Shown here: piece by piece, positions 1 to 64,000 of the stretch
Layout of the letters: every line of letters starts with the position of its first letter
Numbering within the stretch: position 1 is the first letter of the stretch
NCBI RefSeq assembly: GCF_041154485.1
Contig: NZ_AP028669.1
Coordinates: forward strand, 3,906,001-3,970,000
Direction: 5' to 3'
Length of the DNA stretch: 64,000 nucleotides
Source: Variovorax sp. V93
GTDB taxonomy: Bacteria > Pseudomonadota > Gammaproteobacteria > Burkholderiales > Burkholderiaceae_C
Notes under the pieces: generated by a model
What the model was told of the DNA's origin: nothing
The model's database searches: none
What the model saw: the letters and a program-made list of their open reading frames with translations, nothing else
Made by a program: the position numbers and the translations under genes

Positions 1-109
1 GCACCGCAATGACTTAGCTCTGCGTGGCTATTCGGTGGACTAGACCCGAGTCGCTCGACGCGAAAATCGGGCCGTAGGCGCGCTATCGCCCGGACCGATA
101 CCCGAGTAC
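1..109. other. Left edge, no gene seen
   Basis: No convincing reading frame, RNA or repeat was seen in this stretch. It lies just downstream of the minus-strand ORF that ends at 110 and probably belongs to the same accessory element, whose left end (and any integrase) lies outside the window. Confidence 0.4.
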
Positions 110-598
110 CTATTCGCCGGGAAAGCCGCTTCTGCCAGCCTCTGGCAAGGCCGGATCGTCATGAGCGGTTTCGACGCTCGGGGCGGTTTTAGGGGTCGCG
201 TCGGTCACGGCCGCTAAGCCCGTCTCGATGAGCTTCACGGCATCTGCGCCGAGCCGGTACGCGTGACGCTGGGCAGTGATCCATGGCATTTCATCGAGTC
301 GGATATTGACCGTTGGTGACGCTGTCTCAGGCACCACTGCCTTGGCCAGAATCTTGTCGAGCAACTCAGGATTGCGCTTGAGATAGGCCGCACCGCCCAG
401 CTCGATATACGCCTGCCGCGCGTCATTGCGCAACAGATCGCGCAGCGCGAGCGGAGGCGCATCAGCGTCGATGGGTGCGGCAGGCGCGACAGCGACTTCC
501 ATGGTCCGAGGGCCGCCGATCTGCTCCCGAGTACAGAGGCCGGCTTCATAGTCGCTCACGAGCCAAGTGGTGGGGTCCAGGGGGTCCATCATCTTCAT
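110..598 (-). CDS. Hypothetical protein of satellite/prophage element
   Basis: I do not recognise this 162-residue protein. It is soluble, without signal peptide or membrane segment. The central part (about residues 50-125) is Ala/Leu-rich and probably helical; the last 30 residues are Pro/Ala/Asp-rich and likely disordered. It is transcribed in the same direction as the downstream-encoded primase at 869-3115, from which it is separated by the iteron region at 610-856. By position (next to a replication protein) a packaging or replication accessory role is conceivable, but nothing in the sequence proves it. The frame is open over its full length with an ATG start just after an AT-rich leader; a Met two codons further in (MMDP) is an alternative start. 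Confidence 0.6.
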   Translation of the reverse strand: MKMMDPLDPTTWLVSDYEAGLCTREQIGGPRTMEVAVAPAAPIDADAPPLALRDLLRNDARQAYIELGGAAYLKRNPELLDKILAKAVVPETASPTVNIRLDEMPWITAQRHAYRLGADAVKLIETGLAAVTDATPKTAPSVETAHDDPALPEAGRSGFPGE

Positions 599-609
599 CC
601 TTGATTTAT

Positions 610-856
610 TTGGGATTTAGGGGATTTCTAGGGGGGTTTAGGTAGGTTCTAGGGGGGTTCTAGGTAGGTATCGCTAGAGGGCGTAGGGGGGTTAGGTAGG
701 ATTTCTCAGGGGTCTGAACTCGGGACGGTACGTCCCGGAGAAGCGGCCCTAACCCCCCTAACTCCCCTATCTCCCCTAGACCTCTCGGAACCCTTACGGA
801 ATAAGGCTTAGGCGCTATATTTTTTATAGCCCTTACTCCCCTAAACCCCCCTAAGC
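610..856. repeat. G-tract/C-tract iteron region, candidate replication origin
   Basis: On the + strand three near-identical repeats (TAGGGGGGTT..AGGTAGG) occur at 629-647, 650-669 and 684-700. They are followed by copies on the other strand as C-tract repeats (CCCTAACCCCCCTAAC and CCCCTA units) at 747-780 and 830-856. Between the two arrays is a perfect hairpin CGGGACG-GTA-CGTCCCG (721-737), and near the right end an AT-rich hairpin GCTATA-T5-TATAGC (814-830). Known: P4-type satellites replicate from iteron arrays bound by their primase/helicase. Inferred: this is the origin (and perhaps the cis region) for the primase encoded immediately next to it. No gene is visible here. Confidence 0.5.
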
Positions 857-868
857 TATGCGGTCGCA

Positions 869-3115
869 TCAGTACTTCTCCCCAACGAGCTTGCGAAGCG
901 CATCGATCTGCTCGAATGGATTGCCAGCAATCGCCCGCTCACGCAGTTCATACAGTTCCTCAGTGCGCTGCCTCCCATCCGGCTGCTTTGCGTTGAGCTT
1001 GCGGGTTCCGAACGCTGCGCGCATCCGCTGTCCGACCGACTTGAGCCCAACGGGGCTCGTGGGGTTCACGCCCCTGTAGAGCTTCAGCACATCCGTTGCC
1101 GAAAGGTGTGTGATGCCCTTGATCATTTCTTCGGGCAGATCACAGGCGGCCAGCGTCACTTCGACGTTGCGACGCAGCGAGGTCACGAAGCCGTCAATGT
1201 CCCGGGTCGAGTCGCCGATCAGCGCATCCGTAAGCCACCGGGTCGACATCGCATCCGCCGAAGCATCGAACCGGCTCAAATCTCGCGCACGCAACGCGGT
1301 GATGAGATCGCGCGGGCCAGTGGTGAACAGCCATGACCAACGTTCATTCCACCACGCTATGTCCTTCTTGCCCCAGGGCGCCAGGTCGGGATCGTGCTTC
1401 GCCATCTTCGGGTCAAGCCGCACGACAAACGAGCGTCGGCGCATCCCGTCATCGAACGTCCACGGCGGCGCGTGGTTCGCGAGCGCGACGGTCAGGCAGT
1501 TTCGATCCACGGTGCGGATATCGACGCCTTTCATCTCCAGCTGCCGCGTGCTGCTGTTTGGGTCCGCATCCTCCTTCAGCAGGCTGACCGCGCGCGACTG
1601 CTGCTGCTTGTCCATGCTGCTCGGCACTTCCTCGATCAGCGCAACGCGCGCGAGCTTCATGTGCGAGTTGAAGCCGTTGCTGTACTGCTCGATAGTGAGA
1701 CTCACCGCGTGGACGCCGAGAAGACCACGGAAAGCATGCGCGATGAAGTTCTTCCCCACGCCGCCATCGCCGTACAGGTAGGCGGTCACGGCAAGAGCGC
1801 GTTCCGGGTGCTGTACCACGCTCGCCATGAGGTCAAGGAAGTAGTTGCCCTCCTTTTCGCCCATCGCCTCGCGCACCATGTCGAAGAAGTAGCGCTGCGC
1901 GCGCTCTGTACCGGCCTCGATGTCGGCATTGGCGGTCCAAGGCTCGGCGTCAAATCCGCGCCACAGATTGAAGTTGTAGCGCTGCTCGCCCGCGCTCGCA
2001 ACCGGCACAAGGGCAGGCAAACCTGGCTTAAAACTGAGGCCGTGGGCTTGATTGCGATCTGGGCTGGTGAACCACGAGTCGAACGCCCTGACGGTGTCCC
2101 ACCGGGCCGGCGTGCGCTTCGTCATCGGCACCAGCTCCTTATAGGTGACGTTGGCGTAGGCGTCGGCCATCGTTTGCTTGCTCATGAGACTGCCGTCGAA
2201 CAAATCAACCGCGCGGCCCAGCGTCTGGATCCAGTAGTGCTTCCGATTCATCTCGGCAAGCACCATCTCGCGTCCCGGAAGCAGCGTCGCAGGCACGCGC
2301 TCCGCGATCATCTTCTTGACTGCGGCGGGACCGAACTCCTTGTTTGCGAGCATGTCGTCCACGCCCCAGTCGCCGCCTCCAGGCGCCTCAGGCATTTCGG
2401 CGAAAAAGATTGCATCGCGGGCCACGATACCCTCGCCTTCATCGCCCACGAGCCGAGACGCGAGCATCGTTTTAGCGCGCCTCACGTTCTCCCGGCTCTT
2501 GGCGTTGCGGGTGTTGTAGCTGTCGGTCAGGATCGTCACGGTGAACTTTCGATCCGCCCAAAGCGGTAGGCAAAAGCCGGCCGCCATTTCCCCTGCCGTT
2601 CCATCTCCGACGCACCAGCCGAACACGCCGTTCATGGCGACCGCCAGATAGCCAAGCTTGTTGATCGCAAAAGCCTTAATCCATGACTCGCAAACGATCA
2701 CGTTGCTGCCGGTAGGCTGCTCATTCCAAGGCTTCCCGTTCGCGGTCGGCATGAACACGATGTCCTGCGGGTGCCGCTCGCGCGAAGGACTGGGGCGACT
2801 GCGCGTGTACTCCTTCGTTCCTGGCAGCTTCGTGAAAAAGATCGCATGCCCGTACGCGGGATTGATCGTGCCATCGGCGCGCCAGCCGGAAAGCCAAATC
2901 GCACTTTCAGCTAGTCGATGCTTGTTGCGGTCATCCAGGCCGAGCCGATCACACGCATCTTTGACTTCGATGAACTCGACGCCGTTCGGCTCCCAATCCA
3001 TAGGCATGACCCCGCGCTCAAGCAGGTAATCCACCGCCGGCTTGAACTCCTGAGACGCCAAGGCAATCATGTCCTCAGACTCTTTGTCGAGAGCCGGACG
3101 AAACAGCGCGCTCAC
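869..3115 (-). CDS. D5-like primase/helicase of satellite or prophage
   Basis: A 748-residue replication protein. An N-terminal TOPRIM-like/DUF3854-type region (about residues 130-260, with VIVCESWIKAFA) is followed by a D5/DUF5906-type superfamily 3 helicase domain. That domain has a clear Walker A motif (YGDGGVGKNF, about 447-456) and an acidic Walker B-like IEEVPSS about 45 residues later. Known: such fusions act as replication initiator, primase and helicase in P4-like satellites and cryptic prophages. The start is GTG and overlaps the stop of the preceding small ORF (GTGA at 3112-3115), so translation is probably coupled. The gene ends beside the iteron region at 610-856, the likely target. 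Full length; no frameshift seen. Confidence 0.85.
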   Translation of the reverse strand: MSALFRPALDKESEDMIALASQEFKPAVDYLLERGVMPMDWEPNGVEFIEVKDACDRLGLDDRNKHRLAESAIWLSGWRADGTINPAYGHAIFFTKLPGTKEYTRSRPSPSRERHPQDIVFMPTANGKPWNEQPTGSNVIVCESWIKAFAINKLGYLAVAMNGVFGWCVGDGTAGEMAAGFCLPLWADRKFTVTILTDSYNTRNAKSRENVRRAKTMLASRLVGDEGEGIVARDAIFFAEMPEAPGGGDWGVDDMLANKEFGPAAVKKMIAERVPATLLPGREMVLAEMNRKHYWIQTLGRAVDLFDGSLMSKQTMADAYANVTYKELVPMTKRTPARWDTVRAFDSWFTSPDRNQAHGLSFKPGLPALVPVASAGEQRYNFNLWRGFDAEPWTANADIEAGTERAQRYFFDMVREAMGEKEGNYFLDLMASVVQHPERALAVTAYLYGDGGVGKNFIAHAFRGLLGVHAVSLTIEQYSNGFNSHMKLARVALIEEVPSSMDKQQQSRAVSLLKEDADPNSSTRQLEMKGVDIRTVDRNCLTVALANHAPPWTFDDGMRRRSFVVRLDPKMAKHDPDLAPWGKKDIAWWNERWSWLFTTGPRDLITALRARDLSRFDASADAMSTRWLTDALIGDSTRDIDGFVTSLRRNVEVTLAACDLPEEMIKGITHLSATDVLKLYRGVNPTSPVGLKSVGQRMRAAFGTRKLNAKQPDGRQRTEELYELRERAIAGNPFEQIDALRKLVGEKY

Positions 3116-3279
3116 GGTGCACCTCCATTCCGGCCCACACGCTGCCCCGGCGCGCGGCGCACTGGCAGCTTCTTCGGCTGGTATCCGGGCCCGTAGGTCA
3201 GCATGCCCAGCCCGGGGGTGGCGTCTCGATCCGCCGCAGGCGGTTTGGCCAGAGCGCGCTTGAGGATCGGCTCAGTCAT
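3112..3279 (-). CDS. Small hypothetical protein in replication operon
   Basis: A 55-residue basic, Pro-rich protein starting MTEPILKRALAKPP. I prefer the ATG at 3279 because it overlaps the stop of the upstream ORF as ATGA (3276-3279); the longer open frame to 3483 antisenses that upstream gene. Its own stop overlaps the GTG start of the primase. Function unknown; the tight four-gene overlap chain suggests it is co-translated with the primase. Confidence 0.55.
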   Translation of the reverse strand: MTEPILKRALAKPPAADRDATPGLGMLTYGPGYQPKKLPVRRAPGQRVGRNGGAP

Positions 3280-3542
3280 GTCAGCCTCCTGCGCTGCTTG
3301 GCCTTGATCTCGTTCAACAGCGCAACGGCTCGTCGGCGTACTTCGGCCCGAGGCATGATGGCGTCGGGGTAAGTCTCTGCCGCCCGCCGCGCCGCCGCCT
3401 CTTTCACCAGCCGCTGTACGCGCATCCGCATGCGGTGCTGAGTGAGCGTCTTGATCGACCCATCGGGCGCAACTAGGCTCCACCGATGGGTTGCAATATG
3501 GAACCGCACTTCGCCGAGGCTTCGCAGGATTTGATCGTTCAT
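3276..3542 (-). CDS. Small hypothetical protein in replication operon
   Basis: 88 residues starting MNDQILRSLGEVRF, rich in Arg and Lys, mostly helical, with a basic C-terminus. The open frame extends to 3614, but the start at 3542 avoids most of the overlap with the next upstream gene (ends at 3556) and is preceded by a purine-rich AGGAGC stretch. It is the second gene of a chain 4014 -> 869 whose members nearly touch or overlap. No family recognised. The basic character would suit nucleic acid binding, which is inference only. Confidence 0.55.
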   Translation of the reverse strand: MNDQILRSLGEVRFHIATHRWSLVAPDGSIKTLTQHRMRMRVQRLVKEAAARRAAETYPDAIMPRAEVRRRAVALLNEIKAKQRRRLT

Positions 3543-3555
3543 GATCGGCTCCTGC

Positions 3556-4014
3556 TTACAGAAGGCCCACGCGCCGATTTGTCTCTTCTTGCTCTTTGCG
3601 CAGGGCCTCATCACGAGCCGCGAATTCGTCCTGCATCTTCTTCAGGGCAGCGTCGGCCTCCTGCTGCTGTTTATGTCTCTTTTGACCTTCTTCCAGCTTC
3701 TGCAGGACGCGCTGCTCCTGCTCAAGCTTCCTGGCTGCGGCTCGAAGGGGAGCGGCATCACGCCATTCTTGAAGACGCTTAAGCCAGTCGTTCGCCTCGG
3801 ACTCGTTGTAAAGGTGCGCTCCACCGATTCGATATGACGGCTCGATCCTGGGCGCATCGACTTGGCTCAAAATCACTCGCAAATGGCCGGCGGTGGTTCC
3901 TACGCGCGCGGCTAAATGGGCGAAGGTGACGAAGCCGGGCAAGGGCGAGTCAGGGTCAGTCTTCGTGCATGCAGGCACTTCGCTGAGATCGGGCAATTGC
4001 GATGCATTGGTCAT
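3556..4014 (-). CDS. Putative HTH protein with coiled-coil tail
   Basis: 152 residues. The central part (about 25-85) looks like a MerR/AlpA-style winged helix: a helix-turn-helix stretch (FAHLAARVGTTAGHLR) followed by a beta-wing-like segment (YRIGGAHLYNESEANDWLK). From about residue 90 to 147 the sequence is a highly charged, Glu/Gln/Lys-rich helix that should form a coiled coil. It heads the minus-strand replication operon (3556, 3276, 3112, 869). Inferred: a DNA-binding accessory factor of the element, perhaps a repressor or replication helper. Not assigned to a named family with confidence. Confidence 0.6.
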   Translation of the reverse strand: MTNASQLPDLSEVPACTKTDPDSPLPGFVTFAHLAARVGTTAGHLRVILSQVDAPRIEPSYRIGGAHLYNESEANDWLKRLQEWRDAAPLRAAARKLEQEQRVLQKLEEGQKRHKQQQEADAALKKMQDEFAARDEALRKEQEETNRRVGLL

Positions 4015-4024
4015 TTAAAAATCT

Positions 4025-4145
4025 CCATGCGGCAGCCCAACCGGATAGGTTGAAGCTGCGAAATGTTGAGGGGGAGCCCGGTGGCCGCCACAGGCGCGGT
4101 CCGGGACGAAGGCTGTTAATCCGCGAGGACTAATACCTTTAGATC
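4025..4145 (+). ncRNA. Candidate C4-like structured antisense RNA
   Basis: The only sizeable gap inside the element holds a stretch with RNA-like design on the + strand. CCCGG (4077-4081) pairs with CCGGG (4101-4105), with an inner CGCC/GGCG helix closed by ACA and separated by a 4x4 internal loop. This is followed by GACGAAGG and GAGGACTA-type segments. Known: phage P1/P4-type elements carry C4/CI antisense RNAs with a similar hairpin followed by conserved GAAGG and GGACTA-like segments, often near AlpA-like genes. My match is from memory of the motif, not a covariance search, so the family name is tentative. Confidence 0.35.
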
Positions 4146-4217
4146 GTAGAGATCGAACGGGCCGAACGCGAGCGAAATACTCGGGTGCCGCCGTCTTTCT
4201 TTAGCTGGCCGCCCGAC

Positions 4218-4427
4218 CTACGCGGGACGAATACAGGCTAGAACTTCTTCCAGCTTGTAAACGACTCTTCTACCAATCTTGTAGCGAGGCGGCGCCCAAC
4301 TCGCGCCGCGACTGTGCGAGTTGTAGAGGGTCTTGGGTGCAATGTTGAGCAGGCTCGCTGCCGTCTTAGTCGGGATGTATTTTTGAGTAGGGAGCGACAC
4401 GATTTGGGGTTTTTTGAGGCCCGCCAT
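4218..4427 (-). CDS. AlpA-like helix-turn-helix regulator
   Basis: A 69-residue protein when started at the ATG at 4427 (MAGLKKPQIV). The open frame extends to 4679, but the extra residues look non-protein-like and would start inside the divergent gene's leader. It has the excisionase/AlpA layout: a short basic N-terminus, helix-turn-helix (TKTAASLLNIAPKTLYNSHS), then a beta-wing ending in RYKIGRRVVYKLEEVLA. Known: AlpA-type proteins regulate integrase and excision genes in P4-like elements. It is divergent from 4736-5080 and next to the candidate regulatory RNA, which supports a regulatory role in the element. Confidence 0.7.
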   Translation of the reverse strand: MAGLKKPQIVSLPTQKYIPTKTAASLLNIAPKTLYNSHSRGASWAPPRYKIGRRVVYKLEEVLACIRPA

Positions 4428-4735
4428 CGACCACAGCGACGTAGATGAGTCGCATACATCCCGAGATTTGAGGATGACCTTCGGGGAACCAATCAAGTCC
4501 AGCGCGCTTACGGCTATGGCATCCGATGAGCTGCTGGCAGGGCGAATATAGCCGTGAGAAAAGGAGGCAATCAAGGGCCTTAAAGTCGCCAGCGCCGGCA
4601 TACGTAACAAAATGCTGAGTGGGTCCCGGCAAGTTACACCGTATTCACACCTAATTGCGTCTGTGAATGGCTTCCCCACAGCGGGTTGCCAACATCAGAA
4701 TAGGTTGTTCCGATCAACTTTCTGAAGGAACAGAC

Positions 4736-5080
4736 ATGAGCAGCTTCAACCTGACCATCGGCCTCAACGAGCCCACGCGGCTGGCAAATGTGGAGGCCAC
4801 CAAGTACACCGCAGCCCCTCGGACGAATCAATTTGAGGCCGAAGTGAACGGCATGCCGCGCGAAGCATGGACGACCTCGGGCCGTGGTAATTACTACGTG
4901 TATTTCATGAACGGGGCTGATCTGTACTACGTGAAGCTGGGCGGCGAGGGAGAACTGCTGGCGGCACGTCAGAAGCTGGTCGTCACGACCGACGAGTGGG
5001 AAGAGTCGCAACCCAAGAATGTCATTCGTGCGGCCAACAAAGCCCGTAGAGTCAAAAAGACCCGCGTGGCGACGGCCTAG
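4736..5080 (+). CDS. Hypothetical protein at element border
   Basis: 114 residues from the ATG at 4736, which follows a good ribosome binding site (GAAGGA, 4723-4728); an upstream in-frame ATG at 4667 lacks one. The protein is soluble with a Tyr-rich stretch (NYYVYFMNGADLYYVKLGG) that reads like a small beta-sheet domain, and a Lys/Arg-rich tail (NKARRVKKTR). No family recognised. It stands between the satellite-like genes and the conserved chromosomal block starting at 5128, so it may be cargo of the element. Confidence 0.65.
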   Translation: MSSFNLTIGLNEPTRLANVEATKYTAAPRTNQFEAEVNGMPREAWTTSGRGNYYVYFMNGADLYYVKLGGEGELLAARQKLVVTTDEWEESQPKNVIRAANKARRVKKTRVATA

Positions 5081-5127
5081 TACGATTCCTAGCTGCGCAA
5101 CCAATCCGACACCTGTTTTCCCTCGTA

Positions 5128-5484
5128 ATGATCGCCCTCTACGGAATTCCGAATTGCGACACCGTCAAGCGCGCCCGCGCCTGGCTCGACGACCACGGCG
5201 TCGCCTACACCTTCCATGATTTCAAGAAACAGGGCGTGCCCGAGGCCGAGCTCGACCAGTGGCTCAGGAAGCCCGGCTGGGAGGCACTGGTGAACCGCCG
5301 CGGCACCACCTGGCGCCAGCTCGACGAAGCCACCCGCAACGCGGTGGTCGACGCCGCTTCGGCGCGGGCCGTGCTGCTGGCCAACCCCAGCCTGATCAAG
5401 CGGCCGGTGGTCAACTGGGGGCCGAAAACCGGCGTTACGGCAGGGTTCGATGCCGAAACCTGGGCCACCGTGAACGCCGTGTAA
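5128..5484 (+). CDS. ArsC/Spx-family reductase (YffB-like)
   Basis: 118 residues, the usual size of the YffB/ArsC-like subgroup. It starts MIALYGIPNCDTVKRARAWL: a thioredoxin-fold strand followed by a single N-terminal Cys in the PNCDT context. The conserved Lys/Arg/Pro region near the end (LIKRPVVNWG) is also present. Known: members are small thioredoxin-fold proteins related to arsenate reductase and Spx; the cellular substrate of YffB-type members is not settled. Cytoplasmic. It precedes a secreted-protein gene at 5543 on the same strand with a 58-bp gap. First gene of the ordinary chromosomal block to the right of the satellite. Confidence 0.85.
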   Translation: MIALYGIPNCDTVKRARAWLDDHGVAYTFHDFKKQGVPEAELDQWLRKPGWEALVNRRGTTWRQLDEATRNAVVDAASARAVLLANPSLIKRPVVNWGPKTGVTAGFDAETWATVNAV

Positions 5485-5542
5485 ACGCCGGAACCCCGCC
5501 TCGCCGGCCGGCCTCCAACCCCGATCTGCAGGAGAGCACACC

Positions 5543-6133
5543 ATGAACAAGCACGTTTTTCGCACCCTCGCGGGTCTTTCCGTGGCCGGCCTGCTGGCAA
5601 CGGGCGCCGGTGTCGCGCAGGCCCAGCAGGTGGTCCAGGCCCGGGTGATTTCCGCGACCCCGGTCCGCGAAACGACCGGCAGCGACGTCAGCTACAACGT
5701 CACCTACGAATACAACGGCCGCCAGTACACCACCCGCACCAACAGCCGGCCGGGCGCGACCATCCCGGTCGAGGTCAGCGCCTATGGCGTGACGACCTCG
5801 CCGGTCGCGCCGCAGCCGCAGTTGCAGCCCTACCCGGTCGAGGCCTACAACGGCGGCCAGCAGCAGTACCAGCAGCAGCCGCAATACGCGCAACCAGGCG
5901 GCTCGGCCTGGGACAACGTCGTGCCCGAACCTGGCGTGGTGGTCTCCAATGCACCGGCGCCGGTCTATGTACAGCCGGCCCCGGTCTACGCGCCGCCGGT
6001 CTACGTGCAGCCTGCCTACACCTATCCCTATGCCTATCCCTACGCATACCCGCCGGTCGGCATTTCGCTGAATCTCGGCTACTCGCGGGGCTGGGGCGGC
6101 TATCGCGGATACGGCTACCGCCACTGGCGCTGA
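5543..6133 (+). CDS. Secreted Tyr/Pro/Gln-rich hypothetical protein
   Basis: 196 residues with a clear Sec signal peptide (about 1-27, cleavage after AQA). A short beta domain follows (about 28-95: ARVISATPVRET...YEYNGRQY, resembling glycine-zipper/outer-membrane-associated YMGG families). The C-terminal half is low-complexity: Gln-rich, then Tyr/Pro repeats (YPYAYPYAYPP), ending with a Gly/Tyr/Arg tail. A strong ribosome binding site (CAGGAGAG) precedes the ATG. Inferred location is periplasm or outer membrane; function unknown. A GC-rich hairpin region with GGCCGGCC repeats lies just downstream (about 6146-6170) but lacks a T run. Confidence 0.7.
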   Translation: MNKHVFRTLAGLSVAGLLATGAGVAQAQQVVQARVISATPVRETTGSDVSYNVTYEYNGRQYTTRTNSRPGATIPVEVSAYGVTTSPVAPQPQLQPYPVEAYNGGQQQYQQQPQYAQPGGSAWDNVVPEPGVVVSNAPAPVYVQPAPVYAPPVYVQPAYTYPYAYPYAYPPVGISLNLGYSRGWGGYRGYGYRHWR

Positions 6134-6268
6134 GCCGCCCGCAGCGGTACGGCCGGCCGGCCGTGCCGGCCAAGCCCTAAAATCGAGGACTTTTCCAACC
6201 CCCAAGGGGTGCGCCGCCGTGGTGGCGCGTCCTCGACCAGCCGACCGCGCATGCGCCGGCGCCCTCCA

Positions 6269-6595
6269 ATGACGACGACTACCGACACTCTCAACAGCGC
6301 CGCAGTGGCGACCAAGGCCAATGTGTATTTCGACGGCAAGTGCGTGAGCCACAGCCTCACGCTGGCCGACGGGACCAGGAAATCGGTCGGCGTGATCCTT
6401 CCATCCACCCTGACCTTCAACACCGGCGCGCCCGAGATCATGGAAGGCACCGCCGGCAGCTGCGAATACCAGTTGGCGGGAACCACCGAATGGATCGCCT
6501 CGGGCGCCGGACAGAAGTTCAGCGTGCCGGGCAATTCGAGCTTCCAGATCCGGGTCACTGGCGAGCCCTACAGCTACATCTGCCATTTTGGATAA
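6269..6595 (+). CDS. ppnP: Pyrimidine/purine nucleoside phosphorylase
   Basis: 108 residues from the ATG at 6269, the family length; the upstream 20 in-frame codons are Arg-rich and not protein-like. It matches the PpnP/DUF1255 single-domain cupin: NVYFDGKCVSH near the N-terminus, GVILPSTLTFNTGAPEIMEG in the middle, and a final SFQIRVTGEPYSYICHF. Known: PpnP catalyses phosphorolysis of several nucleosides to base and ribose-1-phosphate. Cytoplasmic. It is followed directly by the 86-bp interspersed repeat at 6597-6682. Confidence 0.88.
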   Translation: MTTTTDTLNSAAVATKANVYFDGKCVSHSLTLADGTRKSVGVILPSTLTFNTGAPEIMEGTAGSCEYQLAGTTEWIASGAGQKFSVPGNSSFQIRVTGEPYSYICHFG

Positions 6596-6596
6596 A

Positions 6597-6682
6597 CCCC
6601 CAGGCTTCGCGCACTTCGTGTCGCTTCGCCAACCCCCTTGCAGGGGGCGATACCAGTGGCCCGGCAAAGCCGGTTCCACGGT
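6597..6682 (+). repeat. 86-bp interspersed repeat, copy 1
   Basis: Begins two bases after the ppnP stop (CCCCCAGGCTTCGCGCACTT...) and ends GCCGGTTCCACGGT. The same element occurs inverted at 12875-12959 and direct at 31812-31897 with high identity. It contains a GC-rich internal hairpin (AACCCCCTTG-CAGGGGGC) and a second pairing between GGCCCGGC and GCCGG parts. All three copies are intergenic and immediately follow a stop codon or flank a gene start, like REP-type elements. Confidence 0.85.
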
Positions 6683-6716
6683 ATCCCCGGCACAGAGCGC
6701 GCCACCGACGCCATGA

Positions 6717-8093
<1,377 letters not shown>

Positions 8094-8116
8094 GCCAACG
8101 CGCTTCTTTCTCTTCC

Positions 8117-8150
8117 AATGCAAACGGGCCCTCGCGGGCCCGTTTGCATT
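8117..8150. terminator. Bidirectional intrinsic terminator
   Basis: A perfect 15-bp inverted repeat (AATGCAAACGGGCCC / GGGCCCGTTTGCATT) with a TCGC loop. It sits between argG (+, ends 8093) and the minus-strand gene ending at 8177. Both flanks end in short T/A-rich stretches, so it can serve the two convergent genes. Confidence 0.9.
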
Positions 8151-8176
8151 GGTGCGCTGGAGTGCGCGCCCGCCGG

Positions 8177-9016
8177 TCAATCGCCGCCGCCGCCTCCGCA
8201 GCCGCCGCCACAACCGCCGCCGTCGCCGCCGGACGAATCCCCTCCCCCACCGCCATCGCCGCTGCCGCTGCTCGATTCGCTGCCGCCGAAGCCGCCGGCA
8301 TCGCCCGAACTGCCGCCATCCGACGACGACTCGCCGAAGCTGCTGCCGCAGTGGGCGTCGGAGCCGGCATGCCGATCGACAGCCTTGCAGTCGGGCACGT
8401 AGTCGAAGCCGCCCGGAATGCCGAACTTCACGTCGAGCGCAAACAAGAGCGGCAGGCGCGCCGGCGTGCGCGGATCGATGCTTTCCTCCTTGCAGGCCCA
8501 ATACCAGCTGCGGCGCAGGCCATCGTTGCGCTTCGGGTCCTTGCCCAGCACCTCGGCCGGGCTGTGGTGCAGCATGCCGCCGAAGGCCGCCTTGCACCAG
8601 TTCTGATAGCCCTGCGTGTGCAGGATGAACTCGTGCCAGGCCGTATCGACCACCTTGGACGGCATGGCCACGAACTTGCGGCCGCTGCGCAGATGCGCCA
8701 TGAAGAACTGGCGCAGCCCGCGCAGCACGAGTTCGGCGTCGCGCTGGCTGAGCCCGGGGTGGGCCGCGCGCAGCTTGCCGGCCAGGAAGGGCGGCATGCG
8801 GGCCTCGCGGATGAACTGGCGGCGCAGGCTGGTTTCCATGAAACCGAGCGCGGCTGCCAGCGCCCAGGCGGCCAGGATCAACGGCACCAGCGCCAGCCGG
8901 CCGTGGCGCAAGGCGAAGAACACCGAAACGAAGGCTCCCGCCACCACGGCCCGGCGGGTCCAGATCAAAGCGGCAATGCGCCGCCGGTAGTTCAGGTGCA
9001 GGAAGTCGAGGTCCAT
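8177..9016 (-). CDS. Membrane protein with GRDP-like WH motif and Gly/Cys tail
   Basis: 279 residues from the ATG at 9016, which overlaps the murB stop (TGATG). Two hydrophobic segments lie near the N-terminus (about 20-60: AAVVAGAFVSVFFAL and LALVPLILAAWALAAALGF). A globular region follows, containing VDTAWHEFILHT..Y around residues 120-135, which resembles the WH motif of glycine-rich-domain proteins (GRDP/DUF1399). The last 60 or so residues are almost only Gly, Ser and Asp with two late Cys (GGGCGGGCGGG). Function unknown. Inferred topology: membrane-anchored with cytoplasmic or periplasmic body. Co-transcription with murB is likely from the overlap. Confidence 0.75.
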   Translation of the reverse strand: MDLDFLHLNYRRRIAALIWTRRAVVAGAFVSVFFALRHGRLALVPLILAAWALAAALGFMETSLRRQFIREARMPPFLAGKLRAAHPGLSQRDAELVLRGLRQFFMAHLRSGRKFVAMPSKVVDTAWHEFILHTQGYQNWCKAAFGGMLHHSPAEVLGKDPKRNDGLRRSWYWACKEESIDPRTPARLPLLFALDVKFGIPGGFDYVPDCKAVDRHAGSDAHCGSSFGESSSDGGSSGDAGGFGGSESSSGSGDGGGGGDSSGGDGGGCGGGCGGGGGD

Positions 9017-10068
9017 CAGACGACCACCGGCTCCGGCTCCAGCCGGATGCCGAAGCGCTCGTACACGCTGGTCTGGATGGCCTTGGCCAGGGTCATGACC
9101 TCGCCGCCCGTGACCGGGTTCTCGAGGCCGCCGCGGTTCACCAGCACCAGCGCCTGCTTCTCGTAGACGCCGGCATTGCCGACCGACTTGCCCTTCCAGC
9201 CGCAGGCGTCGATGAGCCAGCCGGCCGCGAGCTTGATGCTGCCGTCGTCCATCGGGTAGTGCACGATCTTGGGGTCGCGCGCGATGATGTCGGCGCACTG
9301 CTCGGGCGTGACCGTGGGGTTCTTGAAGAAGCTGCCGGCATTGCCGAGCACGCGCCAGTCGGGCAGCTTGGCGCGGCGGATGGCGCAGACCCAGTCGAAC
9401 ACGTCAGTGGCGCTGGGCGTGAAGTTGCCGGTTTCGGCCATCTTGCGCTCAAGGTCGAGGTAGCCCACCACGGCTTTCCAGGGCTTGGGCAGGCGAAAGC
9501 GCACGCGGGTGATGAGCGCCCGGCCCGACAGGCCGAAGTCGTTGGGGCCGCTGCGCACGTGCTTGAACACCGAGTCGCGGTAGCCGAAGGCACACTGGGC
9601 GGCATCGAGCGTGAAACTGCGCCCGGTGTCCAGGTCGATCGCATCGAGCGAATCGAAGCGGTCCTGCAGTTCGACGCCGTAGGCGCCGATGTTCTGCACC
9701 GGCGCGCCGCCCACCGTGCCTGGAATGAGCGCCAGGTTCTCGAGCCCCGGATAGCCATGCTCGAGCATCCATTGCACCGCGTCGTGCCAGATTTCGCCCG
9801 CGCCGGCCTCCACGATCCAGGCGCGCGGGGACTCTTCGACCAGCCGCAGCCCCTTGATCTCGACCTTCAGCACCAGCGGCTTGACGTCGCCGGTGAGCAC
9901 GATGTTGCTGCCGCCGCCCAGCACGAAGCGGGGCGCGTCGCGCCAGCGGGGGTCGGCCCGCAGCTCGGCCACGTCCGCCTCGCTGGCGATGCGCGCCAGG
10001 TTCTGCGCGCGCGCGACGATGCCGAAGCTGTTGTACGGCTGCAGCGGGACGTTGTTCTCCACGATCAT
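9016..10068 (-). CDS. murB: UDP-N-acetylenolpyruvoylglucosamine reductase
   Basis: 350 residues from the ATG at 10068; the frame stays open much further upstream, but that part antisenses yajQ. FAD-binding motif [10 protein letters not shown] lies at about residues 49-58, the type I MurB signature [17 protein letters not shown] in the middle, and the catalytic region NAGSFFKNP plus the late conserved [16 protein letters not shown]. Reaction: NADPH reduction of UDP-GlcNAc-enolpyruvate to UDP-MurNAc, cell wall precursor synthesis. Divergent from yajQ (43 bp between starts); downstream it overlaps the GRDP-like gene. Confidence 0.96.
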
Positions 10069-10111
10069 GGGAGAATTGTCGCATCCAGCACCCGTGAATT
10101 CAGGAGAGCCC

Positions 10112-10597
10112 ATGCCGTCGTTCGATACCGTCTGCGAACCGAATCTGCCCGAAGTGAAGAATGCGGTCGAAAACGCCGCCAAGGAAATCGCAACGCGCTT
10201 CGATTTCAAGGGCACGGCCGCCGCCGTCGAGCTCAAGGACAAGGAAATCACCATGATCGGCGACGCCGAGTTCCAGCTCGTGCAGGTCGAGGACATCCTG
10301 CGCGCCAAGCTCACCAAGCGCAGCGTCGACGTGCGCTTCCTCGACAAGGGCGACGTGCAGAAGATCGGCGGCGACAAGGTGAAGCAGGTCATCAAGGTCA
10401 AGAGCGGCATCGAGTCCGAGCAGGCCAAGAAGATCACCCGCATCATCAAGGACAGCAAGCTCAAGGTGCAGGCCGCGATCCAGGGCGACGCGGTGCGCAT
10501 CACCGGCGCCAAGCGCGACGACCTGCAGGCTGCCATGGCACTTATCAAGAAGGACGTGCCCGACATGCCGCTGTCTTTCAACAACTTCCGCGACTGA
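10112..10597 (+). CDS. yajQ: YajQ-family nucleotide-binding protein
   Basis: 161 residues, standard size. Starts [19 protein letters not shown] and carries the duplicated ferredoxin-like fold with family signatures [17 protein letters not shown] and the C-terminal [16 protein letters not shown]. The start at 10112 is chosen for the CAGGAGA ribosome binding site at 10101-10107; upstream codons in the same frame antisense murB. Known: YajQ proteins bind nucleotides (cyclic di-GMP in some pathogens) and RNA; the role is regulatory and not well defined. Cytoplasmic. Confidence 0.95.
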
Positions 10598-10604
10598 GCC
10601 GCGG

Positions 10605-11243
10605 ATGAAAGCCCTCGTCGTCGCAGCGCAGCTCCTGGCTGCCGGGGCGCATGCGGCCGGCTCCGTGATGCTGACCGGCACCATCGGCAGCCGCGCAATC
10701 CTGATCGTGAACGGCGCACCGCCCAAGACGGTGGCGGTCGGGGAGACCTTCCAGGGCGTGAAGCTGGTGTCGCTGCAGGCCGAGCAGGCGGTGGTCGAGC
10801 TCGAGGGCAAGCGCGTCAACCTGCGCATGGACACGCCGGTCAGCATCGGCGGCGGGGGCGGTTCGGGCGGCGGGGGCAGCCGCATCGTGCTGCCGGCCGA
10901 CAGCCGCGGCCACTTCATGACGCAGGGCGCCATCAACGGCCGCCCCGTCACCTTCATGCTCGACACGGGTGCCACGTCGATCGCCCTGTCGGCCGACGAC
11001 GCCCAGCGCATCGGCCTGGACTACAGCAAGGGGCAGCGCATCCAGATCAGCACCGCCAACGGCGTGTCCACCGGCTACAGGCTGCGGCTGCAATCGGTGC
11101 GCGTGGGCGACGTCGAGGTGTACGACATCGACGCCATCGTCTCGCCGCAGCCCATGCCCTTCGTGCTGCTGGGCAACAGCTTCATCAACCGCTTCTCGAT
11201 GCGCCGCGACGCGGACCAGATGGTCCTAGAGAAGCGCTATTGA
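10605..11243 (+). CDS. Secreted retropepsin-like aspartic protease
   Basis: 212 residues starting 8 bp after yajQ. The N-terminal signal peptide (about 1-18) is followed by a small beta domain (about 20-80), a Gly/Ser linker (SIGGGGGSGGGGSR), and a single retropepsin-type domain from about 95. That domain has the catalytic triad motif MLDTGATSIALS and the late hydrophobic-hydrophobic-Gly FVLLGNSF. Known: TIGR02281-type clan AA proteases work as dimers, each subunit giving one Asp. Inferred: periplasmic. Convergent with ridA, only 9 bp between stops and no strong hairpin seen. Confidence 0.85.
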   Translation: MKALVVAAQLLAAGAHAAGSVMLTGTIGSRAILIVNGAPPKTVAVGETFQGVKLVSLQAEQAVVELEGKRVNLRMDTPVSIGGGGGSGGGGSRIVLPADSRGHFMTQGAINGRPVTFMLDTGATSIALSADDAQRIGLDYSKGQRIQISTANGVSTGYRLRLQSVRVGDVEVYDIDAIVSPQPMPFVLLGNSFINRFSMRRDADQMVLEKRY

Positions 11244-11252
11244 CCGTCCGCG

Positions 11253-11606
11253 TCAGGCCTGGGCGGCCGTGACGACGATCTCGATCTTGTAGGCCGCATT
11301 GGCCATCTTGGCCTGCACCGTTGCACGCGGCGGGGTGTTGCCGGCGGGAATCCACGCGTCCCACACCTCGTTCATGGCCGTGATGTCGCTGATGTCGGCC
11401 AGGAAGATCTGCGTCATGAGGATGCGCGACTTGTCGCTGCCGGCCTCGGCCAGCAGGCGGTCGACCATCGCCAGCACCTGGGAGGTCTGGCCGCGGATGT
11501 CCTGCGTGGTGTCGTCGGGCACCTGGCCCGCGAGGTAGATGGTGCCGTTGTGCACGGCCGTCTCGGACAGGCGAGGGCCGACGTGGAAGCGGGTGATGGA
11601 TGCCAT
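11253..11606 (-). CDS. RidA-family imine/enamine deaminase
   Basis: 117 residues. RidA/YjgF/Rid fold: begins ITRFHVGPRLSETAVHNGTIYLAG and ends with PPRATVQAKMANAAYKIEIVVTA. The key Arg before ATVQ is kept; the Cys/Glu signature of archetypal RidA (CxxVE) is altered to KMANAAYKIEIV, so it belongs to a Rid subfamily and not to the archetype. Known activity for the superfamily: hydrolysis of reactive 2-aminoacrylate-like enamines. Last gene of the minus-strand run ybaK-plsY-ridA, 7 bp after plsY. Confidence 0.88.
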   Translation of the reverse strand: MASITRFHVGPRLSETAVHNGTIYLAGQVPDDTTQDIRGQTSQVLAMVDRLLAEAGSDKSRILMTQIFLADISDITAMNEVWDAWIPAGNTPPRATVQAKMANAAYKIEIVVTAAQA

Positions 11607-11613
11607 GGTGTTT

Positions 11614-12249
11614 TCAAGCCTTTTTCTTCGAGCCGAGCTTCGACTCCGTGCCGGCCGCGAGCCGGCGGATGTTTTCGCGGTGCCGCCAGAACAGCAGCAG
11701 ACTCATGATGATGACCGCAATCAGCACCGTGCGGTCGAGCGGCCACGCAATGTTTCCGCCCAGCAGGTAATACGCCGGCGCAAAGAAGGCCGCCACCAGC
11801 GACGACAGCGACGAATAGCGGAAGAACACCGCAATGATCAGCCAGGTGGCACCGGTGGCCAGCCCCAGCCAGGGCGCGATGCCCACCAGCACGCCGGCCG
11901 CCGTGGCCACGCCCTTGCCGCCCTGGAAGCCGAAGAACACCGGGTACAGGTGGCCCAGGAAGGCCGCCAGGCCCGCCAGCGCGGCCACGCCCTCGCCCAG
12001 CCCCCACTGCGCGCCGAAATGGCGGATCAGGAACACCGGCAGCCAGCCCTTGACCGCATCGAGCAGCAGCGTGGCCAGCGCCGCGCCCTTGTTGCCCGAG
12101 CGCAGCACATTGGTGGCGCCCGGGTTCTTGCTGCCGTAGCTGCGCGGATCGGCCATGCCGAGCGCCCTGCTCACGATGACCGCAAAGGACAGCGAGCCGA
12201 TCAGGTACGAGGCCACGATGGCGATGAGGGACGGCAGGTGAAAGCTCAA
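11614..12249 (-). CDS. plsY: Acyl-phosphate:glycerol-3-phosphate acyltransferase
   Basis: 211 residues, inner-membrane protein with about five to seven transmembrane helices. Family motifs are all present: [15 protein letters not shown] near the N-terminus, [15 protein letters not shown], then [11 protein letters not shown] and [15 protein letters not shown]. Reaction: transfer of acyl from acyl-phosphate to glycerol-3-phosphate, first step of phospholipid synthesis with PlsX. C-terminus is basic (KLGSKKKA). In the run ybaK-plsY-ridA; the 71-bp gap to ybaK has a GC-rich imperfect hairpin. Confidence 0.95.
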
Positions 12250-12320
12250 GGCGGCGCTCCGCGGGGGAATGGTTGTTCTTGTTCAGCGGCGCCGGCCCGT
12301 GCCGGGCTGCGCCGCGCCGG

Positions 12321-12818
12321 CTATTCTGCCAGCGCGCACTGCACCGGCGTGGCGCCCAGCAAGGCGATGCACACCTGCGGGTCGATGCCCACCAGGTAGC
12401 CGCGCCGCCCGCCGTTGATCGCGATCCTCGGCAGTTCGAGGATGGTCGACTCGATGTAGACCGGCATCCGGCGCCGCGTGCCGAAGGGCGAGGTGCCGCC
12501 CACCATGTAGCCGCTGTGGCGCTGCGCGACCTCGGGCTTGCAGGGCTCGACCGACTTGGCGCCGATCTGCCGCGCGAGGTTCTTGGTCGACACCGTGCGG
12601 TTGCCGTGCATCAGCACGATCAGCGGTTTGGCGTCCTGGTCCTGCATCACGAGCGTCTTCACCACCGTGAAGGGATCGAAGCCCAGCACGGCAGCGCTGT
12701 GCTGCGCGCCGCCGTGCTCCAGGTACTCGTACGGATGCTCGGTGAAGGCGACCTTGTTCGCGCGCAGCAGCTGCGTCGCGGGGGTTTCGCTCACGTGAAC
12801 TGCGCTCTTCTTTGCCAT
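12321..12818 (-). CDS. ybaK: Cys-tRNA(Pro)/Cys-tRNA(Cys) deacylase YbaK
   Basis: 165 residues from the ATG at 12818; the frame is open further upstream but there runs into the interspersed repeat. YbaK/EbsC fold: TPATQLLRANKVAFTEHPYEY at the N-terminus (one extra residue quoted would be family text), K-x-L catalytic region in TVVKTLVMQ, and the conserved GYMVGGTSPFGTRRRMPVYIE block. Known: trans-editing factor that hydrolyses Cys mischarged on tRNA(Pro). Cytoplasmic. First gene of the ybaK-plsY-ridA run. Confidence 0.93.
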   Translation of the reverse strand: MAKKSAVHVSETPATQLLRANKVAFTEHPYEYLEHGGAQHSAAVLGFDPFTVVKTLVMQDQDAKPLIVLMHGNRTVSTKNLARQIGAKSVEPCKPEVAQRHSGYMVGGTSPFGTRRRMPVYIESTILELPRIAINGGRRGYLVGIDPQVCIALLGATPVQCALAE

Positions 12819-12874
12819 CTCACGCGTCCCGGAAACAGCCGACCCGGCGATCTCTCCCTCCCCTTCGCGGGATG

Positions 12875-12959
12875 CCGTGGAACCGGCTCTGCCGGGCCAC
12901 TGGCGTCGCCCCCGGCGAGGGGGTGGGCGAAGCGACACGAAGTGCGCAAAGCCTGGGGG
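12875..12959 (-). repeat. 86-bp interspersed repeat, copy 2 (inverted)
   Basis: Reverse-strand copy of the element seen at 6597-6682 and 31812-31897. It lies between the start of ybaK (12818) and the stop of the aldo/keto reductase (12972). The GC-rich internal hairpin (CCCCCGGCGAGGGGG) differs from copy 1 by compensating changes, which suggests the stem is what is conserved. Confidence 0.85.
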
Positions 12960-12971
12960 AGAGCCAATCCA

Positions 12972-14033
12972 TCACGCCGCCGGGTCCCGGATCTCCCACC
13001 GGATCCTGTCGATCTCGGCCAGCACCTCGGGCGAGAGCGTGGTGCCGTAGGCATCGATGTCTTCGTCGAGCTGCGCCAGCGTCGTCACGCCGATGATGGT
13101 GCTCGCCACCTGCCACTTGGTGTAGCAGAACCCCAGCGCAAGCTGCACCGGCGTGAGGCCGTTGTCGCGCGCGAGCTGGTTGTACAGGCGCGCGGCCTTC
13201 AGCGCATCGGGGCGGCCCCAGCGCAGCTTGCGCACCGACTCGTAGCGCGTGATGCGCGCATCCTGGGGCGCATCGGGCCCGGTGATGCCGCTCTTGTCGT
13301 ACTTGCCGGTGAGCAGGCCGTAGGCCAGCGGCGAATACGCCAGCAGCGACACGCCCAGCCGGTGCATCGTCTCGTCCAGCCCGTTCTCGACGCCGCGGCT
13401 CGCCAGGTTGTAGACGTTCTGCACCGTGGCCACGCGCGGCAGCCCGTGCTGCTCGGCCAGCCGCACGAACTCGTGCACGCCGTAGGGCGTCTCGTTCGAC
13501 AGGCCGATTGCGCGCACCTTGCCGGCCTTCACCAGCCCGCCGAGGGCTTCGAGCTGTTCGCGGATCGGCGTCTGCGAGACCTCCTTGGCCGGGTCGTAGT
13601 AGATGTTGCCGAAGGCCGGCACGTGGCGCTCGGGCCAGTGGATCTGGTACAGGTCGATGACGTCGGTCTTCAGCCGCTTCAGGCTCGCGTTGCACGAGGC
13701 CACGATGTCGGCCGCCGTCATGCCCACGCCTTCGCGCACCCATGGCGTGTTGCGCAGCGGGCCGGCCACCTTGGTGGCGAGCGTGATCTTCTGCCGCGCA
13801 CCGGGGTTGGCCGCGAACCAGTTGCCGATGATGGTTTCGGTGACGCTGTAGGTTTCCTGGCGCGTGGGCACCGAGTACATCTCGGCCGTGTCGATGAAAT
13901 CGACGCCGCGCTCGAGCGAGCGGCTCAGGATGGCGTGGGACGTGGGCTCGTCCACCTGCTCGCCGAAGGTCATGGTGCCCAGGCAGATCGGGGTGACGTG
14001 CAGGTCGCTCTGGCCGAGTTGGATTTTTTTCAT
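12972..14033 (-). CDS. NADP-dependent aldo/keto reductase (Tas-like)
   Basis: 353 residues, TIM-barrel aldo/keto reductase. It opens MKKIQLGQSDLHVTPICLGT and has the catalytic tetrad: Asp/Tyr in GVDFIDTAEMYSVPT, Lys in LATKVAG, and His in YQIHWPERH. The NADPH-binding end (QLALGFCYTKWQVASTIIGVT) is intact. Closest to the Tas subgroup by length and motif spacing. Physiological substrate unknown. Divergent from the alpha/beta hydrolase (115 bp between starts). The stop lies next to the inverted 86-bp repeat. Confidence 0.93.
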   Translation of the reverse strand: MKKIQLGQSDLHVTPICLGTMTFGEQVDEPTSHAILSRSLERGVDFIDTAEMYSVPTRQETYSVTETIIGNWFAANPGARQKITLATKVAGPLRNTPWVREGVGMTAADIVASCNASLKRLKTDVIDLYQIHWPERHVPAFGNIYYDPAKEVSQTPIREQLEALGGLVKAGKVRAIGLSNETPYGVHEFVRLAEQHGLPRVATVQNVYNLASRGVENGLDETMHRLGVSLLAYSPLAYGLLTGKYDKSGITGPDAPQDARITRYESVRKLRWGRPDALKAARLYNQLARDNGLTPVQLALGFCYTKWQVASTIIGVTTLAQLDEDIDAYGTTLSPEVLAEIDRIRWEIRDPAA

Positions 14034-14148
14034 GCGCGGGATGCTACCGCCCTCCTCCCCGATGCGCTGGCCGCGGGCCTAAAACCCGAGCGGGCGCTGT
14101 CCTGTGCCGGACTGCGCCCCATCGCCGGGCTCCTTATCATCGGCGCCC

Positions 14149-15078
14149 ATGTACCAAGCCCTCCGTCCCTCGCGCAGCGAATTCGTGCCCGTGCGCAACC
14201 TCCGCTATCACGTGCGCCTCTGGGGCGAGCCCTCGGCCGCACGGCCGCCGCTGGTGCTGCTGCACGGCTGGATGGACGTGGCGGCCTCCTGGCAGTTCGT
14301 GGTCGATGCGCTGGCCGAGGAGCGCTGCATCATCGCGCCCGACTGGCGCGGCTTCGGCCTCACCGACGGCGGCGGCGTCGACAACTACTGGCTGCCCGAC
14401 TACCTTGCCGATCTCGAATGGCTGCTCGACCACTACGCGGGCGAAGGCGACGCGGCGCGGCCGGTCGACCTGGTCGGCCACAGCATGGGCGGCAATGTCG
14501 CCATGCACTACGCGGGCGCCCGGCCCGGGCGCATCCGGCGCCTCGTCAACCTCGAAGGCTTCGGCATGCCGGCGCGCAAGCCCGAGGAAGCGCCCGCGCG
14601 CTACGGCCAGTGGATCGACGAGCTCAAGCGCCTGCACCGCGGCGAGATGGCGCTGGCGGGCTACTCGGCGGTGGACGGCGTGGCGCGGCGGCTCATGAAG
14701 ACCAACCCGCGCCTCACGCCCGACAAGGCCGGCTGGCTCGCGAGCCATTGGTCCGCGCTCCAGGTACAGGCCGACGGCAGCGAGCGCTGGCAGATCCTCG
14801 GCGACGCCGCGCACAAGATCATCAATGCCAACATCTTCAGGGTCGACGAAACGCTGGCGCTCTATGCGCGGATCTCGGCCCCCACGCTGATGGTCGAGGC
14901 TGCCGACGACAGCCTGCAGGGCTGGTGGAAGAACCGCTACACGCTCGAAGAATTCCACGAGCGGCTGAAGTCCGTGCCTTCGGTGCGCATCGAGCAGGTG
15001 GCCGAGGCGGGCCACATGCTGCACCACGACCAGCCGCAGCGCGTGGCCGGATTGATCGAGCAGTTCCTGGCCGGCTGA
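14149..15078 (+). CDS. Alpha/beta hydrolase
   Basis: 309 residues from the ATG at 14149; an in-frame ATG 45 bp upstream gives a less likely Pro/Ser-rich extension. Alpha/beta hydrolase fold: oxyanion-hole LLHGWMDVAASW, nucleophile elbow VGHSMGGNVAMHYA (Ser in GHSMGG), a late Asp in TLMVEAADD and catalytic His in VAEAGHMLHHD. No signal peptide. Substrate unknown; esterase or lactonase-like activity is an inference from fold only. Convergent with the racemase gene, 13 bp between stops. Confidence 0.9.
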   Translation: MYQALRPSRSEFVPVRNLRYHVRLWGEPSAARPPLVLLHGWMDVAASWQFVVDALAEERCIIAPDWRGFGLTDGGGVDNYWLPDYLADLEWLLDHYAGEGDAARPVDLVGHSMGGNVAMHYAGARPGRIRRLVNLEGFGMPARKPEEAPARYGQWIDELKRLHRGEMALAGYSAVDGVARRLMKTNPRLTPDKAGWLASHWSALQVQADGSERWQILGDAAHKIINANIFRVDETLALYARISAPTLMVEAADDSLQGWWKNRYTLEEFHERLKSVPSVRIEQVAEAGHMLHHDQPQRVAGLIEQFLAG

Positions 15079-15091
15079 GCCGGCCGGCGCG

Positions 15092-15790
15092 TCAGGCCGC
15101 GGCGCGCCGCAGCGCCGCGCGCGCCAGCAGCCGTGTGGAGTCGAGCGTGGGCAGCGGCGAATTCACGTCGTTCATGATGAGTGGAATCTCGGTGCAGCCG
15201 AGCACCACGGCATCGCAGCCGTCTTCGTCCTTCATGCGCTGGATCACGCGCCGGAACGCGAGGACCGCGTCGGGCGTGAAGACGCCGCGGACCAGTTCGT
15301 CCATGATGATGCGGTTGATTTCCTCGCGCTCCAGGGCCGTGGGCCGGACGTACGCGAGCCCCCTGGCCGAGAGCTTTTCGGGATAGACCTCGCTGTCCAC
15401 CAGCCAGCGCGTGCCGGTGATGGCGAGGCGCTGGAAACCGCGCTGCACCGCTTCGTCGGCCACGCACTCGGCAATGTGCAGCCAGGGCAGCGGCGAACGC
15501 GCCTCGATGAAGGGCAGCGCCTGGTGAATGGTGTTGTCAGGGCAGACCAGGAAGTCGGCGCCGATCTTGGCGAGCTTGCTCGCCGAGGCAAGCATCACCT
15601 CGCCCACGCCACGCCAGTCGCCGCGGTAGATGTGCGCCATGTAGTCGGAAAGCGAGGGCGTGTGCATGGCCACTTCGGGATGCGCATGCGGGCCGAGCAG
15701 CTCGGCCCCCTCCACGCAGATGGTCTGGTAGCAGAGCGCCGCGCCTTCGGCGGAACACCCGACGATTCCGATGTGCTGGGTCATCCGCAC
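15092..15790 (-). CDS. Aspartate/glutamate racemase-family protein
   Basis: 232 residues (ATG at 15790; a second ATG two codons on, at 15784, fits the family start MTQHIGIVGCSAEGA better). The second catalytic Cys is clear in VVLGCTEIPLI. The first catalytic Cys motif (normally CNT) reads VCPDNTIHQ: the Cys has moved two residues and Asp stands before NT. Known: Asp/Glu racemases use a Cys pair. Inferred: either a racemase with an offset residue or a family member with altered chemistry. Divergent from the type VI module beginning at 16011. Confidence 0.8.
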   Translation of the reverse strand: MRMTQHIGIVGCSAEGAALCYQTICVEGAELLGPHAHPEVAMHTPSLSDYMAHIYRGDWRGVGEVMLASASKLAKIGADFLVCPDNTIHQALPFIEARSPLPWLHIAECVADEAVQRGFQRLAITGTRWLVDSEVYPEKLSARGLAYVRPTALEREEINRIIMDELVRGVFTPDAVLAFRRVIQRMKDEDGCDAVVLGCTEIPLIMNDVNSPLPTLDSTRLLARAALRRAAA

Positions 15791-15997
15791 ATGCTACAGG
15801 CGGTGGCGCCGGGACCGCAACGCGCATGAGGTCCGCCGCACGCTGGCCTGCTACTTGCAATGAAGCGGATATGCCAGATGCAAAGGGCACAACGATGAAG
15901 CACCCTTGGCCCCATGCGGGTTCACCGGTGAACGAGCGCTTCAAACATAAGTTCGCAAACATTGCTTCGGCCGCCATGCAGTGGTCGATGCTGGTGC

Positions 15998-16013
15998 AGG
16001 AGGTGCGGTCTTG
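15998..16013 (+). promoter_or_regulatory. Strong RBS deciding a TTG start for vgrG
   Basis: AGGAGG at 15998-16003, then a 7-base spacer, then TTG at 16011. No comparable site precedes the downstream ATG at 16032 or the upstream in-frame ATGs, so TTG is the most likely start. Confidence 0.7.
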
Positions 16014-18422
16014 AGCAAGGGAGTTTTTCGCATGCCCCGAGTCGTACGCGCACACACGCCGCTGGGCGAAGACCAGCTCATGTTCCGTTCGATGCACGGA
16101 ACCGAGGGACTGTCGCAGCTGTTCGAGTTCGAGGTCGAACTGCTGAGCCCCAGCATGTCGATCGACATGAAGGCGGTGCTGGGCAAGCCGCTCGCCCTCG
16201 AGATACAGACCGCGGGTGCGCCACGCTTCCTGAATGGCCAGATCGTCCGCTTCACGATGATCGGCAAGGAAGGCGGTGCCTCGCGCTACGTGGTCTACCG
16301 CGCCACGGTGCGGCCATGGCTCTGGTATCTCACGCGCACCAGCGACTGCAAGATATTCCAGAACAAGTCGGTGGTCGACATCCTCGAAGAGGTGTTTGCG
16401 GACTACGGCTTTGCGTTCGAGAAGAAGCTCAGCGCCAGCTACAGGCAGTGGGAGTACTGCGTTCAATACCAGGAAACCGACTTCGCCTTCGTGAGCCGCC
16501 TCATGGAGCACGAAGGCATCTACTACTACTTCACGCACGACAAGGACCAGCACACGCTGGTGCTGGCCGACGACATCGGCGCCCACGAAACCCTGCCCGG
16601 CTATGCCAAGATCAGCTATCTGGCCGCCGACCGCGGCGCCGACCCGTGGCAGGAAGTGATCGACCAGTGGCAGGTCACCGAAGAGATCCGCCCCGGCACC
16701 TACGTGGTGGACGACTTCGATTTCAAGAAGCCCCGCGCCGAGCTGATGAACATGCGCAGCCAGCCGCGCGGCAACGATCACGGCCAGTACGAGATGTACG
16801 AATGGCTCGGCGGCTTCAGCGAGGCGGAACAGGGCGAGCACTATTCGCGCATCCGCCTGGAGGAAGCGCAGGCGCAGGCCGAGCGCGACATCGGCCATAC
16901 CAACGTGCGCGGCATGGCGCCCGGCTACCGCTTCACGATGCAGAACTGCCCGCGGCAGGAAGACAACCGCGAATACCTCGTGGTGTCGGTCTCATATGCG
17001 CTGCGCGAAGGCGGCTACGCCAGCGGCAGCGCCGAAGGCCACTACAGCTTCGACTTTGCCGTGCAGCCCGCCGCCTGCGTCTTCCGCGCGCCGCGCGTCA
17101 CACCGCTGCCGCGCACCAACGGACCGCAGACGGCCACGGTGGTCGGCAAGGCGGGCCAGGAATTCTGGGTCGACCGGTACGGCCGCGTGAAGGTGCAGTT
17201 CCGCTGGGACCGCTACGGCAAGAGCGACGAGAACAGCTCCTGCTGGGTGCGCGTCTCCAGCGCATGGGCCGGCTCCAACTACGGCGCCGTCAACCATCCG
17301 CGCAAGGGACAGGAGGTGGTGGTCGACTTCATCGGCGGCCACCCCGACCGCCCGATCATCATCGGCCGCGTCTACAACGCCGACCAGATGCCCCCGCTCG
17401 AACTGCCGGCGCAGGTGACGGTGAGCGGCTTCGTGAGCCGCAGCCAGGACGGCTCGCCGGCCAACGCGAACGAATTCATCCTGGACGACGCGCCGGGCTG
17501 CGAGCTGGTGCGCATCCATGCCGAGAAAGACTTCGAGATCGACGTCGAAAACGACCTCAGGATCCACGTCGAGAACGACGAGACAGAAACCGTCGACGGC
17601 CACCGCAACACCCACATCCTGAAGACCGACACGCTCACCGTCGACCAGACCCGCGATACCCTTGTCAAACAGAAGGACACCGCCGAATACCGCAACGGCT
17701 CCAAGCTCACCGTCTCGGGCGCGCTCACCGAGCACTTCTTCGACAACCGGATCGAGACCACCACCAAGCTCGGCTCGAAGGAGACGGTGCTCAGCGGCCT
17801 GTCGGAGGTCACGGTCAACGGCGGCCTGCGCCACGAGACCTTCGACAAGGGATTGCTGGTCGACGTGAAGCTCGGCATGGACGAGGAGATCCACACCGGC
17901 AACTCCATACTGAAGACGCTCGACGGCAACCGGCAGGAAACCTACCAGACCGGTTGGCAGCGAACCATCGTGAGCGGCGGCGGCAAGGACAACATCAAGG
18001 ATGGCCTCGAGGAAACCATCGAGACAGGCGACCACAACTCGACCGTCTCGGCCGGCGACTACCACGGCAAGGCCCAGAAGGTGACCATCGAGGCCACGGC
18101 GGGCGACGTCGAGATCAAGGCCAGTGGCGACTTCACTTTCGAGGGCAATCACGTCAAGCGCGTGAACCGCGTGCTTCTGTGGGACTGGTCGCCAACCGCG
18201 GTGACGGCCACCGGCCTGTCGAGCGCGACCTACGGCGTGAACAACAGCAACGCCGGCTTCACGTTCACGACCAACATCAAGAAGATGGATGCCACCGCGC
18301 AGATCATGAACATGTACGCGCACCAGGCCAACTTCGGCGCGGTGAGCTTCTCGAACGTGGTGGCCTCGGAGCATACCGGCGGCTTCTGGGGGGCGCTCAA
18401 GGGCTTCGTGCTCTTCGGCTGA
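16011..18422 (+). CDS. vgrG: Type VI secretion spike protein VgrG (TssI)
   Basis: 803 residues from the TTG at 16011. The N-terminal two thirds is the VgrG core: gp27-like part (about 10-400; LFEFEVELLSPS, WEYCVQYQETDFAFVSRLME) and gp5/OB-fold part (FWVDRYGRVKVQFRWDR..SCWVRVSSAWAG, and KGQEVVVDFIGGHPDRPIIIGRVYN). From about residue 480 a long beta-helical extension of short Thr/Asp/Glu repeats follows, ending at a unique tail (FWGALKGFVLFG) without a recognised toxin domain. Known: VgrG trimer forms the puncturing tip. Heads a six-gene same-strand module with adaptor and PAAR-like genes; no sheath, baseplate or ATPase genes in the window, so it is an orphan island. Confidence 0.95.
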   Translation: MSKGVFRMPRVVRAHTPLGEDQLMFRSMHGTEGLSQLFEFEVELLSPSMSIDMKAVLGKPLALEIQTAGAPRFLNGQIVRFTMIGKEGGASRYVVYRATVRPWLWYLTRTSDCKIFQNKSVVDILEEVFADYGFAFEKKLSASYRQWEYCVQYQETDFAFVSRLMEHEGIYYYFTHDKDQHTLVLADDIGAHETLPGYAKISYLAADRGADPWQEVIDQWQVTEEIRPGTYVVDDFDFKKPRAELMNMRSQPRGNDHGQYEMYEWLGGFSEAEQGEHYSRIRLEEAQAQAERDIGHTNVRGMAPGYRFTMQNCPRQEDNREYLVVSVSYALREGGYASGSAEGHYSFDFAVQPAACVFRAPRVTPLPRTNGPQTATVVGKAGQEFWVDRYGRVKVQFRWDRYGKSDENSSCWVRVSSAWAGSNYGAVNHPRKGQEVVVDFIGGHPDRPIIIGRVYNADQMPPLELPAQVTVSGFVSRSQDGSPANANEFILDDAPGCELVRIHAEKDFEIDVENDLRIHVENDETETVDGHRNTHILKTDTLTVDQTRDTLVKQKDTAEYRNGSKLTVSGALTEHFFDNRIETTTKLGSKETVLSGLSEVTVNGGLRHETFDKGLLVDVKLGMDEEIHTGNSILKTLDGNRQETYQTGWQRTIVSGGGKDNIKDGLEETIETGDHNSTVSAGDYHGKAQKVTIEATAGDVEIKASGDFTFEGNHVKRVNRVLLWDWSPTAVTATGLSSATYGVNNSNAGFTFTTNIKKMDATAQIMNMYAHQANFGAVSFSNVVASEHTGGFWGALKGFVLFG

Positions 18423-18435
18423 ACGCCCTGGCCCG

Positions 18436-18900
18436 ATGCCGGATGTCTCCTTCTCGATCTGGTGGGTGCTGGCACCGATCCTTGCGTGGCTGGGGTTCAC
18501 TCTTTGCGTCACGCTCGTGCGCGAACACCGCAAGCACGCCGAGAGACTGTCGCGCACGCAGAGCGCCCTCGGCATCCTCTCGCGCGGCACGCCTGCCATG
18601 GCACAGGTGATCGCCCTTTCCGACACCGGCCAGCGCCGCTCGGGCGAAGGCACGACCTGGGCGATCGCGAAGCTGCGCCTTCGCGTACAGGTTGCCGAGA
18701 CCGGCGAGATCTTCGAGGTAGACCAGACCACCGCCATTCCCCTCGCCGAACTGCCCGGCCACGCGGCCGGCCAGACCATCGCGGTGCGCTTCGATCCCGC
18801 GAGCCGCGAGGTCGCCGTCGAGCGCAGCGGTACGTCGGCAGCCCACTACGGCGCCGACAGCTCCCGGCTTCGTGCACCTTCGGAGGTTTCCGGCCGATGA
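18436..18900 (+). CDS. Small membrane-anchored protein of type VI module
   Basis: 154 residues. One N-terminal transmembrane helix (about 7-27, WWVLAPILAWLGFTLCVTLV), then a soluble DUF3592-like beta domain (about 55-130: GTPAMAQVIAL, RLRVQVAETGEIFEVDQT, IAVRFDPASREVAVER). The tail is Ser/Arg-rich. It starts 13 bp after vgrG and its stop overlaps the DUF2169 gene start (ATGA). Inferred: an accessory or possible immunity-like membrane protein of the module. Nothing in the sequence proves either role. Confidence 0.75.
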   Translation: MPDVSFSIWWVLAPILAWLGFTLCVTLVREHRKHAERLSRTQSALGILSRGTPAMAQVIALSDTGQRRSGEGTTWAIAKLRLRVQVAETGEIFEVDQTTAIPLAELPGHAAGQTIAVRFDPASREVAVERSGTSAAHYGADSSRLRAPSEVSGR

Positions 18901-21497
18901 AAACCGTCAAGCCGCTGCGCCTGGGCATCCTCACCCGGCCGTACCGCTGGCAGGGCGTCGACCAGCTCGGCGTGGCCGTCACGGCACTCGTCAGCCTCGA
19001 GGCGGAACCGAAGCTCATGGCTGACCAGGAGCTGTGGCAGACCGTCGGCGAAGAGATAGGCGGCCTGGGCGTGTTCGACGCGGGCGTGCCCAAGTGCATG
19101 CCGGAGGTGCTCGCGAGCGGCCATGGCTACACCCACCACCAACAAGACAAGACCGTCTGCGCCGTGCGCCTGCGCGTCGCCGATCTCGAGAAGTGCCTGC
19201 ACGTGTCGGGCGACCGCTACTGGCTCGACGGCCGCCTGACCGCACCCCAGCCCTTCGAGGCCATGCCGCTGGACTGGGCGCACGCCTATGGCGGACCGGG
19301 CGTGCCGGAGAACCCGGCGGGGATCGGGGCGTTCGACGAGCTGATCAACGGCATCCACACGCGCCGCGCACCCAACGTGGAAGCCGTCCATGCCCGCGTA
19401 CGGTCGCGCAGGCAGGCGGTGCCGCCCGCGAGCTTCGGCGCCGTGCCCATCGACAGCCCGCAACGCATGGCCCAGATGGGCAGCAAGTTCGGACGGCACT
19501 GGCTGGAGCACCACTTCCCCGGTTTCGCGCAAGACATGGACTGGCGCTTCTTCAACGCCGCACCCGAAGACCAGCGCTGGCCCGCGCGGCAGGAGCTCCC
19601 GCCCGGTGCGTTCTACGAAATTCTCAACATGCACCCGCAGAAGCCGGTGCTGAGCGGCCACCTGCCCGACTGGCGCGCGCGCTGCTTCGCGAGCTTCGAC
19701 AAGGAAGGCCGCGGCCTGCACGAGATCAGCCTGCGCCTGACCACAGCCTGGTTCTTTCCGCACCGCGAGCGCGTGGCGCTGATCTGGCACGGCGTGCTGC
19801 CGGTGCGCGAGGACGATGCGGCAGACGTGCGGCACATCATGCCGGCACTCGAGCTGCCACAGGAGCCGCGTGAGCTCGCACACTACCAATCCGTGCTGCT
19901 GCAGCGCCTGGACACCGCGCGCGGAGGCCTGCTCGCCTTTCGCGACAGCGACCTTGCACCCAAGGCGGTCCTCGGGCGCTGGGGCATCCTCGACACACCC
20001 GACCCGATGGCGCGACCACTGCTGCGCAACCTGCGTGCCGGCCAGCAGCGCGACCACGAAAGCCGCCGCGCCGAACTCATCGCGCTGGGCGTCGATCCCG
20101 ACAAGTACCTGCCGGCGCCCCAGCCCCCCGCCCCGCCGCTGGAATTCGACGACGTGCCCGAATACTTCGAGCGCATGCAAGGGGAAATGATGGAAGCCCG
20201 AAAAAACCTGCAAGCCCAGGGCGAACAGATGCGCCGCAGGCAGGAGGAAGAGATCGACCCCGCGCTGCTGCAGAAAAGCCGAGAGCAGCCGCAGCGCTTC
20301 GATCCCGACGCGCTGATCCGGCAGCTCGAACAGCTTGCCGCCACGCCACCCGCCGGGAATCACGCAAGCCCCGCGCCCGCGTCCGTCTCTCTCGGCACCA
20401 GGGACCGGATGACCGCGCAGATCAGGCTGGGCTACCTTCACGGCGCCCATCTGTCCGACGCCGCACCGCCCATGCCCTCGTTCCGAGCCGCGAAGATCCG
20501 GCGGCGGCTGGCCGAGGCCGCGCCCGGCGCGCGCAATTTCTCGGGCATGCGGCTCGTTGGGGCCGATCTCTCGGGCATGGACCTGCGCGGGGCCGACTTC
20601 TCCGGCGCCGCCCTCGAAGACGCCAACCTCGACAACGCGCAACTGTCGGACGCCAACTTCAACGGCGCGGTGCTGGCACGGGCCCGGCTCTCGCGCACGT
20701 CGCTGGCCAGTGCAACCTTCCGCAACGCCAACCTTGGCGCAGCGCACTGCGAATTCGCCGATTTCTCCGGCGCCGACCTGAGCGGCGCCAACTGCGAGAA
20801 GACGCGCTTCACGTCCTGCAACATGGCCAACACCGCGCTCGACCAGACGCGCTTCACCGAGAGCGAGATGAGCCATTGCGACTTTCGCGGCTCCGACTGG
20901 CATCAGGTCTTCCTGACCAAGCTGCGCATGAACGGCATGGCTTTCGACGGCGCCTCTTTCCAGCAGGTGGTATGGCTCGAGTGCACGCTGGAGGATGTGC
21001 GCTTCGTCAACGCGTCCCTGGTGCGCTGCAGCTTCGTCACGAGCGACTGCAGCCGGTCGGTCGATTTCTCCGACGCCCGGCTCGATGCCTGCAGCTTCGC
21101 GCACGGCAGCACGCTGGCCGGCGCGGTATTGCGCCGCGCCGCACTCAAGCAATGCGGCCTGCGAACAACGCCGCTGCCACAGGCAGACCTGCGCGAAGCG
21201 CGTCTGGACAACTGCGATTTTTCGGAATGCGCGCTGCAGAGCGCCAACCTCGAGCGGCTCGTCGCGGGCGAAAGCCTCTTCGTGCGCGCCGACCTCACCG
21301 GCGCCACCTTGCGCAGCGCCAACCTCATCGACGCCAACTTCTCGAAGGCCGTCTTCACGCAGGCCGACCTGAGCGGCGCCAACCTGTTTCGCGCCGACGT
21401 GTCGCAAAGCCTGATCGACGGCACCACCCATCTGCTCGGCGCCTACACACGGCACGCCAAGACCTGGCCCGCGCGACGCGCCGCAGCGCCCGAATGA
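18897..21497 (+). CDS. DUF2169-pentapeptide repeat fusion, type VI adaptor
   Basis: 866 residues. N-terminal DUF2169 domain (about 1-310; LGILTRPYRWQGVDQLGVAVTAL, and GVFDAGVPKCMPEVLASGHGY), a charged Gln/Glu-rich linker with coiled-coil character (about 400-500), then about 300 residues of pentapeptide repeats (A(D/N)LSGA-type, about 548-850) that should form a right-handed quadrilateral beta-helix. Known: DUF2169 proteins act as adaptors or chaperones that load effectors onto VgrG/PAAR tips. Start ATG overlaps the previous stop (ATGA), and its own stop overlaps the next start, so three genes are translationally coupled. The fusion of adaptor with a long pentapeptide helix is noteworthy. Confidence 0.9.
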   Translation: MKTVKPLRLGILTRPYRWQGVDQLGVAVTALVSLEAEPKLMADQELWQTVGEEIGGLGVFDAGVPKCMPEVLASGHGYTHHQQDKTVCAVRLRVADLEKCLHVSGDRYWLDGRLTAPQPFEAMPLDWAHAYGGPGVPENPAGIGAFDELINGIHTRRAPNVEAVHARVRSRRQAVPPASFGAVPIDSPQRMAQMGSKFGRHWLEHHFPGFAQDMDWRFFNAAPEDQRWPARQELPPGAFYEILNMHPQKPVLSGHLPDWRARCFASFDKEGRGLHEISLRLTTAWFFPHRERVALIWHGVLPVREDDAADVRHIMPALELPQEPRELAHYQSVLLQRLDTARGGLLAFRDSDLAPKAVLGRWGILDTPDPMARPLLRNLRAGQQRDHESRRAELIALGVDPDKYLPAPQPPAPPLEFDDVPEYFERMQGEMMEARKNLQAQGEQMRRRQEEEIDPALLQKSREQPQRFDPDALIRQLEQLAATPPAGNHASPAPASVSLGTRDRMTAQIRLGYLHGAHLSDAAPPMPSFRAAKIRRRLAEAAPGARNFSGMRLVGADLSGMDLRGADFSGAALEDANLDNAQLSDANFNGAVLARARLSRTSLASATFRNANLGAAHCEFADFSGADLSGANCEKTRFTSCNMANTALDQTRFTESEMSHCDFRGSDWHQVFLTKLRMNGMAFDGASFQQVVWLECTLEDVRFVNASLVRCSFVTSDCSRSVDFSDARLDACSFAHGSTLAGAVLRRAALKQCGLRTTPLPQADLREARLDNCDFSECALQSANLERLVAGESLFVRADLTGATLRSANLIDANFSKAVFTQADLSGANLFRADVSQSLIDGTTHLLGAYTRHAKTWPARRAAAPE

Positions 21498-22543
21498 CCC
21501 GCGATGAACTGGTCGACAGGATCCGCCACGGCACCCAGGTTGGCAACGCCGATTGCAGGGGGTGGGACTTGAGCGGCCTCGACCTCTCCGGCGCGATGAT
21601 GGACGACGTCGATTTCAGCGGCGCGAACTTCGCCCGGACCAATCTTGAAGGCAGTTCGCTGTCGCACTGCAAGCTCTCGGGGTGCGACTTCTCCTTCGCT
21701 AGACTGAACGAGGCGCAGTTCTTTCGCAGCCGCATGGAGACAGCGCGGTTCGATGCCGCCACGCTGGAGGGAGCCTCCTTCGTCGAGTGCCATGCGGCCC
21801 AGGCGAGCTTCGCGCAGGCCACGCTCGATCTCACCAAGTTCTTTCGCTGCGAGCTGACGGAAAGCCGCCTGCAGCCGCGGCAGTTCGAGCGGGCGAGCTT
21901 CATGGAATCGCAACTCGACAGGGCCGATTTCACCGGCGCGGCGCTGGGCTATGTGACGTTCTACCGCCTCGACCTGAAGACGGCGATCTTCCAAGGTGCA
22001 TCCGGCATCAACGCGATGTTCCTGGAATGCGACCTGAGCGGCCAGCGCTTCGCGGGCCTCTCGCTGCGCATGTGCCAGTTCACGGACAGCCGCCTGGACG
22101 ACGCCGACTTCAGCGGCGCCACGATCACGCAAGGCAACTTCAAGGGCACCACGCTGAAACGCGCGAACTTCTCGAAGGTGGATGCATGCCAGACGCTGTT
22201 CCCGGAAGCCGACCTGAGCGATGCGAACTGCAGCGGCGGGCGCTTCGACCAGTCGATCTGGGTCGAGGCCCTGCTGGAACGCGCCGACTTCTCGCAAGCC
22301 CGCATGCCGCTCGGCGTGTTTCACCGCGCGCGCTGTGCCGGCGCGAACTTCCGCCACGCCGACATGCAGGACGCCGATCTTTCCTATGCCGACCTGACCG
22401 GTGCCGACCTGGGTGGTGCGCACTTCCTGCGCACGCGCTTGCACCGCGCCCAGCAGCAGGGCGCCCGCTTTTCCAGCCGCGACGGGATCATCGACAACGA
22501 GCCCGAACTCTTCAAGGCACAGGCCTGGTCCGATTCGCACTGA
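21494..22543 (+). CDS. Pentapeptide-repeat protein
   Basis: 349 residues, almost entirely pentapeptide repeats after a short N-terminal helix (MTRDELVDRIRHGTQVG). Repeats of the form (A/C)(D/N/S)(L/F)(S/T)X run from about residue 20 to 325 and predict a long beta-helix of DNA-like size and charge in some families. The start overlaps the previous stop as ATGA. Known: pentapeptide proteins occur next to DUF2169/DUF3540/DUF4150 genes in type VI clusters; the function is not established. Inferred: structural partner or cargo of the module. No catalytic residues recognised. Confidence 0.88.
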   Translation: MTRDELVDRIRHGTQVGNADCRGWDLSGLDLSGAMMDDVDFSGANFARTNLEGSSLSHCKLSGCDFSFARLNEAQFFRSRMETARFDAATLEGASFVECHAAQASFAQATLDLTKFFRCELTESRLQPRQFERASFMESQLDRADFTGAALGYVTFYRLDLKTAIFQGASGINAMFLECDLSGQRFAGLSLRMCQFTDSRLDDADFSGATITQGNFKGTTLKRANFSKVDACQTLFPEADLSDANCSGGRFDQSIWVEALLERADFSQARMPLGVFHRARCAGANFRHADMQDADLSYADLTGADLGGAHFLRTRLHRAQQQGARFSSRDGIIDNEPELFKAQAWSDSH

Positions 22544-22604
22544 GCCCCGCACCCGGCCACCCGCTTTCCAGACGCCCCCAGCAAATCAAGAAAAGGAATC
22601 CACC

Positions 22605-23243
22605 ATGAATGTCATTCCACTGCGCCCCGCCCTTGCGGCAGCCGTCGCGCCGGTTCATTTCGTGGGCCGGCTGGCGGCCGCACTGCCCGATGCGCACTTC
22701 GATGTCGAAGACGAGAACGGCGCGACCTGGCGCTGCCGCCGGGCCGCCAGTTGCCTGCTGCGGCCCGAGGTGGGCGACACCGTGCTGCTGTCCGGACCGG
22801 ATGGAGCCCGGGTGTACCTGATCGCCGTGCTCGAGCAGGCCGATGGCGCGGTCAGCCGCGTCGAAACATCAGGCGCCCTCTCGATCGAGAGCCCTGGCGA
22901 TGTACGGCTGCGCAGCGGCGGCGAGCTCCAGATGCACGCCGCGCAATGGAAGCTCCAGGCCGGCAGCGGACAGTGCCGCGTCGACGACCTGCACTTCACC
23001 GGCCAGGCCCTCGACGCCACGGTGGGCCGGCTGCGGCTGGTCGGGCGCGTCTTCGAATCGGTGAGCGATCGCCTCGTTCAGATGGCGCGCAACGCGCTGC
23101 GCGTGGTGGACGAGACCGAGCAGGTCCGTGTGGGCCATCTCGACTGCGAAGCCAGCGGCACGGCGCGCCTGCATGCCCGGCACACGGTCGTCACGGCCAG
23201 CGAGCTCGTGAAGGTCGACGCCGCGCAAATCCACATGGGCTGA
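22605..23243 (+). CDS. DUF3540 protein, type VI-associated
   Basis: 212 residues. Begins MNVIPLRPALAAAVAP after an AAAAGGA ribosome binding site. DUF3540 layout: an OB-like N-terminal part (about 15-90, VGRLAAALPDAHFDVED..CLLRPEVGDTVLLSGP) and a beta-rich helical C-terminal part (GALSIESPGDVRLRSGGELQMHAAQ). That part resembles the VgrG/gp5 beta-helix extension. Known: DUF3540 genes sit between DUF2169 and DUF4150 genes; inferred structural piece of the spike complex. 61 bp after the pentapeptide gene, 28 bp before DUF4150. Confidence 0.88.
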   Translation: MNVIPLRPALAAAVAPVHFVGRLAAALPDAHFDVEDENGATWRCRRAASCLLRPEVGDTVLLSGPDGARVYLIAVLEQADGAVSRVETSGALSIESPGDVRLRSGGELQMHAAQWKLQAGSGQCRVDDLHFTGQALDATVGRLRLVGRVFESVSDRLVQMARNALRVVDETEQVRVGHLDCEASGTARLHARHTVVTASELVKVDAAQIHMG

Positions 23244-23271
23244 CCCGGCCCGCAACAAAAGGAGCACCGCG

Positions 23272-23664
23272 ATGTTTGCCAACTGCCAGCTGATGGGAAT
23301 GGACCTCGCCTTCCCTGACGTCTGCAAGACCCCGCCTGCCGCGATGGCGCCCATTCCCTACCCCAACATGGCGTTCGGCCCCACGGCCGTGCCCAACGCG
23401 TGGAACATCCTCTTCATGTGCATGCCCGCGCACAACATGGCGACCACCACGCCGATCACGCTGGGCGATACCACCGGCGCCGGGGGCGGCATCGTCTCGC
23501 AGACCTTCATGAGCCAGTCGCGGCATGTGACGGGCGCGTTCACCGTGCTCATCAAGGGGACGCCCGCCACGCGCATGACCAGCCTGAGCACGCAGAACCG
23601 CAGCAACATGGTGGGCATGCGGCTCGTGCCCAGCCAGTGCAAGGTGATGATCCTCTCGCCCTGA
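23272..23664 (+). CDS. DUF4150 PAAR-like tip protein
   Basis: 130 residues: MFANCQLMGMDLAFPDVCKTPP start, AMAPIPYPNMAF and a VPSQCKVMILSP end, the DUF4150/PAAR-like core. Known: PAAR-like proteins cap the VgrG trimer and often carry C-terminal toxins. Here the protein stops at the core with no extension, and the next gene is an unrelated minus-strand transporter receptor, so no effector is fused or adjacent on this side. Good ribosome binding site (AAAAGGAGC). Convergent with metQ1, 25 bp between stops. Confidence 0.9.
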   Translation: MFANCQLMGMDLAFPDVCKTPPAAMAPIPYPNMAFGPTAVPNAWNILFMCMPAHNMATTTPITLGDTTGAGGGIVSQTFMSQSRHVTGAFTVLIKGTPATRMTSLSTQNRSNMVGMRLVPSQCKVMILSP

Positions 23665-23689
23665 GCGCGCGCGCCGAGCTCAAGGGGAG

Positions 23690-24511
23690 TTACTGCAGGA
23701 AGCTGGGCTTGGCATAGCCCTGGAACTTGCTGTCGACCACGGCCTTGAATTCCTTCGAGCGGTAGGCCTCGGCGATGTCCCTGGCCCAGGGCGCGTTCTT
23801 GTCCGCGCTCTTCACGGCCACCACGTTCAGGTAGTAGTCGGGCGTCTTCTCGAGCACCACGGCTTCATTGAGCTTCAGGCCCGACGAGATCGCGAAGTTG
23901 CCGTTGACGATGGCGTATTCGGTATCGCCCAGCGAGCGCGGCAGCTGCGCGGCCTCGAGCGGAATGAACTTGAGCTTCTTCGGGTTCTCGGCCACGTCCT
24001 TCTCGGACGCGCGCAGCGGATCGACGCCGGGCTTGATGGTGATGAGCTTGTTCTGCTCCAGCAGCACCAATGCGCGGGCCAGGTTGCTCGGGTCGTTGGG
24101 CAGCGTGAAGCGGTCGCCCTCCTTCACCTCGGCCAGCGTCTTGCGCTTGGTGGAGTACACGCCCAGCGGCGCGATCGGGCCCTGCACCAGTTCGGCAAGG
24201 TCGAGCTTCTGGTCGGCCGAGAACTTCTTCAAATAGACCTGGTGCTGGAAGAAGTTGGCATCGAGCGAACCCTGCGCGAGCGCGAGGTTGGGCTGCACGT
24301 AGTCGTTGAACTCGACCAGCTTCACCTTGTAGCCCTTCTTTTCGAGGATGGGCACGATGCCGGCCTTGAGCTGGTCGATGTTGGAGCCGGCGGTGCCGCC
24401 GATCACGAGGTTCTTCTTGGCTTCCTGGGCCTGCGCCAGCGAAAGGCCGCCGAACGACAGGGCAACCAGGGACAGGGCAAGGACGGAGCGGCGCAGCAGA
24501 GCGGTTTTCAT
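23690..24511 (-). CDS. MetQ/NlpA-family substrate-binding protein 1
   Basis: 273 residues. Signal peptide about 1-28 (cleavage after AQA); no lipobox Cys, so predicted soluble periplasmic and not a lipoprotein as in E. coli MetQ. NlpA-family features: LVIGGTAGSNIDQLKAGI, VEFNDYVQPNLALAQGSLDAN, FQHQVYLKKF and NDPSNLARALVLLE. Known: family binds D/L-methionine and related ligands. Last gene of metN-metI-metQ on the minus strand, 36 bp after metI. A second, divergent MetQ is at 26311-27123. Confidence 0.92.
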   Translation of the reverse strand: MKTALLRRSVLALSLVALSFGGLSLAQAQEAKKNLVIGGTAGSNIDQLKAGIVPILEKKGYKVKLVEFNDYVQPNLALAQGSLDANFFQHQVYLKKFSADQKLDLAELVQGPIAPLGVYSTKRKTLAEVKEGDRFTLPNDPSNLARALVLLEQNKLITIKPGVDPLRASEKDVAENPKKLKFIPLEAAQLPRSLGDTEYAIVNGNFAISSGLKLNEAVVLEKTPDYYLNVVAVKSADKNAPWARDIAEAYRSKEFKAVVDSKFQGYAKPSFLQ

Positions 24512-24547
24512 GAAATCAAAAAAGAGAAGGAACGAGAGAAAAAAGAT

Positions 24548-25210
24548 TCAACGCTTGTCCAGCCTGCGCGCCGTGGTGTTGCCCACGAACTGCAGGATCT
24601 GCACCAGCACCACGAGCAGCGCCACGGTGAGCACCATCACGTCGGTCTGGAAGCGGTAGTAGCCATAGCGGATCGCCAGGTCGCCGATGCCGCCGCCGCC
24701 CACCACGCCGGCAATCGCCGAGTAGGAGAGAAAGCTCACCGCCAGCACCGTGAGCGCGAGCACCAGGCCCGAGCGCGCCTCCACCACCAGCACGCGCCAG
24801 ACGATCTGCAGCTCCGAGGCGCCCATGGCATGCGCCGCCTCGATCACGCCGCGCGGCACTTCGCGCAGGCACTGGTCGACCAGCCGCGCGAAGTACGGAA
24901 TGGCCGCGAACGACAGCGGCACCGCGGCCGCCAGCGGCCCGATGGACGTGCCCGCGATCACCCGCGTGAACGGCACCAGCGCCACCAGCAGGATGATGAA
25001 GGGAAACGAGCGCACGGTGTTCACGATCCAGTTGAGCACCAGGAACGCCGGCTTGTTCTCGAGCGACTGGCCCGGCCCCAGCAGGAACAGCAGGATGCCC
25101 AGCGGCCCGCCGATGAGCACCGCGGCCGAGAGGCCGATGGCCAGCATCAGGAAGGTCTGGCCCGTGGCGGTCCACAGCTCGGGGAGGATGGGCGCGATGT
25201 TCTCAAACAT
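24548..25210 (-). CDS. metI: Methionine-type ABC transporter permease
   Basis: 220 residues, five predicted transmembrane helices. Start ATG at 25210 overlaps metN by 8 bp. The EAA loop for ATPase contact is clear (EVPRGVIEAAHAMGASELQIVWRV is the region; key EAA..G), and VVGGGGIGDLAIRYGY near the end is typical of MetI. Known: permease of the MetNIQ importer in the inner membrane. The transporter may carry another sulfur amino acid or oxidised derivative; sequence alone does not decide. Confidence 0.92.
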   Translation of the reverse strand: MFENIAPILPELWTATGQTFLMLAIGLSAAVLIGGPLGILLFLLGPGQSLENKPAFLVLNWIVNTVRSFPFIILLVALVPFTRVIAGTSIGPLAAAVPLSFAAIPYFARLVDQCLREVPRGVIEAAHAMGASELQIVWRVLVVEARSGLVLALTVLAVSFLSYSAIAGVVGGGGIGDLAIRYGYYRFQTDVMVLTVALLVVLVQILQFVGNTTARRLDKR

Positions 25211-26075
25211 AGGCCACCTCCTGCGGGCTGCGCTGCAGCGACGGCGGGTGAGGCTCGATGGGTTCGCGCGCCTCGCGTTCGCGGCGGCGCACCAGCGCGT
25301 CGATCTCGCGGCCCAGCGCCGTCTTGCGCTCTTCGCTCGGCGCATCGACCACCGCGAACTGCTCCACCAGCCGTCCCTTCTCCAGGATGGCCACATTGCG
25401 GCACAGCACCTCGACCACCGAGAGTTCGTGCGTGACGATCACGATGGTCACACCGATCTTCTGGTTGATGTCGCGCAGCGTCTCGAGCAGCGCGCGCGTA
25501 GTTTCGGTGTCCAGCGCCGAGGTAGGCTCATCGCACAGCAGCACCTGCGGCCGCGGCGCCAGCGCACGCGCAATGGCCACGCGCTGCTTTTGCCCGCCCG
25601 AGAGCTGCGCCGGGTAGGTGTCGATCTTCTCGGCCAGGCCCACCAGGGCCAGGCATTCGCGGACCCGCGCATCGATCTCGGCCCTGGAATGGCGGCCATG
25701 GATCTTCAGCGGGAAGGCCACGTTGTCGAACACCGTGGCGTTCTGCAGCAGGTTGAACTGCTGGAAGATCATGCCGATGTTCTGGCGCGTGTCGCGCAGC
25801 TCGCGGCGCGAGAGCGTCGTGAGGTCGCGCCCGCCCACGAAGACCCGGCCCGCATCGGGCCGCTCCAGCAGGTTGATGAGGCGCAGCAAGGTCGACTTGC
25901 CCGCGCCGCTCTTGCCGATCAGGCCGAACACGTCGCCGGGGTGGATGTCGAGCGAGAGCGACTGCACGGCGTCGAACACCTCGCCGCTGGGCAGTGCGAA
26001 GGACTTCTGCACGGATTGAAGACGGATCACGGGCTGCGCGTTGCCGCGGCCCGCATCGGAAGAAAGGTTGCTCAT
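25203..26075 (-). CDS. metN: Methionine-type ABC transporter ATPase
   Basis: 290 residues from the ATG at 26075. Walker A GLIGKSGAGKSTLLRLINLLE, Q-loop MIFQQFNLL, signature LSGGQKQRVAIARAL, Walker B VLLCDEPTSALD and switch His in IVTHEL are all intact. The C-terminal part is short (ends RSPQEVAYV) and lacks the full ACT-like C2 domain of E. coli MetN, where methionine binds for transinhibition. So this ATPase may not be feedback-inhibited the same way (inference). First gene of the minus-strand operon; divergent from metQ2. Confidence 0.93.
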   Translation of the reverse strand: MSNLSSDAGRGNAQPVIRLQSVQKSFALPSGEVFDAVQSLSLDIHPGDVFGLIGKSGAGKSTLLRLINLLERPDAGRVFVGGRDLTTLSRRELRDTRQNIGMIFQQFNLLQNATVFDNVAFPLKIHGRHSRAEIDARVRECLALVGLAEKIDTYPAQLSGGQKQRVAIARALAPRPQVLLCDEPTSALDTETTRALLETLRDINQKIGVTIVIVTHELSVVEVLCRNVAILEKGRLVEQFAVVDAPSEERKTALGREIDALVRRREREAREPIEPHPPSLQRSPQEVAYV

Positions 26076-26154
26076 GAAAAAGGCAGCGGCGGGCGCGGAG
26101 CCGGCCACAAAGGTTCGCGAAAAGGGGCCGAGTATGAAAACAAAGGCGCCAAAA

Positions 26155-26254
26155 GGGAACGAACAAATCGGCTCATGCATATGCATGAAAACGCATAAGA
26201 CGCCCGAATTGCCCGACGCAGACGCCATATCGATATGTCCATTGGTTCGTTCCC
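26155..26254. promoter_or_regulatory. Nested inverted repeats in metN/metQ2 divergent control region
   Basis: Outer arms GGGAACGAACAAAT (26155-26168) and ATTGGTTCGTTCCC (26241-26254) are inverted copies with 13 of 14 matches. Inside each arm lies a perfect palindrome: TCATGCATATGCATGA (26173-26188) and CATATCGATATG (26226-26237). The arrangement is symmetric about position 26205, midway between the two divergent starts. It looks like a shared operator for two dimer pairs. Regulator not identified. Confidence 0.6.
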
Positions 26255-26310
26255 AAATGCGCCGGGCAATGCCACATTCGCGCCCTCCTTTTTTGATTTC
26301 GCGCAACAAC

Positions 26311-27123
26311 ATGCACACCACTTTCCGCCGCCGCACCCTCGCCCTTGCCACGCTGGCCGCCGCCCTTCTTGCCGGCAACGCCGCGCTTGCGCAAGACAAG
26401 AACACCGTCAAGGTCGGCGTTTCCGTCGGCAGCGCCGAGCAGGTCTTCGAAGTGGTGAAGAAGGTCGCCGCCAAGGACGGCCTGAACATCCAGGTCGTGG
26501 TGTTCAACGACTACCAGCTGCCCAACGCGGCCCTGGCCTCGGGCGACCTCGATGCCAATGCCTTCCAGCACCAGCCCTTCCTGGACAACCAGAACAAGGC
26601 ACGCGGCTTCGACATCGTGCCCGTGGGCCTCACCATTACCGCGCCGCTGGGCTTCTACTCGCGCAAGATCAAGACGATCGACCAGTTGCCCGAGGGCGCC
26701 TCGGTCGGCATCCAGAACGACCCGTCGAACGGCAACCGCGCCCTGCTGCTGTTGCAGTCGGCCGGCCTCATCACGCTGAAACCCGAGGCGGTGAAGAACA
26801 ACACGGCCACGCCGCTGGACGTGGTTTCGAACCCCAAGAAGCTCAAGCTGGTGCCGCTCGATGCCGCCCAGCTGCCGCGCTCGCTCGACGACCTGGCGAT
26901 TGCCGCCATCAACAACGACTACGCCGAGAAGGCGGGCCTGTCGCTCAACAAGGATGCGGTCATCAAGGAATCGGCCAGGAGCCCGTACGCCAACCTGATT
27001 GCCGTGCGCCGCGCGGACAAGGACAAGCCCTGGGCCAGGCGGCTGGTGGCGGCCTACCAGTCGCCGGAGGTGAAGAGCTTCATCGAGACGCAGTTCAAGG
27101 GCTCGCTGGTCCCGGCGTTCTGA
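26311..27123 (+). CDS. MetQ/NlpA-family substrate-binding protein 2
   Basis: 270 residues from the ATG at 26311. Signal peptide about 1-27 (cleavage AQA/ALAQ), again without a lipobox Cys. Family blocks VVVFNDYQLPNAALASGDLDAN, FQHQPFLDNQNKA, NDPSNGNRALLLLQ, and LDAAQLPRSLDD are present. Clearly a paralogue of the protein at 23690-24511 but diverged in the middle, so ligand preference may differ. Transcribed away from metNI, whose ABC components it probably shares. A GC-rich double palindrome (27137-27237) follows the stop. Confidence 0.92.
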   Translation: MHTTFRRRTLALATLAAALLAGNAALAQDKNTVKVGVSVGSAEQVFEVVKKVAAKDGLNIQVVVFNDYQLPNAALASGDLDANAFQHQPFLDNQNKARGFDIVPVGLTITAPLGFYSRKIKTIDQLPEGASVGIQNDPSNGNRALLLLQSAGLITLKPEAVKNNTATPLDVVSNPKKLKLVPLDAAQLPRSLDDLAIAAINNDYAEKAGLSLNKDAVIKESARSPYANLIAVRRADKDKPWARRLVAAYQSPEVKSFIETQFKGSLVPAF

Positions 27124-27136
27124 CTTTCTTTTTCTT

Positions 27137-27237
27137 CTCCCTCCCCTCCCGGGGGAGGGTTGGGGTGGGAGCAAGCGGCACTCGCAATGGGCGCCCTGCC
27201 CGCCCCCATCCCAGCCTTCCCCCAAAGAGGGAAGGAG
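27137..27237. repeat. GC-rich double palindrome (copy A)
   Basis: CTCCCTCCCCTCCCGGGGGAG (left end of the first arm, 27137-27173) and an inverted second arm ending CCCCCAAAGAGGGAAGGAG (27201-27237). Each arm is itself a hairpin, and the two arms are inverted copies. The same structure occurs inside soeB at 44926-45041. Here it lies between metQ2 and prfB and could act as a transcription terminator or mRNA stabiliser. Confidence 0.75.
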
Positions 27238-27316
27238 CAATACAGCGCCGTTCCTGGGTGGGTTATCGGTCCATGAGAAAATGCCCGGTTTCCCCCGAAC
27301 ACAGTCAGGACACCCC

Positions 27317-28421
27317 ATGGACGCAGAACAAATCAACCAGATCGGCGCAACGCTTGCAGACCTGAGCGCCCGGACTGCGGATTTACGGAGGTATCTTTGA
27401 CTACGATGCCAAAGCTGAACGACTGAGGACAGTCAACGCATCGCTCGAAGATCCCAACGTCTGGAACGACCCCAAGAAGGCCCAGGAACTGGGCCGCGAG
27501 AAGAAGTCGCTCGACGACGTGGTCGTCACGCTCGACCGCCTCACCAGCGGCCTGTCGGACAACACCGAGCTCTACGAGATGTCGAAGGAAGACGGCGACC
27601 TGGACGGCTTGCAGTCCATTGCCGATGACGCCGCCGCGCTCGAAGCCGACATCAAGCAGCTCGAATTCCGCCGGATGTTCAACAACCCGGCCGACCCGCT
27701 CAACGCCTTCGTCGACATCCAGGCCGGCGCCGGCGGCACCGAGGCCTGCGACTGGGCCAGCATGCTGCTGCGCCAGTACCTGAAGTACGCCGAGCGCAAG
27801 GGCTTCAAGACGCAGATCGAGGACGAAACCCCGGGCGACACCGCCGGCATCAAGGGCGCGACCATCAAGGTCGAGGGCGATTACGCCTTCGGCCTCTTGC
27901 GCACCGAGACCGGCGTGCACCGCCTGGTGCGCAAGTCGCCGTTCGACTCCTCGGGCGGGCGCCACACCAGCTTTGCCAGCATCTTCGTGTACCCGGAAAT
28001 CGACGACTCCATCGAGATCGAGATCAACCCGGCCGACGTTCGCACCGACACCTTCCGCGCCAGCGGCGCGGGCGGCCAGCACATCAACAAGACCGACTCG
28101 GCCGTGCGCCTCACGCACATCCCCACCGGCATCGTGGTGCAGTGCCAGGACGGCCGCAGCCAGCACAGCAACCGCGACGTGGCGTGGAAGCGCCTGCGCT
28201 CGCGCCTGTACGACCACGAGATGCGCAAACGCCAGGAAGAGCAGCAAAAGCTCGAGGACAGCAAGACCGACGTGGGCTGGGGCCACCAGATCCGCAGCTA
28301 CGTGCTGGACAACAGCCGCATCAAGGACCTGCGCACCAACGTCGAAGTCTCGGCCACGCAGAAGGTGCTCGACGGCGACCTCGACGTGTTCATCGAAGCC
28401 TCCCTCAAGCAAGGCGTGTAA
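27317..28421 (+). CDS. prfB: Peptide chain release factor 2 (programmed +1 frameshift)
   Basis: The reading frame starts at ATG 27317, runs 27 codons to an in-frame TGA (27398-27400), and continues after a +1 shift (GAC at 27399) to 28421. That gives about 367 residues, the normal RF2 length. The GGQ loop ([18 protein letters not shown]) and SPF motif ([14 protein letters not shown]) are intact. Reaction: TGA/TAA-directed peptidyl-tRNA hydrolysis on the ribosome. The internal TGA is the known autoregulatory device, not a mutation. Followed 3 bp later by a HAD phosphatase gene. Confidence 0.97.
27387..27401 (+). promoter_or_regulatory. RF2 programmed frameshift site
   Basis: GGAGG (27387-27391) as internal Shine-Dalgarno, then TAT, then slippery CTT-TGA-C (27395-27401). 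Low RF2 lets the ribosome slip +1 at CTT and read GAC, restoring the main frame. Confidence 0.97.
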
Positions 28422-28424
28422 CCG

Positions 28425-29114
28425 ATGAGCCTGACGCACGGGAAGGTCGAAGCCCTGATCTTCGACATGGACGGCACCATGATCGACTCCATGCCCTGGC
28501 ATGCGCGCTCGTGGGTGGAGTTTGTCGAACGCCACGGCCTGAAGCTCGACGTGACCGACATTCTTGCGCGCACCACGGGCCGCACCGGCGCCGAGTGCAT
28601 GCGCGAGCTGTTCGAGCGCGAGCTGGCCGACGACGAGTGCCAGGCACTGGTGCACGAGAAGGAAGAGATCTACCGCGCCCTCTTCCACGACAACTTCACC
28701 GAGGTGGCCGGCTTCACGGCCTTTGCCAGGGCCGCCGTCGCACGCGGCCTGAAGGTGGCGGTGGGCACGGCCGGCGACCGGCACAACATCGAGTTTGCGA
28801 TGTCGCGCCTGAAGATGGACCCGCTGCCGCTGGCCATCGTCGGCGGCGACGAAGGCTTTGCCGGCAAGCCCACGCCCGAGATCTTTCTGGAAGCCGCGCG
28901 CCGCATCGGCGTGGCGCCCGAGCGCTGCATCGTCTTTGAAGACGCCCCCTTCGGCATCGAGGCCGCGCGCCGCGGCGGCATGCGTGCCGTGGCCGTGTGC
29001 AGCACCCATACCGCCGCCGAGCTTGCCGGCCCCCATGTGATTGCCGCCGTTCGCGACTACGACGAACTCGCCCATTCGAATTTTCTGGAGACACTCGATG
29101 CTGCTGCAGCGTGA
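28425..29114 (+). CDS. HAD-superfamily phosphatase (phosphoglucomutase-like)
   Basis: 229 residues. Motif I IFDMDGTMIDSMPWHARSW, with the beta-phosphoglucomutase-like cap after it, motif II VAVGTAGD, motif III/IV GKPTPEIFLEAA and FEDAPFGIEAARRGGM. Known: subfamily includes sugar-phosphate phosphatases and beta-phosphoglucomutases; the DxDGT followed by MPWH places it near the DUF/YfbT-CbbY group. Substrate not predictable. It overlaps pepN by 17 bp (29098-29114), so the two are probably co-translated. Confidence 0.9.
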   Translation: MSLTHGKVEALIFDMDGTMIDSMPWHARSWVEFVERHGLKLDVTDILARTTGRTGAECMRELFERELADDECQALVHEKEEIYRALFHDNFTEVAGFTAFARAAVARGLKVAVGTAGDRHNIEFAMSRLKMDPLPLAIVGGDEGFAGKPTPEIFLEAARRIGVAPERCIVFEDAPFGIEAARRGGMRAVAVCSTHTAAELAGPHVIAAVRDYDELAHSNFLETLDAAAA

Positions 29115-31806
29115 CGCCCAAGGGCAACCGATTGCCATTCGCCGCGAAGACTATGCCGCCCCGGCATTCTGGATCGACACCGTCGACCTCACCTTCGACC
29201 TCGACCCCGCCAAGACCCGCGTGCTCAACCGCATGCAACTGCGCCGCAACCCCGACGCGCCGGCCCAACCCCTGCGCCTGGACGGCGACGAGCTGAACCT
29301 GGCGCGCGTGCTGGTCAACGGCCAGGGCGCATCGTTCCGCATGGAAGGCGACCAGCTCGTGCTGGACGGCCTGCCGTCCGCCGAAGAAGGGACCTTCGAG
29401 CTCGAGATCTTCACCACCTGCTGCCCCATCAAGAACACCAAGCTGATGGGCCTGTTCGTGAGCGAAGACACCTTCTTCACGCAGTGCGAGGCCGAGGGCT
29501 TCCGCCGCATCACCTACTTTCTCGACCGTCCGGACGTGATGGCGATGTACACCGTGACGCTGCGCGCCGCCAAGGCCGCCTACCCGGTGCTGCTGTCGAA
29601 CGGCAACCTCGTCGAGCAGGGCGAGCTGCCCGAAGGCCGCCACTTCGCCAAGTGGGTCGACCCCTTCAGGAAGCCCTGCTACCTGTTCGCGCTGGTGGCC
29701 GGCAAGCTGGTGGCGCGCGAGCAGCGCATCACCGCGCGCAACGGCAAGGAACACCTGCTGCAGGTGTACGTGCGCGCCGGCGACCTCGACAAGACCGAGC
29801 ATGCGATGAACTCGCTGGTCAACTCCGTGCTGTGGGACGAAGCCCGCTTCGGCCTGCCGCTGGACCTGGACCGCTTCATGATCGTCGCCACCAGCGACTT
29901 CAACATGGGCGCCATGGAGAACAAGGGCCTGAACATCTTCAACACGAAGTACGTTCTGGCCAACCAGGCCACCGCCACCGACGCCGACTACAGCAACATC
30001 GAAAGCGTGGTCGGCCACGAGTACTTCCACAACTGGAGCGGCGACCGCGTCACCTGCCGCGACTGGTTCCAGCTGTCGCTGAAGGAAGGCCTCACCGTCT
30101 TCCGCGACCAGGAGTTCAGCCAGGACCTGTGCGCCGACGCGTCGGCCCGCGCCGTCAAGCGCATCGAGGACGTGCGCGTGCTGCGCACCGCCCAGTTCCC
30201 CGAAGACGCCGGCCCCATGGCCCACCCGGTGCGGCCCGACAGCTACATCGAGATCAGCAACTTCTACACCGTCACCATCTACGAAAAGGGTGCCGAGGTG
30301 GTGCGCATGATGCAGACGCTGGTCGGCCGCAAGGGCTTCGAGCGCGGCATCACGCTCTACTTCGAACGCCACGACGGCCAGGCCGTGACCTGCGACGACT
30401 TCGCGCAGGCCATTGCCGACGCCAACCCCGATTCCGAACTCGCCCGCCTGCTGCCCCAGTTCAAGCGCTGGTACAGCCAGGCCGGCACGCCGCGCCTGGC
30501 CGCCCACGGCGTGTACGACGCGCAGAACCGCAGCTACACCCTGAGCATCGTCCAAAGCTGCCCGCCCACGCCGGGCCAGGCGACCAAGGAACCCTTCGTC
30601 ATTCCGGTGAACATCGGCCTGCTCGATGCGAGCGGGCGCGAACTGCCGCTGCAGCTCCAGGGCGAAAACGAAGTCACGCGCGGCACCCGCACGCTGGTGC
30701 TCTCGCGCGCCGGCGAGCAGATCACCTTCGTCGGCCTCGACGCCGAGCCAGTGCCTTCCATCCTGCGCGGCTTCAGCGCACCGGTGATCCTGGACTTCGA
30801 ATACACCGACGCCCAGCTGCTCACCCTGCTGGCCAACGACCCCGATCCGTTCAACCGCTGGGAAGCCGGCCAGCGCCTGGGCCTGCGCGCCGCGCTGCAG
30901 GGCATTGCAGCGCTGGCGACCGACACCACCCCGGTGCTGAACGACGCCTACATCGACGCCATGCGCAGCGTGCTGCGCAACCCGCAACTCGACGCCGCCT
31001 TCAAGGAACTGGTGCTCACGCTGCCTTCGGAAACCTACATTTCCGAGCAGCTCGACGTGGTCGATCCGCAGCGCGTGCACCTGGTGCGCGAAGCCATGCG
31101 CGCCCAGCTGGCCACCGCCCTCTTCGAAGACTGGCAGCAGGCCTACGAAGAAAACCACGACACCGGCGCCTACACGCCCGACCCGACCTCGTCGGGCCGC
31201 CGCGCGCTGGCCGGCATGGCGCTCAACTTCCTGTGCTTGGCGGCGCGCTCCTCGGGCGACACCGTGTGGCCCGGCAAGACGCTGCAGCGCTTCAAGGATG
31301 CCGGCAACATGACCGACCGCTTCAACGCGCTCAATGCGCTGGTGTCGTCGGGCCACACCCTGGCCGCGCAGGCGCTGGCGCGCTTCCATGCCATCTTCAA
31401 GGACGAGGCGCTGGTCATCGACAAGTGGTTCTCGCTGCAGGCCGGCGCGCCCGACCGCGGCGGCGACGTCCTGCCGCTGGTCAGGCAGCTGATGAAGCAC
31501 CCCGACTTCTCCATCAAGAACCCCAACCGCGCCCGCAGCGTGATCTTCAGCTATTGCAGCGCCAACCCCGGCGCGTTCCACCGCCCCGACGCGGCCGGCT
31601 ACGTGTACTGGAGCGAGCGCGTCATCGAGCTGGACGCCATCAACCCCCAGGTGGCCGCCCGCCTCGCCCGCGCGCTCGACCGCTGGAGCAAGCTGGCCGA
31701 ACCCTACCGCAGCGCCGCGCGCGAAGCGATTGCCCGCGTGGCGGCCAAGCCCGACCTGAGCAAGGACACCCACGAAGTGGTGACCCGCGCCCTGGCCGGG
31801 AATTAA
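29098..31806 (+). CDS. pepN: Aminopeptidase N
   Basis: 902 residues from the ATG at 29098, a usual PepN length. M1 metallopeptidase: substrate-anchoring GAMEN at about residues 270-274, zinc motif HEYFHNW at about 306-312 with the third ligand Glu in [10 protein letters not shown] near 329. The C-terminal DUF3458-type helical domains follow. Zinc-dependent removal of N-terminal residues from peptides in the cytoplasm. Start overlaps the HAD gene; the third copy of the 86-bp repeat follows the stop after 5 bp. Confidence 0.95.
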
Positions 31807-31811
31807 GCTCA

Positions 31812-31897
31812 CCCCCAGGCTTCGCGCACTTCGTGTCGCTTCGCCCACCCCCTCGCCGGGGGCAACACCAGCGGCCCGGCAAAGCCGGTTCCGCGGT
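31812..31897 (+). repeat. 86-bp interspersed repeat, copy 3
   Basis: Direct copy of the element at 6597-6682; exact same length and the same ends (CCCCCAGGC...GGTTCCGCGGT). Lies between pepN and fbp, 5 bp after the pepN stop and about 40 bp before the fbp start. Confidence 0.88.
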
Positions 31898-31937
31898 GTT
31901 TCGCGAACAGACCCCCACATTGCATAGGACATATCCC

Positions 31938-32951
31938 ATGGCACAACAGAAGATTTCCCTCACCCGCTACCTCGTCGAAAAGCAGCGCGCCGACGGCCTC
32001 ATTCCCGGCCAGCTGCGCCTCTTGCTCGAAGTGGTCGCCCGCGCCTGCAAGAGCATCAGCCAGGCCGTCAACAAGGGCGCGCTGGGCGGCGTGCTAGGCA
32101 CTGCCGAGAGCGAGAACGTGCAGGGCGAGATCCAGAAGAAGCTGGACATCATCGCCAACGAAGTGCTGATCGAGGCCAACGAATGGGGCGGCCACCTCGC
32201 GGCCATGGCCAGCGAGGAAATGGACAGCATCTACGTGGTGCCCAACCGCTACCCGCAGGGCGAATATTTGCTGATGTTCGACCCGCTCGACGGCAGCAGC
32301 AACATCGACGTGAACGTCAGCATCGGCACCATCTTCAGCGTGCTGAAGAAGCCCGACGACACCCCCGGCGTGCAGGAAGCCGACTTTCTGCAGCCCGGCA
32401 CCCAGCAGGTGGCGGCCGGCTACTGCATCTACGGCCCGCAGACCACCCTGGTGCTCACCGTGGGCAACGGCGTGGCCATGTTCACGCTCGACCGCGAGCA
32501 AGGCAGCTTCGTGCTCACGCAGGAGGACATCCAGATTCCGGCCGACACCAAGGAATTTGCGATCAACATGAGCAACATGCGCCACTGGGACGAGCCCATG
32601 AAGCGCTACATCGACGAATGCCTGGCCGGCAAGGAAGGCCCGCGCGGCAAGGACTTCAACATGCGCTGGATTGCCAGCATGGTGGCCGACGTGCACCGCA
32701 TCCTGATGCGCGGCGGCGTGTTCATGTACCCGTGGGACAAGCGCGAGCCCGAAAAGGCCGGCAAGCTGCGCCTGATGTACGAGGCCAACCCGATGAGCTG
32801 GCTGGTCGAGCAGGCCGGCGGCGCGGCCACCAACGGCAAGCAGCGCATCCTCGACCTGAAGCCCACCAAATTGCACGAGCGCGTGAGCGTGATGTTGGGT
32901 TCGCGTAACGAAGTCGAGCGTTTGACCAAGTACCACGCCGAAAAGGCCTGA
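31938..32951 (+). CDS. fbp: Fructose-1,6-bisphosphatase class 1
   Basis: 337 residues, class 1 length. Metal site motif [13 protein letters not shown] at about 114-126, N-terminal [10 protein letters not shown] and the C-terminal active-site region [21 protein letters not shown] are intact. Reaction: fructose-1,6-bisphosphate to fructose-6-phosphate, gluconeogenesis, needed for growth on organic acids such as the pyruvate and acetate produced by the sulfonate genes in this window. Start ATG at 31938 gives the family N-terminus MAQQKISL. tRNA-Thr follows 25 bp after the stop. Confidence 0.96.
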
Positions 32952-32976
32952 CGGTGTTGCTATAATCCGAGGCTTC

Positions 32977-33052
32977 GCCGGTGTAGCTCAGTCGGTAGAG
33001 CAGCTCATTCGTAATGAGAAGGTCGGGTGTTCGATTCATCTCTCCGGCACCA
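32977..33052 (+). tRNA. tRNA-Thr (CGT)
   Basis: 76 bases with encoded CCA (33050-33052). Cloverleaf: acceptor GCCGGTG/CTCCGGC with a U6-U67 mismatch, D-arm AGCTCAGTCGGTAGAGCA, anticodon stem CTCAT/ATGAG with loop TCGTA (anticodon CGT at 33010-33012), T-arm loop TTCGATT with two G-U pairs in the stem. Reads ACG codons. A strong terminator follows 4 bp later. Confidence 0.95.
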
Positions 33053-33055
33053 ATT

Positions 33056-33097
33056 AAAAGCCCCGTTGCTATCAAGCCGATAGCAACGGGGCTTTTT
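33056..33097 (+). terminator. Intrinsic terminator of tRNA-Thr
   Basis: Perfect 18-bp stem AAAAGCCCCGTTGCTATC (33056-33073) / GATAGCAACGGGGCTTTT (33079-33096), loop AAGCC, followed by further T. Ends the fbp/tRNA-Thr transcript. Confidence 0.95.
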
Positions 33098-33099
33098 CG

Positions 33100-33394
33100 T
33101 TTGCGTTGTTTTCGGGCACTAGGGGAAATATCTCGACTGGGGAAACCCGAGCCTCTTTGAGCTCACCCACGTGTTAGGTGGCTAACCATCAAACGTCGTG
33201 ACTCGCGAACTGGCTGCGGACTCGGGCTGAAGATCTCAGCGCAAGCATCTAAAAAAAGCCCGCGGTGGTTCACGCTCTCCGACGGCACGGCAGCGCAGCT
33301 GGTCGAAACGTGTTGCCGACTTGACGTGTGCGGACAGCCTCCAATGAGTTGCTTGCAGCAAACTGCTCGAACCGCCTAACCCTCCGGAGCCCGC
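33100..33394. other. Gene-free stretch before phosphotransacetylase gene
   Basis: No supported reading frame. It holds a small inverted repeat GTTAG-GTGG-CTAAC (about 33173-33186), a weak TTGACG box (33321) and TTGCT-TGC-AGCAA (33349-33361) near the start of the next gene. These could be promoter or operator parts, but none is convincing alone. Confidence 0.35.
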
Positions 33395-34423
33395 ATGGCC
33401 CCCTCCTCCTCCGCGCCCCATCCCCACTACGACCGCCTGATCGCCGCAGCCCGCGCCCTCCCACCGCTCCGCGTCGCGGTCGTCCACCCGGCCAGCGCCG
33501 TGTCGCTCGAAGCCGCTTTGGCTTCAGCCGCACTCGGCCTCATCGCCCCAACGCTCATCGGCCCCCGCGCAAAGATCGAAGCTGCAGCACGCGAGGCCAA
33601 CGCAGACCTCTCGGCCATCCCCATCGTCGACGCCCCTCACAGCCACGCCGCAGCCGATGCCGCCGTCGCCATGGCCTTGCGCGGCGAAGTCGATGCGTTG
33701 ATGAAGGGCAGCCTGCACACCGACGAGCTGATGGCCGCGGTGGTGCGGCGCGAAGGCGGGCTGCGCACGTCGCGCCGCATCAGTCACTGCTTCGTGATGG
33801 ACATTCCGGGCCACGCGCAGCCGCTGATCATTTCGGACGCCGCGATCAACATCGCGCCCACGCTCGAAGAGAAGGTCGACATCGTGCAGAACGCGATCGA
33901 CCTGGCGCATGCGCTGCAGATGCCGGCGGTGCGGGTGGCGATTCTCTCGGCCACGGAAACGGTCAACCCCAAGGTGCCTTCCACGCTGGACGCCGCCGCG
34001 CTGTGCAAGATGGCCGACCGCGGCCAGATCACGGGCGCGCAGCTCGACGGGCCGCTGGCCATGGACAACGCCATCGACGCCGAGGCGGCGCGCATCAAGG
34101 GCATCGCCTCGCCGGTGGCAGGCCGCGCCAACGTGCTGATCGTGCCCAGCCTGGACGCGGGGAACATGCTGGCGAAGAGCCTCAGCTTCCTGGGCGGAGC
34201 CTATGCGGCGAGCATCGTGCTGGGCACCAAGGTGCCGGTGATCCTGACGAGCCGGGCCGACTCGGAGCCGGCCCGCCTGGCCTCGTGCGCGGTGGCGTCC
34301 ATGCTGGCCAAGGCGGGGCGCGAACGGCTCATCAAGGCGGTGGGCAGAGAAAGGCCACGCCTTGTTGCCATTAAAACAATCCAACTACACCTTGTATGCC
34401 AAGGCAGCGCTGATTCGCCATAG
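33395..34423 (+). CDS. Phosphate acetyl/butyryl-transferase family protein
   Basis: 342 residues, phosphotransacetylase/Ptb superfamily of the short type. Features: GPRAKIEAAAREA, ALMKGSLHTDELM, RRISHCFVMDIPGHAQPLIISDAAI, and DGPLAMDNAID with the conserved late S-R-A-D (VILTSRADS). Known: Pta interconverts acetyl phosphate and acetyl-CoA; Ptb does so for butyryl. Short forms are often paired with an acetate/butyrate kinase. No kinase is adjacent here; an ackA is at 54427-55626. The last 25 residues (after LIKAVG) do not look like the family and may reflect a shifted stop. Could supply the acetyl-P to acetyl-CoA step after Xsc (inference). Confidence 0.82.
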   Translation: MAPSSSAPHPHYDRLIAAARALPPLRVAVVHPASAVSLEAALASAALGLIAPTLIGPRAKIEAAAREANADLSAIPIVDAPHSHAAADAAVAMALRGEVDALMKGSLHTDELMAAVVRREGGLRTSRRISHCFVMDIPGHAQPLIISDAAINIAPTLEEKVDIVQNAIDLAHALQMPAVRVAILSATETVNPKVPSTLDAAALCKMADRGQITGAQLDGPLAMDNAIDAEAARIKGIASPVAGRANVLIVPSLDAGNMLAKSLSFLGGAYAASIVLGTKVPVILTSRADSEPARLASCAVASMLAKAGRERLIKAVGRERPRLVAIKTIQLHLVCQGSADSP

Positions 34424-34528
34424 GTAGTTCTCCGGCGCCGAAGAACGCCGCGCACACGCGCCAAGCGGCCGCGGAAAGCGCATCATCGCGATGCACGAAC
34501 CCGTGGTTCAGACTGTGTGCGAGGCAGC

Positions 34529-37500
34529 ATGACAAGGTTCAAGAAGGTCTTGTGGATCGGTGGCGGATTCGCCGTGCTGGGTGCGCTTGCCGCCTACGCG
34601 GTGGTCGACGAGCTGAAGACTTCCCGATGGCAATCGGCCTTCTGGCGCGACTTTGCCGGCGGTGCCGGCTTCAGCGTCGGCGCCGGTGCCAGCGATGCCA
34701 TTCGCTTCCCCCACACGGGGCCCTACGACGAGCGGCTGGGCTACCACGATCTTCCCGACTTCATCCAGCGCCTGGAGCCCCACGGCTACGCCATCACCCG
34801 CCAGGCCCGCCTGTCGCCGCGGATGATCGAACTGCAGGAGCGCGGGCTGTTCATGCCCTACCGCGAGAAGAACCAGGCCGGCCTGACCGTGCGCGACTGC
34901 CGCAATGCGGCGCTGCTGCACACGCGCGTGCCCCAGCGTGCATACGAGCGCTTCGAGGACGTGCCACCACTGCTGGTGAGCGCCCTGCTGTTCGTCGAAG
35001 ACCGCCACCTGCTGGACGCGGAGCCGGCGCAGCGCAACCCCGCGCTCGATCCGGAGCGCTTTGCCAAGGCCGCGGTCGAGCAGGGGCTGCGGGTGTTCAA
35101 CCCGGGGGGGACGGCGACGGGCGGCAGCACGCTGGCCACCCAGATCGAAAAGTACCGCCATTCGCCGCAGGGCCGCACCGCGTCGGTGCGCGAAAAGCTG
35201 CGCCAGATGATGTCCGCCTCCGTGCGCGCCTACCAGGACGGCGAGGACACGCTGGCGCGGCGCCGCCAGATCGTCGTCGACTATCTCGACACCGTGCCCC
35301 TGGCCGCGCGCCCGGGCATGGGCGAGGTGCACGGCCTGGGCGATGGCCTGTGGGCCTGGTACGGGCGCGACTTCCGCGAGGTCAACCGCCTGCTCGCCGA
35401 CAACGCGGAAGGGGCGGCGGCGCCCACGCCCGAGGCGCTGCGGCGCCAGGCCGAGGCCTTCAAGCAGGCGCTGTCGCTGATGATCGCGCAGCGCCGCCCG
35501 TCGCAGCACCTGCTCGGCGACGGCGCGGGCCTGGCCCGGCTGACCGACAGCTACCTGCGGCTGATGGCCGAGGCGGGCCTGATCGCGCCCTCGCTGCGCG
35601 ATGCGGCACTGCCGCTGCCGCTGCACCTGCGGCCCGAACTGCCGGCCGCGCCGCGGACCGACTTCGTCCAGCGCAAGGCCACCATCGCGCTGCGCACCCA
35701 CATCTCCACGCTGCTCGACGTGCCGCGCGCCTATGACCTGGAGCGGCTCGACCTCGAAGCTGAAACCAGCCTGGACGGCGAAGCGCAGGCGCTCGCGGCG
35801 CAGGTGCTGGCCGGCCTGCGCACCCCCGCTGCAGCCAAGGCCGCAGGCCTGTTCGGGCCCCATCTGCTCGACCCGGGTGCGGACCCGGCTCCGCTGATCT
35901 ACAGCTTCACGCTGTTCGAGCGCGGCGCGCAGGCCAACCTGCTGCGCGTGCAGGCCGACAACATCAACCAGCCCTTCGACGTGAACCAGGGCGCGCGGCT
36001 GGACCTGGGCTCGACCGCCAAGCTGCGCACGCTGGTGAGCTACCTGGAGCTCGTGGCCGAGCTGCACGCCCGCTGGGCCGGGCTGGGCCCCGCCCAGCTG
36101 GCGGCGCTGCCGAACAACCCGCGCGACCCGCTGGGCGCGTGGGCGCGGCAGTACCTGCTGCGCGCCAAGGACCGCCGCCTCACGCCGATGCTCGAGGCGG
36201 CCATGGAGCGCAAGTATTCGGCGAACCCGGGCGAATCGTTCTTCACGGGCGGCGGCCTGCACCAGTTCGAAAACTTCGAGCGCTCACGCAACAGCGAATC
36301 GATGACGGTGCGCGAAGGCTTCAAGCATTCGGTCAACCTGGTCTTCATCCGCCTGATGCGCGACGTGGTGCGCCACCGCATGTTCGGCGGCACGTCGGAC
36401 GCCGAGCGCCTGCTGAATGACCCGGCCGACCCGGGCCGGCGCGAGATGCTCGCGCGCTTTGCCGACCGCGAGGGCTCGGCCTTCCTGATCCGCTTCTATC
36501 GCAAGTACCAGCACCAGTCGGCCGCGGGCGCCGAAGCGCTGCTGATGCGCAGCCTGAAGCCATCGGCGCCGCGGCTGGCGAGCGCGCTGTTCACGATCGA
36601 GCCCGAGGCCAGCGACGCACGGCTCGACGAGCTGCTCGCCCAGCGGCTGGGCAAGGGCGCCGGCTCGCCGCGCGCACTGCGGGCGCTGCGCACCACCTAT
36701 GCCGGCCTGTCGCTCGGCGATCGCGGCTATGTCGCGCGGGTGCATCCGCTGGAGCTCTGGCTGGTGGGGTTCCTGCGGCGCCACCCTGGCGCAACCCTGG
36801 CCGAGGTGCTGGAGGCGAGCGCGAACGAACGCCAGGAGGTCTACGCCTGGCTTTTCAAGACGCGCCACAAGAGCGCGCAGGACAAGCGCCTGCGCGAGCT
36901 GGTCGAGCTCGATGCCTTCGCGCAGATTCACCGCTCGTGGCAGCGCCTGGGCTATCCGTTCGAATCGCTCACGCCCTCCTATGCGAGCGCGATCGGCGCC
37001 TCGGGCGACCGGCCGGCCGCGCTGGCGGAACTGATGGGCATCATCGCCAACGACGGCGTGCGGCGGCCGGTGCAACGGGTCGGCGCGCTGCACTTCGCGC
37101 GCGACACGCCCTACGAGACGCGGCTCGAACCGCGCGACGCCGGCGCCGAACAGGTGCTGCCCCCCGAGGTGGCCGCCACGGTGCGCCGCGCACTGGTCCA
37201 GGTGGTGCAGGACGGCACGGCGCGGCGCCTGAAGGATGCGCTCGTGGACGCGAACGGCCGCGTGATCGAGATCGGCGGCAAGACCGGCACCGGCGACCAT
37301 CGCTACGGGCACAACGGCCGCGGCGGACGGGCGGGCGCCGAGCGCAAGATCAGCCGCTCGGCCACCTTCGTGTTCACGATCGGCGACCGCTACTTCGGCA
37401 CCATCATGGTCTATGCGAACGAACCGTACGCCGCGCGTTATCGGTTCACGAGCGCGCTGCCGACGCAGCTGCTGAAGTCGCTGGGGCCGCAGCTGCTGCC

Positions 37501-37534
37501 TGTACTGGAGCGCAGCGGGTGCGGGGGGGATTGA
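34529..37534 (+). CDS. Class A penicillin-binding protein (GT51 + transpeptidase)
   Basis: 1001 residues (ATG 34529; an upstream GTG at 34517 adds four codons). N-terminal membrane anchor (about 6-26). Glycosyltransferase 51 domain with LLFVEDRHLL at about 157 and GGSTLATQIEKYRHS. Transpeptidase-like C-terminal half with SxxK as GSTAK at about 496, SxN as HSVN at about 601 and KTG as GGKTGTG at about 916. The 315 residues between SxN and KTG are much more than in typical class A PBPs. Known role: polymerisation and cross-linking of peptidoglycan in the periplasm. The large insert and weak GT51 motif suggest a divergent, non-housekeeping PBP. Confidence 0.85.
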   Translation: MTRFKKVLWIGGGFAVLGALAAYAVVDELKTSRWQSAFWRDFAGGAGFSVGAGASDAIRFPHTGPYDERLGYHDLPDFIQRLEPHGYAITRQARLSPRMIELQERGLFMPYREKNQAGLTVRDCRNAALLHTRVPQRAYERFEDVPPLLVSALLFVEDRHLLDAEPAQRNPALDPERFAKAAVEQGLRVFNPGGTATGGSTLATQIEKYRHSPQGRTASVREKLRQMMSASVRAYQDGEDTLARRRQIVVDYLDTVPLAARPGMGEVHGLGDGLWAWYGRDFREVNRLLADNAEGAAAPTPEALRRQAEAFKQALSLMIAQRRPSQHLLGDGAGLARLTDSYLRLMAEAGLIAPSLRDAALPLPLHLRPELPAAPRTDFVQRKATIALRTHISTLLDVPRAYDLERLDLEAETSLDGEAQALAAQVLAGLRTPAAAKAAGLFGPHLLDPGADPAPLIYSFTLFERGAQANLLRVQADNINQPFDVNQGARLDLGSTAKLRTLVSYLELVAELHARWAGLGPAQLAALPNNPRDPLGAWARQYLLRAKDRRLTPMLEAAMERKYSANPGESFFTGGGLHQFENFERSRNSESMTVREGFKHSVNLVFIRLMRDVVRHRMFGGTSDAERLLNDPADPGRREMLARFADREGSAFLIRFYRKYQHQSAAGAEALLMRSLKPSAPRLASALFTIEPEASDARLDELLAQRLGKGAGSPRALRALRTTYAGLSLGDRGYVARVHPLELWLVGFLRRHPGATLAEVLEASANERQEVYAWLFKTRHKSAQDKRLRELVELDAFAQIHRSWQRLGYPFESLTPSYASAIGASGDRPAALAELMGIIANDGVRRPVQRVGALHFARDTPYETRLEPRDAGAEQVLPPEVAATVRRALVQVVQDGTARRLKDALVDANGRVIEIGGKTGTGDHRYGHNGRGGRAGAERKISRSATFVFTIGDRYFGTIMVYANEPYAARYRFTSALPTQLLKSLGPQLLPVLERSGCGGD

Positions 37535-37540
37535 AAGGCA

Positions 37541-37621
37541 TCACGCGCCGTAGATTGCCAGCATGACGACGAAGGTCGCCCACATCGCGACCCATCCCAA
37601 GAGGAGCATCCCCACGCGCAT
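37541..37621 (-). CDS. Possible 26-residue hydrophobic small protein
   Basis: A short frame on the minus strand encodes a peptide that is nearly all one transmembrane helix (MRVGMLLLGWVAMWATFVVM then six more residues, ending IYGA). It fills the gap between the PBP (ends 37534) and the HD hydrolase (starts 37669). No clear ribosome binding site precedes it, so expression is doubtful; the strong hydrophobicity is what makes it worth listing. Confidence 0.3.
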   Translation of the reverse strand: MRVGMLLLGWVAMWATFVVMLAIYGA

Positions 37622-37668
37622 ATCTCATGCGTAGACACCCGCCCGCGGCCTGACTACGATCCCTCGCC

Positions 37669-38232
37669 ATGAACATCGAGAGACTCAAGGGCAAGCTCGC
37701 GTTCCTGCGCGAAGCGGAAAAACTCAAGGACGTGCTGCGCAGCGGCCACACCTCCTCCGGCCGCGCGGAGAGCACGGCCGAGCACAGCTGGCGGCTGTGC
37801 CTGATGGCGATGGCGTTCGAGGAAGAGCTGGCCGGGCTCGACCTGTCGAAGGTGCTCAAGCTGTGCGTGGTGCACGACCTGGGCGAGGCCATTCATGGCG
37901 ACATTCCGGCGGTGAGCCAGCATGTGCATCCGGACAAGAGCGAGCGCGAACGCAACGACCTGCTCACACTCATGGCGCCGCTCGACGACAAGCTGCGCAC
38001 CGAACTGCTGTCGCTCTGGGACGAGTACGAAAACGCTACCTCCCCCGAGGCGAAAGCCGTGAAGGCACTCGACAAGCTCGAGACGATCCTGCAGCACAAC
38101 CAGGGCGCGAACCCCGCGGACTTCGACTACGCCTTCAATCTCGGCTACGGCAGGAAGCACACGGACACCACGCCGCTGTTCAGCGCGTTGCGCAAACTGG
38201 TCGACGACGACACGCGGCGCAGGATGGCCTGA
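37669..38232 (+). CDS. HD-domain hydrolase (YfbR-like)
   Basis: 187 residues. HD-domain metal ligands: His in AEHSWRLCLMAMAF, the HD pair in LCVVHDLGEAIHGD, and a late Asp in KALDKLETILQHNQ. Length and spacing match YfbR/HDDC2-type 5'-deoxynucleotidases, which remove phosphate from dNMPs. Cytoplasmic. Monocistronic by position; the downstream gap to paoA (143 bp) has a weak GCAGG/CCTGC pairing around an A8 tract. Confidence 0.88.
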   Translation: MNIERLKGKLAFLREAEKLKDVLRSGHTSSGRAESTAEHSWRLCLMAMAFEEELAGLDLSKVLKLCVVHDLGEAIHGDIPAVSQHVHPDKSERERNDLLTLMAPLDDKLRTELLSLWDEYENATSPEAKAVKALDKLETILQHNQGANPADFDYAFNLGYGRKHTDTTPLFSALRKLVDDDTRRRMA

Positions 38233-38375
38233 GCACCCCGCAGGTATAAAAAAAACCGATGCCTGCAACAAGTTATCGATGGCTAAGCTGAGGAATCGAC
38301 GCCTCGAAAAAAAGCGCAAGGGCCACTGCCCGCGCGACGAGGTCCCTTCATCGATCGATCCCCAGTTGCCACACG

Positions 38376-39140
38376 ATGACATCCCTCCTTCCCGATGAAC
38401 GGCAGGCCGATGACTTGCCTGACGACGCCAACAGCCCTCTTCTCCCTGCACCCGCCGGCCAGTTGACGCGCCGCGCCTTCCTTGCGGAAAGCGGAACGAC
38501 CGGCATCGCCGGGATCCTGGCGTCCGCGCCCATGGCCGCGTCGGTGGCATCGGCTGCGCAGGCGAATGCCGACGCAGCGCCACCCTCTTCTTCCATGGCC
38601 CTTGCCCTGCGCGTCAACGGCAAGCCGCATGCGCAGCAGGTCGATCCGCGCACGACGCTGCTCGACCTGCTGCGCGAGCAGATGGCGCTGCCGGGTACGA
38701 AGAAAGGCTGCGACCACGGCCAATGCGGCGCGTGCACGGTGCTCGCCAATGGCCGCCGCATCAACTCGTGCCTGGCACTCGCGCTCTCGCACGACGGGGC
38801 GGAGATCACCACCATCGAAGGCCTGGCGCGCGGCAGCGAGCTGCATCCGATGCAGGCGGCCTTCATCAAGCACGACGGGTTCCAGTGCGGCTATTGCACC
38901 TCGGGGCAGATCTGCTCGGCCGTGGGCATGCTGCGCGAGGCCGAGCAAGGCGCGCCGAGCCATGTCACGGCCGATGTGCGGCGCACGGGGCCGATGGCGC
39001 CGCTGAGCGACGCCGAGATCCGCGAGCGCATGTCGGGCAACATCTGCCGCTGCGGCGCCTACCCCGGCATCGTGGCCGCGGTGCGCGAAGTGAGCCTGGC
39101 GATGCCGCGCGCGGCCAGCAGCCGAAGGAGCCGCGCATGA
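38376..39140 (+). CDS. paoA: Aldehyde oxidase iron-sulfur subunit, Tat-exported
   Basis: 254 residues. A long N-terminus with a twin-arginine motif (QLTRRAFLAE, about 29-38) and hydrophobic stretch to about 60 marks Tat export. The body has two [2Fe-2S] clusters: plant-type CDHGQCGACTVL..C and the C-terminal CGYCTSGQ..CRCG. Known: PaoABC (YagTSR) oxidises aromatic and other aldehydes to acids in the periplasm, protecting against aldehyde stress. First gene of paoA-paoB-paoC, all joined by ATGA overlaps, an arrangement that favours equal subunit supply. Confidence 0.95.
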   Translation: MTSLLPDERQADDLPDDANSPLLPAPAGQLTRRAFLAESGTTGIAGILASAPMAASVASAAQANADAAPPSSSMALALRVNGKPHAQQVDPRTTLLDLLREQMALPGTKKGCDHGQCGACTVLANGRRINSCLALALSHDGAEITTIEGLARGSELHPMQAAFIKHDGFQCGYCTSGQICSAVGMLREAEQGAPSHVTADVRRTGPMAPLSDAEIRERMSGNICRCGAYPGIVAAVREVSLAMPRAASSRRSRA

Positions 39141-40129
39141 AGCCCTTCGCATTCACCCGCGCCACCGACGCGGACACGGCCGTTCAAGCAGCCACGCAGC
39201 CGGGGGCAAGATTCCTGGCCGGCGGCACCAACATCGTCGACCTGATGAAGGAAGGCGTGGAAGCGCCCGACCGGCTGGTGGACATCAACCGCCTGCCGCT
39301 GGCGGCCATCGAGGCGCAGCCCGGGGGCGGCCTTCGGCTGGGCGCGCTGGCGCGCAACAGCGACACGGCCAACCACCCCGTGCTGCGCACGCGCTACCCA
39401 CTGGTGGCGCAGGCCATTCTTGCAGGCGCCTCGGGCCAGTTGCGCAACGCCGCCACCAACGGCGGCAACTTGCGCCAGCGCACGCGCTGCCCCTACTTCT
39501 ACGACGTGACCCAGCCTTGCAACAAGCGCGCGCCGGGCACGGGCTGCAGCGCGCTGCAGGGCTTCAACCGCAACCACGCGGTGCTGGGCACCAGCGCGAA
39601 GTGCATCGCGAGCTACCCGGGCGACATGGCGCAGGCGCTGCACGCGCTCGATGCTGTGGTGCAGCTGCAGGGGCCCTCAGGCCGCAGGACGATTCCGATC
39701 GCGCAGTTCCACCGCCTGCCGGGCGAGACGCCCGAGCTCGATGCCAACCTGGCGCCGGGCGAACTGATCACCGCCATCGACCTGCCGGCCGAGAGCGCCC
39801 GCTTCGCGCAGCGCTCGCACTACCTGAAGGTGCGCGACCGTGCCAGCTATGCCTTTGCGCTGGTGTCGGTGGCGGCCGCACTCGACATGGAGGGCAGCCG
39901 CATCCGGCAGGCGCGCATCTGCCTGGGCGGCGTGGCCCACATGCCCTGGCGCGCGCGCGAGGCCGAGGCGCTGCTGCAGGGCGCCGAGCCCGGCCTGCCG
40001 CTGTTCCGACAGGCGGCGGATGCTGCGCTGGCGGGCGCCACGGGCTTCGAGCACAACCGCTTCAAGATCGAACTGGCCAAACGGAGCATCGTGCGCGCGC
40101 TGGAAACCACGACGAGGAGCACGGCATGA
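39137..40129 (+). CDS. paoB: Aldehyde oxidase FAD-binding subunit
   Basis: 330 residues. FAD site FLAGGTNIVDLMKEG near the N-terminus and the conserved LRNAATNGGNLRQRTRCPYF region. It contains the extra Cys-rich insert (RCPYFYDVTQPCNKR...GCSAL...SAKCIA) that in E. coli PaoB binds a [4Fe-4S] cluster, so that cluster is expected here. No export signal of its own; it is carried out with the PaoA Tat signal. ATGA overlap at both ends. Confidence 0.95.
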   Translation: MKPFAFTRATDADTAVQAATQPGARFLAGGTNIVDLMKEGVEAPDRLVDINRLPLAAIEAQPGGGLRLGALARNSDTANHPVLRTRYPLVAQAILAGASGQLRNAATNGGNLRQRTRCPYFYDVTQPCNKRAPGTGCSALQGFNRNHAVLGTSAKCIASYPGDMAQALHALDAVVQLQGPSGRRTIPIAQFHRLPGETPELDANLAPGELITAIDLPAESARFAQRSHYLKVRDRASYAFALVSVAAALDMEGSRIRQARICLGGVAHMPWRAREAEALLQGAEPGLPLFRQAADAALAGATGFEHNRFKIELAKRSIVRALETTTRSTA

Positions 40130-42303
40130 ACAGGCAAGCTCTTCCCCTCATCGGCCAGCCGGTCGACCGCGTGGACGGCCGCCTCAAGGTGACCGGCCAG
40201 GCGCGCTATGCAGCCGAGTTTTGCTACCCGGGGCTGGTGTACGGCGTGTCGCTGGGCAGCACCGTGGCGGCCGGGCGCGTGCGCGACATCGACACCGCGG
40301 CGGCGGAGCAATCGCCCGGCGTGCTGCTGGTGCTCACGCACAAGAACGTGCCCAAAATGCCACCGCCCGCGCCCGAGACGCCGCAGAACCGCTTCACGCG
40401 CGCCACGCCACTGCTGCAGGACACGGCCATTCACCACCACGGCCAGCTCATCGGCTTCGTGGTGGCCGAGACGCTGGAGCAGGCGCGCCATGCGGCCACG
40501 CTGGTGAAGGTGAGCTACGACGCGGCAAAGCCGCGCATCGGCTTCGATGCCAACGTCAAGGATGCCTATGCGCCGGCCGCCATCAACGCCGGCTACAAGA
40601 CCGACACGCGGCGCGGCGACCTCGACCAGGGCCTGCGCGCCGCGGCGGGCACGGTCGACGCGGTCTACAACACGCCCATCGAGCACCACCACCCGATGGA
40701 GATGCACGCCACGGTGGCCGCATGGGAGGGCGACAACAGGGTCACGGTGCACCACTCGCTGCAGATGGTGAGCGATGCCGCGCCCGCCATTGCCGCCACC
40801 TTCGGCATTCCGCGCGAGAACGTGCGCGTGGTGTGCCCGTTCGTGGGCGGTGGCTTCGGCAGCAAGATCCTCACGCGCGACAACGCAATGCTGGCGGTGC
40901 TGGCCGCGCGCCTCGTGAAGCGTCCGGTCAAGCATGTGCTCACGCGGCAGCAGATGTTCATGGTGGTCGGACTGCGCCAGCACAACCGCCAGCACATGCG
41001 GCTGGGTGCCGATGCCAGCGGCCGGCTCACGGGGCTGGGCCACGACACCGTCACCCACACCTCGGTGCACGAGGAGTTCGTCGAGCAGACCGGCGTCATC
41101 TCGCGGATGATGTACGAGGTGCCCAACTCGCAGGTCACCCACCGCGCCTTTCGCCTCAACGTGCAGACGCCGAAGTGGACCCGCGCACCGGGCGAGGCGC
41201 CCGGCAGCTTTGCGCTCGAATCGGCGATGGACGAGCTGGCCGAGCAATTGAAGATCGACCCGGTGGAACTGCGCGTGAGGAACGACGCCAGGACCGACCT
41301 GGACACGGGCAAGCCCTTCGGCAGCCGCTCGCTCATCGAATGCATGCGCATCGGCGCCGAGAAATTCGGCTGGAGCAACCGCAGCGCAATGCCGCGCAGC
41401 CGCAGGCAGGGCCACTGGCTGGTGGGCTACGGCATGAGCGCGGCATCGCGCGGCGCACCGCATCGCGGCGCCTCGGCCAACCTGCTGCTCACGCGCAGCG
41501 GCCGCGACGTGCGCGCGGTGGTGGAGATGTGCGCGACCGATCTCGGCACCGGCAGCTACACCATCATTGCGCAGACCGCTGCCGAAACGCTGGGCCTGCC
41601 GCTCGACAAGGTGCAGGTGCGGCTCGGCGATTCGGCCCTGCCGCCCACGCCCGGCTCGGGCGGCTCCTGGGGCGCCAACACCTTCTGCACCGCGGCGCTC
41701 GCGGTCTGCGAAGCGGCCAAGCAGCAGCTGCGCGAGAAGGTGAGCCTGCGCTTCGTGCGCGAACCCAGCGTGGCGGAGCTGCTGCAGGCGGCCCAGCTGA
41801 ACGAATGGCGCGCCAGCAACACGGCCACGCCGGGCGCGGACATCGCCGCCTGGTCGCACTACGCCTTCGGTGCCAACTTTGCCGAAGTGTGGGTCGACGA
41901 AGACCTGGGGCTGGTGCGCGTGCCGCGCTACCTGGCGGTGATTGCGGCCGGGCGCATCCTCAACCCCAAGACCGCGGCATCGCAGATCGTCGGCGGCATC
42001 GTCTGGGGCATCGGCAACGCGCTGATGGAAGAGTCGGTGCTCGACGAGCGCAGCGGCCACTTCGTCACGCGCACGCTGGCCGACTACCACGTGCCCGTGA
42101 ACGCGGACATCGGCGACGTGCAGGTGCTCTTCGCGCCCGAAACCGACACCCGGGTCAACCGCATGGGCGTGAAGGGCGTGGGCGAGATCGGCATCACCAG
42201 CGTGGCCGCCGCCGTTGCCAACGCGGTCTACAACGCCACCGGGCGCCGCGTGCGCGACCTGCCCATCACGCCCGACAAATTACTGATGCCGGTCCAGGCA
42301 TGA
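40126..42303 (+). CDS. paoC: Aldehyde oxidase molybdenum-binding subunit
   Basis: 725 residues, xanthine oxidase family large subunit. Molybdopterin-contact motifs GGGFGSK and the Gln/Arg-rich VGLRQHNRQH, a central GSGGSWGAN, and the catalytic Glu in GVKGVGEIG near residue 690. Known: PaoC binds the molybdenum cytosine dinucleotide cofactor and carries the active site. Last of the three overlapping genes. A required XdhC/PaoD-type maturation factor is not seen next to it. Confidence 0.95.
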   Translation: MNRQALPLIGQPVDRVDGRLKVTGQARYAAEFCYPGLVYGVSLGSTVAAGRVRDIDTAAAEQSPGVLLVLTHKNVPKMPPPAPETPQNRFTRATPLLQDTAIHHHGQLIGFVVAETLEQARHAATLVKVSYDAAKPRIGFDANVKDAYAPAAINAGYKTDTRRGDLDQGLRAAAGTVDAVYNTPIEHHHPMEMHATVAAWEGDNRVTVHHSLQMVSDAAPAIAATFGIPRENVRVVCPFVGGGFGSKILTRDNAMLAVLAARLVKRPVKHVLTRQQMFMVVGLRQHNRQHMRLGADASGRLTGLGHDTVTHTSVHEEFVEQTGVISRMMYEVPNSQVTHRAFRLNVQTPKWTRAPGEAPGSFALESAMDELAEQLKIDPVELRVRNDARTDLDTGKPFGSRSLIECMRIGAEKFGWSNRSAMPRSRRQGHWLVGYGMSAASRGAPHRGASANLLLTRSGRDVRAVVEMCATDLGTGSYTIIAQTAAETLGLPLDKVQVRLGDSALPPTPGSGGSWGANTFCTAALAVCEAAKQQLREKVSLRFVREPSVAELLQAAQLNEWRASNTATPGADIAAWSHYAFGANFAEVWVDEDLGLVRVPRYLAVIAAGRILNPKTAASQIVGGIVWGIGNALMEESVLDERSGHFVTRTLADYHVPVNADIGDVQVLFAPETDTRVNRMGVKGVGEIGITSVAAAVANAVYNATGRRVRDLPITPDKLLMPVQA

Positions 42304-42361
42304 CGAAATAGCCAGGAAGAAGCAAACTCGGAGCCCCTGCAAAGAAGAAAAGGGGCTCCCG

Positions 42362-43291
42362 ATGCACATCCGCGAACTCGCCACCGGCCTGCAGTTTCCC
42401 GAAGGGCCGGTTGCCATGGACGACGGCTCCGTGCTGCTGGTCGAAATTGCGCGCGGCACGCTCACGCGCGTGCGGCACGACGGGCTGGTGCAGGTGGTGG
42501 CCGACCTGGGCGGCGGGCCGAACGGCGCGGCCATGGGGCCGGACGGCGCGGTGTACGTCTGCAACAACGGCGGCTTTCGCTGGCACACCGAGGCCGACGG
42601 CTGCCACCGCCCGGTGGGCCAGGCCGACGATTATTCGGGCGGACGCATCGAGCGCGTGAACCTGGCCACGGGCCGGGCGGAACGGCTCTACGACAAGGCC
42701 GACGGCGGCGCGCTCTGCGGGCCGAACGACATCGTGTTCGACGCGCAGGGCGGCTTCTACTTCACCGACCTGGGCAAGACGCGCGAACGCGACATGGACC
42801 GCGGCGGCCTGTTCTACGGCCACAGCGACGGCAGCGGCGCGCATGCGATCGCGCGGCCGGTGATGACGCCCAACGGCATCGCGCTGTCGCCCGACGGCCG
42901 CACGCTCTACTACGCCGAAACCGAAGGCGCGCGGCTCTGGGCCTTCGACATCACGGCGCCGGGGCGCGTGCGCAAGGACGGCTGGCCTTCGCCGCACGGC
43001 GGGCGCATGCTGTGCGCATCGCCGGGCGGGCACTACCAGCGCTTCGACTCGATGGCAACCGATGCGCTGGGCAACCTGTGCGTGGCCACGCTGCTGCATG
43101 GCGGCATCACCATCGTCGCGCCCGACGGCAGCAGCTGCGAGCACATGCCGCTGCCCGACCGCTACACCACCAACATCTGCTTTGGCGGACGCGACCTGCG
43201 CACGGCCTACGTCACGCTGTCGGGCAGCGGGCGGCTGATTGCCATCGACGACTGGCCGACGCCGGGGCTGAAGCTGAACTTCCAGGTCTGA
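42362..43291 (+). CDS. SMP-30/gluconolactonase-family protein
   Basis: 309 residues, six-bladed beta-propeller of the SMP-30/Gnl family. Metal ligands: Glu in LQFPEGPVAM, Asn in LCGPNDIVFD and Asp in NGIALSPDGRTLYYAE. Reaction class: hydrolysis of sugar or other lactones, calcium or zinc dependent. No signal peptide. Starts 58 bp after paoC on the same strand with a GGGG-rich ribosome binding region; may form a unit with paoABC, converting an aldehyde-derived lactone (inference). Convergent with soeC, 21 bp between stops. Confidence 0.88.
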   Translation: MHIRELATGLQFPEGPVAMDDGSVLLVEIARGTLTRVRHDGLVQVVADLGGGPNGAAMGPDGAVYVCNNGGFRWHTEADGCHRPVGQADDYSGGRIERVNLATGRAERLYDKADGGALCGPNDIVFDAQGGFYFTDLGKTRERDMDRGGLFYGHSDGSGAHAIARPVMTPNGIALSPDGRTLYYAETEGARLWAFDITAPGRVRKDGWPSPHGGRMLCASPGGHYQRFDSMATDALGNLCVATLLHGGITIVAPDGSSCEHMPLPDRYTTNICFGGRDLRTAYVTLSGSGRLIAIDDWPTPGLKLNFQV

Positions 43292-43312
43292 ACGAAGCCC
43301 TTGGTCCGGTCC

Positions 43313-44245
43313 TCAGGACACCACCTGGTAGTACAGGTTCTGCGGGTGCTTCGCCTGCGCGAAGAAGAACCAGCGCTCCGCCAGCAGGCCGGGCGCCTGC
43401 ACCAGCACCGCCAGCGGCCACGGCCACGCGGCCCCGCTGGCAACGCCCCACAGCAGCAACAGCGAAGGCAGCACGAAGGCCAGCAGCAGGAAGCCGAGCT
43501 TCATGTTCTTGAGCGCGGCCAGCGTGGCGCCATGAAAGAACTCGCGTGTGTTGAACGAGCCGGCCGACATGCCCATCGACTTTTGCGTGAGCTTCTCGGC
43601 GCGGATGCCGGTGGCCGATTGCAGCGTCGACTTGTGGCGGATCGCCGCGTTGCGCTTGAGCGCCCCACCGCGCGCGGCCCATGCAGCGAGCGTGGCGGCG
43701 AGTGCCCAGGGTCCGAACAACTGCACGAAGCGCGACTCGCCCGCCAATGCGGCCAGCGCACAGGCCAGCACCAGCCCCGACGACAGGCCGATGAGCGTGA
43801 AGTTGACGACGGTGAGCGGATGCGCCCATTCCTCGATGAAGCGCAGGCAGGCGTAGATCATGGCGGTGCAGTACCAGAGCGCGGCCGCGCCACACAGCAC
43901 CAGCACCGGCAGCAGCCACGACCATGGCGCGCCGGCGCCGAAGCGCAGCGACAGCCACCACAGCGCCACCAGCGCGATGAAGGCCGGCAGCACGATGACT
44001 TCGCGCGACATCCACGAGGTGCGCCACATCAGCACCGCGCGCCATGCGCGGCTCTTGCGGCCCAGGTGCATGAACGAGGCCGCGAGGCCGGCCGCGAGCA
44101 GCACTTCGGCCACGCCCAGCGCCAGCGCGAGAAAGCCGGGCGCGGGCGCGAAGCCCAGCAGCACCGCGAGCGCGAGCGCGACGACCAGGCCCTGCGCGGC
44201 GCCGGCCAGCGTGGTGAAGAAAAGAATGGAGAACGCGGGATGCAT
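43313..44245 (-). CDS. soeC: Sulfite dehydrogenase membrane anchor (SoeC-like)
   Basis: 310 residues with about eight transmembrane helices of the DmsC family (MHPAFSILFFTTLAGAAQGL to the end). Known: SoeC is a DmsC-type anchor that passes electrons from cytoplasmic SoeAB to the quinone pool. It follows soeB by 4 bp on the same strand. The choice of sulfite dehydrogenase over DMSO reductase rests on SoeA lacking a Tat signal and on the neighbourhood of sulfite-releasing enzymes (SuyAB, Xsc). It is therefore a contextual call; generic DmsC remains possible. Confidence 0.8.
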   Translation of the reverse strand: MHPAFSILFFTTLAGAAQGLVVALALAVLLGFAPAPGFLALALGVAEVLLAAGLAASFMHLGRKSRAWRAVLMWRTSWMSREVIVLPAFIALVALWWLSLRFGAGAPWSWLLPVLVLCGAAALWYCTAMIYACLRFIEEWAHPLTVVNFTLIGLSSGLVLACALAALAGESRFVQLFGPWALAATLAAWAARGGALKRNAAIRHKSTLQSATGIRAEKLTQKSMGMSAGSFNTREFFHGATLAALKNMKLGFLLLAFVLPSLLLLWGVASGAAWPWPLAVLVQAPGLLAERWFFFAQAKHPQNLYYQVVS

Positions 44246-44249
44246 CGGG

Positions 44250-45080
44250 CTACTCCTGCCCTGCGGTCTGCTGCGTCACGTGGCGCGGCAGGTACTGGTT
44301 GGCCGGGCTGGTCTCCCACTCGGGCATCAGCTGGTAGCCGCCGCGTTCGCGGATGGCCTTCGACACTTCGGAGTCCGGATCCTTCACGTCGCCGAACAGG
44401 CGCGCGCCGGTGGGGCAGGCCTTCACGCAGGCGGGCTTGCGGTCTTCCTTGGGCAGGTGCTCGTCGTAGATGCGGTCGACGCACAGCGTGCACTTGGTCA
44501 TGACCTGGCGCTCCTCGTCGAGCTCGCGCGCGCCGTAGGGGCAGGCCCATGCGCAGTACTTGCAGCCGATGCACTTGTCGTAGTCGACCAGCACGATGCC
44601 GTCTTCCTTGCGCTTGTAGCTGGCCCCCGTGGGGCACACGGGCACGCAGGGCGGGTCTTCGCAGTGCAGGCAGCTCTTGGGGAAGTGGACCGTCTGCGTG
44701 GCCGGGAAGGTGCCGGCCTCGTAGGTCTGCACGCGGTTGAAGAAGGTGCCGGTGGGATTGGCGCCGTAGGGCTGCGCGTCCGCCAGCGGGCCGGCGCTGC
44801 CGGAGGTGTTCCACTGCTTGCACGAAGTGACGCAGGCATGGCAGCCGACGCAGACGTTGAGGTCGATGACGAGGGCGAGTTGTTTGGCGAGGGTTTCGCC
44901 CGGTTCGGCGCGTACGCTGGCATTTCTCCCTCCCCTTCCGGGGGAGGGCTGGGGTGGGGGCGCGGCGGCTTTCATTGAAGCATGGCGATCGGTTCCAGCG
45001 CCGCTGCCCCCACCCCTGCCCTCCCCCGGAAGGGGAGGGAGTAGATCCGGGGACATCAAATCCTTGAGCCACTGCATCAT
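44250..45080 (-). CDS. soeB: Sulfite dehydrogenase iron-sulfur subunit (SoeB-like)
   Basis: 276 residues from the ATG at 45080, which overlaps the soeA stop (ATGA), so the start is firm. From about residue 70 it is a standard four-cluster ferredoxin-type subunit: CVGCHACVTSCKQWN, CLHCEDPPCVPVCPTGA, CIGCKYCAWACPYGAR and CTLCVDR..CVKACPTGA. Residues about 13-52 are instead a Pro/Gly-rich stretch encoded by the double palindrome at 44926-45041, inserted in frame between the short N-terminus (MMQWLKDLMSPD) and the first cluster. The core is intact, so function is probably kept. Confidence 0.87.
   Translation of the reverse strand: MMQWLKDLMSPDLLPPLPGEGRGGGSGAGTDRHASMKAAAPPPQPSPGRGGRNASVRAEPGETLAKQLALVIDLNVCVGCHACVTSCKQWNTSGSAGPLADAQPYGANPTGTFFNRVQTYEAGTFPATQTVHFPKSCLHCEDPPCVPVCPTGASYKRKEDGIVLVDYDKCIGCKYCAWACPYGARELDEERQVMTKCTLCVDRIYDEHLPKEDRKPACVKACPTGARLFGDVKDPDSEVSKAIRERGGYQLMPEWETSPANQYLPRHVTQQTAGQE
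44926..45041. repeat. GC-rich double palindrome inside soeB (copy B)
   Basis: Left arm 44926-44968 and right arm 45001-45041 are near-perfect inverted copies, each able to fold on itself (CCCTCCCCTTCC/GGGGGAGGG). The same element is intergenic at 27137-27237. Here it lies wholly inside the soeB reading frame and is translated as PLPGEGRGGG ... PQPSPGRGG. Confidence 0.88.
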
Positions 45081-48022
45081 TTCTTCCCCCTCCCCGCAAA
45101 GTACGTCAACACGCTCGCCGCCTTCCCCAGCACTCCCGGCGCACTCGGCATGCTCGCCATCTGCGGAAAGCTTTCTTCCGGCTCGCCCGGTTCCGCGGGC
45201 CGTATGCGCACGCGCACGTCGTACCAGCCCGCCTGGCCCGTGACCGGATCCGAGTTGCTGATGCGGCCGCTCGCGGTGCCCGCGCAGGGCAGCTCCTCGC
45301 TGATCAGGTGGTTGAGCAAAAAGCCCTTGCGCGCCTCGTCCGCACCGGGTGCCAGTTGCCAGGCGCCATCGGCCTTGCCGATCGCGTTCCAGGTCCACAC
45401 CGTGCCGGGCTCCACCGCCTCGCTGTAGCGCAGCATGCAGCGTACCTGGCCCCACTGGCTCTCGACCCAGCACCAGCCACCGTCGGCAATGCCCGCGGCC
45501 TGCGCGGTGAGCGGGTTCACGTGCAGGTAGTTGTGGCTGTGGATCTGCCTGAGCCACGCGTTCTGCGAATCCCACGAGTGGTACATCGCCATCGGCCGCT
45601 GGGTGATGGCGTTGAGCGGGTAGGTGTCCAAATCGGTCGAGGCCTCCTCGAGCGGCGGGTACCAGAAAGGCAGCGGATCGAAATACGTGTCGATGCGTTC
45701 GCGCAGCGCATCGGGCGGCTGCCGGCCCGCGCTCTTGCCCTGCGCGGCCAGGCGGAAGCTCTGCAGCGTGTCGGAGTACAGCGCCAGCTGCACCGGGTCG
45801 TTGCGCTGGCGCCAGCCCTTGTCCTTTGCGAAGTCGAGGTACTCGCGGTTCCAGTTGCGCATGTAGTGCATGGTCTCGGGCATGTGGTACTGGAACACGC
45901 AGTTGTTCTGCGCATAGGCCTCCCACTGCTTGGGGTTGGGCTCGCCGCGCAGGTGCTCGGTGCCGTCCTTGCCGCGCCAGCCCATCAGAAAGCCGATGCC
46001 CGGCTGCGGCTGGAAGTTGACGACAAAGTCCGGATAACCCGTGAACTTGCGGCCGCCCTCGGGCGTGGTGAAGGCCGGAAACTTCAGGCGCGAGGCCAGC
46101 TCGATCAGCACTTCCTGGAAAGGCTTGCACTGGCCGGTCGGCGGCACCACCGGAATGCGCACCGAATCGACCGGCCCGTCGAACTCCGAGATCGGCCGGT
46201 CGAGCATGCTCATCACGTCGTGCCGCTCGAGGTACGTGGTGTCGGGCAGCACCAGGTCGGCAAAGGCCACGGTCTCGCTCTGGAAGGCGTCGCACACCAC
46301 CAGGAAGGGAATCATGTGCTCGCCCTTCTCGTCCTTGCGGTTGAGCATCTCGCGCACGGCCATGGTGTTCATGCTGGAGTTCCAGGCCATGTTGGCCATG
46401 AAGATCAGCAGCGTGTCGATGCGGTAGGGGTCGCCCTTGACCGCATTGGTGATCACGTTGTGCATGAGCCCATGGGCCGACAGCGGATGCTCCCACGAGA
46501 ACGCATGGTCGATGCGGATCGGCGAGCCGTCGGGGTTGATGGCCAGCTCTTCCGGGTTGGCCGGAAAGCCCAGCGGCGCGGCATTGAGCGGCGTGTTGGG
46601 CTGGATCATGCCGGGGTCGTTGAAGGCGCGGTAGTTGGGCACGATGTGGCGCGGGTACGGCGCCTTGTGGCGGAAGCCGCCGGGCGCGTCGATGGTGCCG
46701 AGCACGCTCATCAGCACCGCCAGCGCGCGCACCGTCTGGAAGCCGTTCGAATGCGCCGCGAGCCCGCGCATGGCGTGGAAGGCCACGGGCCGCGCCTGTG
46801 TGGTCGCACGCTTCTTGCCCCAGGCATCGGTCCATGCAATGGGCAGTTCGAAGGCTTGCCTGAGCGCGGTCTCGCCCATCTCGCGCGCGAGCTTGCGGAT
46901 GCGCTGCGCATCGATGCCGGTGATGGCCTCGGCCCACTCGGGCGTGCAGCTGGCCACGCGATCGCGCAGCAGCTGGAACGAGGGTGCGACGCGCGTGCCG
47001 TCGGCCAGCGTGTAGTGACCCTCGAGTGCCGGGTCGCAGCCGTCGGCAATGCCTTCGGGGTAGGCGTTCTTCACGCTGCCTTCGCTCAAGTCCCACACCA
47101 GCTTGTTGTGCGGATGGCGGCCGTCGCCGGGCGGCCCGCGCGCGGGGTCCGGGTCGAACGCGAACAGGCCCTGGCGCTCGCAGTCGTCCAGCACCACGAG
47201 CTGCGGCGCATTGGTGAAGCGCTTGAGAAAGGCGTGGTCGATCAGGTCGCTCGCGATCAGCTCGTGCAGCAGCGCCATGAACAAGGCGCCGTCGGTGCCG
47301 GGCTTGATCGGAATCCATTCGTCGGCAATGGCCGAGTAGCCCGTGCGCACCGGGTTGATCGAAATGAAGCGGCCGCCCGCGCGCTTGAACTTGCTGATGG
47401 CAATCTTCATCGGGTTGCTGTGATGGTCCTCGGCCGTGCCGATCATCACGAACAGCCTGGCGCGGTCGAGGTCGGGCCCGCCGAATTCCCAGAAACTGCC
47501 GCCGACGGTGTAGATCATTCCCGCGGCCATGTTGACCGAGCAGAAGCCGCCGTGCGCCGCATAGTTGGGCGTGCCGAACTGGCGCGCGAACAGGCCCGTG
47601 AGCGCCTGCATCTGGTCGCGGCCTGTGAAGAGCGCGAACTTCTTCGGGTCGGTCGCACGGATCTTGCCGAGCCGCTCGGTGAGCATGTCGAAGGCGCGCT
47701 CCCAGCTGATGGGCTCGAACTCCCCGGCCCCGCGCTCGCTGCCGGCCTTGCGCAGCAGCGGCTGCGTCAGGCGCGCGGGCGACACCTGCTTCATGATGCC
47801 CGACGAGCCCTTGGCGCAGATCACGCCCTGGTTCAGCGGATGCGCGGGATTGCCGTCGATGTAGCGCACCTCCGGGCCATGCTCGCCATCGCGCAGGTGC
47901 ACGCGGATGCCGCAGCGGCAGGCGCACATGTAGCAGGTGGTGGTCTTGACCTGGGTGTGGGCCGTGGGCGTGGGGGCGTCGAGCGGATCGTGGACGGGCT
48001 CTCGGGACAGGAAGCTGAACAC
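45077..48022 (-). CDS. soeA: Sulfite dehydrogenase molybdopterin subunit (SoeA-like)
   Basis: 981 residues, starting GTG at 48022 with an AAGGA ribosome binding site. DMSO reductase family: N-terminal [4Fe-4S] motif with Cys at 30, 33, 37 (TTCYMCACRCG) and a fourth in GVICAKG near 69; then the molybdo-bis(MGD) domains (PISWERAFDMLTERLGKI, FAEP-like and MYHSWDSQNAWLRQIHSHNYL near the end). No Tat signal, so cytoplasmic, as in SoeABC sulfite dehydrogenases and unlike DmsA. Known: SoeABC oxidises sulfite to sulfate and feeds quinone. Neighbours SuyAB and Xsc release sulfite, which fits. Divergent from a LysR gene. Confidence 0.85.
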   Translation of the reverse strand: MFSFLSREPVHDPLDAPTPTAHTQVKTTTCYMCACRCGIRVHLRDGEHGPEVRYIDGNPAHPLNQGVICAKGSSGIMKQVSPARLTQPLLRKAGSERGAGEFEPISWERAFDMLTERLGKIRATDPKKFALFTGRDQMQALTGLFARQFGTPNYAAHGGFCSVNMAAGMIYTVGGSFWEFGGPDLDRARLFVMIGTAEDHHSNPMKIAISKFKRAGGRFISINPVRTGYSAIADEWIPIKPGTDGALFMALLHELIASDLIDHAFLKRFTNAPQLVVLDDCERQGLFAFDPDPARGPPGDGRHPHNKLVWDLSEGSVKNAYPEGIADGCDPALEGHYTLADGTRVAPSFQLLRDRVASCTPEWAEAITGIDAQRIRKLAREMGETALRQAFELPIAWTDAWGKKRATTQARPVAFHAMRGLAAHSNGFQTVRALAVLMSVLGTIDAPGGFRHKAPYPRHIVPNYRAFNDPGMIQPNTPLNAAPLGFPANPEELAINPDGSPIRIDHAFSWEHPLSAHGLMHNVITNAVKGDPYRIDTLLIFMANMAWNSSMNTMAVREMLNRKDEKGEHMIPFLVVCDAFQSETVAFADLVLPDTTYLERHDVMSMLDRPISEFDGPVDSVRIPVVPPTGQCKPFQEVLIELASRLKFPAFTTPEGGRKFTGYPDFVVNFQPQPGIGFLMGWRGKDGTEHLRGEPNPKQWEAYAQNNCVFQYHMPETMHYMRNWNREYLDFAKDKGWRQRNDPVQLALYSDTLQSFRLAAQGKSAGRQPPDALRERIDTYFDPLPFWYPPLEEASTDLDTYPLNAITQRPMAMYHSWDSQNAWLRQIHSHNYLHVNPLTAQAAGIADGGWCWVESQWGQVRCMLRYSEAVEPGTVWTWNAIGKADGAWQLAPGADEARKGFLLNHLISEELPCAGTASGRISNSDPVTGQAGWYDVRVRIRPAEPGEPEESFPQMASMPSAPGVLGKAASVLTYFAGRGKK

Positions 48023-48103
48023 TGGCGGTCCTTCTTTTTTTGCGGGGCTGCGCCGATGTTAGAGAGCCTCGATCAAACGAAAAAGCGGAGAATATCGCTC
48101 ACG

Positions 48104-49039
48104 ATGACCGGAAAAACAGATCAGCAGCACACCGCCCAGCGGCTTCGCCTCAACCTGCGCCAGCTCGAGGTGTTCGTGGCCACGGCCCGGGGCGGCAGCA
48201 CGCGCGCCGCGGCCGACCGCGTCGCGCGCTCGCAGTCGGCCGCGAGCAGCGCACTGGCCGACCTGGAGTCTTCCGTCGGCGCCCTGCTGTTCGACCGGCT
48301 CGGCCGCCGCCTGGTGCTCAACGAGAACGGCCGCGCGCTGCTGCCCAGGGCCCAGGCCCTGCTCGACCAGGCCGGCGAAGTGGAGGCGCTGTTCAGCGGC
48401 GAGCATGCGGCGCCGCTGCGCGTGGCAGCCAGCTTCACCATCGGCGAATACCTGCTGCCCGAGCGCGTATCGCAATGGACGGCGCTGCATCCGCAGAGCC
48501 AGGTGCACCTGCACATCGCCAACACGCGCGACGTGATCGAGGCGGTGGCGGGGTTCGATGTCGACGTCGGCTTCATCGAGGGGCCGCAGACCCACCCCGA
48601 CCTCGTGGTGCGCGCATGGCGCGAGGACGAGCTGGTGATCGTGGCCGCGCCGGGGCATCCGCTCGCCAGGCGCATCGCCACGCACCACCAGCTCTCGCAG
48701 GCCACCTGGGTGCTGCGCGAGCACGGCTCGGGCACGCGCCAGGTCACCGATGCGTGGCTGATCCAGAATCTGGAACAGGTGCGCGTGGGCTTCGAGCTCG
48801 GCAGCACCGAGGCCATCAAGCGCGTGGTGGCCTCGGGCACCGGGCTGGCCTGCCTCTCGCGCTACACGGTGGCGCAGGCGCTGGAAGACGGCCACCTGAT
48901 CGAGCTGCGCACGCGGCTGCCGGCGGGCATGCGGCGGCTGGCCACGGTGATGCATCGCGACAAGCTGCTCGGCCGCGCCACCGCCGATTTCCTGCGGCAC
49001 TGCGGGGCGACGGTGCCGCGCATGCCGGCCGCGCGCTAG
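48104..49039 (+). CDS. LysR-type transcriptional regulator
   Basis: 311 residues from ATG 48104; an alternative ATG at 48056 would add 16 codons. N-terminal winged helix (LRLNLRQLEVFVATARGGSTR and the following AAADRVARSQSAASSALADL) and a periplasmic-binding-like effector domain (VAASFTIGEYLLPERV ... STEAIKRVVASGTGLACLS). The domain closely follows the CysB/CbbR-type layout. Divergent from soeA (81 bp between starts), the usual position for a regulator of its neighbour. Inferred: controls soeABC in response to sulfite or a sulfonate-derived signal. Tail-to-tail with the GntR gene (15 bp apart). Confidence 0.9.
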   Translation: MTGKTDQQHTAQRLRLNLRQLEVFVATARGGSTRAAADRVARSQSAASSALADLESSVGALLFDRLGRRLVLNENGRALLPRAQALLDQAGEVEALFSGEHAAPLRVAASFTIGEYLLPERVSQWTALHPQSQVHLHIANTRDVIEAVAGFDVDVGFIEGPQTHPDLVVRAWREDELVIVAAPGHPLARRIATHHQLSQATWVLREHGSGTRQVTDAWLIQNLEQVRVGFELGSTEAIKRVVASGTGLACLSRYTVAQALEDGHLIELRTRLPAGMRRLATVMHRDKLLGRATADFLRHCGATVPRMPAAR

Positions 49040-49054
49040 GCTGCGCAGCGCCGC

Positions 49055-49825
49055 TCAGGCCGGCCGCGACAGCAGGTGCACGTACTCGTACTGCGCCGTG
49101 TTGATGGTCGAGACGCGGTACTCCACCGGCTTGTCGCCGAAGCTGAGCGCGGTGCGCCGCACCTCCATCACCGGCGCGCCCGGCGCCACGCCAAGGATGC
49201 GCACCACGCTGCGGTCGGCCGCGATCGCGCGTGCACGCTCGCGCGCCAGCGTCACCGTGATGCCGAACTCGGTCTGGTAGAGGTGGTAGATGGTGCTCGG
49301 CCGTTCGCGAAAGCGCTTCTCGGTCAGGCCCTTGAACAGCAGCGCCGGCAGCGTGAGCCGGTCGTGGATCACCGCCCGGCCCTGCAGCAGCAGCCGGTTG
49401 TCGATCTGGATGGCGGGCTCGCCGGTTCGCAGGCCCAGCGCCTGCGCGGGCTCCTCGTCCATGCGCACGCGCTCGAAGGCGACGAACTCCACCTGCGGCG
49501 CCTGCCGGAGACCGTCGCTGCGCTCCACATGGAAGAACTGGAACATGAAGCGGTCGTCGTTGTGCACTGCAACGAAGGTGCCGCGCCCCTGCCGCCGCAC
49601 GAGGATGTGCTCGGCCACCAGGTCGTCGGTGGCGTGGCGCAGCGTGCCGATCGACACGCCGAGCGCCGCCGCCAGCTCGCTCTCGCTCGGCAGCACGCTG
49701 CCGGCCGCGCAGCGTCCCGATTCGATGGCGCGCAGCAGCGAGCGCTTGACGAGCCGGTAGAGCGGCGCGCCCGCGGACTCGGCGGAAATCGGTTCGAACG
49801 CGGAGATGTCTGTCGAGCGGGGCAT
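49055..49825 (-). CDS. GntR-family regulator (HutC/UTRA type)
   Basis: 256 residues. Winged helix at about 22-90 (LYRLVKRSLLRAIESG, LPSESELAAALGVSIGTLRHA), ending in the typical GRGTFVA. Followed by a UTRA ligand-binding domain (about 105-250: RVRMDEEPAQALGLRTGEPA, YHLYQTEFGITV, YRVSTINTAQYEYVHLL). Divergent from suyA with 126 bp between starts, including an inverted repeat at 49861-49874. Inferred: a sulfolactate- or sulfopyruvate-responsive repressor of suyAB-slcC-comC. The ligand is not derivable from sequence. Confidence 0.92.
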   Translation of the reverse strand: MPRSTDISAFEPISAESAGAPLYRLVKRSLLRAIESGRCAAGSVLPSESELAAALGVSIGTLRHATDDLVAEHILVRRQGRGTFVAVHNDDRFMFQFFHVERSDGLRQAPQVEFVAFERVRMDEEPAQALGLRTGEPAIQIDNRLLLQGRAVIHDRLTLPALLFKGLTEKRFRERPSTIYHLYQTEFGITVTLARERARAIAADRSVVRILGVAPGAPVMEVRRTALSFGDKPVEYRVSTINTAQYEYVHLLSRPA

Positions 49826-49860
49826 GGCGCATTGTGGCGGCCGGATCGCGATTCATCCAA

Positions 49861-49874
49861 GTCATCCATATGAC
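49861..49874. promoter_or_regulatory. Candidate GntR operator upstream of suyA
   Basis: GTCAT-CCAT-ATGAC, an inverted repeat midway between the divergent gntR and suyA starts, with an extra TCATCC half-copy at 49852. A TTGACA box follows at 49879-49884 that could be the suyA -35; the -10 is weak. Half-sites of this size suit a GntR dimer. Confidence 0.5.
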
Positions 49875-49951
49875 CTGTTTGACACGCGGAGACGCGCACT
49901 CGGACACTGGCCCGGCTGCAAATTCTCAGCGAGTCACAACAGGAGACAACG

Positions 49952-50233
49952 ATGATTCATTTCGTTCTGCATGACGCGAAGGACACGGTCGCGGTCGTGG
50001 TGGTGGAAGGCGTCAAGGCCGGCATGTCGCTCAGCGGCTGGATCATGGACGAGGACCGCATGACCAGCGTCGATGCGCGCCAGGACATCCCGATTGGCCA
50101 CAAGGTCGCCCTCAAGGACATGGCGCCCGGCGACACGGTGTGGAAGTACGGCATCGACATGGGCAAGGTGGTGGCGCCGATCAAGGCCGGCGAGCACGCG
50201 CACGTCCAGAACATCAAGACCAAGCGCTGGTAG
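49952..50233 (+). CDS. suyA: (2R)-sulfolactate sulfo-lyase, small subunit
   Basis: 93 residues, a SAF-domain protein ([20 protein letters not shown] ... [19 protein letters not shown]). Length and sequence match SuyA. Reaction with SuyB: (R)-sulfolactate to pyruvate + sulfite. Cytoplasmic. Strong ribosome binding site (CAGGAG) in a leader shared almost word for word with the Bug receptor gene at 53451. First gene of suyA-suyB-slcC-comC-receptor; 52 bp before suyB. Confidence 0.93.
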
Positions 50234-50285
50234 GCCCCTGCCCCGCTTCGCCAATTCCACATCACCACGAACCCGAAAGCACAGC

Positions 50286-51461
50286 ATGTCCATCATTTCC
50301 AAAGACACCACCTTCCTCGGCTACCGCCGCGAAAACGGCCGCGTCGGCGTGCGCAACCACGTCATCATCCTGCCGCTGGACGATCTCTCCAACGCGGCCG
50401 CCGAGGCGGTGGCCCACAACATCAAGGGTGCGCTCGCCATTCCGCATCCCTACGGCCGCCTGCAGTTCGGCGCCGACCTGGAGCTGCACTTCCGCACGCT
50501 GATCGGCGCGGGCTGCAACCCGAATGTGGCGGCGGTCGTCGTCATCGGCATCGAGGACAGCTGGACGCAGAAGGTGGTCGACGGCATCGCCGCCACGGGC
50601 AAGCCGGTGGCCGGCTTCGGCATCGAGGGCCATGGCGACCACGACACCATCCTGCGCGCGAGCAAGGTGGCGCGCGAGTTCGTGCAGGCCGCGAGCGAGA
50701 AGCAGCGCGAGCCCTGCGGCATCCACGAACTCTGGGTCTCGACCAAGTGCGGCGAGAGCGACACCACCTCGGGCTGCGGCTCCAATCCCACCGTGGGCAA
50801 CGCCTTCGACAAGCTCTACGAGACCGGCAACACGCTGGTGTTCGGCGAGACCTCCGAGATCACCGGCGGCGAGCGCATCGTGGCCGAGCGCTGCCGCACG
50901 CCCGACGTGAAGGAGCGCTTCATGTTCATGTTCAACCGCTACCAGGACATGATCAACCGCCACAAGACCAGCGACCTGTCGGACTCGCAGCCCACCAAGG
51001 GCAACATCGCGGGCGGCCTGACGACCATCGAGGAAAAAGCGCTCGGCAACATCCAGAAGATCGGCAAGAAGTGCATGGTGGACGGCGTGCTCGACAAGGC
51101 CGAGATGCCCACCGGCCCGGGCCTGTGGTTCATGGACTCGTCCAGCGCGGCGGCCGAGATGGTGACGCTGTGCGCCGCCTCGGGCTACGCGGTGCACTTC
51201 TTCCCCACGGGCCAGGGCAACGTGATCGGCAACCCGATCCTGCCGGTCATCAAGATCTGCGCCAATCCGCGCACCGTGCGGCTCATGAGCGAACACGTCG
51301 ACGTCGACACCTCGGGCCTGCTGCAACGCGAGATGACGCTCGACCAGGCCGGCGACCAGCTGCTCGAATGCATGCTACGCACCGCCAACGGCCGGCTCAC
51401 CGCGGCCGAAGCGCTGGGCCACCGCGAGTTCGTGCTGACGCGGCTGTACGAGTCGGCCTGA
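50286..51461 (+). CDS. suyB: (2R)-sulfolactate sulfo-lyase, large subunit
   Basis: 391 residues, UxaA/altronate dehydratase-like large subunit. Features: [75 protein letters not shown], and the late [19 protein letters not shown]. The Cys and Glu residues that in this family hold an iron centre are present. Known: SuyAB is an iron-dependent C-S lyase. Distinguished from altronate dehydratase by its exact partner and neighbours (slcC, comC, xsc). Confidence 0.94.
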
Positions 51462-51486
51462 CGGCGCCCGCGCAACGGAAAGCATC

Positions 51487-52416
51487 ATGAAGCGAATAGT
51501 GATTGCGGAGTTCATGGACGCCGCCGCGGTTGCGCAACTGCGCGAGCGGCACGACGTGCTCCACGACGTCGCCCTGGTGGACGACGGCGCCCGGCTCTAC
51601 CAGGAAGCGAAGTGGGCCCATGCGCTCATCGTGCGCAACCGCACGCAGGTGCGCGGCGAGCTGCTGGATGCGCTCACGCAGTGCACGGTGGTGGGCCGCC
51701 TGGGCGTGGGCCTCGACAACATCGACGTGGCGGGCTGCGAAGCACGCGGCATCCGGGTGATTCCGGCCACGGGTGCCAATGCACTGAGCGTGGCCGAGTA
51801 CGTGATCGCGAGCGCGATGATGCTGCTGCGCGGCGCCTACGGCTCCACCGCCGCGGTGGCCGCGGGGCGCTGGCCGCGCAACGCGCTGTCGAACGGGCGC
51901 GAGCTGGCGGGCAAGACGCTCGGGCTGGTCGGCTTCGGCGCCATCGGGCAGCTGACGGCGCGGCTCGCGCGGGCGCTGGGCATGCGCACGGTGGCCTTCG
52001 ACGCCATGATGGACGGCAGCCACCCGGCCTTCGCCGCAACGGGCACGCAGCCGCTGGGCCTCGACGCGCTGGTGGCGCAGGCCGACGTGGTGAGCCTGCA
52101 CCTGCCGCTGGTGGACGGCACGCGCAACCTGTTCCACGCGGCGCGCATCGCGGCCATGAAGGGCGGCGCGGTGCTGGTCAACACCTCGCGCGGCGGCATC
52201 GTCGACGAAGCCGCCGTGGCGCTTGCGCTGCGCGAAGGCCGGCTCGGCGGCGCGGCGCTCGATGTGTTCGAGGCCGAACCGCTGGCGGCCAGCCCGCATT
52301 TCGTGGACTGCCCCAATCTGCTGCTGACACCGCACATCGCAGGCGTGACGGCCGAGTCGAACGAGCGCGTGAGCAGCCTGATTGCGCAGAAGGTGCTGGA
52401 GGCGCTGGAACCATGA
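51487..52416 (+). CDS. slcC: (S)-sulfolactate dehydrogenase
   Basis: 309 residues, D-2-hydroxyacid dehydrogenase fold. NAD-binding GKTLGLVGFGAIGQLTARLA in the middle; catalytic Arg in NTSRGGIVDE, Glu in DVFEAEPLA and His in LLTPHIAGVT. Known: SlcC oxidises (S)-sulfolactate to 3-sulfopyruvate with NAD+, the first half of the racemising pair with ComC. Between suyB (25 bp upstream) and comC (ATGA overlap), which fixes the call over other hydroxyacid dehydrogenases. Confidence 0.92.
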   Translation: MKRIVIAEFMDAAAVAQLRERHDVLHDVALVDDGARLYQEAKWAHALIVRNRTQVRGELLDALTQCTVVGRLGVGLDNIDVAGCEARGIRVIPATGANALSVAEYVIASAMMLLRGAYGSTAAVAAGRWPRNALSNGRELAGKTLGLVGFGAIGQLTARLARALGMRTVAFDAMMDGSHPAFAATGTQPLGLDALVAQADVVSLHLPLVDGTRNLFHAARIAAMKGGAVLVNTSRGGIVDEAAVALALREGRLGGAALDVFEAEPLAASPHFVDCPNLLLTPHIAGVTAESNERVSSLIAQKVLEALEP

Positions 52417-53414
52417 CGATGCTGAGTCTTCAGCAGGCGCGCGACGCCGTGGCCGCGGCACTGCGCGCGGCCGGCGCGAACGATGCGACGGCGGCGGCCG
52501 CCGCGCGTGCGCTGGTGCTGGCCGAGGCGCAAGGCATGGGCTCGCACGGGCTCTCCCGCGTGGCCCAGTACGCCACGCACCTGCGCAACGGCCGGGTGAA
52601 TGGCAGCGCGGTGCCGGCGCTGCGCCGCCAGAAAGGCGCGGCGGCGCTGATCGATGCGCACGAGGGCCTGGCCTTCGCGGCCTGCGAGATGGCCGTTGCC
52701 GAGGCCATCGGCCGCGCGCGCGACTTCGGCATTGCGATTGCGGGCGTCACGGGCAGCCACCACTGCGGCGTGGTGGTCGACCATTTGCGGCCGGTGGCGG
52801 AGGCCGGCATGGTCGGGCTCGGCTTTGCCAACTCGCCGGCCGCGATGCCGGCGGCCGGCGGGCGCCATCCCATCTTCGGGACCAATCCGGTGGCGGCGAT
52901 CTTTCCGCGCCGCGGTGCGCTCCCCCTCGCCATCGACCTGAGCCTGTCGGAAGCGGCGCGCGGCAAGGTCATGGTGGCCGCGAAGCAGGGCAAGGCCATA
53001 CCGGCCGGCTGGGCCGTCGACCGCAACGGCCTGCCGACCACCGACGCGCAGGCGGCGCTCGAAGGCTCGATGCTGCCCATCGGTGCGGCCACCAGCCCCA
53101 AGGGCGCGATGCTGGCACTGGTGGTCGAGCTGCTCGTCACTGCGCTGATCGGTGCGCAGTTCGGCTTCGAGGCCTCGAGCTTCTTCGAGGATGCCGGCAA
53201 CCGGCCGCGCATCGGCCAGGCCTTCATCGTCATCGACCCCGGCGCGCTCGCGGGCTCTGCGAGCTACCTCGACCGCGTCGAGGTGCTGGTGGCCGAGATG
53301 CTGCGCGACGACGGCGTGCGCCTGCCCGGCGCGCGGCGCGAGGAACTGCGGCTGCGCGCCGAGGCAGGGGGCATCGAGGTGCCCGAGGTGCTGCTCGCGC
53401 AGTGGCGAAGCTAG
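52413..53414 (+). CDS. comC: (R)-sulfolactate dehydrogenase
   Basis: 333 residues, LDH2/malate-type dehydrogenase family (unrelated to the SlcC fold). Signatures GMGSHGLSRVAQYATHLRNG, GVTGSHHCGVVVDHLRP with the catalytic His, and the NADP-binding FGTNPVAAIFPR. Known: ComC reduces sulfopyruvate to (R)-sulfolactate, the substrate of SuyAB. Start overlaps slcC stop (ATGA). The C-terminal part is slightly shorter than archaeal homologues. Together with slcC it converts the S enantiomer to the R enantiomer. Confidence 0.92.
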   Translation: MTMLSLQQARDAVAAALRAAGANDATAAAAARALVLAEAQGMGSHGLSRVAQYATHLRNGRVNGSAVPALRRQKGAAALIDAHEGLAFAACEMAVAEAIGRARDFGIAIAGVTGSHHCGVVVDHLRPVAEAGMVGLGFANSPAAMPAAGGRHPIFGTNPVAAIFPRRGALPLAIDLSLSEAARGKVMVAAKQGKAIPAGWAVDRNGLPTTDAQAALEGSMLPIGAATSPKGAMLALVVELLVTALIGAQFGFEASSFFEDAGNRPRIGQAFIVIDPGALAGSASYLDRVEVLVAEMLRDDGVRLPGARREELRLRAEAGGIEVPEVLLAQWRS

Positions 53415-53450
53415 GCGCCACTACCCCACACAACAACAGGAGACAACACG

Positions 53451-54443
53451 ATGAAACGACGCGAATGGATGCAGGGGACCGCCGCCCTGGCGGCGACGGG
53501 ATCGCTGGGCTCGCTGATACCGGTGCTGGCCCGGGCGCAAGGCGGCGACTACCCCCGGCCGGACGCCACGCTGCGCTACGTGGTGCCCTTTCCCCCGGGC
53601 GGCCTGACGGACGTGATGGCGCGGCAGATCGGCCAGCAATTGGGCGAGCGCTGGAAGGTCAACGTGCTGGTGGACAACCGGCCCGGCGGCAACGGGCAGA
53701 TCGGCGCCGACCTCGTGGCCAAGGCGCCGCCCGACGGCAACACGCTGCTCGCGGTCACGCTCACGCATGCGGCCAACGTGACGCTGTTCCCGAAGTCGCC
53801 GTTCAGCTTCCAGAAGGACCTGCGGCCGGTGGCGCTGCTGGCCGGCAGCCCGATGCTGGTCGTGGTGCCCGTGGCCAGCCCCATCCAGGACCTGAAGGGC
53901 CTGGCCGCGGCGGCGAAGGAGCGCAAGCTCAACGCCGGCTCCAGCGGCAACGGCACGCCGCCCCACCTGACGCTCGCGCTCTTCAACGACCTCAACAAGT
54001 CGAGCATCCAGCACGTGCCCTACAAGGGCGGTGCGCCCTGCATCACCGATCTCATCGGCAGCCAGCTCGACGTGGTGTTCTCGAACCTCCCGGAGTCGAT
54101 CGCGCACGTGAAGGGCGGCAAGCTGCGCGCGCTCGCCATCGCGAGCAAGGCCCGCTATCCGCTGCTGCCCGAGGTGCCGACCACCGCCGAAGCCGGCATG
54201 CCCGCGCTGCAGGTGGAGAACTGGACCGGCATGATGGTGCCGGCCGGCATGCCCGATGCCGCGGTGCAGAAGCTGGGCGCGGAGGTGGTGAAGATCCTCG
54301 CGCAGCCCGGCCTCGACGAGCGCATGCGCCAGCAGGGCTTCGTGATCGATGCGCGCGGGCCGGACCGCTTCGCGCCGTTCCTGGCCGACGAGATCGCGCG
54401 CTGGGCGCACGTCATCAAGGCCGCGTCTATCCAGCCTGGCTGA
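53451..54443 (+). CDS. Bug-type substrate receptor (tripartite tricarboxylate transporter)
   Basis: 330 residues. N-terminal twin-arginine-like signal (MKRREWMQGTAALAATGSLG) with cleavage near ARAQG. TctC/Bug fold: LRYVVPFPPGGLTDVMARQI, VLVDNRPGGNGQIGADLVAK, HVPYKGGAPCITDLIGSQLD and the late TTAEAGMPALQ. 36 bp after comC with the same CAACAGGAGACAAC leader as suyA. Inferred: captures sulfolactate (or a related sulfonate) in the periplasm. No TctA/TctB membrane genes are nearby. Its 3' end overlaps the convergent ackA by 17 bp. Confidence 0.9.
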   Translation: MKRREWMQGTAALAATGSLGSLIPVLARAQGGDYPRPDATLRYVVPFPPGGLTDVMARQIGQQLGERWKVNVLVDNRPGGNGQIGADLVAKAPPDGNTLLAVTLTHAANVTLFPKSPFSFQKDLRPVALLAGSPMLVVVPVASPIQDLKGLAAAAKERKLNAGSSGNGTPPHLTLALFNDLNKSSIQHVPYKGGAPCITDLIGSQLDVVFSNLPESIAHVKGGKLRALAIASKARYPLLPEVPTTAEAGMPALQVENWTGMMVPAGMPDAAVQKLGAEVVKILAQPGLDERMRQQGFVIDARGPDRFAPFLADEIARWAHVIKAASIQPG

Positions 54444-55626
54444 GCAGCCGCGCCGTGTGGCGCGCGATCACGGCCTCTTCGTCGGTGCGCAGCACCCAGG
54501 CGCTCACGGGGCTTTCAGGCGTCGTGAGCCGTGCATGGCCCGCGCGGTTGGCCGCTGCGTCGACACGCAGGCCGAGCCAGCCGCATTCCTCGAGGATGCG
54601 CTCGCGCAGCGCGGCGGCGTTCTCGCCGATACCGCCGGTGAACACGATGGCGTCCACGCCGCGCAGCGCCGCGGCCAGGCTGCCCATGTGCTGCACCACC
54701 TGCTCGGTGAAATGCGCGATGGCTTCGGCCGCGGCGGGCGCGGCCGAAGCCTCCAGCTCGCGCATGTCGCTGGAAATTCCCGACAGCCCGAGCAGGCCCG
54801 ACTCGCGGAACAGCAGCTTCTCGACACCGTCCACCGACATGCCCTGCGAGCGCATCAAATACAGCACCACGGCCGCATCGAGGTGCCCGCAGCGCGTGCC
54901 CATGGTGAGGCCGTCGAGCGGCGAGAAGCTCATCGTCGTTGCCACCGACCGCCCCTCGGCCATGGCGCACATCGACGCGCCATTGCCCAGGTGCGCGACG
55001 ATCACGCGCTGGCGTGCGAGCTGCGGCGCCAGCTGCGCGAACTGCGTCACGATCGACTCGTAGGACAGGCCGTGGAAGCCGTAGCGCCGCACGCCCGCGT
55101 CGTGCAGCGCGCGCGGCAGCGCGAAACGGCGGTTCACATCGGGCTGGGTCGCATGGAAGGCGGTGTCGAAGCACGCCACCTGTGGCACGCCATCGAAAGC
55201 CTTCATGGCGGCGCGCACGCCCGCGAGGTTGTGCGGCTGGTGCAGCGGCGCGAGCGGCTCGAGCGCGGCCAGCTCGGCAAGCACCGCATCGTCGATGCGC
55301 ACCGGCTCTATGAAGTTGGCGCCGCCATGCACGATGCGATGGCCGACCGCTGCGATGCGGCCGCCCTCGCCCTGCTGCGCATGCCATGCGAGCAGCGCGG
55401 CCAAGGCGCCCTGGTGCGAGCGGCTGCCGCCTTCCAGCGCCGCATCGTGCAGCGTGCGGCCCTCCGCATCGCGCACCCGCAGCCGCGCCTTCAGCCCCGC
55501 GCCCAGGCCGTCGGCCTGGCCCGACCAGCGCGCGGCGGGCAGCGCACCGCCCTCGCCGGGCGCATCGAACAGCGCGACCTTGATCGACGACGACCCGGCA
55601 TTCAGCGTGAACAGCGATTCGCTCAA
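54427..55626 (-). CDS. ackA: Acetate kinase
   Basis: 399 residues from a TTG start at 55626 that overlaps the xsc stop (TTGA), so translation is coupled to xsc. ASKHA-fold kinase: SLFTLNAGSSSIKVALFD, GHRIVHGGANF, FDTAFHATQPD, the phosphate loop VAHLGNGASM, and FTGGIGENAAALRE. The usual MGTRSGDLDP reads MGTRCGHLDA. Reaction: acetyl phosphate + ADP to acetate + ATP. In most aerobic Xsc operons pta sits here instead. Convergent with the Bug receptor gene. Confidence 0.93.
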   Translation of the reverse strand: MSESLFTLNAGSSSIKVALFDAPGEGGALPAARWSGQADGLGAGLKARLRVRDAEGRTLHDAALEGGSRSHQGALAALLAWHAQQGEGGRIAAVGHRIVHGGANFIEPVRIDDAVLAELAALEPLAPLHQPHNLAGVRAAMKAFDGVPQVACFDTAFHATQPDVNRRFALPRALHDAGVRRYGFHGLSYESIVTQFAQLAPQLARQRVIVAHLGNGASMCAMAEGRSVATTMSFSPLDGLTMGTRCGHLDAAVVLYLMRSQGMSVDGVEKLLFRESGLLGLSGISSDMRELEASAAPAAAEAIAHFTEQVVQHMGSLAAALRGVDAIVFTGGIGENAAALRERILEECGWLGLRVDAAANRAGHARLTTPESPVSAWVLRTDEEAVIARHTARLLSQAG

Positions 55627-57446
55627 ACGTAGTCCTTGTACTTGTCGAGGAAGCGCACCGGCTTGGACAGCGCATCGCGGCGGAACGGATCGCCGAGCTC
55701 GCGGGTGCACATGATCTCGATCACGCAGGTCTTGCCCTGGTTCATCTGCATGTCGATGGCCTTCTTGAGGGCCGGGCCCACGTCTTCGAGCCTGTCGACC
55801 ACAATGCCCTCGGCGCCCATGGCCTTGGCGATGCCCGCGAAGCTCTCGCTCTCGAGCTCGCCCGCGACGAAGCGGCGGTTGTAGAAGTCGACCTGGTTCT
55901 TCTTCTCGGCGCCCCACTGGCGGTTGTGGAAGACCACGGCCGTCACCGGAATGTCGTGCCGCACGGCAGTCATGATCTCGACCATGCTCATGCCCCAGGC
56001 GCCGTCGCCGGCATAGGCTACCGCCGGGCGGTCGGGCGCCGCGCACTTGGCGCCGATCATGGTCGGCAGCGAGTAGCCGCAGTTGCCGAAGCTCATCGGC
56101 GCGAAGAAGCTCCTCGGCTCCTCGAAGCGCAGGTAGCTGTTGGCAATGGCGTTGATGTTGCCGATGTCGGTGGAAACCATCACGCGCGGCGGCATGGCCT
56201 TCTCGAGCTCGCGCAGCACCTGGCGCGGGTGCAGGTAAGTGCCGCCGGTGGGCGTCTTCTCGCCCTTGGCTTCCTCGATGGCGTCGAGGCTGAACTGGTC
56301 GCGCTCGTGGGTCCACTCGTCGAGCTCTTTTTCCCACGCGGCCTTCTCGGCCTGGATCTTGTCGGCGCGCTGGGCCTTGGTAGCGTCGCAGGCGAGCGTC
56401 TTGCCCTGCAGGCGCCTGAGCAGTTCCTTGGCCGTGGCCTTGGCGTCGCCGTGGATGCCGACGGTGATCTTCTTCACGAGGCCCAGGTTGGTGTGGTCGG
56501 CCTCCACCTGGATGATCTTCGCGTCCTTCGGCCAGTAGTCCATGCCGTGCTGCGGCAAGGTGCCGAAGGGCCCCATGCGCGAGCCGAGCGCAAGCACCAC
56601 GTCGGCCTGCGCGATCAGCTTCATTGCGGCCTTGGACCCCTGGTAGCCGAGCGGGCCGGCCCACAGCGGATGGCTCGCGGGGAACGAGTCGTTGCGCAGA
56701 TAGCCGTTGGCCACGGGTGCGCCCAGGCGCTCGGCCAGCGCCTTGCACTCCTCGACCGCATCGCCCATCACCACGCCGCCGCCCGAAAGGATCACCGGGA
56801 ACTTCGCCGAGGCCAGCAGCTCGACGGCCGCGTTCAGGCTCATCTCGCCGCCCGCGCCGCGCTCCACGCGCATGGGCTTCGGGATCTCGGTGGTGATCTC
56901 GCCATAGAAATAGTCGCGCGGAATGTTGAGCTGCGTCGGGCCCATCTCGGAGATGGCGCGGTCGAAGCAGCGCGCCGTGTACTCGGCCATGCGCTTGGGG
57001 TTGTTCACGTGGCCCTGGTACTTGGTGAACTCCTGGAACATCGGCAGCTGGTTGGCTTCCTGGAAGCCGCCCAGGCCCATGCCCATGGTGCCGGTCTCGG
57101 GCGTGATCATCACCACCGGGCTGTGCGCCCAGTAGGCGGCCGCGATGGCCGTCACGCAGTTGCTGATGCCGGGGCCGTTCTGGCCGATCACCACGCCGTG
57201 GCGGCCCGACACGCGCGCATAGCCGTCGGCCATGTGGGCGCCGCCCTGCTCGTGCACCACCGGGACCAGGCGGATGCCGGCGGGCGCGAAGATGTCCATC
57301 GCGTCCATGAAGGCCGAGCCCATGATGCCGAAGATGTCGGTCACGCCGTTGGCGACCATGGTCTCGACGAAGGCCTCGGAGGGCGTCATCTTCTGCACGC
57401 CGGCGACGGCTTCGCGGGTGGGTGCGGCGGGTTGCTTCTGGCTCAT
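55623..57446 (-). CDS. xsc: Sulfoacetaldehyde acetyltransferase
   Basis: 607 residues, full length. ThDP enzyme: N-terminal Glu in VVHEQGGAHMADGYARVSG, ThDP/Mg motif GDGAWGMSMVEIMTAVRHDI plus VFHNRQWGAEKKNQ, and the Xsc-type start MTPSEAFVETMVANGVTDIFG. Reaction: sulfoacetaldehyde + phosphate to acetyl phosphate + sulfite, cytoplasm. Start at 57446 is preceded by a textbook promoter (57528-57556) and divergent from an IclR gene. Followed by ackA in overlap. Sulfoacetaldehyde could come from the SauS-like enzyme at 63425 or from sulfopyruvate if a decarboxylase exists outside the window. Confidence 0.96.
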   Translation of the reverse strand: MSQKQPAAPTREAVAGVQKMTPSEAFVETMVANGVTDIFGIMGSAFMDAMDIFAPAGIRLVPVVHEQGGAHMADGYARVSGRHGVVIGQNGPGISNCVTAIAAAYWAHSPVVMITPETGTMGMGLGGFQEANQLPMFQEFTKYQGHVNNPKRMAEYTARCFDRAISEMGPTQLNIPRDYFYGEITTEIPKPMRVERGAGGEMSLNAAVELLASAKFPVILSGGGVVMGDAVEECKALAERLGAPVANGYLRNDSFPASHPLWAGPLGYQGSKAAMKLIAQADVVLALGSRMGPFGTLPQHGMDYWPKDAKIIQVEADHTNLGLVKKITVGIHGDAKATAKELLRRLQGKTLACDATKAQRADKIQAEKAAWEKELDEWTHERDQFSLDAIEEAKGEKTPTGGTYLHPRQVLRELEKAMPPRVMVSTDIGNINAIANSYLRFEEPRSFFAPMSFGNCGYSLPTMIGAKCAAPDRPAVAYAGDGAWGMSMVEIMTAVRHDIPVTAVVFHNRQWGAEKKNQVDFYNRRFVAGELESESFAGIAKAMGAEGIVVDRLEDVGPALKKAIDMQMNQGKTCVIEIMCTRELGDPFRRDALSKPVRFLDKYKDYV

Positions 57447-57527
57447 GGAAGGCGTCTCCTGAAGGGGATGGGGCGGTCTGCGGGTTTCAAAAGCCGGAAC
57501 GGGTTGTTCCGAATTTCTTTCCGGCGG

Positions 57528-57556
57528 AATATAGGTCGGCAAGGCCTTGGCGTCAA
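57528..57556 (-). promoter_or_regulatory. Sigma70 promoter of xsc-ackA
   Basis: Minus strand: -35 TTGACG (57556-57551), 17-bp spacer, -10 TATATT (57533-57528), about 80 bp upstream of the xsc start. It lies next to the inverted repeat 57561-57599, which would overlap or abut its -35. Confidence 0.7.
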
Positions 57557-57560
57557 ACAA

Positions 57561-57599
57561 TTTACAAAAATCGGTACGCCTTGTCTTGTTTTTTGTAAA
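57561..57599. promoter_or_regulatory. Candidate IclR operator between xsc and its regulator
   Basis: TTTACAAAAA (57561-57570) and TTTTTGTAAA (57590-57599) are perfect inverted half-sites separated by 19 bp, about two helical turns and so on one face of the DNA. Placed just upstream of the xsc -35 and across the regulator's own promoter, it fits auto-regulation plus xsc control by the adjacent IclR protein. Confidence 0.6.
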
Positions 57600-57610
57600 A
57601 AGACTATGAT
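57581..57610 (+). promoter_or_regulatory. Possible iclR promoter, leaderless transcript
   Basis: TTGTCT (57581-57586), 18 bp, TATGAT (57605-57610). Transcription would begin about 57617, at or next to the ATG at 57618, giving a leaderless mRNA; no ribosome binding site is visible before that ATG. Confidence 0.4.
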
Positions 57611-57617
57611 CCGCCCC

Positions 57618-58442
57618 ATGAAGATCGTCAAAGGGCTTGTGCCCGAAATCCCTGAGCCGGCGCCGGGCGACACGCCCACCATGCGCCTGTTCGGGCTGCT
57701 CGAAGTCATGGCCGCCAAGGACCAGCGCTACTCGCTGCAGGGCCTGGTGGAAGAGACCGGCATGCCCAAGCCCACCCTGCACCGCATGCTCCAGCAGCTC
57801 GAAGGCGCGGGCCTGCTGCAGCGCGAGGGCGACGGCCGCCACTACGGCATCGGCACGCGGCTGCGGCGGCTGGCCGAGAACCTGCTGCTCAACGACAGCC
57901 TCCACGGTGCGCGCCATACGGTGCTGCGTCAACTGGTGGAGGAAATCGGCGAGAGCTGCAACCTCACCGCGCTCTCGGGCAGCGAGGTGGTGTACCTCGA
58001 CCGCGTGGAAACCGCCGCGCCGCTGCGCTTCTACCTGCACTCGGGCTCGCGCGTGCCGGTGCACTGCTCGGCCAGCGGCAAGATCTTTCTCGCGCAGATG
58101 AGCGCGGCGCAGCGCCGCCGCCTGCTCTCCAACGCGCCGCTGGAGCCCTACACGCCCCGCACGCTGACCGACCCCGACGCGCTCGAAAAGGAAGTGCAGC
58201 GCGTGCGCAAGGACGGCTTTGCCATCGACAACGAGGAGTTCCTGCCCGGCCTGCTGTGCATTGCCGCGCTGGTGCCTTCGGGCGACGACGGCCCCTCGAA
58301 CCTGTGCATCGCGGTGCAGGCGCCGGTCATGCGGCTCGATGCCGCGAAGGCCAAGACGCTGCTGCCCGCGCTGCAGCGCGCCGCCCAGGCGCTGAGCCGC
58401 ATCGATGCCGACGCGGGCACCACCAGCCGCGCGCAGGCCTGA
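57618..58442 (+). CDS. IclR-family regulator beside xsc
   Basis: 274 residues from ATG 57618 (an ATG at 57606 would add four residues but falls inside the likely -10). Winged helix at about 22-75 (MRLFGLLEVMAAKDQRYSL, TGMPKPTLHRMLQQLEGAGLL) and the IclR effector domain (VEEIGESCNLTALSGSEVVYLD, VHCSASGKIFLAQM, ending with the Cys-containing PGLLCIAALVPS). Divergent from xsc across a 10-19-10 inverted repeat. Inferred ligand: sulfoacetaldehyde pathway intermediate such as sulfoacetate. 27 bp before the CobS-like gene on the same strand. Confidence 0.9.
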   Translation: MKIVKGLVPEIPEPAPGDTPTMRLFGLLEVMAAKDQRYSLQGLVEETGMPKPTLHRMLQQLEGAGLLQREGDGRHYGIGTRLRRLAENLLLNDSLHGARHTVLRQLVEEIGESCNLTALSGSEVVYLDRVETAAPLRFYLHSGSRVPVHCSASGKIFLAQMSAAQRRRLLSNAPLEPYTPRTLTDPDALEKEVQRVRKDGFAIDNEEFLPGLLCIAALVPSGDDGPSNLCIAVQAPVMRLDAAKAKTLLPALQRAAQALSRIDADAGTTSRAQA

Positions 58443-58469
58443 CCACTCCATTTCCTTCGAAAGCCCACC

Positions 58470-59453
58470 GTGACCGACATCGCAGACCTTCGGCCCGACC
58501 GCATGCTGAGCGTGCGCGAGGTGTTCGGCATCGACACCGAGCTGCAGGTGCCCGCCTTCAGCGAGCGCGACGACCACGTGCCCGAGGTGGATGCGGTCTA
58601 CCGCTTCAACCCCGACGTGACGCTCGCCATCCTCGCGGGCTTCATGCGCGACCGGCGCGTGATGGTGCAGGGGCTGCACGGCACCGGCAAGTCGAGCCAC
58701 ATCGAGCAGGTGGCGGCGCGGCTGAACTGGCCCTGCGTGCGCCTGAACCTCGACGGCCACATCAGCCGGCTCGACCTTGTCGGCAAGGACGCGGTGGTGC
58801 TGCGCGAAGGAAAACAGGTCACCGAGTTCCAGGAAGGCATCGTGCCGTGGTCGCTGCAGCGGCCGGTGGCGCTGGTGTTCGACGAGTACGACGCGGGCCG
58901 GCCCGACGTGATGTTCGTCATCCAGCGCATCCTGGAGCGGGACGGCAAGTTCACCCTGATGGACCAGAACAAGGTGCTGCGCCCGCACCCCTTCTTCCGG
59001 CTGTTCGCCACCGCCAACACGGTGGGCCTGGGCAACCTCAACGGCCTGTACCACGGCGCGCAGCGGCTCAACCATGCGCAGATCGACCGCTGGAACATCG
59101 TGGCCTCGCTCAACTACCTGCCGGCCGATGAAGAGATCGCGATCGTGCAGGCGCGCGTGCCGTCGCTGGCGGGCGATGCGGGCCGCACGCTGGTCGCATC
59201 GATGGTGGCCGTGGCCGATCTCACGCGCAAGGGCTTCGCGGCCGGCGACCTCTCGACGCTGATGTCGCCGCGCACCGTGATCACCTGGGCCGAGAACGTC
59301 GAGATCTTCAGGGACCCGGCGCTCGCGTTCCGCCTGTCCTTCGTCAACAAATGCGACGACGCCGAGCGGCCGCTCGTGGCCGAATATTTTCAGCGCTGCT
59401 TCGACCAGGAGCTGGAGGAGTCGCACCAGCTGTCGCCGGGACCGCGCGAATGA
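58470..59453 (+). CDS. CobS/MoxR-like AAA+ ATPase
   Basis: 327 residues. Walker A in VQGLHGTGKSSHIEQVA at about 66-82, Walker B VALVFDEYDAG, sensor region RLFATANTVGLG, and an Arg-rich late helical part. N-terminal part and overall length match CobS of aerobic cobaltochelatase better than generic MoxR. Known: CobS and CobT form the ATPase chaperone of CobNST. Here it follows an iclR gene and overlaps cobT-like (ATGA). No cobN or other cobalamin gene is in the window, so the target may be a different enzyme of the sulfonate cluster (inference). Confidence 0.88.
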   Translation: MTDIADLRPDRMLSVREVFGIDTELQVPAFSERDDHVPEVDAVYRFNPDVTLAILAGFMRDRRVMVQGLHGTGKSSHIEQVAARLNWPCVRLNLDGHISRLDLVGKDAVVLREGKQVTEFQEGIVPWSLQRPVALVFDEYDAGRPDVMFVIQRILERDGKFTLMDQNKVLRPHPFFRLFATANTVGLGNLNGLYHGAQRLNHAQIDRWNIVASLNYLPADEEIAIVQARVPSLAGDAGRTLVASMVAVADLTRKGFAAGDLSTLMSPRTVITWAENVEIFRDPALAFRLSFVNKCDDAERPLVAEYFQRCFDQELEESHQLSPGPRE

Positions 59454-61201
59454 CCGAGGCACCTGCCCCCGCTACCGCATCGGCCAGTGCCATGCAGCGC
59501 CGCGTGCGGCAGGAGGAGCAGGTCGCCGAACTCTGCGCGGGCGTGGTGCGCGCCTTCAGCGGCGAGCGCGAGCTGCACTTTCGCGGACGGCGACTGCATC
59601 GCGGCCGCGTGGCGCTGCCGTGGTTCGCGCCGCACCTGCATCCCTCGCCCGAGACCGACGACCTCGCCTCCTTCCGCGGCGTGGCCGACGGATTGGCGCT
59701 GCGGCTCACGCTGTCCGATGCCGCGCTGCACGAAAGCCTGCGGCCCGAAGAACCGGTCGAGCGCATGCTGTTCGAGATGCTCGAGCAGTTCCGCGCCGAA
59801 GCGCTCGTACCCGAGGTCATGGCGGGCATGCGGCGCAACCTGCGGCATCGCCATGAACAGTGGTCGCTGGCCTTCCACCATTCGGGGCTGACCGACACCG
59901 CGCGCGGCCTGCTGCTCTATGCCGTGGCGCAGATCTGCCGCGCCCGCGTGAGCGGCCAGCAGGTGGTGGAAGAAACCGAGGACATGCTCGAAGCCACGCG
60001 CTTCGCGCTCGCGCCGCTGATCGGCCACCAGCTGGCAGGTTTGCGCCGCGACCGTGCCGACCAGGCTGCCTATGCCGTGCACGCACTCGCCATCGCGCGC
60101 ACCGTCGCCGCGATGCTGCACGAGGCCGGCGAGGACAGCAGCGACGCGCGCGGCCCGCATGTGGACGACAAGCGCAGCGTGTTCATGCTCGTCGCCGACA
60201 TGGACCGCGAGATCATCGAGCGCTTCACCACCGCCGAATCGGGCCGCAGCGCCGTGCTCGACGACGCGGGCGGCGCCTACCGCGTCTTCACCGCCGCCTA
60301 CGACCGCGAGCACGACGCCGCCGCGCTGGCGCGCAAGGAAGTGCTCGCCGGCCACCGCGAAAAGCTCGACCGCCGCATCGCCGCGCAGGGCGTGAACATC
60401 GCCCGCCTTGCGCGCGAGCTGCGTGCCCTGCTGTCCGACCCGACACGCGACGGCTGGGACGGCGGCCAGGAGGAAGGCCTGGTCGACGGCCGCCGGCTCG
60501 CGCAGCTGGTGGCCTCGCCCACCGAGCACCGCCTGTTCCGCACCGAGCGCATGGAGCCGGTCGCCGACTGCATCGTGACCTTCCTGATCGACTGCTCGGG
60601 TTCGATGAAGGAGCATGCCGAATCGGTCGCGATGATGGCCGACGTGTTCGCGCGCGCGCTCGAGCAGGCCGGCGCGGCCAGCGAGGTGCTGGGCTTCACC
60701 ACCGGCGCCTGGAACGGCGGCCGTGCGCAGCGCGAGTGGGTGCGCGCCGGCAGGCCGCCTCACCCCGGCCGCCTCAACGAGCGCTGCCACATCGTCTTCA
60801 AGGCCGCCGCCACGCCCTGGCGCCGCGCGCGCCCCGCGATGGCCGCACTGCTGAAGGCCGACTTATTCCGCGAAGGCATCGACGGCGAGGCGGTCGACTG
60901 GGGCTGCGCGCGCCTGCGCCAGCGACCCGAGGCGCGCAAGCTGCTGCTGGTGATTTCCGACGGCTCGCCGATGGACAGCGCGACGCACCTGGCCAACGAC
61001 GCGCACTACCTCGACCACCACCTGCGCGACGTGGTGGCGCGGCAGGAACAGCGCGGCGATATCGAGATCGCGGGCATCGGTGTCGGGCTGGACCTGAGCC
61101 CGTACTACAGCCGCAGCCATGTGCTCGACCTTGCGACGTCTACCGGCAACACGATCTTCCGCGAAGTGACCGGTCTCATGGCGGGGCGGTATCGGCGCTG
61201 A
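59450..61201 (+). CDS. CobT-like VWA-domain protein
   Basis: 583 residues. N-terminal about 370 residues are helical, CobT-like (MQRRVRQEEQVAELCAGVVR; MLFEMLEQFRAEALVPEV). C-terminal von Willebrand A domain from about 370 with the MIDAS start FLIDCSGSMKEHAESV at about 378, a Thr-containing LGFTTGAWNGG, and a late Asp in LLVISDGSPMD. Known: CobT partners CobS in metal chelation for cobalamin; MoxR/VWA pairs elsewhere insert metals or remodel enzymes such as Rubisco or CO dehydrogenase. The acidic linker typical of CobT is short here. Starts in an ATGA overlap with the ATPase. Confidence 0.87.
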   Translation: MTEAPAPATASASAMQRRVRQEEQVAELCAGVVRAFSGERELHFRGRRLHRGRVALPWFAPHLHPSPETDDLASFRGVADGLALRLTLSDAALHESLRPEEPVERMLFEMLEQFRAEALVPEVMAGMRRNLRHRHEQWSLAFHHSGLTDTARGLLLYAVAQICRARVSGQQVVEETEDMLEATRFALAPLIGHQLAGLRRDRADQAAYAVHALAIARTVAAMLHEAGEDSSDARGPHVDDKRSVFMLVADMDREIIERFTTAESGRSAVLDDAGGAYRVFTAAYDREHDAAALARKEVLAGHREKLDRRIAAQGVNIARLARELRALLSDPTRDGWDGGQEEGLVDGRRLAQLVASPTEHRLFRTERMEPVADCIVTFLIDCSGSMKEHAESVAMMADVFARALEQAGAASEVLGFTTGAWNGGRAQREWVRAGRPPHPGRLNERCHIVFKAAATPWRRARPAMAALLKADLFREGIDGEAVDWGCARLRQRPEARKLLLVISDGSPMDSATHLANDAHYLDHHLRDVVARQEQRGDIEIAGIGVGLDLSPYYSRSHVLDLATSTGNTIFREVTGLMAGRYRR

Positions 61202-61224
61202 AGCCTGCCTGGGGCGCTGCTGTT

Positions 61225-61476
61225 CAGGGCGCGCTCCCGCCGACGGGGTACACGGCGAAGCGAATGTCCCCCGCCCTTCGGGCTCCTCCTTGATTTCGCT
61301 GCGCAAGGCACCCCATCGGCGTGATCGTTGTTCGGAGCGGTCGTTGATCAGCGGTACACGAGCAGCGTGCCCTGTGCACAGGGCATCGGGTGCTCCCCGC
61401 AGCGAAATCAAGGAGGAGGCCGCTGGCCGGGGGACATTCGCGGAGGGGAGTACCCGGTGGCCTGTGCACGCGCCCT
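61225..61476. repeat. 250-bp imperfect inverted repeat element
   Basis: Left arm 61225-61316 and right arm 61386-61476 are inverted copies of about 90 bp at roughly 75-80 percent identity by eye; the best part is TGATTTCGCTGCG at about 61291 against CGCAGCGAAATCA at 61399. Between them is a 70-bp spacer with a palindrome CCTGTGCACAGG (61371-61382). It fills the 403-bp gene-free gap between the CobT-like gene and the second IclR gene. No transposase is present. Could be a MITE-like element or a large terminator. Confidence 0.7.
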
Positions 61477-61575
61477 GAAAGAAGCAAAACCTGAAACGTT
61501 TAGAACTACATCCAAGTCCCCGATTGACAAAGCGGACGATCAGTTCAAACATTGCGTCTCATATCCAGGAACAAC

Positions 61576-61592
61576 GTTCCAATATTTGGAAC
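61576..61592. promoter_or_regulatory. Candidate IclR operator before second iclR gene
   Basis: GTTCCAA-TAT-TTGGAAC, perfect 7-3-7 inverted repeat, ending 13 bp before the ATG at 61605. Size and TTCCA/TGGAA half-sites resemble IclR-family boxes; position predicts autorepression. Confidence 0.6.
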
Positions 61593-61604
61593 ATCCGGAG
61601 CCCC

Positions 61605-62417
61605 ATGGATTCCACCCTCGCCAAAGGCCTTGCCGCCATCGAATGGATGACGCGGCAACAGCGCGACTGCCGCGTCACCGACCTGGCCCAGGCCTTCGGC
61701 ATGGCGCGCAGCAATGCGCACCGCACGCTGCAGACCCTGGTCGATTGCGGCTGGGCCGTGCAGGACCCGGGCACCAGCGCCTACCGCCCGAGCCTGCGCC
61801 TGTTCGAACTGGGCGCGCTGGTGTCCGAGGCCACCGACATGGGTTCGCTGCTGCGGCCGCACCTCGCCGCGCTGGCGCAGCAGACCGGCGAGACCATCCA
61901 CCTTGCAGTGCTCGACGGCGCCGAGATCGTCTACCTCGACAAGTTCGACAGCCCCCTGCCCGTGGCCGCCTACTCGCGCATCGGCGGCCGGGCGGCGGCG
62001 TATTGCGTGGCCTCGGGCAAGGCCCTGCTCGCCGCGGCCGCGCCGGACCTTTCCGCGCTGCACGAGCGCCTCGGCACGCTCGCGGCGCACACGAAGCACA
62101 GCATCACCAGCTTCGATGCCCTTCTCTCGGAACTCGAACGCACGCGCGTTCGCGGCTATGCGGAAAACCGCGAGGAATGGCGCCTGGGCGTCTGCGGTCT
62201 CGGCGTGCCGGTGTTCAACGCGCGCGGCGAGGCGGTCGCGGCCGTCGGCATGAGCGTGCCCTCGATCCGCTTCGCGCGGACGCAGGCGCGCGGACTGGCC
62301 GACCGCCTCATGGCCTGCGCGCGCGACGCGAGCGTCACGCTCGGCTACCGGGCAAGCCCGGTGCCGGCCTCGGCGCCGCTGCCGGCATCCACCACAAGGA
62401 GAAGGAGACTCGAATGA
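61605..62417 (+). CDS. IclR-family regulator of receptor/dehydrogenase operon
   Basis: 270 residues from ATG 61605 (CCGGAG before it; an upstream in-frame ATG at 61524 would put the operator inside the gene). Winged helix about 5-60 (LAAIEWMTRQQRDCRVTDLA, FGMARSNAHRTLQTLVDCGW), IclR effector domain with YLDKFDSPLPV and the late GVCGLGVPVFNARGEAVAAVG. Ends in an ATGA overlap with the Bug receptor gene. Inferred: controls its own operon (receptor and SauS-like dehydrogenase) through the 61576-61592 site. Distinct in sequence from the IclR at 57618. Confidence 0.9.
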   Translation: MDSTLAKGLAAIEWMTRQQRDCRVTDLAQAFGMARSNAHRTLQTLVDCGWAVQDPGTSAYRPSLRLFELGALVSEATDMGSLLRPHLAALAQQTGETIHLAVLDGAEIVYLDKFDSPLPVAAYSRIGGRAAAYCVASGKALLAAAAPDLSALHERLGTLAAHTKHSITSFDALLSELERTRVRGYAENREEWRLGVCGLGVPVFNARGEAVAAVGMSVPSIRFARTQARGLADRLMACARDASVTLGYRASPVPASAPLPASTTRRRRLE

Positions 62418-63406
62418 AGCTGTTGTTCCCCGCCCCCTGGCTGCGCGCCGCGCTGCTGGCGGCCGCCACGCTGGCTGTGCCTTTTGCCGCGCAGGCGCAA
62501 AACGGCACCGACTATCCGAACAAGCCGATCCGGCTCGTCGTGCCCTACCCGCCCGGCGGCGGCACCGACGTGATCGCGCGCATCGTGCAGGAGCGCTTCT
62601 CGTCGCTGCTCGGCCAGCAGGTGCTGATCGACAACCGCGGCGGCGCGGCCGGCTCCATCGGCACCGAGATCGTGGCCAAGGCCGCGCCCGACGGCTACAC
62701 GGTGCTGTTCACGCTGTCTTCGCACACCATCAACCCGGCGATCTACACCAAGCTCTCCTTCGACACCGCGAAAGACTTCGCGCCCGTGGGCCTGGTCGCC
62801 TCGCTGCCGCAGATCCTGGTGGCCAACACGCAGTTCGCACCCAATACCGTGGCCGAACTGGTGGCGCTCGCCAAGGCCAAGCCGGGATCGCTGTCCTTCG
62901 CCTCGGTGGGCAACGGCTCGCCCGGACACCTGGCGGGCGAGCTGCTGAAGCTGCGCACCGGCACCCAGATGACGCACATCCCCTACCGCGGCGGCGGCCC
63001 GGCCGTGACCGACGTGATGGGCGGGCAGGTGCCGCTGCTGTGGGTGTCGATTCCCGCGGCCGCGCAGTTCGTGAAGGCCGGCAAGCTCAAGGCGCTGGCG
63101 GTGTCGACCACCAGGCGCAGCGCGGCCTTTCCCGACGTGCCCACGATGCAGGAAGCGGGCATTGCCGATTTCGACGTCGATTCCTGGTACGCGGTGTTCG
63201 TGCCTGCGAAGACGCCGCAGCCCACCATCGACAGGCTCAACCGCGTCATCAACACGGTGGTCAAGGAACCGGAGATCCGCGACAAGCTGCTGGCGCAAGG
63301 CAGCGAAGGCGTCGGCGGCACGCCGGAGCAATTGGGCAAGGTGGTGGCGACGGAGCTCGTGCGCTGGCAGAAGCTCGCCAAGGAAGCCAGCATCAAGGTG
63401 GATTGA
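62414..63406 (+). CDS. Bug-type substrate receptor (second)
   Basis: 330 residues. Sec signal peptide (about 1-29, cleavage AQA/QNG). Bug fold: IRLVVPYPPGGGTDVIARIV, VLIDNRGGAAGSIGTEIVAK, THIPYRGGGPAVTDVMGGQ and FPDVPTMQEAGI. Starts in the stop of the iclR gene (ATGA) and lies 18 bp before the aldehyde dehydrogenase. Inferred ligand: sulfoacetate or another C2 sulfonate, given the SauS-like neighbour. Membrane subunits are not in the window; Bug receptors often outnumber their TctAB partners. Confidence 0.92.
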   Translation: MKLLFPAPWLRAALLAAATLAVPFAAQAQNGTDYPNKPIRLVVPYPPGGGTDVIARIVQERFSSLLGQQVLIDNRGGAAGSIGTEIVAKAAPDGYTVLFTLSSHTINPAIYTKLSFDTAKDFAPVGLVASLPQILVANTQFAPNTVAELVALAKAKPGSLSFASVGNGSPGHLAGELLKLRTGTQMTHIPYRGGGPAVTDVMGGQVPLLWVSIPAAAQFVKAGKLKALAVSTTRRSAAFPDVPTMQEAGIADFDVDSWYAVFVPAKTPQPTIDRLNRVINTVVKEPEIRDKLLAQGSEGVGGTPEQLGKVVATELVRWQKLAKEASIKVD

Positions 63407-63424
63407 CCCGCAACAGGCAGACCC

Positions 63425-64000
63425 ATGGAAAACTCATCCGCACCCTCTTCCCCCATCGCCGAGCTCGTGGCGCGCGCCCGCGCTGCGCAACGCATCTACG
63501 AAACCTGGTCGCAAGAACAGGTCGACACCGCGGTGGTGGCCGCGGGCTGGGCCATCATCGAGCCCGCGCGCAACCGCGAGCTGGCCGAGCTGGCCGTGGC
63601 CGATACCGGCGTGGGCAACGTCGAGGACAAGGTGCGCAAGAACCACCGCAAGACCTTCGGCCTGCTGCGCGACCTGCGCGGCGCGCGCTCGGTGGGCGTG
63701 ATCTCCGAAGATCCGGCGCGCGGCATCGTCGAGATCGCGCGGCCCGTGGGCGTGGTGTGCGCGGTCACGCCGTCCACCAACCCCGGCGCCACGCCGGCCA
63801 ACAAGATCATCAATGCGCTCAAGGGGCGCAACGCGGTCATCGTGGCGCCATCGCCCAAGGGCTGGTCGACCGCGGCGCGGCTGATCGAGTTCATCCATGC
63901 GCAGTTCGACCGCATCGGCGCGCCGCGCGACCTGGTGCAGCTGCTGCCTTCGCCGGTCAACAAGCAGTCGACCGCCGAGCTGATGCGCCTGTGCGACCTG
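63425..64000 (+). CDS. Acylating aldehyde dehydrogenase, SauS-like (partial, runs off right end)
   Basis: First 192 residues of an aldehyde dehydrogenase that continues past the window. The Rossmann part (EIARPVGVVCAVTPSTNPGA, NALKGRNAVIVAPSPKGW) matches the CoA-acylating group (EutE/AdhE/SauS) more than the ordinary ALDH group; the catalytic Cys lies beyond the edge. Known: SauS reduces sulfoacetyl-CoA to sulfoacetaldehyde, the Xsc substrate. Inferred: same role here, given Xsc 6 kb away and the receptor/IclR partners. An acetaldehyde-type dehydrogenase cannot be excluded from the fragment. No stop codon in the window. Confidence 0.78.
   Translation, partial: MENSSAPSSPIAELVARARAAQRIYETWSQEQVDTAVVAAGWAIIEPARNRELAELAVADTGVGNVEDKVRKNHRKTFGLLRDLRGARSVGVISEDPARGIVEIARPVGVVCAVTPSTNPGATPANKIINALKGRNAVIVAPSPKGWSTAARLIEFIHAQFDRIGAPRDLVQLLPSPVNKQSTAELMRLCDL

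Follow-up and report, generated by a model that had tools for sequence, protein, structure and literature searches.

The region described here lies in a 64-kb window of the Variovorax sp. V93 genome, in which positions 43313–57446 run exactly from the soeC stop codon to the xsc ATG. The genes follow the order soeC–soeB–soeA (reverse strand), a YeiE-type LysR regulator gene (forward), a GntR regulator gene (reverse), suyA–suyB–slcC–comC–tctC (forward) and ackA–xsc (reverse); past the window edge come the remainder of sauS, a sauT-like ligase gene and a TauE-family gene (Table 1). A sequence-only reading had placed sulfonate and soe genes side by side over this span; its coordinates are exact, and profile searches bear out the gene identities.

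Table 1. Features of the Variovorax sp. V93 locus, in window positions; entries prefixed L005 are positions in locus L005.
Feature	Position	Strand	Basis
soeC, DmsC-type membrane anchor, 310 aa	43313..44245	-	Pfam DmsC 65.2 bits (cut-off 22.3); hydrophobic segments
soeB, iron-sulfur subunit, 16 Cys	44250..45080	-	4Fe-4S dicluster domains
soeA, molybdopterin catalytic subunit, 981 aa, GTG start	45077..48022	-	Molybdopterin domains; N-terminal CYMCACRC motif
soeA/YeiE-type gene divergent region, 81 bp	48023..48103	.	Related loci aligned
YeiE-type LysR regulator	48104..49039	+	PRK10837 subfamily; PDB matches; start chosen from related-locus alignment
GntR/UTRA regulator	49055..49825	-	Domain families; probable role in sulfolactate cassette, from position
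suyA, sulfolactate sulfo-lyase small subunit, 93 aa	49952..50233	+	ORF with AGGAG upstream; beside suyB in relatives too
suyB, sulfolactate sulfo-lyase large subunit, 391 aa	50286..51461	+	PF04295 and PF20629; names of near relatives
slcC-like D-2-hydroxyacid dehydrogenase	51487..52416	+	Superfamily match
comC-like Ldh_2-family dehydrogenase	52413..53414	+	Superfamily match
TctC-type substrate-binding protein	53451..54443	+	Profile match; probable sulfolactate uptake, from position
ackA, acetate/propionate kinase family; TTG start overlaps xsc stop	54427..55626	-	TIGR00016 match
xsc, sulfoacetaldehyde acetyltransferase	55623..57446	-	TIGR03457 match
IclR regulator, divergent from xsc	57606..58442	+	Profile match
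Second IclR regulator, SauR-like by position	61524..62417	+	Profile match
TctC-type binding protein ahead of sauS	62414..63406	+	Named by likeness and position
sauS, acylating sulfoacetaldehyde dehydrogenase	63425..64000, continuing beyond window (L005:5426-6865)	+	NF047625
sauT-like AMP-forming ligase, after sauS	L005:6921-8450		Pfam
TauE-family gene, after sauT-like gene	L005:8512-9312		Pfam

SoeABC displays the anatomy expected of a sulfite:quinone dehydrogenase, its predicted activity. On inspection SoeA (in an open frame of 993 aa that extends about a dozen residues ahead of the start) has no visible export signal or membrane segment, the cysteine count of SoeB fits the requirement for four Fe–S clusters, and the DmsC-type anchor is encoded together with both. 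SoeA is 66–68% identical to homologues from Thioalkalivibrio, Gallionella and Sulfuricella, and in an 85-row SoeA tree, built without a reductase outgroup, all 20 linked rows fall within one 34-row group (98% support). One Variovorax soeA, that of genome G025, is split into two overlapping matches. Searching the V93 genome for SorA or SoxC through PF00174 returned a sole match, MsrP (482.9 bits, cut-off 207; 45.3 bits for SorA, cut-off 600), whose gene is followed by that of MsrQ. Because this is the only PF00174 match, the search yielded no SorA, and neither SorA nor SoxC was retained as a candidate for sulfite oxidation in V93.

The LysR protein encoded divergently from soeA scores above the cut-off of NF008095 (PRK10837, the YeiE-like subfamily; 327.8 versus 281 bits) and below that of the YeiE equivalog NF040889 (348.5 versus 480 bits). 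Counting residues from the profile and 7erp alignments places Glu157 (numbered in the translation of 48110–49039) at the position of YeiE Glu145, which distinguishes sulfite from sulfate (PMC12423496). Every one of the 22 readable rows in a 24-row alignment retains this counted equivalent, and of the 20 Variovorax loci fetched, 19 have the gene divergent from soeA. Its product is a likely sulfite sensor, the family suggesting both sensing and induction of soeABC. The sequence-only reading had passed over this gene. By eye, inserts of ~2.7–3 kb separate the YeiE-type and GntR genes in three other loci; those of L011 and L119 hold a 934-aa ORF and that of L120 an additional LysR-like ORF. For a LysR gene near a YeiH-type gene in locus L145, a test of YeiE-type identity gave no support.

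In the sulfolactate cassette, SuyA gave no Pfam or NCBIfam match in profile scans; its small ORF adjoins a UxaA-type SuyB and sulfolactate dehydrogenase-like genes, the gene pattern of SuyAB. Among the 120 SuyB relatives listed with a source name, many are called '(2R)-sulfolactate sulfo-lyase subunit beta', others 'UxaA family hydrolase', 'D-galactarate dehydratase' or 'Altronate dehydratase', and cleavage of (2R)-sulfolactate is the function predicted from relatives' names and context. A fused SuyAB (462-aa ORF, 50073–51461) was rejected as a start-codon artefact because the listed SuyB relatives measure ~391 aa, suyA being a separate upstream ORF; a galactarate dehydratase is made less plausible by TIGR03248 (144 versus 731 bits) and by context. 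SlcC and ComC were assigned at superfamily level; of the five NCBIfam models that ComC matched, the best was L-sulfolactate dehydrogenase NF040650, at 191 bits and below its cut-off of 500. The distribution of suyAB within the genus, taken from the fetched loci, places the cassette in 9 of 19 soe-linked Variovorax loci; it is an optional insert, and xsc is therefore the tighter partner of soeABC in Variovorax.

Xsc (1055 bits) exceeds the cut-off of its NCBIfam equivalog TIGR03457 (676), as do AckA that of the TIGR00016 subfamily (349.5 versus 293.4 bits) and SauS that of NF047625 (750 versus 600 bits). The TctC-type gene ahead of sauS adjoins it in some relatives as well. The sauS continuation and the sauT-like and TauE-family genes, lying beyond the window edge, had been out of reach of the sequence-only reading. 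Three PTA_PTB matches represent pta in the V93 genome, one of them in the window (33395–34423), ~20 kb from xsc. A vitamin B12 link through CobS/CobT beside xsc found no support, the genome giving no CobN match.

Across 51 sampled Variovorax genomes, Xsc occurs in 25 and SoeA in 23, giving 23 with both, two with Xsc only, none with SoeA only and 26 with neither (Fisher p 1.5e-12, without species-tree correction). The Xsc-only genomes are G038 and G012, the latter 62% complete with its xsc cut by a contig end. The association extends, again without species-tree correction, to a family sample (n = 120; both/Xsc only/SoeA only/neither, 10/4/11/95; Fisher p 2e-6) and an order sample (n = 120; 9/6/28/77; p 0.012). 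Outside the genus SoeA is frequent without Xsc (28/120 in the order, 11/120 in the family), and the enzyme is therefore not dedicated to sulfonates. In 20 of the 23 Variovorax genomes with both genes, soeA and xsc lie <16 kb apart; two have them on different contigs and one 456 kb apart. Beyond the genus linkage is looser: of the genomes that have both genes, 3 of 10 from the family sample (V93 itself, G215 and G257) and 2 of 9 from the order sample (V93 and G113) show them closely linked, and the one-contig genomes G184 and G276 carry the genes >1 Mb apart. Where the genes are linked, their layout varies: single-strand arrays include xsc–ackA–soeABC (L015 and L016, gaps of 24 and 35 bp), xsc–pta–soeABC (L013), xsc–pta–soeA (L021, whose contig stops inside soeA), suyAB–slcC–comC–soeABC (L030) and suyAB–comC–soeABC (L027), the last two with 1.6–1.7 kb without gene assignment after suyB. 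Single-strand arrays of soe with xsc–ackA or xsc–pta occur in Limnohabitans, Rhodoferax and Comamonas. The soe–xsc pairing is more than chance.

From these genes, their anatomy, co-occurrence and repeated linkage, all directly observed, and from family assignments for catalysis, the quinone acceptor, sensing and induction, we consider it highly probable that the locus forms one end-to-end organosulfonate-to-sulfate system. SlcC and ComC would oxidise or epimerise sulfolactate, which SuyAB would split into pyruvate and sulfite. Sulfoacetate would be activated by the SauT-like ligase and reduced by SauS to sulfoacetaldehyde, from which Xsc would release acetyl phosphate and sulfite, AckA converting the former to acetate and ATP. 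A cytoplasm-facing SoeABC would then oxidise sulfite to sulfate and pass two electrons to the quinone pool, its genes being induced when the divergent YeiE-type regulator senses sulfite. The earlier proposal that a cytoplasmic SoeABC-type enzyme is coupled to the sulfite-releasing lyases gains from the missing export signal, the co-occurrence and the repeated, varied linkage; it needs amending in that suyAB is optional and xsc the closer partner.

A chance adjacency of two unrelated metabolic islands might be read from the patchy presence of suyAB among soe-linked loci and the rarity of close linkage beyond the genus, but the linkage recurs in several genera in different layouts and every SoeA genome of the genus sample is nested among the Xsc genomes; the survey already contradicts this reading, to which we attach next to no credence. 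Scarcely more probable is that the complex acts on another substrate as a thiosulfate, polysulfide or tetrathionate reductase-like member of the DMSO reductase family, its lyase neighbourhood being secondary. SoeA does match 25 NCBIfam families that include no SoeA model, with thiosulfate reductase PhsA and DMSO/selenate reductase at the top; a thiosulfate reductase also leads its PDB matches, and 'formate dehydrogenase' is among the NCBI names of its relatives. However, the NCBIfam matches all fall far below their cut-offs (PhsA, 213 versus 694 bits), some relatives are named 'sulfite dehydrogenase (quinone) subunit SoeA', and the lack of a visible export signal, the DmsC-type anchor and the strong link to sulfite-releasing enzymes also speak against such a role.

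Sulfite may also be exported, since a TauE-family gene sits in the same locus just past the window edge. Were export the main route, this protein would pump sulfite out and SoeABC would mainly serve sulfite from elsewhere, such as degradation of thiol compounds; SoeABC has been proposed to act on thiodipropionate-derived sulfite in Variovorax paradoxus TBEA6 (PMC6370202), and a Paracoccus is reported to excrete the sulfite from sulfolactate cleavage (PMC12421959). Among ten xsc loci whose genomes gave no SoeA match, a YeiH-type exporter gene occurs in five. The two Xsc-only Variovorax genomes, G038 and the incomplete G012, have one beside xsc. Yet no YeiH-type match was found in the 22 soe-linked xsc loci, the TauE-family gene trails sauST rather than xsc or suyAB, and soe is co-stranded with xsc–ackA or xsc–pta in the three genera named above, so that we judge export unlikely as the main route and favour oxidation by SoeABC. 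A Pfam scan of 18 chosen ORFs near xsc, from ten loci of genomes whose soeA is missing or lies elsewhere, gave one YeiH-type gene, one pta, 13 that belong to other families and three without a match. We put at about even the possibility that the neighbour of xsc is an interchangeable slot for sulfite disposal, filled by a YeiH/PSE-family exporter or by SoeABC, with the sensor type that elsewhere switches YeiH controlling the oxidising enzyme in Variovorax.

SoeABC of Allochromatium vinosum, the type case, serves lithotrophic sulfur oxidation; by description it is likewise a cytoplasmic Mo/Fe–S sulfite-oxidising complex, whereas its partners in the Variovorax locus are sulfonate lyases. The sulfoacetate pathway of Cupriavidus necator comprises sauRSTU with Xsc and a TauE exporter; the Variovorax locus shares SauS, a SauT-like ligase, an IclR regulator and a TauE-family gene, and differs in having SoeABC, ackA after xsc and TctC-type binding proteins. 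Paracoccus pantotrophus possesses the SuyAB sulfolactate sulfo-lyase, with small and large subunits alike, and in Variovorax suyAB sits between xsc–ackA and soeABC. YeiE paired with YeiH (Salmonella, Hyphomicrobium) has in common with our regulator the LysR subfamily, the counted Glu145 equivalent and a sulfite-handling neighbour, which in Variovorax is soeABC instead of yeiH. A precedent is Ruegeria pomeroyi, whose SPO3561 we take to be xsc. In strain DSS-3, soeC, soeB and soeA (SPO3557–3559) adjoin pta (SPO3560) and tauR (SPO3562), so that soeABC again neighbours sulfonate genes; the context is that of taurine, and the table region of that report contains neither ackA nor a sulfolactate cassette (PMC4334477). 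A review table gives the role of soeABC as 'sulfite detoxification after liberation from organo-sulfur molecules' (PMC5573963), and oxidation of sulfonate-derived sulfite has been proposed for soeABC of freshwater and marine sulfonate degraders that have it in the same genome, Microcystis-associated phototrophs (PMC11089705) and the Roseobacter RCA cluster (PMC10675870); the relevant sections deal with genes and transcripts and contain no locus of the Variovorax kind. The Variovorax locus is thus a variant arrangement of a known kind of sulfonate-to-sulfate locus; the sequence-only reading, which took it for the window's strongest candidate for a coherent and under-described system, was right about coherence, as co-occurrence and linkage attest, and the Ruegeria precedent tempers the rest. 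What is fresh is the sensor and the oxidise-or-export slot.

In aerobic C2/C3 sulfonate use, the route by which toxic sulfite is removed sets the sulfur output (sulfite or sulfate) and the energy gain. The locus supplies candidates for the enzyme and the sulfite sensor, together with the exporter alternative, inside one genus; with these, and with SoeABC beside xsc in freshwater Limnohabitans and Polynucleobacter, the choice between oxidation and export becomes directly testable.

The locus sits in a 6.74 Mb genome of two contigs, the window being bases 3906001–3970000 of the larger. The sequence-only reading had proposed a sulfonate supercluster here, and its borders coincide exactly with the run from soeC through the xsc start; the soe, suy and xsc genes it named hold up, although its list omitted the LysR gene divergent from soeA.

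Genes of the locus, with positions in the window
Gene	Position	Strand	Remark
soeC	43313–44245	-	DmsC match
soeB	44250–45080	-	
soeA	45077–48022	-	GTG start
LysR gene (YeiE-type)	48104–49039	+	
GntR/UTRA gene	49055–49825	-	
suyA	49952–50233	+	
suyB	50286–51461	+	Named from superfamily, names of near relatives and context
slcC-like	51487–52416	+	Named from superfamily and context
comC-like	52413–53414	+	Named from superfamily and context
tctC	53451–54443	+	
ackA	54427–55626	-	Above curated cut-off
xsc	55623–57446	-	Above curated cut-off
IclR gene	57606–58442	+	

Near relatives of SuyB carry sulfolactate names mixed with others, and the best model for ComC is L-sulfolactate dehydrogenase, with a score below that model's cut-off. 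Past the window edge lie sauS (750 bits against a cut-off of 600), an AMP-forming ligase positioned like SauT and a gene of the TauE family. These genes, with xsc and the suyAB cassette, make sulfolactate and sulfoacetate the most likely substrates of the locus. From their families, the enzymes would carry out the corresponding reactions, with quinone as the putative electron acceptor of SoeABC, AckA predicted to yield ATP, and sulfite probably sensed and acting as inducer. Given the TauE-family gene, sulfite may also be exported alongside its oxidation.

SoeA (98% identical to the Variovorax beijingensis protein) bears a CYMCACRC motif early in its sequence and has no membrane segment; no signal peptide was seen, the frame before the GTG start comprising about a dozen residues. 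SoeB contains 16 cysteines. Against reductase models (thiosulfate, tetrathionate, DMSO and others), SoeA stays far under the cut-offs. The genome's sole PF00174 match is MsrP, and hence no SorA/SoxC candidate was found in it.

Of the 51 Variovorax genomes surveyed at E up to 1e-150, this one among them, 25 have Xsc and 23 SoeA: 23 have both, 2 Xsc alone and 26 neither, so that every SoeA-bearing genome has Xsc (Fisher p 1.5e-12, uncorrected for kinship). One of the two Xsc-only genomes, G012, is 62% complete. Among the 23 genomes with both, the distance between the two genes is 1.3 to 15.6 kb in 20 and 456 kb in one; the remaining two have them on different contigs. In a family sample of 120 genomes, SoeA accompanies Xsc in 10/14 versus 11/106 without Xsc (p 2e-6), and the genes are close together in 3 of those 10. 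The association weakens in an order sample of equal size (9/15 versus 28/105, p 0.012; close together in 2/9). These counts show that SoeA-type enzymes are widespread without Xsc; the tight soe–xsc bond is a trait of Variovorax and some relatives. In one Variovorax genome (L134, G025:C2:2957285-2960222), soeA is broken into two matches that overlap, the result of a frameshift or a sequencing error.

Nineteen soe-linked Variovorax xsc loci (the window plus 18 fetched) were examined at length. A GntR-suyAB-slcC-comC-tctC cassette separates ackA from the YeiE-type gene in nine and is absent from the other ten, which makes it an optional addition to a core formed by xsc-ackA and soeABC. In the fetched stretches, Variovorax boronicumulans (L012) has xsc-ackA, the YeiE-type gene and soeABC, with no suyAB, and V. 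beijingensis (L011) has the suyAB cassette, ackA, the YeiE-type gene and soeABC in a stretch that stops short of xsc. The gene after xsc is ackA in most of the fetched Variovorax loci; in three (L131–L133), and likewise in Rhodoferax and Comamonas loci, it is pta, implying two different fates for acetyl phosphate. A phosphate acetyl/butyryltransferase gene (33395–34423) also lies in the window, about 20 kb from xsc.

From at least 589 SoeA matches, the 80 best, all named loci, were taken; at least 16 of them have xsc, suyB or sauS in their fetched flanks, a lower bound as many flanks are short. In Limnohabitans and a Comamonadaceae MAG, xsc, ackA and soeABC share a strand in this order, the gaps being 24 and 35 bp; a Rhodoferax MAG has xsc-pta-soeABC on one strand, and a Comamonas MAG has xsc-pta-soeA, its contig terminating inside soeA. 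In three Polynucleobacter loci, an IclR-pta-soeABC run lies between sauS and xsc. Among Paraburkholderia loci, two read suyAB-(slcC)-comC-soeABC and a third has sauS; in Trinickia, soeA and xsc are ~6.5 kb apart. A SoeA tree of 85 rows (80 named loci, the window and 4 genus loci out of the 20 fetched; LG+G4 in a quick search, midpoint root) places all 20 linked rows within one 34-row group (98% SH-aLRT), together with 9 of the 37 unlinked rows with long flanks; the remaining 28 rows of the tree have short flanks. The linkage label changes 11 times versus 18.1 in shuffles.

All fetched genus loci but L126 (19 of 20) have the YeiE-type gene divergent from soeA; in the window, an 81-bp divergent region lies between the two. 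The arrangement persists even in L135 and L136, whose xsc stands on a separate contig or 456 kb off. The YeiE-type protein exceeds the PRK10837 subfamily cut-off and does not reach that of the YeiE equivalog; the best PDB match is 8sbf, a LysR-family regulator with no finer name, followed by the YeiE proteins 7erp, 7erq and 8sbh. By residue count, one glutamate is the counterpart of YeiE Glu145, which a passage of PMC12423496 describes as discriminating sulfite from sulfate, and it is conserved in 22 of 22 readable rows (24 aligned). Salmonella YeiE, according to an excerpt of PMC12880088, binds sulfite and drives yeiH. Gene position suggests that the YeiE-type protein controls soeABC. In another genus of the family (L148:14703-20000), a YeiE-type gene (68% identity) faces soeA, with xsc-pta ~12 kb off.

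Full-text search found no publication joining yeiE with soeA, and among the matches listed none, judged by titles and abstract starts, concerns this betaproteobacterial locus. Ruegeria pomeroyi resembles the Variovorax locus in that its soe genes adjoin sulfonate genes, there pta and tauR (soeCBA locus tags in an excerpt of PMC4334477). A review table gives the soeABC role as detoxification of sulfite released from organosulfur compounds (PMC5573963). Excerpts of two further papers propose SoeABC for oxidizing sulfonate sulfite in Microcystis-associated phototrophs (PMC11089705) and sulfite from thiodipropionate in Variovorax TBEA6 (PMC6370202).

Ten xsc loci come from genomes without a SoeA match (L137–L145 and L114). 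Five contain a match to the YeiH-type protein of L137, versus none of 22 soe-linked xsc loci (the window, 18 fetched genus loci and L148–L150; Fisher p 0.001); the other five have neither SoeABC nor a YeiH-type exporter. Both Xsc-only Variovorax genomes carry the match, G038 in L145 and G012 in L114 (partial, at the locus end). The L137 protein strongly matches Pfam PF03601; it and the L145 protein fall below the TIGR00698 (YeiH family) cut-off. The YeiH-type gene of L138 stands behind cobST, not straight after pta, and L039, a locus with SoeA and without xsc, gives a weak match (36%).

Adjoining xsc are cobS/cobT-like genes (58470–61201), which neighbour it in loci of Rhodoferax, Limnohabitans, Comamonas and Polynucleobacter as well. 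Neither reaches its NCBIfam cut-off and this genome has no CobN match; they are an orphan AAA/VWA pair near xsc. At the other end, soeC adjoins a gluconolactonase-like gene, and immediately left of that one are molybdenum hydroxylase genes (38376–42303) resembling PaoA and PaoC (Fe–S and Mo subunits).
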